Source: a virus. Taken from it: 27,174 bases of DNA. The notes under the pieces were generated by a model, which worked only from the letters and a program-made list of their open reading frames with translations, made no database searches and was not told where the DNA came from. This document shows positions 1 to 27,174 of this stretch, in pieces. Within the stretch, counting starts at the first letter, position 1; each line of letters opens with the position of its first letter. A program made the translations under genes and the position numbers. The DNA is taken from IMG/VR virus record IMGVR_UViG_3300046516_001406, positions 1 through 27,174 of that record. One strand, written 5' to 3'.

Positions 1-73
1 GATGGCTCGTTGCGCCCGCGACCACCGCGACGAGCTTCTCGCCGAGATGCGACGACATCACCCAAACCGATAA
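1..73 (+). CDS. C-terminal end of an upstream gene (partial)
   Basis: The frame beginning at base 2 is open from the left edge and stops at TAA 71-73. It gives a charged tail ending in EMRRHHPN. Directly upstream of a portal gene one expects a terminase large subunit or a small gene, but about 23 residues are too few to identify it. An ATG sits at base 2, so a very short complete ORF is formally possible, although continuation of a longer gene is more likely. The portal frame is also open back to base 3, so this call is tentative. Confidence 0.4.
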   Translation, partial: MARCARDHRDELLAEMRRHHPNR

Positions 74-83
74 CGTCGGCCGC

Positions 84-1697
84 ATGGTCGAACTGGACGA
101 CATCGCTCCGCTCGTCGTCTCCAAGAACGGCCATGTCGAAGGCGGCGGCGATCTCCAGAAGGCATTCCGCCTCGCCACGTTCGGGCCGGTCGAGAAGTAT
201 GCGCGCGGAGGTATCGGCGGCTACCCGTCACGGATGAGCGCCAGCGGAAACCGCAGCTACGACGGCGGCGGCCTTTACGACGAGCTCGGACGCACCGGCC
301 TGCGGCACTGGGGAGGCTTCGTCTTCGAGGAGTGGCTGCGCGAGCTCCAGACCGGGCGCCGCGCCGCCGAAGTGTTCCGGGAGATGGCCGACCAGGACCC
401 GGTGATCGGCGCGATCCTGTACGTGATCGAGATGCTGGTGCGTCGGGTCGATTGGTGGATGGAGCCAGCGTCCGACAAGCCGCAGGACAAGGAGAACGCC
501 GACTTCATGTGGGGTGCCTTGAACGACACCTACCACTCGTTCGAGGACATGATCGCCGAGATCCTCTCGTTCCTTCAGTACGGGTGGTCGTACTTCGAGA
601 TCGTCTACAAGCGCCGCGCGGGCCCGCACCCGAACAACCCGAAGCTGAACTCGAAGTTCTCGGACGGCAAGATCGGCGTTCGCAAGCTCAGGGTGCGTTC
701 GCAGGATTCCCTCTGGAAGTGGGTATTCGACGACGATGGGGAGCTTGTCGGCCTGATCCAGAACCCTCCGCCCGACTACACGATCCGTTTCGTCCCCTAC
801 GACAAGGCGCTCCTGTTCCGGACGAAGGTCGTGAAGGACAACCCGGAGGGACGCTCGATTCTACGCACCGCCTACCGGCCCTGGTACTTCCTGAAGAACA
901 TGCAGAACATCGAGGGGATCGGCGTCGAACGCGACCTTGCCGGGCTGCCGATGCTGAAGGCGCCGCCGGGAGTGGACATCTGGAACACGAACGACCCGGT
1001 GATGGTCGGTGTCGCCGCAGCCGCGCAGAATCTGCTCTCGAGTATCCGCCGCGACGAGCAGGAGGGCATCCTGATCCCGGACGGATGGGAGTTCGGTCTC
1101 GTCTCGACAGGCGGTCGACGTCAGTTCGACACGAACGCGCTGATCACGCGCTACGAGCAGCGGATCGCGACGTCGGTGCTCGCCGACGTGATCCTGCTCG
1201 GGATGGACAAGGTCGGCTCCTATGCGCTCGCCTCCGAGAAGGTGGCGCTGCTCGGCTACTCGATCGGCGCGTATCTGGACACGATCGCGAACGTGATCAA
1301 CGACCGGCTGACGCCGAAGCTGCTGGCGTTGAACGGGCAGAAAGGCATGACGGACTATCCGCAGCTCTGCCACGGCGCCATCGAGACGCTCGACCTGGAG
1401 ACGCTCGGTACGTTCCTGACCGGCATGGCGTCCGCGGCCACCGCCGGAATGTTCGACGGCGAGGACGGGCTGGATCTGCGGGCATCGCTGCAGAAGCGCG
1501 CAGGCCTGCCGATCCCGGTGAATCCGATCCCGGGGGTCGGTGGCATGGGCGATCCGAACCAGGACAACACGGGCGCGGCCGACAAGCCCGCCGCGAACGG
1601 CAAGCCGAAGGCTCAGGCCGCTCCCCCCGCGGACGCGAAGCCGAAGCCTAAAGACGTGAAGGACCAGTCGAGAATGGCTAAGCCGGTGAATACATGA
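84..1697 (+). CDS. Phage portal protein (DUF935 / Mu gp29-like)
   Basis: This 537-residue protein should form the dodecameric ring at the capsid vertex through which DNA enters and leaves and onto which the connector docks. The segment 'DPVIGAILYVIEMLVRRVDW' (about residues 106-125), the following aromatic-rich stretch (FLQYGWSYFEIVYKR) and the later NPEGRSILR...PWYFLKN block are typical of DUF935/gp29-like portals. The last 60 or so residues are Pro/Ala/Lys-rich and probably disordered. Length is normal for the family. ATG 84 is the first good start after the upstream stop at 73, but no strong ribosome binding site precedes it and the frame is open to base 3, so an upstream start is possible. 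The next gene overlaps by ATGA. Confidence 0.85.
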   Translation: MVELDDIAPLVVSKNGHVEGGGDLQKAFRLATFGPVEKYARGGIGGYPSRMSASGNRSYDGGGLYDELGRTGLRHWGGFVFEEWLRELQTGRRAAEVFREMADQDPVIGAILYVIEMLVRRVDWWMEPASDKPQDKENADFMWGALNDTYHSFEDMIAEILSFLQYGWSYFEIVYKRRAGPHPNNPKLNSKFSDGKIGVRKLRVRSQDSLWKWVFDDDGELVGLIQNPPPDYTIRFVPYDKALLFRTKVVKDNPEGRSILRTAYRPWYFLKNMQNIEGIGVERDLAGLPMLKAPPGVDIWNTNDPVMVGVAAAAQNLLSSIRRDEQEGILIPDGWEFGLVSTGGRRQFDTNALITRYEQRIATSVLADVILLGMDKVGSYALASEKVALLGYSIGAYLDTIANVINDRLTPKLLALNGQKGMTDYPQLCHGAIETLDLETLGTFLTGMASAATAGMFDGEDGLDLRASLQKRAGLPIPVNPIPGVGGMGDPNQDNTGAADKPAANGKPKAQAAPPADAKPKPKDVKDQSRMAKPVNT

Positions 1698-1933
1698 GTG
1701 TCACCATGACGCTCGGGGCTGCGGCGCTCGGCAACGGGCAGGTCAGACTCTCATGGGCGTACACGCACCCCCCCACCGTCGACCTGTACGACAACGGCAA
1801 GGTGACAGGCGCGATCCCGATCGCATCGACGGTCGTGATCCTCACCGGACAGACACCCGGCAGCCACACGTACCAGTTGAAGGACGAGGCGACCGGCGGC
1901 GTCAGCACGAAAGCCACGGTGACGGTGACGTGA
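1694..1933 (+). CDS. Small Ig/fibronectin-III-like domain protein
   Basis: This 79-residue protein begins in an ATGA overlap with the portal stop, so the two are probably translationally coupled. The pattern of alternating hydrophobic residues, with VRLSWAY near the start, VDLYDNGKVTG in the middle, PGSHTYQLKDE and a closing series of Val/Thr, is that of a single FN3 or Ig-like beta-sandwich. Such domains are common on phage virions, where they bind weakly to surfaces or decorate other proteins. Here it stands alone rather than fused. There is no signal peptide or membrane segment. The fold assignment comes from pattern only and the function is inferred. Confidence 0.65.
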   Translation: MSVTMTLGAAALGNGQVRLSWAYTHPPTVDLYDNGKVTGAIPIASTVVILTGQTPGSHTYQLKDEATGGVSTKATVTVT

Positions 1934-3531
1934 GGTACGCAGCGACGGGCATGATCGCTTTGGCGATCGCCATCGGCGCCGTCGTCGCCACCGGAGGAGG
2001 CGGCGGAGGGGGAGGCGGCGGACAGTATTCGAGCCTGTGTTCGTCCAACATGTCGGCCGCGAACGTGTGGGTAAACCTCGCGGGCGCTGGCGGGTCCCCG
2101 TCACGGTCAGCGTCGCAGATTTCCTACAACGCCACGAACGCGTACGGAGACCTCGGATCTGCCTACTCGGCGGCGACAGCAGGAGACATGATCCGCGTCA
2201 TCTCGAGCTCCACGACGACCACTCAGGAGATCGACTATTCGAGCGGCAAGAACGCTACCGCAACGCAGACCTACATCTGCTCGTCGAACGGCGTGGTGCA
2301 GCTCCGCAGCCTTCTCTATGGCGACTGCAACACGCTGAACGCCCCCACCTACCTGACGATCGACGGCGGCACAAATCGCGACATCAAGGTCGGCGGGGCA
2401 GGTAGCTCTTATGCTGGCGGCGGGTTCTCTGCCTGCAACGGACAGCAGGACGTGGTCGCGAACATGCAGTTCTGTGTCGCTGAGAGCCTGACCGGCCCGT
2501 GTTTCGAGTGGCGCGAGGCATACGCCACGACGATCGCATGGAACATCATCGGCCCTGCCTGCTGCGGCTATAACGGCACGCACGGTTCGACGCCGTGGAA
2601 CATGCTGCTCGCGGTCTGCAACGACCCGCCGAACTGCACGCAGGGCGTCAACCCGTTCTCCGGATACGCGGACAACAACCTCATCGTCGACCACAACATC
2701 TTCCGCGGCAATAGCCGTTTCTGCGACGCGTGGGACGCAACGTGGGGAGGAACCTACGGGACCTGCTCCGCCAACAGCTTCGTCACTTGCCCGGACTCGA
2801 CGCAATGCCACGGCGACTGCATCCACTCGTGGGGAGAACGAGGATCGACTTTCTCGAACAACCAGTTTCTCCATTGCGCCACGCAGGCGTTTTTCCTAGA
2901 GGAGTCGAGCGGTGGCGCGAATGTGTCGGGCACCATTGAGAACAACTATTTCACCAAACTTCAGACGGAAGGGGCGCAGGCCGGGTTTGGGGGTGGCACC
3001 GGCAGCCACGGGATCTGGGGTGGCTGGTGTGCAGATTCGTGCTTCGGCCATCCGACCGGCACATGGAACATCCGTTACAACACGGCGATCGGGACCGCGG
3101 ACGTAGGTGTCGATCTCGGATGCAGCGTGTTCGGCATGCAATGTCACTACGGCACCAGCACTATCAACGTGGTCGGAAACACTGGGTTCGCCTTCTACGG
3201 CAATGACTCCAACACATGTACGGGCGGCAGTGAAGCCGGGAACGGCAACCCGAATACCCTCACCTACGCATACCACGCGAACGTGTGGACGAGCGACAGC
3301 GACCCGCACGTCAATAGCGGAATCCCCGATACGTGCGACGCGACCGACTCTGCCGTGACTAGGGCCACTGCGACGGGCTGGTACAACGACGCGAACCCGC
3401 CGACGCTGAACACGAGCGCGAACCCGCCGATCGGTTTCGTTGGCACGGGCGCCACCTACTGCACCGGCACCGATTACAACGGGCACGCCCGGTCCGGGTC
3501 GACGTGCAATGCGGGACTGCTGAACCAATGA
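1930..3531 (+). CDS. Cys-rich right-handed beta-helix protein with signal-peptide-like N-terminus
   Basis: I place the start at GTG 1930, in a GTGA overlap with the previous stop, giving 533 residues. This start supplies Arg2 ahead of a hydrophobic stretch (IALAIAIGAVVA, residues 9-20). The next in-frame ATG (1951) would leave the hydrophobic stretch without a positive charge. A run of ten glycines follows, then a beta-helix body with repeated Asn-rich turns such as NNLIVDHNIFRGN, TIENNYFTKL and INVVGNTGF. I count 24 cysteines, many in close pairs (CC, C-x5-C, C-x3-C), which suggests disulfides and folding outside the cytoplasm. Such a protein may be a polysaccharide-binding or degrading spike, or an exported host-surface modifier. 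The beta-helix call is fairly sure; export is inferred from the N-terminus and cysteine content. Confidence 0.65.
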   Translation: MRYAATGMIALAIAIGAVVATGGGGGGGGGGQYSSLCSSNMSAANVWVNLAGAGGSPSRSASQISYNATNAYGDLGSAYSAATAGDMIRVISSSTTTTQEIDYSSGKNATATQTYICSSNGVVQLRSLLYGDCNTLNAPTYLTIDGGTNRDIKVGGAGSSYAGGGFSACNGQQDVVANMQFCVAESLTGPCFEWREAYATTIAWNIIGPACCGYNGTHGSTPWNMLLAVCNDPPNCTQGVNPFSGYADNNLIVDHNIFRGNSRFCDAWDATWGGTYGTCSANSFVTCPDSTQCHGDCIHSWGERGSTFSNNQFLHCATQAFFLEESSGGANVSGTIENNYFTKLQTEGAQAGFGGGTGSHGIWGGWCADSCFGHPTGTWNIRYNTAIGTADVGVDLGCSVFGMQCHYGTSTINVVGNTGFAFYGNDSNTCTGGSEAGNGNPNTLTYAYHANVWTSDSDPHVNSGIPDTCDATDSAVTRATATGWYNDANPPTLNTSANPPIGFVGTGATYCTGTDYNGHARSGSTCNAGLLNQ

Positions 3532-3540
3532 GGTCGGTTA

Positions 3541-4317
3541 ATGGCGCTGACTGAGGTGGGGATCGCCCAGACGAACTCGGCCGTGGCGACCATCACCCTG
3601 TCCGGGGTGACGCTCGCGATCGGCGACGTAATCCTGCTCGGCTGCGGGGTAGGGGCAGGCGGCGGCTCGGGGACGTGCGCTGATTCTGGCGGCACCAACA
3701 CGTACACGCTCCTGAACGGATTCCTCGCGCACGGGTTACGCGCCGACCTGTTCGTGTGCAAGCTGGCTGCGGCGTTGTCCGGCGGGACGATCACGTACAC
3801 GCCGTCGTCTTCGAGCGACTGCTACCTATGGGTGGTGAAGGTCGCGAGCGGCAACACGGCCACCCCGACCGGACACAACGCGGATGGCAACCAGGCGGCG
3901 ACCGCGAACCCGGACACGGGGTCGATCACGTCAGGGGCTGGCGACACTGTCGTCACCTACTTCGTTTACAACCCGACGGGAGGCACGTTCACCGCCCCGA
4001 CCGGATACACGCAGAGCGGACTGACAGCGACGATCGAGATCGGCCCCGGCGACCTGAAAGCGGCGTGGGCATACCAGGACTCTGCCGCCGGAGGGACGAT
4101 CAACCCGACGGCCACGACCGGGTCTTCCGTTGCTTTGTCGGGCGGGTCGATCGCGTCAATGCCGGTGTCCGGTGGTGGCCTCGCCTTTGGACAGGACAAG
4201 GTCAAGACGAAGTTGCAGGCAGTCTCCCGGTCCGCTCTCTGGTGCCAGGCGTTCCGTCGCCACGGCAAGAGCGGCATCTTCCTCCCCGACGGGATCTGGA
4301 CTCCGCAAGCCGCGTGA
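3541..4317 (+). CDS. Beta-rich virion/adhesin-like protein, paralogous to the 12518 gene
   Basis: This 258-residue protein starts at ATG 3541, nine bases after the beta-helix gene. It is rich in Gly, Thr and Ser and reads as a jelly-roll-like sandwich: an opening strand pair (ATITLSGVTLAIGDVILLG), a DSGGTNTYTLLN turn, a TITYTPSSSSDCYLWVVKVASG strand pair, then GDTVVTYFVYN. The same order (repeated hydrophobic strands, DS-GNTWT turn, TITITW..., W-V-QEVTG) recurs in the 12518 gene, so the two are probably diverged relatives. The last 45 residues (from GLAFGQDKVK) look like a separate basic tail. I infer a structural or host-attachment role from its neighbours; no catalytic motif is visible. The stop overlaps the next start by GTGA. 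Confidence 0.6.
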   Translation: MALTEVGIAQTNSAVATITLSGVTLAIGDVILLGCGVGAGGGSGTCADSGGTNTYTLLNGFLAHGLRADLFVCKLAAALSGGTITYTPSSSSDCYLWVVKVASGNTATPTGHNADGNQAATANPDTGSITSGAGDTVVTYFVYNPTGGTFTAPTGYTQSGLTATIEIGPGDLKAAWAYQDSAAGGTINPTATTGSSVALSGGSIASMPVSGGGLAFGQDKVKTKLQAVSRSALWCQAFRRHGKSGIFLPDGIWTPQAA

Positions 4318-4583
4318 TCCCCCCGGGTCATCTCGAAGACGCGGGTTACGGAGAGGTGTTCTGCCATCCCGACACCGCCGCGGATCTACTCGAGGATGGA
4401 CTCACGGTCGACGACCGACCGGCGCAAGCGATTCTCGTCGGTGTCTGGGAGCACGCCCACCAGATCAAGATCAAGGTGCCATCCAGTCAGGACTGGTGGT
4501 GCTACGGCGAGCACGTCGTTCGCACTGCCGCCCGCAACCGCGAGATCCAGCGGCAGCAGGTAGTAGACTCGGTTCCTGCGTGA
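4314..4583 (+). CDS. Hypothetical 89-residue protein upstream of a glycosyltransferase
   Basis: The GTG start at 4314 lies in a GTGA overlap with the preceding gene, and the stop at 4581-4583 lies in another GTGA overlap with the following glycosyltransferase. This double coupling is the main reason to believe the start, since the frame is open further upstream. The product is acidic in its first half and mixed in its second half, with WEHAHQIKIKVP and DWWCYGEH as its most distinctive stretches. I do not recognise a family. It has no signal peptide or membrane segment. Its position suggests it works with, or on the substrate of, the glycosyltransferase, but that is only context. Confidence 0.6.
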   Translation: MIPPGHLEDAGYGEVFCHPDTAADLLEDGLTVDDRPAQAILVGVWEHAHQIKIKVPSSQDWWCYGEHVVRTAARNREIQRQQVVDSVPA

Positions 4584-5263
4584 CCCCCGGACCGGGAATG
4601 ATCGGAGTGCTGGCGCAAGACACGGCCCGCTTCAGCGTGTTCGCGTCCAGCATGACCAGCATCCAGGCTCCGCCCGGCACGTCGATCGAGTGGATGTTCG
4701 GGATGGACATCCCGGCCAGCCTCAATCAGCTCGTCGAGACGATGCTGCTGACGCCCGAGAACGAATGGCTCTGGCTGATGGGCGACGACCACGTCATCCC
4801 GGCCGAGACACTCATGCGCCTCCTCGCCCATGAGAAGGACGTCATCGTGCCGCTCTGCCTGATGCGGATGCCGCCGTACAAGCCGGTGATCTACGCGAGC
4901 GAAGAGGACGGGGTTCGCCAGTGCGTCGAACTCGACGACCATCCGAACGGAGGCCTGATCGAGGTGCATTCGGCAGGGAACGGGGGCATGGTGATCAGCC
5001 GCCTGGTGCTCGAGGTGATGGGGCCGCCGTGGTTCGAGTACGGGAAGGTCAGCCCGACGACGCTGGCCGAGGACGTGTACTTCTGCGACAAGGCACGCGA
5101 GCTCGGATTCGACATCTGGTGCGACCTTGACGTTCCGCTCGGCCATTGCACGACCGCGATCGTGTGGCCGCAGTTGCTCGACACTGGCTGGACGCACGGG
5201 TTCGTCATGGCCGGTGGATTCCAGATGTCTGTCCCGCGCGAGAGCCGGGTCGTGAGAGTGTGA
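4580..5263 (+). CDS. GT-A type glycosyltransferase, copy 1
   Basis: This 227-residue protein resembles a compact family-2-like nucleotide-sugar transferase. A hydrophobic strand ends in the DxD-like metal/nucleotide motif (WLWLMGDDHVIP, about residues 67-78). Further on are the acidic ED motif before a helix (AEDVYFCDKARELGF), as expected for the catalytic base, and a C-terminal GH (VPLGHCT) that may complete the metal site. Start GTG 4580 overlaps the previous stop by GTGA; ATG 4598 is the alternative. The region before the DxD is short compared with typical GT-A enzymes. It is clearly paralogous to the gene at 6359. In a phage structural region such enzymes usually glycosylate virion proteins, or less often DNA bases or host surface; the Ser/Thr-rich neighbours are plausible acceptors. 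The substrate is unknown. Confidence 0.75.
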   Translation: MTPGPGMIGVLAQDTARFSVFASSMTSIQAPPGTSIEWMFGMDIPASLNQLVETMLLTPENEWLWLMGDDHVIPAETLMRLLAHEKDVIVPLCLMRMPPYKPVIYASEEDGVRQCVELDDHPNGGLIEVHSAGNGGMVISRLVLEVMGPPWFEYGKVSPTTLAEDVYFCDKARELGFDIWCDLDVPLGHCTTAIVWPQLLDTGWTHGFVMAGGFQMSVPRESRVVRV

Positions 5264-5541
5264 AGGGCGCCGTCCTCCTCGGGTCCGTCGGTCGCGCCGC
5301 GCGCGGACTCGTCATGGTGCCGCGGCTACCGTCCGTGCCGAGTCTGCGCACCGGCAACCCGTGGACGGACGACGGCGACGTGTACGCCGAGTGCGGAGTA
5401 GAGGGTTGCAAGGCCGCGGGCGGCGACCCGTATCACGTCATGGGGTCGAGGCGGATGGTGCAGAAAGCGATGGCCCAGCACCACAGCTTCTACCACGTCG
5501 ACGAGACCCTCGTCGTCAAGTTGAATCAGCGCAAGCACTAG
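5260..5541 (+). CDS. Small Cys/His protein, possible zinc-binding
   Basis: GTG 5260 overlaps the glycosyltransferase stop by GTGA, giving 93 residues. An N-terminal stretch resembles a short amphipathic or weakly hydrophobic segment (AVLLGSVGRAARGLVMVPRL). The middle holds YAECGVEGCK (C-x4-C), followed about 12 residues later by a His and then by an HH...H cluster (AQHHSFYH), a spacing that could bind zinc. The C-terminus is basic. I do not recognise the family. Its coupling to the glycosyltransferase suggests a shared pathway. ATG 5314 (MVPRLPS) is a possible later start. Confidence 0.55.
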   Translation: MKGAVLLGSVGRAARGLVMVPRLPSVPSLRTGNPWTDDGDVYAECGVEGCKAAGGDPYHVMGSRRMVQKAMAQHHSFYHVDETLVVKLNQRKH

Positions 5542-5578
5542 CAGCCGATACACCCGCCCGACTTTCGTCAAGCACGCT

Positions 5579-5588
5579 AAGGGGGGTT
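5579..5588 (+). promoter_or_regulatory. Hexa-G Shine-Dalgarno motif (AAGGGGGGTT)
   Basis: The motif lies a single base upstream of ATG 5590 and matches those before the scaffold, major capsid and tail-tube genes. It can pair with the 16S 3' end if one G:U wobble is allowed, so it should act as a strong ribosome binding site. Confidence 0.7.
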
Positions 5589-5589
5589 C

Positions 5590-6102
5590 ATGGCTGCGAA
5601 GACCTACACGTTTCTGAATGGAGCGGTGCCTGGCGCAGCGGCAGCCGTTCCGATCGCCACCAACTCGGCGATTCGCACGATGCTGCAGCTTCAGGCATCC
5701 GCCAACGTCGCAATCCGCTTCACTGAGTTCTGGTTCGACTTCGACGGTTCGGCGGCCGCAACGCCGATCCGCTGCGAGCTGCTCGGGCACACGACGGCTC
5801 CGCAGACGACGCTGACGACGTACGCCAACGCGGACATCGCGCCCGCGAACGATCCGAACGCCGCGAACTGGGACGGAACACTCGCGTCGAACGCGTCGGG
5901 CTTCTCGTCGCAGACGACAGAGGTCGCGCCGACAGGCACGGTGCGCAACCTGAACACACAATTCGTTCCGCCCACGTCCGGCGTCTACATCCAGTACCCG
6001 CTCGGACGCGAGCCGGAGGTCAAGGTGGCGTTCTACGCTCGCATGCGCGTCACGGCGACCGCGTCGGTCAACTGCTACTGCGGCGGCTCCTTCGAGTGCT
6101 AG
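5590..6102 (+). CDS. Probable abundant virion protein, beta-rich (decoration or fiber subunit)
   Basis: This 170-residue protein follows a 48-base gap, one of the few real spacers in the window, and has a hexa-G ribosome binding site of the kind used by the capsid and tail-tube genes. That suggests many copies are made. The sequence alternates short strands with Asn/Thr/Ala-rich loops (FTEFWFDFDGSAA, IRCELLGHTT, VYIQYPLGREPEVKVAFYARM) and ends in a Cys-rich tip (NCYCGGSFEC). This is the look of a beta-sandwich surface protein. I do not recognise a named family. A capsid decoration, tail-fiber subunit or secreted role would all fit. Confidence 0.65.
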   Translation: MAAKTYTFLNGAVPGAAAAVPIATNSAIRTMLQLQASANVAIRFTEFWFDFDGSAAATPIRCELLGHTTAPQTTLTTYANADIAPANDPNAANWDGTLASNASGFSSQTTEVAPTGTVRNLNTQFVPPTSGVYIQYPLGREPEVKVAFYARMRVTATASVNCYCGGSFEC

Positions 6103-6131
6103 AAGGGCCTCGCGTTTCGCTTGTCGCAGCC

Positions 6132-6377
6132 ATGTCGGGAAGGCCGCTCGAGTACGACGAACTCGAACTCGAGCGGCCCCCGGCCCCAACGTCGATGCCG
6201 CCGCTATGTCTGCGGCGGCTTCAGATGCCGGAGCGGCATGACTGTTCGAGCAACTGCCCGGGCATGCAGCCAGATGGTTCCTGCCTGTGCACGATCGTGA
6301 TGAACGAGCGCGAGGCGGGAAGGGAGCCGATCTTCGAGATCGACAAGGATGGCTTCTGGTGCCTCGCTTCAACGTAG
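6132..6377 (+). CDS. Small Cys-containing protein upstream of second glycosyltransferase
   Basis: From ATG 6132 this is an 81-residue protein; GTG 6096, overlapping the previous gene, would add 12 residues. Neither start has a convincing ribosome binding site. The N-terminal half is acidic then proline-rich; the second half has DCSSNCPGMQPDGSCLC, a C-x3-C-x8-C-x-C cluster that could bind metal, followed by IFEIDKDGFWCL. The first part of the gene contains two strong inverted repeats, so the message may be structured and translation regulated or restricted. The stop lies 19 bases inside the next gene. Function unknown. Confidence 0.5.
   Translation: MSGRPLEYDELELERPPAPTSMPPLCLRRLQMPERHDCSSNCPGMQPDGSCLCTIVMNEREAGREPIFEIDKDGFWCLAST
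6142..6178 (+). repeat. Perfect 12-bp inverted repeat, 13-nt loop
   Basis: Left arm 6142-6153 (GGCCGCTCGAGT) is the exact reverse complement of right arm 6167-6178. As RNA it would fold into a strong GC-rich hairpin ten bases downstream of ATG 6132. No U-run follows, so it does not look like an intrinsic terminator. It could be an attenuator, a translation block or a processing site, or simply a by-product of the Leu-Glu codons. Confidence 0.7.
6197..6219 (+). repeat. Second inverted repeat, 8-bp stem, 7-nt loop
   Basis: GCCGCCGC at 6197-6204 pairs with GCGGCGGC at 6212-6219. It lies 18 bases after the 12-bp hairpin and inside the same small gene. Short GC-only stems arise easily in GC-rich DNA, so alone it means little; the tandem arrangement makes it worth recording. 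Confidence 0.5.
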
Positions 6378-7015
6378 ACGACCCGGGTACTGTCGCCGTC
6401 TGCGCCGAGGAAGCGGCCCGCTACACGCGGTTCCTGATCTCGGTGCAGGCGCTCGGCATGCCGCCCGGATCGCAGATCCGATGGCTCCTGTCGAGCGACA
6501 CGACCGCGAGTCGCAACAGCTCGTGCCGTGATCTCTACGGCGAATGGGTCTGGTTCGTCGACGACGACCACGCATTTCAGCCGGACATCCTGCGCAGACT
6601 CCTGACGCATGACGTCGACATCATCGCGCCGCTCGTTTTGCGCCGCCATCAGCCGTTCCTGCCAGTCGCCTGCCTCGACGACGAAGTGCTCGACCTTTCG
6701 CAGCATCCTGAAGAAGGCCTCCTCGAGGTGGACCACACTGGTTCGAGCGGGATGCTGATCCGCCGTCACGTCATCGAGGCGATGGAAGACCCGTGGTTCG
6801 AGCTCGGGAACGGCATCTCTGAGGACGTCAACTTTTGCCGGGCCGCGCGCGACGCTGGCTTCTCCATTCACATCGACCTCGGCTGCCGGATGGGCCATAT
6901 CACTCCGGCCGTCGTCTGGCCGTACTGGGACGAAAACCTCGGCCAGTGGGTGACGGGCTTCTCGATCGCCGACGGCTTCGAGATCGGAGTCGACCTCACT
7001 CCGCAGTTGACGTAG
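6359..7015 (+). CDS. GT-A type glycosyltransferase, copy 2
   Basis: This 218-residue protein is a clear paralog of the one at 4580. The two align from their first residues: DPGTVAVCAEEAARYTRF against GPGMIGVLAQDTARFSVF. This supports GTG 6359 as start, preceded by an AAGGA element. Shared landmarks are the metal motif (WVWFVDDDHAF), LRRLLTHDVDIIAPL, the P-E-E-G-L-L-E-V block, SSGMLIRR, PWFELG, SEDVNFCRAARDAGF and RMGHITPAVVWP. It probably uses a nucleotide sugar and a divalent metal. The acceptor may differ from that of copy 1, because the segments between motifs have diverged substantially. The giant repeat protein follows nine bases later and is a candidate acceptor, along with the Ser/Thr-rich virion proteins. 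Virion glycosylation is inferred from context. Confidence 0.78.
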   Translation: MPRFNVDDPGTVAVCAEEAARYTRFLISVQALGMPPGSQIRWLLSSDTTASRNSSCRDLYGEWVWFVDDDHAFQPDILRRLLTHDVDIIAPLVLRRHQPFLPVACLDDEVLDLSQHPEEGLLEVDHTGSSGMLIRRHVIEAMEDPWFELGNGISEDVNFCRAARDAGFSIHIDLGCRMGHITPAVVWPYWDENLGQWVTGFSIADGFEIGVDLTPQLT

Positions 7016-7023
7016 GGGAATAG

Positions 7024-10000
7024 ATGGCCCGCGCAGGCCGTGGTCATCCGAATCAGAGCATCCGCACTGGCGTCGTCTTCCTGCAGGGCGGGGGGGCCGC
7101 TGGTGTAGGACGCGCGTCCGGTCTCGGGCCTGCAGCGCCAACCGTGATCCTGCCGCTGCCGACGCAGCGGATGCAGACGGTGCTCGTCCAGAACGTCGCG
7201 GTCTCCGAGCGGCGCCGGATGCCTCGCCGCTTCCCGTCGCAGATTTGGGAAGGGGACGAGATCCGCCAGACGAATCAGGGCGTGGCATTCACGTTTGGCG
7301 CGATCGCGAAGCAGCTTGGGCCGGAACCACCCATGATCATCTTGCCGTTGCCGACGCAGCCGATGATGACCGTGGTGGTCGCGTGTTGCGCCGTGCGCAC
7401 TAGGCTCGAGCAGAAGCGCCACATGCCGCTGCAGGGGTACGGATCGCAGTTGGTCAGAAAGACTGGGTCTCTGAACGAGTACGACAAGTCGGTCGAGTTC
7501 CAGTCGATGCGGATGCTCGGCCCGCGTCCGCCTCAGATCATTCTGCGGCTGCCGTCGCAGCAGATGATGACGATCGCGACCAACCTCGTAGCCCGAGCAT
7601 TCCGGTTGACGATGCCGAGACGGATCCCGCACTACTTCGTCCGAGCCGGGATCGCGGAGCCGCGCCTGACGATGCCCGATCGACGTCTCTACGTACAAGT
7701 GGACTTGCAGGCGGTCGCGACACGGATCGCCGCGAAGCTCCGCCAGCCGCACTCGAAGCTCCTCGTCATTCAGGTGCTGGCGCAGCCGCCGCCACCTGTC
7801 GTCACCGAGATGTCCGTCACGCTGGCCGGGCGCACGCGCGGCGACGCTCAGCGCAGAGCGCCGCATTCCCGCCGGATCGCGCCAGCGGTCTACAACATCC
7901 CGATCTTCTCGACGACGGTCTGGCTGGCCGCCAGATACCGGAGAGGCCACTGGGATCTTCCGCCGCCAACGTACATCAGCAACGTCACGATGCCGCAGTT
8001 CGTGCCGGTGCCGATCCCGCCGACGCCGCCGTTCGCACCGATCCTCGTCTCGACCGTTGCTCCTCGAGCGACGAGGGAGACGTACTGGCGCCGCTATGTA
8101 GAGCACGCCTACTTCGGCCCCATGGTCGTGTCGCCAGCGGTGCCGGTGCAGACGAGCCTCGAAACCACGCTTGCGCTCAGGCCGAGAACCGACGCACAAC
8201 GGCGCGCGCCGCACTATCGCCTCCAGGCTCCGACCGTTGTCGAGCCGTACCTGCGCGTCCCCGACCGGAGACTCGTACTCCAGGTCGACTACCAGTCCGT
8301 CGCCACGCGCTCGTCGATGGTGCGTCGACAGCCGTTCTCTCGCATCTATCCGCCAGCGACGCTCGAGGCGGCGTCCATACAAATCGCGGAACGCACGATC
8401 CGTGTCTCCCTCGTCGCAAGCCGGACGCGATCAGAAACCACGCGTCGAACACCGCATTTCCATCTCACCAGTCCATCCACGCTTGAGCCGTGGTCTGTCG
8501 CCCTCCAGCTACGCCTCATCGACACATGGCTCTCGGGCCGCACGCGCATCGAGATGCCGCGGCGAGCTCCGCATTCCCATCTCTCCTCTCCGACGGTCGT
8601 TACGGCAGCCGCCACGCTCACGCAGCAGCAGCAGACGATCATCGTCACCACAGTTTCTGTCTCGACGCGTCGCGCGTTGCCGCGCCGCTGTCGCGGCAAC
8701 TCGCGCCAGGGTCGACCCGTCGTTGTCTTCGCGCCCGGGCCGCCGCTCAATCCGCCCACCGTTCAGGTAACGCTCGCTGGTACCAACCGCTTGACGCGCG
8801 GAAGGCGTGCGTCCCACTACGCGCTCTCTCCGCCAGCGACCATCGCCGCCCCTCCGCAGGTTTTCTACGGCCCCGTCGTCACGCTCGCGGCCAGCCGCGC
8901 GAGACTCCTCAGCAGACGGACGGTCTCTCGCCTCGCCGCTCCCGCCACGCTCGAGCCGTGGTCTGTCGCGCTTCAGGAGCGACAGATTGGCGTCTGGGCA
9001 GCGGGACGCACCCGCATCGAGACCGTCCGGCGCGCGCCACACTCGCACCTGTATCAGGGGATCGCCGAGCCGCCGCTGCAAATGCCGGATCGGCGCCTGT
9101 ACGTCCAGGTGGACCTGCAGGCGATCTGGACGCGGACAACAATGGCGCGGCGCCGACCGACGTCGCGTCTCTCTCCGCCGCAAACCCTCCAGGTCTTCTC
9201 TGGCCCAGAGGTCGCATTCCCGCTCGGACGCACGCGCTCCGAGGCACAACGTCGAGCTCCGCATTCGCATCTGTCTCCGCCCGCGGTCGTAGCGGCGCCC
9301 ACGACACCATCCCAACAGCAGCAAACGCTACGGGTCGTCACAGTCGCCATCTCGACTCGCCGCGACCTTCCGCGCCGCTGCCGAGGAAACTCACGGCAGG
9401 GGCGCCCGGTTGTCGTCTTCGCCCCGGGTCCGCCGCTTGTTACGGAGACTCAGGTCTGGCTGTCCGGGCGCACGCGGGTAGAGGCGCAACGCCGGGCGCC
9501 GCACTATTCCCTGGAGCCGCCCGCAACGCTGGCGGCAGCGACGACGCCACCGACGCTCCAGCAGCAGACGATCCACGTCACGCTCGCGACGCAGAGCCTG
9601 ATCGCGTCACTCCGCCACCGCCAACCGCTCTCCGGGCTCGGGCCTCCGTTCGTCGTCAACCCGATCGCCTCGCTGCGCGCGCAGGTGATCAACGTCACGC
9701 TGACGGCGATCGGTCGCACAGACCGCGTCCGTCGCGAGCCGACATCCCGGCTCTACCCGCCAGCGGTTCAGGTATATCCGCCGCTCGACACCACCATCGC
9801 CGTCACGCTGGCTGGGCGCACACGGACGGAGACTGGACGGCGCGCACCGCACTCTCGTCTGTCGCCGCCACCGGTTGTTGAGCGAGCCATCCAGGCGCCA
9901 GACCGGCGTCTGAGCCTCCTCGTCGTCCTCGCCGGACGCACGCGCGTCGAACTGATCCGCCGGGCACCGCACTCACGTCTGCGGCCGGGAATCGTCGAGC

Positions 10001-11322
10001 CGTCTCTGCTTCCGTCAGATCCTCGCCTCGTCCTCCGCGTAGACACGCAGGCGCTCTGGACGCGCACGAGCATGGTGCGACGCCTTCCCCGTTCGCGTCT
10101 CGCCGGACCAGCGATCGGAGCTGTCGCACCGGCCGCGCCTGTCGACACCACCCTCCTCGTCGTTCTCGCTGGCCGCACCCGCGTCGAGGCCCAGAGACGT
10201 GCCCCGCACTATCTGCTTTCGGCTCCGAAAGTCGTCGAACCAGCGTTGCAACTCCCCGATCGACGCCTGACGATCCAGATCGACACGCAGGCGATTCCGA
10301 CCCGGCAGAGCATGCCCCGGAGGGCGCCGCACTACGACCTGTCGCCACCCGCAACACTCGAACCGGCGTCTGTCGCGCTGCGCAATAGAACCATCGACAC
10401 GCTCCTGAATGCGGTCCCGGACCGCACTTCCAGGCTCAGGCGCGGTCCACACTCGCATCTGTCGCCGCCCGCGACGCTCGAGCCGGAATCAGTAGAGCTC
10501 CGGGAGCAGACGATCACGGTCGTCCTCGCCGGACGCACGCGAGCCGAAGCGGTTCGCCGGGCACCGCACTACCGGCTCGCGCCTCCCGCCGTCGTCGGCC
10601 GACGCCTCCAGCCACCGGACCGACAACTCACGATTCCGACTCCGTTCGCTCCGGCGCCGAAGCAGCCGCGACGGACGCACTGGTCATACCCCGGCCCGAC
10701 GCCGACGCCCCCGGTCGTCACGACGATCCGCCTTGCGCTCTCCTACCGGACGCGCACTGAGACGCAGCGACGCGCGAGCCACTACACCCTCGGCGAGCCT
10801 ACGACGCTCCAGGTCTTCTCTGGGCCGCGTGTCACGCTCGTCAGCGTCCGCACCCGCGTCGAGGCGGTCCGCCGCGCTTCTCGTTACCGGCTCGCCCCGC
10901 CGACGAAGATTAACCCGCTCGCGACGCTCGCCCAACAGACGCTGCGCGTCGTCACCGTTGCCGTCAGGACGCGGGTCGAGTACCGGCGCCACGTCGTCCA
11001 GCACTTCCTGCAGCCGCCGACCGCGATCCTTCCGAAGGCGGACATCGAGCGGCAGACGATCAGGACGAAGTTCAAGATCGCCGTCTGGGGACGCCTCGAC
11101 CGCGTCCGGCGGATCCCGCACTACATCCTGTTCCAGCCGACCGTCGTCGTCCCGATCGCGCTCGTCAACTGGCGCCTGTCGCCCGACACGAACTGGATCT
11201 TCGAGGCGGCGGCTGCGAACGATTGGCTCGCTGATCCGGCTGCCGGTTGGGAGATGGAGGCCAGCGCGAACTGGCTGATCGAGGCTGACCCTGGATCGGG
11301 ATGGATCATCGGAAACCGATAG
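7024..11322 (+). CDS. Giant arginine-rich repeat protein (about 33 units of roughly 41 residues)
   Basis: ATG 7024 has an AGGGGA ribosome binding site and starts a 1432-residue protein. From about residue 58 to 1378 it is a tandem array of degenerate units. The common form is a short Val/Leu-rich strand, a Gly-Arg-Thr-Arg turn, then E-x-x-RRAPHS-x-L-x-PP-x-x-LEP, for example GRTRVEAQRRAPHY. I count about 33 cores in which RR or an equivalent sits at the same place. Some insertions recur (MPDRRLYVQVDLQA, TLQVFSGP, EPWSVALQ). The body is extremely basic; the last 51 residues are acidic and carry six evenly spaced Trp. There is no signal peptide or membrane segment. I do not recognise a family. 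A beta-repeat fiber, a protein binding DNA or anionic wall polymers, or an internal head protein are possible. Synonymous drift between repeat copies shows that this frame is coding. Confidence 0.85.
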   Translation: MARAGRGHPNQSIRTGVVFLQGGGAAGVGRASGLGPAAPTVILPLPTQRMQTVLVQNVAVSERRRMPRRFPSQIWEGDEIRQTNQGVAFTFGAIAKQLGPEPPMIILPLPTQPMMTVVVACCAVRTRLEQKRHMPLQGYGSQLVRKTGSLNEYDKSVEFQSMRMLGPRPPQIILRLPSQQMMTIATNLVARAFRLTMPRRIPHYFVRAGIAEPRLTMPDRRLYVQVDLQAVATRIAAKLRQPHSKLLVIQVLAQPPPPVVTEMSVTLAGRTRGDAQRRAPHSRRIAPAVYNIPIFSTTVWLAARYRRGHWDLPPPTYISNVTMPQFVPVPIPPTPPFAPILVSTVAPRATRETYWRRYVEHAYFGPMVVSPAVPVQTSLETTLALRPRTDAQRRAPHYRLQAPTVVEPYLRVPDRRLVLQVDYQSVATRSSMVRRQPFSRIYPPATLEAASIQIAERTIRVSLVASRTRSETTRRTPHFHLTSPSTLEPWSVALQLRLIDTWLSGRTRIEMPRRAPHSHLSSPTVVTAAATLTQQQQTIIVTTVSVSTRRALPRRCRGNSRQGRPVVVFAPGPPLNPPTVQVTLAGTNRLTRGRRASHYALSPPATIAAPPQVFYGPVVTLAASRARLLSRRTVSRLAAPATLEPWSVALQERQIGVWAAGRTRIETVRRAPHSHLYQGIAEPPLQMPDRRLYVQVDLQAIWTRTTMARRRPTSRLSPPQTLQVFSGPEVAFPLGRTRSEAQRRAPHSHLSPPAVVAAPTTPSQQQQTLRVVTVAISTRRDLPRRCRGNSRQGRPVVVFAPGPPLVTETQVWLSGRTRVEAQRRAPHYSLEPPATLAAATTPPTLQQQTIHVTLATQSLIASLRHRQPLSGLGPPFVVNPIASLRAQVINVTLTAIGRTDRVRREPTSRLYPPAVQVYPPLDTTIAVTLAGRTRTETGRRAPHSRLSPPPVVERAIQAPDRRLSLLVVLAGRTRVELIRRAPHSRLRPGIVEPSLLPSDPRLVLRVDTQALWTRTSMVRRLPRSRLAGPAIGAVAPAAPVDTTLLVVLAGRTRVEAQRRAPHYLLSAPKVVEPALQLPDRRLTIQIDTQAIPTRQSMPRRAPHYDLSPPATLEPASVALRNRTIDTLLNAVPDRTSRLRRGPHSHLSPPATLEPESVELREQTITVVLAGRTRAEAVRRAPHYRLAPPAVVGRRLQPPDRQLTIPTPFAPAPKQPRRTHWSYPGPTPTPPVVTTIRLALSYRTRTETQRRASHYTLGEPTTLQVFSGPRVTLVSVRTRVEAVRRASRYRLAPPTKINPLATLAQQTLRVVTVAVRTRVEYRRHVVQHFLQPPTAILPKADIERQTIRTKFKIAVWGRLDRVRRIPHYILFQPTVVVPIALVNWRLSPDTNWIFEAAAANDWLADPAAGWEMEASANWLIEADPGSGWIIGNR
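8677..8748 (+). repeat. 24-codon repeat, copy A
   Basis: This block starts LPRRCRGNSRQG and ends FAPGPPL. Its protein sequence is identical to copy B at 9367-9438, but 15 of the 24 codons differ, all synonymously. Confidence 0.85.
9367..9438 (+). repeat. 24-codon repeat, copy B
   Basis: Same 24 residues as copy A (8677-8748), encoded with 15 synonymous codon differences and no replacement. Upstream flanks are also similar (QQQQT and STRR), so the duplicated segment is longer than the identical core. Confidence 0.85.
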
Positions 11323-11329
11323 GAGCGCC

Positions 11330-12517
11330 ATGCCGCTAATGGGAGTGCCAGCAGGAGGAGCGCCCGGACCACAAGGACCGCCGGGAGCCGACGGAACATC
11401 AGGTGTAGGAATCAACGTGAAAGCGTCTCCGTACAACGCCAAGGGCGACAACTCCACGGATGACAGCGCAGCATTTCAAGCCGCCATCGACGTAGCGACA
11501 GGGGCCACAAACGCGGAGGTCGACATTTTCGTCCCCGGCGGACGCTACATCATTAACTCGGCTCTAAACTTCGGGACGAAACGCGTGCGGTTCATCGGCG
11601 AAGGAGGGACGACCTACGGCGATCCACGACACGGATCCGTGCTGAAGACTGGCACGAACGGGATGACTCTGCTCAATATCGACGCAGGCGGCTCGCTCAA
11701 CCCTGCGGGACCAAAGTTCGAGAACCTCATGCTCTACGACGCTGCGCTGGGATCCACGCTCGTCAGCATCACGAACACGAACCGCGTGTTCTTCCGGGAC
11801 GTGATGTTCGCCGCCAACACGAATGCTGACGGCACAATCGGATTCGCATCGACATTCCCGGGCGGAGGCGACTGCAGTTGGCATGACTTCACGAACTGCA
11901 CCTACTACAACCTCACGTCAATGTTCGCACCAACGAAGTGTCTCGGCGTCGTAGTCACCGGCGGGTCGTTCAACGGTTGCGCCACAAACATGAACCTTCT
12001 AGGGAACGCAGCGCACTGGCGGGTAACCGACGTGAAGGCGGACGGCGGAGCGTTCATCTGCTACGGCGCCTGGAACACCTTCAAGGGAATCAAATGGGAG
12101 GTGCAAAGCAGCACCGCCGTGCAGGGATTCCTGATCGACTACGACGGGGCAACCACGAACAGCGGCCAGTACAACAGCGTATTCGGACTGACGATGAACG
12201 CGAACGGCGGGTCGAGCGTGAATGGCTTGAAGCTCTCCACGAACGCACTCTGCAAGTACAACGCCATCTACGGATTCAGCGCGGCAGGCTTCGCGGACGA
12301 GACGCACGGATGCGCGGTAGCGAACCAGAACGTCATCGAGTTCCTCAATCCGAACTCGAGCTACGGCATGCGTTACGACAATGGCATCGGCAACTTCGTC
12401 CAATCAGCATCCCCCGGCACAAGCGGCATCGCAGTCGGGTCGAAGTGGACGGACATCGACGACGGACAGTTCTACGTGTTTCAGTCTGGCGCTTGGCACG
12501 CCGTCACGGTGAGCTAA
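11330..12517 (+). CDS. Tailspike-like protein: collagen-like tip plus pectate-lyase-superfamily beta-helix
   Basis: ATG 11330 is preceded by TAGGAG and starts a 395-residue protein. Residues 8-24 are a short collagen-like Gly-x-y stretch (GGAPGPQGPPGADGTSG). Then comes the pectate-lyase-3 signature: 'YNAKGDNSTDDSAAFQAAID' and a typical IFVPGGRYII strand. The remainder has the Asn-rich turns and regular strands of a right-handed parallel beta-helix, ending in a small beta-rich tip (KWTDIDDGQFYVFQSGAWHAV) as in many phage fibers. Such proteins trimerise and bind or cleave surface polysaccharide. No catalytic residues can be assigned by eye. It lies far upstream of the usual fiber position after the tape measure. 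The next gene starts immediately after its TAA, in the same frame. Confidence 0.8.
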   Translation: MPLMGVPAGGAPGPQGPPGADGTSGVGINVKASPYNAKGDNSTDDSAAFQAAIDVATGATNAEVDIFVPGGRYIINSALNFGTKRVRFIGEGGTTYGDPRHGSVLKTGTNGMTLLNIDAGGSLNPAGPKFENLMLYDAALGSTLVSITNTNRVFFRDVMFAANTNADGTIGFASTFPGGGDCSWHDFTNCTYYNLTSMFAPTKCLGVVVTGGSFNGCATNMNLLGNAAHWRVTDVKADGGAFICYGAWNTFKGIKWEVQSSTAVQGFLIDYDGATTNSGQYNSVFGLTMNANGGSSVNGLKLSTNALCKYNAIYGFSAAGFADETHGCAVANQNVIEFLNPNSSYGMRYDNGIGNFVQSASPGTSGIAVGSKWTDIDDGQFYVFQSGAWHAVTVS

Positions 12518-13207
12518 GTGCCGATCGGCATTCCGACAGAACGCTACGCCCAGATCCTCTCGGGGCAGACTGGAACGACCATTCTGTCGCCAGCCACCAC
12601 AATCGCCGCAGGGACATGCGCGTTCGTGCTGGCGACGATCGGTGCGAACAAAACGATTAGCTCCGTGGTCGACTCAGTCGGGAACACATGGACTGTCGAC
12701 AAGACCATCAGCGACGGTACGCGCGCGGTCGGTTCCGCATCTGCAGAGATCGTCACGCAGATCACGTCTAGCGACACCATCACGATCACATGGTCTAACG
12801 CGACCTCGTCGCAAGCCCACATTTGGGTGCAGGAAGTCACCGGCCTCGTAACCTCATCTCCGTTCGACACGTTCAAGACCGGGACGGGGACGACCACCGA
12901 TCTGACAACCGGGCCCACCGCAACGCTGGCGCAGGCCAACGAGATCGCATTTGGGTGCTTCCGTTGCAATACATCGAACACCACATGGACGAAGGATGCG
13001 TCGTGGTCGAACCCAACGACGCCTACGCTCGACGCCTTCTCGGGCCTCGAGTACATCATCGTGGCGTCAACGACTGCCCTCACGGCTGCCCCCACGGGAC
13101 CCGCATCAACGATCAACTGGGCCGGGCTTGTCGTGACATACAAAGGGGGAGCTACTGGTCCGCAGATGATCCCCGGCCCGTCGCCCGTGCTTGGCCTCCA
13201 GGCGTAA
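12518..13207 (+). CDS. Thr-rich beta-sandwich virion/adhesin-like protein
   Basis: GTG 12518 follows the tailspike stop with no gap and in the same frame, giving 229 residues. The sequence is dominated by Thr, Ser, Ala and Val in alternating strands: GTCAFVLATIGANKT, a VDSVGNTWTVDKT turn, ITSSDTITITWSNATSS, HIWVQEVTGLV, then IAFGCFRCNTS and a closing NWAGLVVTYKGG strand. The plan resembles the protein at 3541. I infer an attachment or decoration protein made together with the tailspike. Many Ser/Thr make it a plausible acceptor for the two glycosyltransferases. There is no signal peptide. Confidence 0.6.
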   Translation: MPIGIPTERYAQILSGQTGTTILSPATTIAAGTCAFVLATIGANKTISSVVDSVGNTWTVDKTISDGTRAVGSASAEIVTQITSSDTITITWSNATSSQAHIWVQEVTGLVTSSPFDTFKTGTGTTTDLTTGPTATLAQANEIAFGCFRCNTSNTTWTKDASWSNPTTPTLDAFSGLEYIIVASTTALTAAPTGPASTINWAGLVVTYKGGATGPQMIPGPSPVLGLQA

Positions 13208-13224
13208 ACCGATAGGCGCAGACC

Positions 13225-13578
13225 GTGAGCGACGACGTCTCCTCCTGGTACGCGTCCGACCTTTCCACCGAGTTCATCAAGGTGAAGGTCACGGCCACCG
13301 TCAACGGCAACGCTGCCTACAACCCGACCGTCGACGTCGTCTACTTCGCCTTCGTGGCGCGAGAGGCCGAACCACAGAACAGCGACTGGGTGGTGGGTCG
13401 GTGGGAGACGGAGACGCTCGTCACGCCGAACGGCACCGTGCACATCTACCGGGCGCTCGGACTGATCGGGCCCACCGCGAAAGTGCTCGCCCGCGGCGTC
13501 TACGACGTGTACGTGAAGATCGTCGACAACCCGGAGATTCCGGTGCGGTACGTCGGCATCCTCGAGGTCGGCGCGTGA
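13225..13578 (+). CDS. Small beta-rich protein, hypothetical structural
   Basis: GTG 13225 starts a 117-residue protein that ends in a GTGA overlap with the protease gene. Its pattern (FIKVKVTATVNG, DVVYFAFVARE, TVHIYRALGLIG, VYDVYVKIVDNPEIPVRYVGILEVG) is a compact beta-sandwich. The sequence suggests a small virion domain that might cap or decorate. I know of no specific family. The real head module starts immediately after, so it may belong to that module rather than to the adhesin block. Confidence 0.6.
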   Translation: MSDDVSSWYASDLSTEFIKVKVTATVNGNAAYNPTVDVVYFAFVAREAEPQNSDWVVGRWETETLVTPNGTVHIYRALGLIGPTAKVLARGVYDVYVKIVDNPEIPVRYVGILEVGA

Positions 13579-14777
13579 CCGACATCCGTACGACTCTCTA
13601 TCTCGAAGGAGAAGAGGTCGAAAAGGTGTCGAGCAGAGTGGCAAAGGCGGCCGACTTGCAGATCCCACCCGAGTCACGCGCGGCGCTTGCGACATTCTGG
13701 CGCTCCCATCCCTCACTGCGGGCCCACTGCAAGAAGGAGTACGGCTTCGATCCGGTCCGCCAGCCCGACGACTACTGGAAGCCCGGATTGGCTGAGCCGG
13801 AACACGCCGACGTCCTTCGCGAAGCGCGCAATAAAGGGTTCACGCTCGACCTCGTGAAGCGCTGGCAACGCGAGGAGCTCGCGGAAGCACGGAAAGATGC
13901 CATCGAGAAGGCGACCAACATCGAGGCGCACCTGCGCATCGTCGGCGTGATGCACCACCCGTCCGGTGCCCGCGTCTACCGGCTCGCCACCCGCGACGAC
14001 CACTACGTCGGCCGCACGAACCCGACGAAGGCGCGTGCCTTGAAGAACGACGTCGTCAAGGTGACTGCGCGCCACGTGAAGCCGACCGACGCTGGTGATC
14101 TCGCCTGGACGAACCTCGAGGTGGCTGGTCTGAACACGGGGCGTCGCGCCGACAGCCGCCGAGACATTCTCGCGCGCATCGGCGGCGGAGACATCACGCC
14201 CGACATGGCGATGGTGAAAGACGACGCTCCGCCCGCAGGCGACGAAGGCACGACCGACCCGGACGCGGTCGCGAACGTTCCGATGGGGCCGACCGCGAAC
14301 TCGGTGCACGTCAACCGCCCGCTGAAGAACATCAGCCTCTTCTACGGACGCAAGAACAAGAAGGTCGGCGTCGTCAAGGCGTGGGGGATGGAGCAGCAGC
14401 TCGTCTACGGCGTCGTGCTAGAACCGGACGTGTTCGACCGCCAGGGCGACTACGTGCCGCGCGCACACGTAGAGAAAGCGGCGCATGGCTACCTGAAGAA
14501 GGCCCTGCGTGGCAGCAACCGAGTCACGAAGCTCCAGCATCGCGCGAACGCGTTCTTCCGGGACCAGCCGTCGATCGTCCCTGTCGAGTCGTTCATCGCC
14601 CCGGTCGACTTCACGTATCAGGGCAGCAACGAGCCGGTGAAGGCGGGAACGTGGGTGATCGTGCTGCACATCGAGGACCAGGACCTCTGGGATCAGGTAA
14701 CGGCGGGGCACTGGGATGGCATTTCGATCGGCGGCTCCGGCAAGCGCACGCCGATGGGTCCTGTCGGCCACCACTGA
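13575..14777 (+). CDS. XkdF-type prohead protease with long N-terminal domain
   Basis: GTG 13575 overlaps the previous stop by GTGA; the product has 400 residues. The C-terminal third (from about residue 265) matches the XkdF-like putative phage serine protease plan: LVYGVVLEPDVFDRQGDYV, a candidate catalytic His in KLQHRA (His322), the VESFIAPVDF strand, GTWVIVLHIED and a candidate nucleophile in GISIGG (Ser384). It would cleave scaffold and perhaps capsid N-arms during head maturation. The N-terminal 240 residues are helical and charged and of unknown role. Just before the protease domain, residues 244-257 (VHVNRPLKNISLFY) closely resemble residues 9-22 of the major capsid protein. Protease identity is from motif pattern; cleavage sites are not predicted. 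Confidence 0.75.
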   Translation: MTDIRTTLYLEGEEVEKVSSRVAKAADLQIPPESRAALATFWRSHPSLRAHCKKEYGFDPVRQPDDYWKPGLAEPEHADVLREARNKGFTLDLVKRWQREELAEARKDAIEKATNIEAHLRIVGVMHHPSGARVYRLATRDDHYVGRTNPTKARALKNDVVKVTARHVKPTDAGDLAWTNLEVAGLNTGRRADSRRDILARIGGGDITPDMAMVKDDAPPAGDEGTTDPDAVANVPMGPTANSVHVNRPLKNISLFYGRKNKKVGVVKAWGMEQQLVYGVVLEPDVFDRQGDYVPRAHVEKAAHGYLKKALRGSNRVTKLQHRANAFFRDQPSIVPVESFIAPVDFTYQGSNEPVKAGTWVIVLHIEDQDLWDQVTAGHWDGISIGGSGKRTPMGPVGHH

Positions 14778-14811
14778 ACCGTTCCCGCAAGACGCCGATA
14801 CCCCGACGCCG

Positions 14812-16080
14812 ATGAGCCTCTTCCGTCACAACCGACTCGAAGATGTGGAGGGCCGTGAGTTGTCTCTCGTCAAATCCGGTGCGAATGGGCGCCGCATTCT
14901 GCTTCGCAAGGATGATGAGCCGCTCGAGTTCGCCGACATGCTGTCCGTCCCCTGGGAGCACGAGGGCGCGTTCAGCGACATGCTCCGCAAGGAGGGAGTC
15001 GACGAATCGACGATCGACGCAGCGATCGGCGGCTTCCGTCTCCTGAAAGCCGCCAGCGACGATCTCCCCGAGGACGTCCGCGTCGTCGTGGAGAAGCTCG
15101 GTTCGCAGATGTACCCGATCATCAACAAGCCGCTCAACAACATGGACGACGCGGACGCGGGAACCGAGGGGACGAACGACAACGGCGCGAACGACCTCGA
15201 CGACCCCGAGGACACGACGTCGATGGCGAAGGACGAGGACGACCCGGACGAGGACGTCGACGATGTCGCGAAGCGGAACTTCGACCGCGGCGTTGGGGGC
15301 GGCGTCGATCGCGACAAGCTTCCCGCGTCAGACTTCGCGGGTCCTAACCGGACGTACCCGATCGTCACGCAATCGGACGTCGGGGACGCGATGAAATTGT
15401 CAGGCAAGGCAGCGGATCCAGCAGCCGTCAAGGCGCGGATCGCTTCCATCGCCCGACGCAAAGGACTCACGCCTCCGGGCGGGAGTGACGCCAACGTCAA
15501 AAAGGGGGGCACGATGTCCGATGGGACACTGCCGGTTCCGATCAGGAAGGACGACGGGTCCTGGGACCTGTCCGGCGTCCCGGAGGAGAACCGGACCTTC
15601 CTCGAGACGGTCCTGAAGGCGCATGACGATGCCGCGGCTGCCAACACGGAGCTCAAGGCACAGATCGTCAAGGAGCGCGAGGACCTCGCGAAGGAGCGCA
15701 ACTTGCGCCGCGAGAGCGAGTTCATCCAGAAGGCCGAGGGCTACAAGCACTTGGTCGAGGATCCGAACGAGCTCGGGCCGGTGCTGAAGGAGATCGCTGA
15801 CGCCGTCTCCCCGGAGTCGTTCGCGACCCTGGAGAAGGCACTCTCGGCCGCCGAGGCGCGCGTCGAGACCGGCGATCTGTTCAAGGAGCTCGGCGCAGCG
15901 AACCTGCCCGGTGAAGAGTCCGGCGGGGACGCGATGGCGAAGCTCGAGAAGATGGCCGCAGACCTCGTCGAGAAGAGCGGCGACACGGAGATGACGGTCG
16001 AGAAGGCCTTCGCCCACGTCCTCGTCACTCCGAAGGGACGCGAGCTGTACTCCGCCTACCTGGCCGGGGGGGTGGCATAG
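14812..16080 (+). CDS. DUF6582-type head assembly protein containing in-frame scaffold
   Basis: I favour ATG 14812 (MSLFRHN), 34 bases after the protease stop, giving 422 residues; ATG 14716 inside the protease gene is an alternative. Residues 12-36 (EGRELSLVKSGANGRR...) are a motif often seen next to prohead proteases. Residues 110-155 are very acidic. Residues 167-219 contain KLPASDFAGPNRTYPI and ARIASIARRKG, the DUF6582 pattern. From residue 235 onward the sequence becomes a Lys/Glu/Ala-rich helical region, suited to a scaffold. A strong ribosome binding site sits before codon 235, so the long form should coexist with a short form. The next gene begins directly after its TAG stop in the same frame. 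Confidence 0.7.
   Translation: MSLFRHNRLEDVEGRELSLVKSGANGRRILLRKDDEPLEFADMLSVPWEHEGAFSDMLRKEGVDESTIDAAIGGFRLLKAASDDLPEDVRVVVEKLGSQMYPIINKPLNNMDDADAGTEGTNDNGANDLDDPEDTTSMAKDEDDPDEDVDDVAKRNFDRGVGGGVDRDKLPASDFAGPNRTYPIVTQSDVGDAMKLSGKAADPAAVKARIASIARRKGLTPPGGSDANVKKGGTMSDGTLPVPIRKDDGSWDLSGVPEENRTFLETVLKAHDDAAAANTELKAQIVKEREDLAKERNLRRESEFIQKAEGYKHLVEDPNELGPVLKEIADAVSPESFATLEKALSAAEARVETGDLFKELGAANLPGEESGGDAMAKLEKMAADLVEKSGDTEMTVEKAFAHVLVTPKGRELYSAYLAGGVA
15502..15509 (+). promoter_or_regulatory. Internal hexa-G Shine-Dalgarno for nested scaffold
   Basis: AAGGGGGG lies four bases before ATG 15514, inside the coding sequence of the longer protein where it encodes Lys-Gly-Gly. A match to the ribosome binding sites of the capsid and tail-tube genes at this place is unlikely to be accidental. 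Confidence 0.7.
15514..16080 (+). CDS. Nested capsid scaffold protein (internal start)
   Basis: ATG 15514 is in frame with the longer gene and carries one of the window's strongest ribosome binding sites (AAGGGGGG at 15502-15509). The product would have 188 residues: a short leader, a long charged coiled-coil-like helix (KEREDLAKERNLRRESEF), an EGYKHLVED...LGPVLKEIAD helix, an Ala/Glu helix and a C-terminal segment ending ELYSAYLAGGVA. Composition and position (after protease, before decoration and capsid) fit a scaffold. The arrangement mirrors lambda, where Nu3 is translated from an internal start of gene C. I infer that this short form is made in excess over the long form. Confidence 0.7.
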   Translation: MSDGTLPVPIRKDDGSWDLSGVPEENRTFLETVLKAHDDAAAANTELKAQIVKEREDLAKERNLRRESEFIQKAEGYKHLVEDPNELGPVLKEIADAVSPESFATLEKALSAAEARVETGDLFKELGAANLPGEESGGDAMAKLEKMAADLVEKSGDTEMTVEKAFAHVLVTPKGRELYSAYLAGGVA

Positions 16081-16491
16081 ATGGCAGTCGAGAACAACGT
16101 CGGGATGGACTGGTCGCTTGCGGCCAACGTCGATCTCAGCGCGAAGCAGTTCTTCTTCGTCCTGTGCAACTCCACCAGCAAGGCCGACCTCTGCACAGGA
16201 GCGGCATCGGAGGGATTCTTCGGAGTCCTACAGAACGACCCGACGCTCGGCCAGGCCGCCGAGATCCGCTACGGCGGCATCTCGAAGGTCGTCTGCGGCG
16301 GGGCTTTCAACCCGGGTGACTACGTCACCTCGGACTCGGCTGGGAAGGCGATCAAGTACACGAAGGCGACCGTGTTCACGGGTACGCCGTACGTGGTCTC
16401 CGGCTCGTCGGTCTATGGCCTCGCGCTCAGCGCGGGCGTCAACGGCCAGCGCGCATCCATCGTCGTGCAGCCCATGGGGCTCCACAACTAA
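16081..16491 (+). CDS. Capsid decoration protein (DUF2190-like)
   Basis: ATG 16081 abuts the upstream TAG with no gap; a run of seven G (16066-16072) can serve as ribosome binding site. The 136-residue product follows the DUF2190/capsid-cement plan: an initial strand, GFFGVLQNDPTLGQAAEIRYGG, FNPGDYVTSDSAGKAIKYTKA, VYGLALSAGVNGQRASIVVQPMG. In many phages such proteins sit on the capsid surface and stabilise the expanded head. Its place directly before the major capsid gene is typical. Confidence 0.8.
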   Translation: MAVENNVGMDWSLAANVDLSAKQFFFVLCNSTSKADLCTGAASEGFFGVLQNDPTLGQAAEIRYGGISKVVCGGAFNPGDYVTSDSAGKAIKYTKATVFTGTPYVVSGSSVYGLALSAGVNGQRASIVVQPMGLHN

Positions 16492-16505
16492 CCGGCACAC
16501 AGGGA

Positions 16506-16516
16506 AAGGGGGGTTA
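16506..16516 (+). promoter_or_regulatory. Hexa-G Shine-Dalgarno of major capsid gene (AAGGGGGGTTA)
   Basis: The motif lies seven bases before ATG 16524 within a 32-base spacer. It shares eleven identical bases with the site before the tail-tube gene (20100-20110). Confidence 0.75.
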
Positions 16517-16523
16517 ACAAGAC

Positions 16524-17513
16524 ATGCCAGAGCCTTCTCTCAACGCTGTCCATGTAAACAGGCCGCTGACGATGATCAGCCAGGCCTATTTGCAGGACGC
16601 GCGAATGTACATCGCAGACAAGGTCTTCCCCGTCGTGCCGGTGAGCAAGCAGTCCGATCGCTACTTCATCTACACGAAGGGCGACTGGTTCCGCGACCAG
16701 GCGCAGATCCGCGCCCCGGCCACGGAGTCGGCAGGTGGCGGCTACGGGCTCGACAACACGCCGACCTACTACTGCCCGGTCTACGCGTACCACAAGGACG
16801 TCGACGATCAGGTCAGGTCCAACTCGGACGACCCGCTGAACGCGGATCGCGACGCCACGATGTTCGTGACGGAGCGGATGCTGATGAGCCGTGAGCGCCA
16901 GGCCGTCAACATCTTCTTCACCACGTCCACGTGGACGGGATCCTCGACAGGCGGAGACATCACGCCGGGCACATTGTGGTCGGCCGCGAACTCCACGCCT
17001 CTCGAGGACATCGAGACGCAAATCTGGGCGATCGAGGGCCAGACCGGGAAGTTCCCGAACCGGCTCGTGCTCGGAGCTACCGTCTGGAAGATCCTGAAGA
17101 ACCACTCGGAGATCATCGAGCGGATCAAGTACACGCAGCGGGGCATCAACACGCCGGAGATCCTGGCGTCGCTGATCGCGCCTCCGGGAGTCAACGACTT
17201 CCAGGTGCTTGTCGCCGCGGCGATCTACAACACCGCAGAAGAGGGGGCGACCGACAGCTTCACGTGGATCGCGCCCACGAAGTCCGCGGTGCTGCTGTAC
17301 TCGCCAGCGGAAGCAGGCATTCAGGTGCCCGCGTCGGGCTACAACTTCACCTGGACGGGTCTGCTGGGTGCAGGCGCATTCGGGTCGGTCATCTCGACGA
17401 TCCCGATGCCCTTCCTCGGCCGGAACACCGTCCGGATCGAAGGCGAGCTCGCGTTCGTCACGAAGATCGTCGGGGCAGACCTCGGCGCGTACTTCCTCAA
17501 CGCAGTCGCGTAA
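16524..17513 (+). CDS. Major capsid protein (HK97-fold expected)
   Basis: This 329-residue protein has the expected size and place, follows the decoration gene and has a strong ribosome binding site. Its N-terminal arm (NAVHVNRPLTMISQAYLQ, then IADKVFPVVPVSKQSDRYF) is characteristic of a family of phage coat proteins that begin with an 'HVN.PLT.IS..Y' motif. Later landmarks are the DRDATMFVTERMLMSRERQ helix, the EDIETQIWAIEGQTGKFPNRLVLG stretch (spine-helix and P-domain-like) and the C-terminal TVRIEGELAFVTKIVGADLGAYF. I see no separate delta domain, consistent with the presence of a distinct scaffold. The assignment is by pattern and context. Confidence 0.88.
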   Translation: MPEPSLNAVHVNRPLTMISQAYLQDARMYIADKVFPVVPVSKQSDRYFIYTKGDWFRDQAQIRAPATESAGGGYGLDNTPTYYCPVYAYHKDVDDQVRSNSDDPLNADRDATMFVTERMLMSRERQAVNIFFTTSTWTGSSTGGDITPGTLWSAANSTPLEDIETQIWAIEGQTGKFPNRLVLGATVWKILKNHSEIIERIKYTQRGINTPEILASLIAPPGVNDFQVLVAAAIYNTAEEGATDSFTWIAPTKSAVLLYSPAEAGIQVPASGYNFTWTGLLGAGAFGSVISTIPMPFLGRNTVRIEGELAFVTKIVGADLGAYFLNAVA

Positions 17514-17521
17514 GGAGAGAC

Positions 17522-17968
17522 ATGAGCGCAACAATGATCGAGTACATGGTCGAGAAGCCCCGGCCCATCCAGTTGAGCACGGGGGAGACGATCGAGGCGC
17601 AGGTCGGCCAGATCCTCTCGGCAGAGGAGGTCGAGTCCTGGGGTGAGGCCGCGGTGCGGCACATGACAGGAAGCGGCATCATCCGCGCGATCCCACTCGT
17701 TCATTCACCGCGTTCGCCAGAGCTCGTCGCCTCCGCAGGCTCGAGCATGGGGGTCGAAGGGGGCAGCGGCCAGGCCGCTGCCCCCGCTGCCAACGAGAGC
17801 GAGGTAGAGGTCGAGTTCCACCCGGGCGTCGTCTCGGAGAGCACGACGGCCAACGCCTCCGCTGGCTTCCCGCAGCATCGCGGAGGCGGAATGTACGTAC
17901 TTTCTGACGGGTCCCAGGTCAAGGGCCGTCATAAGGCCATCGCCGCCGAAGCCGCGCTCAAGGCGTAG
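17522..17968 (+). CDS. Hypothetical protein between capsid and connector genes
   Basis: ATG 17522 has a clear AAGGAG ribosome binding site and starts a 148-residue protein. The first 65 residues look like a folded domain (IQLSTGETIEAQVGQILSAE...GSGIIRAIP), followed by a low-complexity Gly/Ser/Ala/Glu linker and a short C-terminal piece with YVLSDGSQVKGRHKAIAAEA. Two ordered ends joined by a flexible linker suggest a protein bridging partners, perhaps a minor capsid or head-vertex protein. I cannot name the family. Confidence 0.65.
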   Translation: MSATMIEYMVEKPRPIQLSTGETIEAQVGQILSAEEVESWGEAAVRHMTGSGIIRAIPLVHSPRSPELVASAGSSMGVEGGSGQAAAPAANESEVEVEFHPGVVSESTTANASAGFPQHRGGGMYVLSDGSQVKGRHKAIAAEAALKA

Positions 17969-17970
17969 GT

Positions 17971-18342
17971 ATGGCAGAAGTCGGCACCCACGAGCACATC
18001 AAGGGCAAAGGCCTCTCGGCCGTCTCGGTCACAGGCGGTGGCGGCACCCAGACTTTCGATCTTCCCGTAAGCGGCTTCGTCAGCCTCGTCCTGCTGGCTC
18101 GGATGACGGCCAGCGCCTCCGGCGATCTTGCGGTTGCCGTGCAGGCGTACGAGGACGACGGAACCACGGCGTTCGCCGTGTCGCTGCCGACAGACCAGGC
18201 CGTCGCCTCCGCCCTCAACGCAGGCGTTGCCCGGCTGCTCGCCTCCTATAAGCTCAACGGCATCGACAAGGTGAAGGTCACTGTGACCAACACGAACGTC
18301 GCCGCCCAGACGGTCACCGTCGTCTACTACGCCACGGACTAG
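17971..18342 (+). CDS. Hypothetical beta-rich head protein
   Basis: ATG 17971 lies two bases after the previous stop and gives a 123-residue protein. It has regular hydrophobic strands separated by Gly/Thr turns: TQTFDLPVSGFVSLVLLARM, DLAVAVQAYEDDG, VKVTVTNTNVAAQTVTVVYYATD. The plan is a small beta-sandwich, as found in head decoration or neck proteins. The position before the connector genes favours a head role. There is no match I can name. Confidence 0.6.
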   Translation: MAEVGTHEHIKGKGLSAVSVTGGGGTQTFDLPVSGFVSLVLLARMTASASGDLAVAVQAYEDDGTTAFAVSLPTDQAVASALNAGVARLLASYKLNGIDKVKVTVTNTNVAAQTVTVVYYATD

Positions 18343-18355
18343 AGTTCACACGTCG

Positions 18356-18823
18356 ATGACGTGGACGTACGACCTCACCGAACTCGCCACATCCGAGGTG
18401 TACCAGATCCGGCTCGAGATCGGCGACACCGACGGCAGCGACCAACTCCTGCAGGACGAGGAGATCACCCAGAACATCGCGGTCGAGATGAACCTGTGGG
18501 GAGCCGCCGCACGATGTTGCGAGCAGATCAGCCGCGTCTTCCTGCGCAAGGCAGACATTCGCCTCGGCCGCGTCCTCTACCTGCTGTACGGCAAGCAGGC
18601 GACTCAGTACATGGACATGGCGAAATGCCTGCGCGTCAAAGCGCTCGGCGCCAACGTGCCGTGGATCGGCGGGCAGTTCGTCGAGGACAAGATCACGTAC
18701 GCCGAGGACGAGTCGCTCGTGAAGCCGAAGTTCGCAAAGGAGATGATGACCGACCCGTGGGTCGGTGTCCTCGGCTCCGACACCGACAACTCGACGGCCG
18801 GGCTTCCCATCGGCGAACAGTGA
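18356..18823 (+). CDS. Head-tail connector (adaptor, gp6/gp15-like)
   Basis: This 155-residue protein has the typical adaptor opening: EVYQIRLEIGDTDGSDQLLQDEEI, then two long helices (GAAARCCEQISRVFLRKAD and LYGKQATQYMDMAKCLRVKALG). In HK97 gp6 and SPP1 gp15 such proteins form a ring under the portal and extend the DNA channel. The C-terminal 45 residues are extended and less conserved. ATG 18356 lacks a strong ribosome binding site. The stop overlaps the next start by GTGA. Confidence 0.75.
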   Translation: MTWTYDLTELATSEVYQIRLEIGDTDGSDQLLQDEEITQNIAVEMNLWGAAARCCEQISRVFLRKADIRLGRVLYLLYGKQATQYMDMAKCLRVKALGANVPWIGGQFVEDKITYAEDESLVKPKFAKEMMTDPWVGVLGSDTDNSTAGLPIGEQ

Positions 18824-19179
18824 GCAAACTGCCTCCGCAGATCAAAGGGCTGATGCTCAACGAGGTCACCTGGGAGGGCTTCATCGGGCAGGATGGTTTC
18901 ACCGACGAGCTCTACACGGAGCCGCGCACGATCAAGTGCTGGATCGAGGAGAAGGGCGGCTTCGGAGGCATCCAGCGCAACCAGGCCGGAAGCAGCACTC
19001 TCGTCGATCCGAAGGTGGACGTGTACATGGACCCGAACGACATCGACCCTTCGACGGTGACGATGCGTGACCGCTGGACGTATACGATCAACGGCCAGGA
19101 GTTCATATCGCAGGCCGACCGTCTAGCCATCACGACCGGCCCCGACTCGAGCCCCTGGCTTCTGGTGGCGACGCTCTAA
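18820..19179 (+). CDS. Head closure / stopper-like protein
   Basis: GTG 18820 overlaps the adaptor stop by GTGA and gives 119 residues. The sequence is a compact beta-barrel type: TEPRTIKCWIEEKGG, then LVDPKVDVYMDPNDIDP, MRDRWTYTINGQEFIS and a final PWLLVATL strand. Order and size match the stopper that plugs the connector and serves as the docking site for the tail. The family call is from position and pattern. Confidence 0.65.
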   Translation: MSKLPPQIKGLMLNEVTWEGFIGQDGFTDELYTEPRTIKCWIEEKGGFGGIQRNQAGSSTLVDPKVDVYMDPNDIDPSTVTMRDRWTYTINGQEFISQADRLAITTGPDSSPWLLVATL

Positions 19180-19583
19180 TGACCGAACGGCAGGGTTCGT
19201 TCTCGGATTCGTACGAGGCCTTCCGCGAGGGCGTGGAGGACGGACTTCGCGTTGCCGCCGAGGAGATCATGGCCGCCGCCGACGTGCTCTGCCCAAAGGA
19301 CACGCTCACGCTCGTCCACAGCCGGTTCATCGACGACGTCGAGCGCTCCGCGACCGGAGCCAAGGTCACGATCGGCTACGGACGCGGCACCGACTTCAAC
19401 CCGAAGACCGGAGAGCACCCCAGCGAGTACGCCGTCCCGGTGCACGAGATCCTCAACGCGCGTCACGCGCCTCCCACTCAGGCGAAGTACCTCGAGACGG
19501 CAGCGCTCGCCTACGAGCCGACGTTCGGAGCGACTCTGCGCATCACGATTGAGGCGAGACTAGTCTCGAGGATACGCCCGTGA
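19179..19583 (+). CDS. HK97 gp10-like neck / tail-completion protein
   Basis: The ATG shares one base with the preceding TAA (TAATG). The 134-residue product opens with a long helix (YEAFREGVEDGLRVAAEEIM) followed by strands, then EYAVPVHEILNARHAPPTQAKYLETA, close to the gp10-like hallmark of Tyr/Val-His-Glu followed by a Lys-(F/Y)-Leu-Glu motif. Such proteins act in head-tail joining. The next gene starts in a GTGA overlap. Confidence 0.72.
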   Translation: MTERQGSFSDSYEAFREGVEDGLRVAAEEIMAAADVLCPKDTLTLVHSRFIDDVERSATGAKVTIGYGRGTDFNPKTGEHPSEYAVPVHEILNARHAPPTQAKYLETAALAYEPTFGATLRITIEARLVSRIRP

Positions 19584-20050
19584 CCGCCCTGATGGTCGAA
19601 GAGATTTGCGAGTTCCTCGTCTCGTTCTCGCCCGCGATCACGCTCGGAACCCCCGCCGCCGCGCTCAGCTTCAACCCGACCGGCAGCACCGGCAACATCT
19701 ACGGATTCGACATGCCGGACAAGCCGGACGCGTGCATCAGCATCTGGCCGTACGGCGGCTCGCTCCCGCATCTCGTCGACAACGTGGACGAGCCCACATT
19801 CCAGGTGAAGGTGCGCGACATGGTCGTGCCGTCCGGGGAGAAGACGATCCAGGGCGTCTTCAACGCGCTGCACGGCATCTACGAGCGCGCGCTCGTCCCC
19901 GCTGGAGACTGGTACTGGAACCGCATGTTCGCGCTGCAGAACCCGATCTACCTCGGACGCGACGACGTCCAGCGCCACCTCTGGGTGCAGAACTTCCGCG
20001 GCTTCGTCCGCAACCCGTTCCGAGGCGTCGAAGGCGCCGTCGACCACTAG
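19580..20050 (+). CDS. Tail terminator-like / minor capsid-type protein
   Basis: GTG 19580 overlaps the gp10-like stop; ATG 19592 is a possible alternative start. The 156-residue protein has the ISIWPYGG...EPTFQVKVRDMVV pattern, then IQGVFNALHGI, typical of small proteins encoded just before the tail tube that cap the tail and join it to the neck (phage minor capsid/tail terminator families). The final strand pair and the R-N-P-F tail are also typical. A 64-base spacer follows, after which tail-tube expression has its own strong ribosome binding site. Confidence 0.68.
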   Translation: MTALMVEEICEFLVSFSPAITLGTPAAALSFNPTGSTGNIYGFDMPDKPDACISIWPYGGSLPHLVDNVDEPTFQVKVRDMVVPSGEKTIQGVFNALHGIYERALVPAGDWYWNRMFALQNPIYLGRDDVQRHLWVQNFRGFVRNPFRGVEGAVDH

Positions 20051-20099
20051 GAATCCCCGCGCTGCCGATACCTACGGCCGCATGCTCACGTACGAGAGC

Positions 20100-20110
20100 A
20101 AGGGGGGTTA
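20100..20110 (+). promoter_or_regulatory. Hexa-G Shine-Dalgarno of tail-tube gene (AAGGGGGGTTA)
   Basis: It lies four bases before GTG 20115 at the end of a 64-base spacer and is identical over eleven bases to the motif before the major capsid gene. This decides the GTG as start. I see no convincing terminator or promoter hexamers in the rest of the spacer. Confidence 0.75.
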
Positions 20111-20114
20111 GCAA

Positions 20115-20525
20115 GTGGCAAACCCAAACGCGATCGCCGGGAAAAACGGGTCCGTCTACATCCCGGGAACGCCGAATGCCCCCATCGGAGAGATCACGCA
20201 GTGGCAGATCCAGGCTGACCGTGAGAACTACGACCAGACGGCGCTCGGCGACGACTGGAAGCGGTTCGTCATCGGCCTCGCCGGATGGTCTGGCAGCCTC
20301 ACCGGCTTCTACGCGATCCCGAGCGACTCGGCCGGACAGCTCGTTGTCTACAACGCGCTGATCAACGGCATCGAGTTCGCCTGCCAGTTCGTCACGGCCG
20401 TCGGCGGTGGCTTCTTCGAGGGAATCATTCACGTCACACAGTTCACGGTCGGCAACCCGAACAACAACTTGGTGTCGATCGCGTTCACCTTCACCGGAAA
20501 CGGCACATTGCAGCATCTGCCGTAG
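20115..20525 (+). CDS. Major tail tube protein
   Basis: This 136-residue protein starts AIAGKNGSVYIPGTP, continues with GEITQWQIQADRENYDQTALG and has the WKRFVIGLAGWSGSLTGFYAI strand and GIEFACQFVTAVGGGFFEGIIHV, closing on NLVSIAFTFTGNGTL. This is the gpV-like tail-tube plan common in siphophages. Hexamers of such proteins stack to form the tail tube, with the tape measure setting their number. Position between the terminator and the chaperone genes agrees. Confidence 0.85.
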   Translation: MANPNAIAGKNGSVYIPGTPNAPIGEITQWQIQADRENYDQTALGDDWKRFVIGLAGWSGSLTGFYAIPSDSAGQLVVYNALINGIEFACQFVTAVGGGFFEGIIHVTQFTVGNPNNNLVSIAFTFTGNGTLQHLP

Positions 20526-20527
20526 CC

Positions 20528-20908
20528 GTGCGCTCCTTCTCCGGATCCGGGGGGGCGGTCTACCTGCTCGGGGATCCCGTGACGAACGGGGTCTCTGAGC
20601 CGTGGCGCCCGCGCGCGCTGCTCGCGAAAGTCGCGCGCTGGGGCATGCGACTCAACGAGAACGTGTTCGTGGCACCGACGATGGGCGCCGACTCCGTCCA
20701 TGTCAAGCCGCAGCCGACGACCGCACGTCTCGAGGTCGAGGAGATCACCGGCATTGAGGTGGCGACCGGCGACGAACTGCTGGTCGAAATGCCCTTCATG
20801 GGCGGCAGCATCCGCGGCGTCGTCGAGGTGACGACGTCCGTGGCAAACCAACTGCAGGGCGACCCCCTGCTCATCGACGACCTGAAGGAGGTCGAGTATG
20901 TCCAGTGA
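20528..20908 (+). CDS. Hypothetical protein between tail tube and tail chaperone
   Basis: GTG 20528 follows the tail-tube stop by two bases, giving 126 residues. The N-terminal 40 residues are basic and Trp-containing; the rest is a mixed beta domain (TARLEVEEITGIEVATGDELLVEMPFMGG, then GVVEVTTSVANQL) ending in LLIDDLKEVEYVQ. The gene order suggests an accessory tail protein. The last 11 bases overlap the chaperone gene, whose AAGGAGG ribosome binding site lies inside this gene. I do not recognise a family. Confidence 0.6.
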   Translation: MRSFSGSGGAVYLLGDPVTNGVSEPWRPRALLAKVARWGMRLNENVFVAPTMGADSVHVKPQPTTARLEVEEITGIEVATGDELLVEMPFMGGSIRGVVEVTTSVANQLQGDPLLIDDLKEVEYVQ

Positions 20909-21431
20909 GACCCCCACCGCGACAGAGCCGAAGCAGGAGCCGATCGCAAAGGCGCCCCCGGCTGCCGAGAAGCCCGCGCCCGTGTCCGAGCCGAAGGTCG
21001 AGCCAGCATCGAACGGTTACGCCGACCGCAACGCGTTCCTGTCCCTGATCGGCGACCTCGCCGAAGACGACATGACGTTCACGACCACGAAGGGCAAGGA
21101 GATCAAGCTCCTCGTCCGCGAGATCACCGGCAAGGAGCGCGCCGACCTGATCACACTGCAGGCGGCCGCGTACGCGAAGGGCGAGCTCGACATGGTCAAC
21201 TACGAACGGAAGATGCTGCTCGCGGGCATCGTCGATCCGGAGTCGCCGGAGGGCGCCCGGCAGCCGCTCCTGAAGTCCGGTGACGCCGACGCGCTGATGG
21301 GCTTGGGGGCGTCAAAGGTGGCGTTGCTTGTCGCGAAGATCGAGGAGTTGTCGGCGATGGGTGTCGTGAACCAGACGAGGGTCGAGGGAAACTCCGCGAC
21401 CACCCCGAGCGACGACTCTACTTCCGCATAG
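20898..21431 (+). CDS. Tail assembly chaperone, short form (gpG-like)
   Basis: ATG 20898 is served by AAGGAGG and gives a 177-residue protein. The first 45 residues are Pro/Ala/Glu/Lys-rich and probably disordered, which is longer than usual. The folded part carries TKGKEIKLLVREITGKERADL, DMVNYERKMLLAGIVDPE and a final helix. In lambda-like phages gpG binds the tape measure while the GT domain recruits tail-tube subunits. The slippery site lies 14 codons before the stop, so this is the non-shifted product. Confidence 0.85.
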   Translation: MSSETPTATEPKQEPIAKAPPAAEKPAPVSEPKVEPASNGYADRNAFLSLIGDLAEDDMTFTTTKGKEIKLLVREITGKERADLITLQAAAYAKGELDMVNYERKMLLAGIVDPESPEGARQPLLKSGDADALMGLGASKVALLVAKIEELSAMGVVNQTRVEGNSATTPSDDSTSA

Positions 21432-21655
21432 CGGAGTCACAGGGGAAGAGCGTGAACGAGATGCTGGCGACCACGACTTCCTCAGAGATCGCCGAGTGGG
21501 CGGCCGAATACATGCTCCGCAACGAGGACGAGGAGCGGGCATATAAGGAGGCCGATGCTGAACGTCAGGCCCCCGAGGGCGTTGCGGGCGTGCTCGACGA
21601 GGATGCGGAAGCGGAGATCCTGCGGGTCGCGCGCGAGCGGGGGTACGAGGTCTAG
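20898..21655 (+). CDS. Tail assembly chaperone, -1 frameshift form (gpGT-like)
   Basis: Slippage by -1 at GGGAAAC (21386-21392) takes the ribosome from GGA AAC to GGG AAA and then CTC CGC. The coding path is 20898-21392 joined to 21392-21655, giving 252 residues. The added part, KLRDHPERRLYFRIAESQGK followed by SVNEMLATTTSSEIAEW and later AAEYMLRN, is the standard T-domain pattern. It is read in the -1 frame and is open before the shift, exactly as required. The 3' part also contains a GTG at 21452, but an independent start is not needed. Confidence 0.85.
21386..21392 (+). promoter_or_regulatory. -1 programmed frameshift slippery heptamer (G GGA AAC)
   Basis: The heptamer fits X XXY YYZ in the gpG frame. 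ACTCCGC at 21391-21397 pairs with GCGGAGT at 21431-21437, and a smaller stem TCCGC-ATA-GCGGA lies at about 21423-21435, so downstream structure is available to stimulate slippage. The stop of the short form lies within this element. Confidence 0.85.
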
Positions 21656-24600
21656 TTGGAAGTCGCCGAACTCACCGCGACTCTTGACGCGAAACTCGAG
21701 CCGCTCGCGCGCGCCCTCTCGCAAGCTGACGCTCTCCTCGTGGCAACTAGACGCGAGCTGAAGTCGGTCGAGGAAGCGTCCGCCAAGGCGGGCGTTGCTA
21801 TGGGACAGGTGAAGATGCGCTCCGGCCAGGCTGCAGAAACGACCGGGGTGATCGAGGCGATCAAACGCGGCCTCGGCAGCCTGCGAGACAAAGCGGTGGA
21901 TACCACGCGGTCGCTCCGAGACGTGAAGATGACGTCGCGTCAGGCGGCGGAAGACACCGCCGTCACCGAGGTGCTGATCGCAAACCAAAACCGCCTCCAA
22001 AGACAGATACGCCAGACGAGGCGTGAACAGGCATTTGGTGGTGGGGGCGGAACGGGGCTAGGGGCCCTCGGATCCATCGTTCCGGGAGGCGGGCGAGCCA
22101 CAGGTGCCGCCTTCGGCGTCGCCGTCGCGGGCGCAGCGGCGCTCGCAGCCCCGTTGGCGCCAGCGGTAGGCATCATCGCCGCCATTCCCGGGCTCGTCGC
22201 CCCCGCGGTCGCCGCGCTCGGCGTACTCGCACTCTCGGGCTTCGGAGACGTCACGAAGGCGATCGGCGGAAACAAGAAGGCCTACCAGGATCTTCTGCCC
22301 GCGCAGAAAGCGTTCGTCGACTCGATCCGCCAGTTAGTTCCGCTTCTGAACGGCATGAAGCAGATCGTCGGGTCAAACCTGTTCGGGCCGATGGCCGCCG
22401 CGTTGCAGTCTGTCGCCCGCAACGCCTCCGCGCTCTCTCAGATCGGCGGGATCCTCCGAGGCATGTCGCAGTTGATCGGCAACATCGCCGCATCCTGGAT
22501 CAAGTTCCTCGGGTCGACGCAATTTCTTGACTCGTTCCGGCAGACGCTCTCGACCGTCGCCCCGATGTGGCAGCAACTGTCCGGAGCCATGCAGGCGGTC
22601 GTGCAAGGACTCGTCAACATGGGCGTCACGTTCAAGCCACTCGAGCAGTTCCTGACCGATGCCGCGGTGAAGGCCGCGAACTTTTTCAAGGAATGGTCGA
22701 AGAGCAAGGATGCGAAGGCGGCGAACGACGCGATCATCACGTCGCTGAAGCTGCTCGCCCAGACGGCGGACGCGCTCATCTCCATCATCAAGGGCCTCTT
22801 CGACATTCTCAAGCCGGTCGGCACGCTGCTGCTGTCTTCTCTCAACCCGCTCCTGAAAGAGTTCGGACAGTGGCTCCAGAAGAACTCGCAGACCATCTCC
22901 GGCGTTCTGATCAACGCGCTCGAAGGACTCATATCCGCCCTCAAGGGAGTCATCGCCTTCATTAAGCCGTTCGGGCCCACGATCGAGGAGGTCTTCAAGG
23001 TCTGGGGTGAGGCGATCAAGGGCATGGGGATGGAGGTCGAGTGGCTCGGCAATCACATGCACTGGCTGGCCGACGCGACGAACTGGGCGACCAAGAACGT
23101 AGTGAGCGCGGTCTCATGGATGGCGTCCGGAGTTTCGACGGCGATCGGCGGGATCAAGACCGTCATCCAGGACGTCGCGAACGGTCTGATCTGGCTCGTC
23201 AACCACATTCCGATCCCCACCTTCAAGACCGTACTCGGCATACCGATCCCCACCGGAGTGCGTTTCCTGAACATTGGCAGCGTCGATCTCAGTAGCAGCG
23301 GCGGGGGCAACCCGCCCGGAATCCAAGGTCCGACAGGATCGGGCGGCGGTGGTCAGCAATCGACCGTTCCTCCCGGAGTCCATGGAGCGAACACTGGCGG
23401 CAGCGGCTTCCCGAACTTTTCTCCCACGCCGATCAGCCCCACCGGCAGCGCCGATCCGTTCACGGGCGGCGCGGCGGGTTCGGGCGGCCGGACAAAGAAA
23501 AACACAGGCGCGAACGCCTACATCAACCCGTTCCTCGGCCGCGGCCAGGGCCGCATCGACCAAGGTCAGGATTTTAGCGGCAGCGGCCCGATTCTCGCGA
23601 TCGGTGACGGGATCGTCCGTCGGGCCGCCTCGAGCGGCACGGGCTGGCCGGGCGGCGGCTGGGTCAGCATCACCCTCACAAGTGGCCCGCGCGCGGGGTG
23701 GACGTACTACGTAGCCGAGTACCTCACCCCGAAGGTCAGCGCCGGACAGCACGTCCGCAAGGGACAGGTTATCGCCGAACAGAATGGCGGCATCGAGGCC
23801 GGGTGGGTCGCCAGTCCCACGCAGGGCAGCGCGATGGCGGGCAACGCCCTCTCGTCGCAGCTCGGACAGAACGCGATCCAGCGCGGCCTCTCCAGCGACC
23901 CGGGAGGCGTTCCGTCGCCTCAAGGTCAGGACTTCGCACGCTTCCTCGGCTCGATCGGTGTCGGAGGTCACGGACGGGCAAAGCAGCCATCAGCGCTCGA
24001 CCTGATCCTTCCCCCTGGCATGCAGGCCGGACTGGCGGCGGCGCAACAGGCTGTGGTGAGCGCGAAGGGTCCAGCGGCGATGGTGACGGCCGAGAAGGCG
24101 TACGTCGCAGAGCTCGAGAAGATTCAGACGCTCCTCGATCACGAGAAGATGACCGGCGACGCGCTCGTCCGTCTGAACAAAGAGAAGCTGCTCATCGCCA
24201 AGGACCTGAAGAAGGCGCAATCCGACCTGATCACGGTGGAGAACACGCAGCACGTCCTTGGCATCCTCCGTCCGGTGCTTGGGGGCACGCAAACGCCGGG
24301 TACCGGAATGACATCGCTGAGGAAAGAGTATGCAGCGATTGAGGCAGAAATACGGAAGAGCGGGATCGCCCTAGCAGGCAGAGCCGAACTCGTAATGAGG
24401 TTGGTCGCGCAGGCGATGGAGAAGCCGATCAGGGACTCGAAGATGCGCGACATCGTCCGCCAGTTGCTAGACGGAGTCAAGAGCGTGGTGGACTCTCGAG
24501 CAGCGGCGATCAAGACCGCAATCGCGGCAATCAAATCAGCGATGGACTCGATGCAGTCGACGGCGCTGTCGGCGTTCGACGCGATCAATCAGAAGTGGAA

Positions 24601-26023
24601 GTCGCCAGCGCAGCAGAAGCTAGACGCGATGCAGAAAGAGGATCAGGCCAATCAACTGAAGCAGAACTTGTCGGACGCGATCACCCAATACGGCGCCGGA
24701 TCTCAGCAGGCCAAGGATGCACAGCGCGCCATCGACGAAGCGGCGCTCGCGCAGCAGGCGCAGGATGAGCAGACGGCGCACGACGCCGCGGTGAAGGCGA
24801 AGAAGGACCAGTTCGAGAAGGAGTACGCCGCCCTCCAGATCCAGTTGGCGAAGACGCACGCGAGCGCGGAGACGGCCGCTCGAGCGCTGCGCACCCTTTA
24901 CAGGAAGTACGGTCTGACGCCAAGCTCGGTGCAGGCAGTGACCGACTGGAACACGGCGCAGAGCCTCTTCGTCGCTGGCATGGCCGGGTTGACGCAGGCG
25001 ATCAACAGCCTGTACACCGCCATCACTGGCAAGAAGGCTCCCGGTGGCGGCAAGGGAGGCGCTCCGATCATCAACCCGGACGACCCGCTCGGCGGCGGCG
25101 GGGGTGTTCCGGCGACCAACCTCATACCTCCAATGGACAAGCACAGGCCGTTCGGCTATGCGGCTGGCGGTCTCGCAAGGGCTGTCCCCGGCGGCATGTA
25201 CCGAGTCGCCGAAGCCGGGCACGACGAGATGATCATCCCGCTTGATCCCTCCCGGAGAAGCCGCGCGATGCAGTTGATGCACCACGCTGCGAATATCGTC
25301 GGCTTCGCCGACGGCGGAGTCCCCAAGCCGCCAAAGGGTCTGCTGCCGCAACTCGGCCCGGGACAAAAGATCAACCCCACAACCGGACTGCCGGACGTAC
25401 CAGCCTTCAGAGCAGCAGCGATGTACCTCAACGACGCAGGCCGGGATAAAAATGACACCCCGATCCTGTCGGCGCTCATCGGATCTCTCGGCCCGGGCGC
25501 GCAAGCAAAGGCGTCGATGCGCGCGACCACCACGTTCGACGGCTATCCGCTGCGACAAGGACTCTGGCGTGGCACTGGCGGTGTCGTCAACCAGCAGATG
25601 ATCTCGGGGTGGAAGTCACTGTTTCCCAACGTCGTGTTCGAGACCGGAACCCCGGGCGAGCAAATCTCGTGGATGCAGGCCGCCTCGCGATTGCCGCTCG
25701 GAGGCCAAGAACTCGGAGGTCTGATCCAGAACGCCTACGCAGGCGGGTCGAAGCGTGGGTCACTACTCGAGCACGCCACATCGCACGCCGTGCACTTCTC
25801 GAAGGGCGGCTACGTCCGCGCGCGCCCGGGCGGCACGCTCGCCCTCCTCGGCGAGGGCGGACGCGACGAGATGGTCACCCCGGTCGGAGGCGGCGGGGGC
25901 GGCGGAGACATCCACCATCACATCTACATCGACTCGACCGAGATCGCCCACACCATCACCGAGCGCCAGTTGCGGTCGAAGCGCTACGGCGGCGTCGGCT
26001 TCCAGAGCTCCACGCGAAGCTGA
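21656..26023 (+). CDS. Tape measure protein with degenerate M23-like domain
   Basis: The frame opens immediately after the chaperone TAG. I take TTG 21656 as start because the first residues (EVAELTATLDAKLEPLARALSQAD) are the conserved tape-measure opening and the next ATG (21800) would delete them; GAGG lies five bases upstream. The product has 1455 residues. A hydrophobic Ala/Gly/Pro-rich segment lies at residues 152-197. Helical regions flank a Gly/Pro-rich linker (545-620) and an M23-like domain at about 625-735 (RIDQGQDFSGSG, GWPGGGW, YVAEYLTP). A coiled coil spans roughly 994-1085. Paired GMYRVAEAGHDEMIIPL and GTLALLGEGGRDEMVTPV motifs mark the C-terminal part. By the usual 0.15 nm per residue this suggests a tail near 220 nm. 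It shares ATGA with the next gene. Confidence 0.9.
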   Translation: MEVAELTATLDAKLEPLARALSQADALLVATRRELKSVEEASAKAGVAMGQVKMRSGQAAETTGVIEAIKRGLGSLRDKAVDTTRSLRDVKMTSRQAAEDTAVTEVLIANQNRLQRQIRQTRREQAFGGGGGTGLGALGSIVPGGGRATGAAFGVAVAGAAALAAPLAPAVGIIAAIPGLVAPAVAALGVLALSGFGDVTKAIGGNKKAYQDLLPAQKAFVDSIRQLVPLLNGMKQIVGSNLFGPMAAALQSVARNASALSQIGGILRGMSQLIGNIAASWIKFLGSTQFLDSFRQTLSTVAPMWQQLSGAMQAVVQGLVNMGVTFKPLEQFLTDAAVKAANFFKEWSKSKDAKAANDAIITSLKLLAQTADALISIIKGLFDILKPVGTLLLSSLNPLLKEFGQWLQKNSQTISGVLINALEGLISALKGVIAFIKPFGPTIEEVFKVWGEAIKGMGMEVEWLGNHMHWLADATNWATKNVVSAVSWMASGVSTAIGGIKTVIQDVANGLIWLVNHIPIPTFKTVLGIPIPTGVRFLNIGSVDLSSSGGGNPPGIQGPTGSGGGGQQSTVPPGVHGANTGGSGFPNFSPTPISPTGSADPFTGGAAGSGGRTKKNTGANAYINPFLGRGQGRIDQGQDFSGSGPILAIGDGIVRRAASSGTGWPGGGWVSITLTSGPRAGWTYYVAEYLTPKVSAGQHVRKGQVIAEQNGGIEAGWVASPTQGSAMAGNALSSQLGQNAIQRGLSSDPGGVPSPQGQDFARFLGSIGVGGHGRAKQPSALDLILPPGMQAGLAAAQQAVVSAKGPAAMVTAEKAYVAELEKIQTLLDHEKMTGDALVRLNKEKLLIAKDLKKAQSDLITVENTQHVLGILRPVLGGTQTPGTGMTSLRKEYAAIEAEIRKSGIALAGRAELVMRLVAQAMEKPIRDSKMRDIVRQLLDGVKSVVDSRAAAIKTAIAAIKSAMDSMQSTALSAFDAINQKWKSPAQQKLDAMQKEDQANQLKQNLSDAITQYGAGSQQAKDAQRAIDEAALAQQAQDEQTAHDAAVKAKKDQFEKEYAALQIQLAKTHASAETAARALRTLYRKYGLTPSSVQAVTDWNTAQSLFVAGMAGLTQAINSLYTAITGKKAPGGGKGGAPIINPDDPLGGGGGVPATNLIPPMDKHRPFGYAAGGLARAVPGGMYRVAEAGHDEMIIPLDPSRRSRAMQLMHHAANIVGFADGGVPKPPKGLLPQLGPGQKINPTTGLPDVPAFRAAAMYLNDAGRDKNDTPILSALIGSLGPGAQAKASMRATTTFDGYPLRQGLWRGTGGVVNQQMISGWKSLFPNVVFETGTPGEQISWMQAASRLPLGGQELGGLIQNAYAGGSKRGSLLEHATSHAVHFSKGGYVRARPGGTLALLGEGGRDEMVTPVGGGGGGGDIHHHIYIDSTEIAHTITERQLRSKRYGGVGFQSSTRS

Positions 26024-27174
26024 TGGCAGGACCGATCCAGGCACTCAAGCACGCGGAGTCCGCCTGGATCAAGGTCGAGATCGCGTTCCCGAACAACTGG
26101 AACGACACCTCGCTCACATGGTCGGATGTGACGAACCGCGTCCGGTTCACCACCGACGGCGGCATCTCGTGGCAGCGGGGACGCGACGACGAGTTCCAGG
26201 AGATCGTCCCCGGCACGGTCAGCATCACCTTCAACAACCTCGACCGCGCCTTCGATCCCACCTACCCCGGCTCGCCCTACTTCCCATACGTCGACGGCGG
26301 TCGGCCGATCAGGATCACCTGTTACTACCCGACTCCGGCCACCGGATTCGTCCAGTTCATCGGCCAGATCGACGAGTGGGACATCTTCTGGCCTCCGGGA
26401 CGAGACGCCTACGTCGTCGCCACAGGACCGGAAATGATCGGCGCCCTCGCGAACTCCCACATCAACGCCAACGCCTTCCTATCGCTCACCGCACAAGCTC
26501 GTCTAGCAGACCTTATGGCCTACGCCGGGATTCCGGTCGCCCGGCAGAACTTCCTGAACGGGACGTATGCGATCCAGACCCAGCTCTACACGAACACCGA
26601 CGTCCTCGCCGCAGCGCAACAAGTCGCATCCTCCCAGAATCAGGTGTTCTACGAAACCCGAGACGGCATTTTCCAGACCAAGGGAGTCTTCTCAGGCGTA
26701 GGTGCTCTGGCGACGTCCTTCGGTGAAAAGACCGGCACAGAGATTCCGTTCTCGACCATCGACATCGCCAACAGCGGCGCCTATCTCTACACCGTCGTCG
26801 AGATGACAGCGGCTGTCGCCCAAGGCGGAGCCCAGGCGCCGGTCGTGACGGCAACGGTCGCTGGTGGCGGACTGCAGCGTTACGGCTACAGACCGTACGC
26901 GCGCAACATCGCGGCGCTCACCCAGGCGAACGCACAAAGCGCCGCGACCGCGATGGCGGCCCTGATCGCCGCCAAAGGATTGACGCGCGTCAAGTCGGTC
27001 GTGATTAGGCCGATGCGCGCCGCCGCGATCTCGTGGCCGGTCGTTCTGGCCGCCGACTTCGGAAACACTTGCACGTTCAACTACCTGCCGCCAGGGGGCG
27101 GACCGCGGTTCTCACAGGACATGATCATCCGGTCGATACGACACGAGATCAAACGAGACTGGGTCGTCACCTGG
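26023..27174 (+). CDS. Distal tail / hub-type minor tail protein (partial, runs off window)
   Basis: ATG 26023 overlaps the tape-measure stop (TGATG), and 384 codons remain open to the right edge. The N-terminal part (AWIKVEIAFPNNW, DVTNRVRFTTDGGISWQRGRDD, PGTVSITFNNLDRAFDP, PYFPYVDGGRPIRITCYY, FIGQIDEW) is typical of the minor tail protein that follows the tape measure in actinophages and forms the distal ring or baseplate hub. The middle has SLTAQARLADLMAYAGIP and VLAAAQQVASSQNQVFYETRDG, as in gp44/gp27-like hub proteins. The C-terminus is missing. Function by homology pattern and position. Confidence 0.75.
   Translation, partial: MAGPIQALKHAESAWIKVEIAFPNNWNDTSLTWSDVTNRVRFTTDGGISWQRGRDDEFQEIVPGTVSITFNNLDRAFDPTYPGSPYFPYVDGGRPIRITCYYPTPATGFVQFIGQIDEWDIFWPPGRDAYVVATGPEMIGALANSHINANAFLSLTAQARLADLMAYAGIPVARQNFLNGTYAIQTQLYTNTDVLAAAQQVASSQNQVFYETRDGIFQTKGVFSGVGALATSFGEKTGTEIPFSTIDIANSGAYLYTVVEMTAAVAQGGAQAPVVTATVAGGGLQRYGYRPYARNIAALTQANAQSAATAMAALIAAKGLTRVKSVVIRPMRAAAISWPVVLAADFGNTCTFNYLPPGGGPRFSQDMIIRSIRHEIKRDWVVTW

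Follow-up and report, generated by a model that had tools for sequence, protein, structure and literature searches.

Phages swap host-recognition and decoration genes. Judged by major capsid and portal proteins, the nearest isolates to the virus described here are Arthrobacter phages such as Kovu and Salgado and, by major capsid, Roseobacter phage RDJL Phi 1; the major capsid proteins of these phages are 39-42% identical to its own, and in the case of the Arthrobacter phages the portal proteins are 41-44% identical. The head module is comparable in all three. The window, that is, the whole stretch of 27,174 nucleotides that was analyzed (IMG/VR record IMGVR_UViG_3300046516_001406), is a virus record whose head and tail module is of the siphovirus type and comprises genes for portal (phrog_113), serine protease (PF14550), major capsid (phrog_1005), neck, tail, and tape measure proteins. 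It differs from Kovu, Salgado, and RDJL Phi 1 in encoding a large polycationic repeat protein, which tblastn does not find in these three phages. According to their annotation Kovu, Salgado, ValentiniPuff, and RDJL Phi 1 possess other genes in the interval between portal and capsid, those of the Arthrobacter phages being a protease, an RNA ligase, and nucleases. With phage tailspikes and tail fibers the repeat protein shares a place in a structural operon and a possible surface role. It is unlike them in being strongly basic, in lying beside head and connector genes, in having no recognized β-helix and no PDB match, and in giving no profile match to the known tail fiber and tailspike families of PHROGs and Pfam. 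The comparisons presented below suggest that this protein probably marks an undescribed, exchangeable accessory module of the virus particle.

The repeat gene and its product

The repeat gene begins with ATG and remains open throughout its length, encoding 1432 residues (Table 1). GC-rich DNA read in the wrong frame typically translates as an Arg/Pro-rich protein, and the ORF might thus be an out-of-frame or noncoding artifact merely resembling one. This is countered by three results. Its frame ranks first among the six in codon-preference score; 13 aligned RTR...RRAPH cores give pS 0.68 and pN 0.26, a ratio of 0.38, which indicates protein-level constraint (purifying selection) in this frame; and a member of the same family occurs in a phage of 41% GC. 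The chance of an artifact is negligible, and 7024-11322 is the correct reading frame. The GC content by codon position (0.69/0.56/0.80; GC3 0.795) resembles that of the remaining window genes.

The product has a pI of 11.8 and a net charge of +120, with 13.1% Arg and 11.5% Pro. An earlier sequence-only reading had described it as an extremely basic repeat protein of 1432 residues, one of the two largest encoded in the window, lying between a glycosyltransferase and a tailspike. All of this is borne out: only the tape measure protein (1455 aa) is larger, and the flanking genes have the profile matches given in Table 1. The upstream glycosyltransferase gene stops 8 nt before the repeat gene.

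Table 1. Coordinates of the repeat gene, its internal features, and neighboring genes in the window.
Feature	Position	Strand	Evidence
Glycosyltransferase-like paralogue 1, start approximate, within ORF 4130-5263	4556..5263	+	phrog_1574/12406
170-aa companion protein ("KTYxVLNG")	5590..6102	+	homologue in every contig with the repeat protein
Glycosyltransferase family 2-like paralogue 2, start approximate	6368..7015	+	PF13641, E 4e-10
Polycationic repeat protein, 1432 aa, about 31-33 units	7024..11322	+	ORF, codon statistics, unit HMMs
N-terminal long units, 65-75 aa, motif LGPxxPxIILPLPTQxMxT; also in L036	7123..7581	+	direct repeat family D6; P0002 alignment
Main array of ~40-aa units: strand TIxVxLAG, RTRxExxRRAPH[SY]xL, linker xPPxVVE	8158..11166	+	
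Long-range internal duplication D3, 2 x 212 nt, 72% identical, 690 nt apart, contains RRCRGNSRQGRPVVVFAPGPPL	8536..9437	+	
C-terminal Trp-rich acidic tail, NWRLSPDTNWIFEA...NWLIEADPGSGWIIGNR, outside the array	11167..11319	+	sequence
Tailspike-like protein with pectate-lyase-like segment, directly 3′ of the repeat gene	11330..12517	+	phrog_2234, E 1.5e-7; PF12708, E 2e-10
117-aa protein (GVYDVYVKIVDNPEIPV)	13225..13578	+	homologue of the gene right after the L181 repeat gene; 34%, E 2e-17

Unit HMMs recognize 30-33 degenerate copies in the window protein, mostly spaced 36-42 aa apart, in keeping with the roughly 33 units of about 41 residues reported previously. Autocorrelation of the protein peaks at lags of 40, 80, 120, and 156, exceeding all 50 shuffles. 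An HMM built only from the units of P0002, a relative described below, scores 238.9 bits on the window protein, the highest value among 200 shuffles being 5.8. This places the array far beyond chance, in a test that is not fully independent since these units were originally gathered with a profile seeded on the window protein. At the DNA level, the units have diverged to 60-85% identity. The unit proposed from sequence, with a Val/Leu strand, an Arg-Thr-Arg turn, and an RRAPHS core, holds for the main array but not for the long N-terminal units, which occupy the first ~200 residues, nor for the final ~50 residues (51), which are nonrepetitive and differ from the short tails of the relatives.

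Relatives in uncultivated phages

A search of viral metagenomes had been suggested along with the first description of the protein. Iterated pattern searches of the uncultivated phage contigs of IMG/VR located seven relatives: P0002 (L036), P0003 (L050), L067, L095, L121, L193/G024, and L215. These range from roughly 800 to 1340 aa, and the family including the window protein from 795 to 1432 aa.

The closest relative, P0002 (IMGVR_UViG_3300047160_020647; L036/L181), is a protein of 1147 aa and pI 12.0 that matches the window protein at E 5e-34. Like the latter it contains both RTRxExxRRAPH units and long LGPRPPQII units, and its phage has a capsid of the same family, the major capsid proteins being 67% identical. 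It is unlike the window protein in that most of its units are of the type VRTRPRPTTRxLAPPTVV, and in its C-terminal tail; the cassette lies between the major capsid and neck genes, whereas that of the window lies between the portal and protease genes. Since P0002 carries both RRAPH-type and RTRPRPTT units, it bridges the window protein and the other relatives, direct similarity being weak between the window protein and units of the L095 type (an HMM built exclusively from four other relatives gives 20.0 bits, the best shuffle 7.5).

The phages of L050, L067, L095, L121, L193, and L215 resemble that of the window in their long, basic, PP-containing arrays, the 170-aa companion, and glycosyltransferases. 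Their units are different, with about 30-33 aa of the form LxPPTVV...FFGPxVxLAYSRRGxPKS, L095 having the most regular ones, and their capsids have no detectable kinship to that of the window; one of the genomes is 41% GC. The pattern RRAPHS-x-L-x-PP, which had been taken as the signature of the protein, is the core of the window array but only this phage's variant. The motif of the wider family is roughly L-x-P-P-T-V-V-x(3-6)-[FY]-x-G-P-x-V-x-L-x-x-S-R-R-G-x-P-K-S, and the commoner unit type has the consensus LRPPTVVAAAPVFRGPRVTLAPSRRGRPKSK.

The six members measured (the window protein and five relatives) have pI values of 11.2-12.0 and net charges of +78 to +145. The highest charge belongs to L121, the phage of which is 41% GC; it is achieved partly through Lys (6.3%), which argues that basicity is selected and is no by-product of GC content. 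Defined by a unit array with L-x-P-P-x-V-V and a basic turn, a pI above 11, and a length of about 800-1430 aa, the new polycationic PP-repeat family comprises these six proteins and two more recognized by HMM and sequence.

The lengths of the repeat and tape measure proteins (1432/1455, 1338/848, 1097/1758, and 795/952 aa) do not track each other, and a role as length ruler was rejected.

A very basic ORF of only some 78-113 codons immediately precedes or touches the repeat gene in at least three of the relatives (L181:9985-10254, L184:8207-8443, L185:1403-1678, and L215 near 15405). That of L181 is one gene removed upstream, and its LRPPVVV motifs resemble a mini-array. The nonarray tails of L050, L067, L095, L193/G024, L215, and L121 differ yet fall into recurring types, with either a Cys pair CYGDVVGFDFAPEVCG and Gly/Ser repeats ending in REGC, or SRES repeats. 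The tails of L050 and G024 are 68% identical, which is above most of the array.

Searches of known families and isolates

The protein had been assigned to no known family, and the searches agree. The window protein has zero matches in PHROGs, none in NCBIfam, and in Pfam a single subthreshold match to an unrelated family; its relatives have no matches in PHROGs or Pfam. In the PDB the best E value is 0.029 with the single sequence and 0.0074 with a profile, the latter to 36 residues of a fimbrial fusion protein, a match that fails as a domain. Five members used as tblastn queries against 50,697 phage records returned nothing, nor did two copies of the 170-aa protein match isolate phages. The BLAST low-complexity filter may mask weak matches to repeats; the 170-aa protein is nonrepetitive. 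Plasmids queried with one member gave no match, and one pattern scan of bacterial genomes gave three matches, in which the unit HMMs detected nothing, so that neither prophage nor host was found. Literature searches yielded no account of the protein or its module. Neither the family, which is new to the libraries searched, nor the module has a name there or an isolate; the locus belongs to a known broad kind, that of phage accessory structural modules.

A shared module at differing sites

All eight family members are encoded in runs of structural genes. A homologue of the 170-aa protein is present in 8/8 contigs with the repeat gene (the window, G019-G024, and L215), the copies being 57-81% identical, even between genomes of 41% and 69% GC. 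The window and G019 have capsid and tail proteins without BLAST match to those of G020 and G023, yet the 170-aa protein is conserved. More distant homologues (26-35%) occur in other contigs with no repeat gene within the DNA fetched (at most 10 kb on each side). No contig examined lacks glycosyltransferase-like paralogues in the neighborhood of the repeat gene; each phage has between one and about five, and paralogue 1 of the window is 29-41% identical to those of the relatives.

The gene 3′ of the repeat gene encodes an Ig-like protein or a head-tail adaptor in G020, G021, G022, G023, and G024; the assignments for G022 and G024 come partly from reading the sequence, and phrog_783 was assigned for the G020 homologue. 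In G024, G021, and G022 the repeat stop codon abuts or overlaps this next gene, from which we surmise that the repeat protein is probably coexpressed with structural proteins. The order in G022 is glycosyltransferase, 170-aa protein, small basic ORF, repeat gene, and Ig-like gene, and from the small basic ORF onward the genes overlap or touch. In G019 a small DNPEIPV protein follows; the gene for its window homologue (34%) is located 1.9 kb downstream. A long ORF with a TTG start at 13191-14777 covers this part of the window; its start is misplaced, the likely genes being 13225-13578 and a protease gene from near 13575.

The site of the module varies, being the capsid-neck interval in G019 and that from the major tail protein gene to the head-tail adaptor in G020, G023, and G024. 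That the content is conserved while the site changes from phage to phage speaks for a functional unit that is exchanged horizontally. The occurrence of the repeat protein with constant companions in at least eight uncultured viruses, and in none of the cultured phages searched, suggests that it is probably the marker of an accessory module. We consider it a serious possibility, though one short of probable, that glycosyltransferases, 170-aa protein, polycationic repeat protein, and Ig-like proteins, a set absent from the cultured phages searched, form a horizontally exchanged virion-decoration module among phages with unrelated capsids, its central fiber representing a new class of polymer-binding or glycosylated coat. 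A conserved multigene module around a giant Arg/Lys-Pro repeat protein, shared by phages with unrelated capsids, would constitute a novel type of virion accessory, one whose repeat protein is absent from more than 50,000 phage records.

Fold and possible function

AlphaFold2 modeling of five units of L095/L184 gave a mean pLDDT of 36.6 and a pTM of 0.29 and placed short strands at TVI and VTLA. For four units of the window protein, the values were 43.0 and 0.13. The alignments had seven rows in both cases, and the low confidence could be explained by a shallow alignment or by an obligate oligomer. Relative to the Uversky boundary, hydropathy and charge values fall on the folded side, and hydrophobic residues make up 29-34%; plain disorder is therefore not the obvious reading. 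The lack of a confident fold would suit an intracellular, nonvirion factor, such as an assembly chaperone or a polyanion-binding host-takeover protein, lying by chance in a structural operon. This appears very doubtful: the gene is found among structural genes in eight contigs and at least three different capsid and tail contexts, and at the border of the head-tail adaptor gene.

The best explanation, which we advance tentatively from sequence and synteny, is that the protein may be a structural accessory component of the virion, a flexible or fibrous surface fiber or coat near the head or neck. The placement of the gene, its tight linkage with structural genes, and its companions favor such a fiber or coat, as does the varying length of the protein; small probable surface proteins and Ig-like proteins accompany the repeat gene in several contigs, and a length spread of 795-1432 aa is expected of a fiber or coat and less of a rigid capsid part. 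The conserved positive charge, kept in all six members measured, favors polyanion binding, and the unit cores are under purifying selection. Against a surface fiber stand the pLDDT values of 37 and 43, the lack of homology to known fibers in the searches, and the consideration that a polycationic fiber could adhere nonspecifically to debris. Of the surface β-repeat fiber proposed at the outset, the surface role is thus favored by the synteny recurring in eight contigs, while the β-repeat fold is not confirmed by AlphaFold2.

The charge equally suits DNA binding inside the head, and the main rival is an internal, DNA-associated virion protein, the Arg/Lys-Pro clusters of which would neutralize or organize the packaged DNA, or which would be ejected with it. 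The net charges of the six members and the location among head and connector genes are consistent with this, and the SRRGRPKS motifs of the relatives resemble AT-hook cores by eye. The AT-hook core P-R-G-R-P is absent from the window protein, which has no RGRP but only QGRP, twice; the relatives have RGRP or RGKP in some of their units. A charge of +120 is small compared with the roughly 140,000 phosphates of a ~71.7 kb genome unless hundreds of copies are present, and the companions are glycosyltransferases and probable surface genes instead of other internal proteins. An internal role is rather unlikely.

The same glycosyltransferases raise the possibility of a glycan carrier, in which these co-encoded enzymes would decorate Ser/Thr/Tyr (or Arg) positions within the repeats and the glycosylated coat would mask the phage or alter adsorption. 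Their presence near every repeat gene examined is in its favor, and one paper offers a precedent in proposing that actinobacteriophage virions are glycosylated by phage-encoded glycosyltransferases (PMC11256854). The acceptor could instead be the 170-aa or Ig-like proteins, and a carrier has no need of strongly conserved positive charge. We regard this role as fairly improbable; it is compatible with a surface position.

As a surface fiber or coat, the protein might function as follows. In each unit of 30-41 residues, a cationic turn (RTRxExxRRAPHS or SRRGxPKS) would link a short strand to a second strand or to a polyproline segment (LxPPTVV), such that the array would present some 20-35 Arg/Lys clusters. 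These may bind anionic cell-surface polymers, or the repeats may carry sugars added by the neighboring enzymes; the co-inherited glycosyltransferases probably modify the repeat protein or the small companion proteins. The nonrepetitive C-terminal tail would serve as anchor. The synthesizable unit of 30-41 aa and the 170-aa marker protein are targets for learning how these phages adhere to their hosts or conceal themselves there.

Genome context

A sister contig of 63,064 bp (IMGVR_UViG_3300046678_000454) is 99-100% identical to window positions 1-6162 and 15477-27174. Because it connects both ends of the window, the genome is about 71.7 kb with a circular map. The sister contig is interrupted exactly at the start of the glycosyltransferase and repeat region. 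Contig L001 begins within the repeat gene. Seven contigs that each encode a close homologue of the 170-aa protein terminate 0.06-4.1 kb downstream of it, which fits a region difficult to assemble because of repeats or variability. Window positions 14833-15476 are diverged (88%) from the sister contig or unmatched. Between the portal and glycosyltransferase genes, positions 1753-3531 encode a secreted-looking, Cys-rich and Gly-rich protein of 592 aa with no family match, which is possibly a parallel β-helix.
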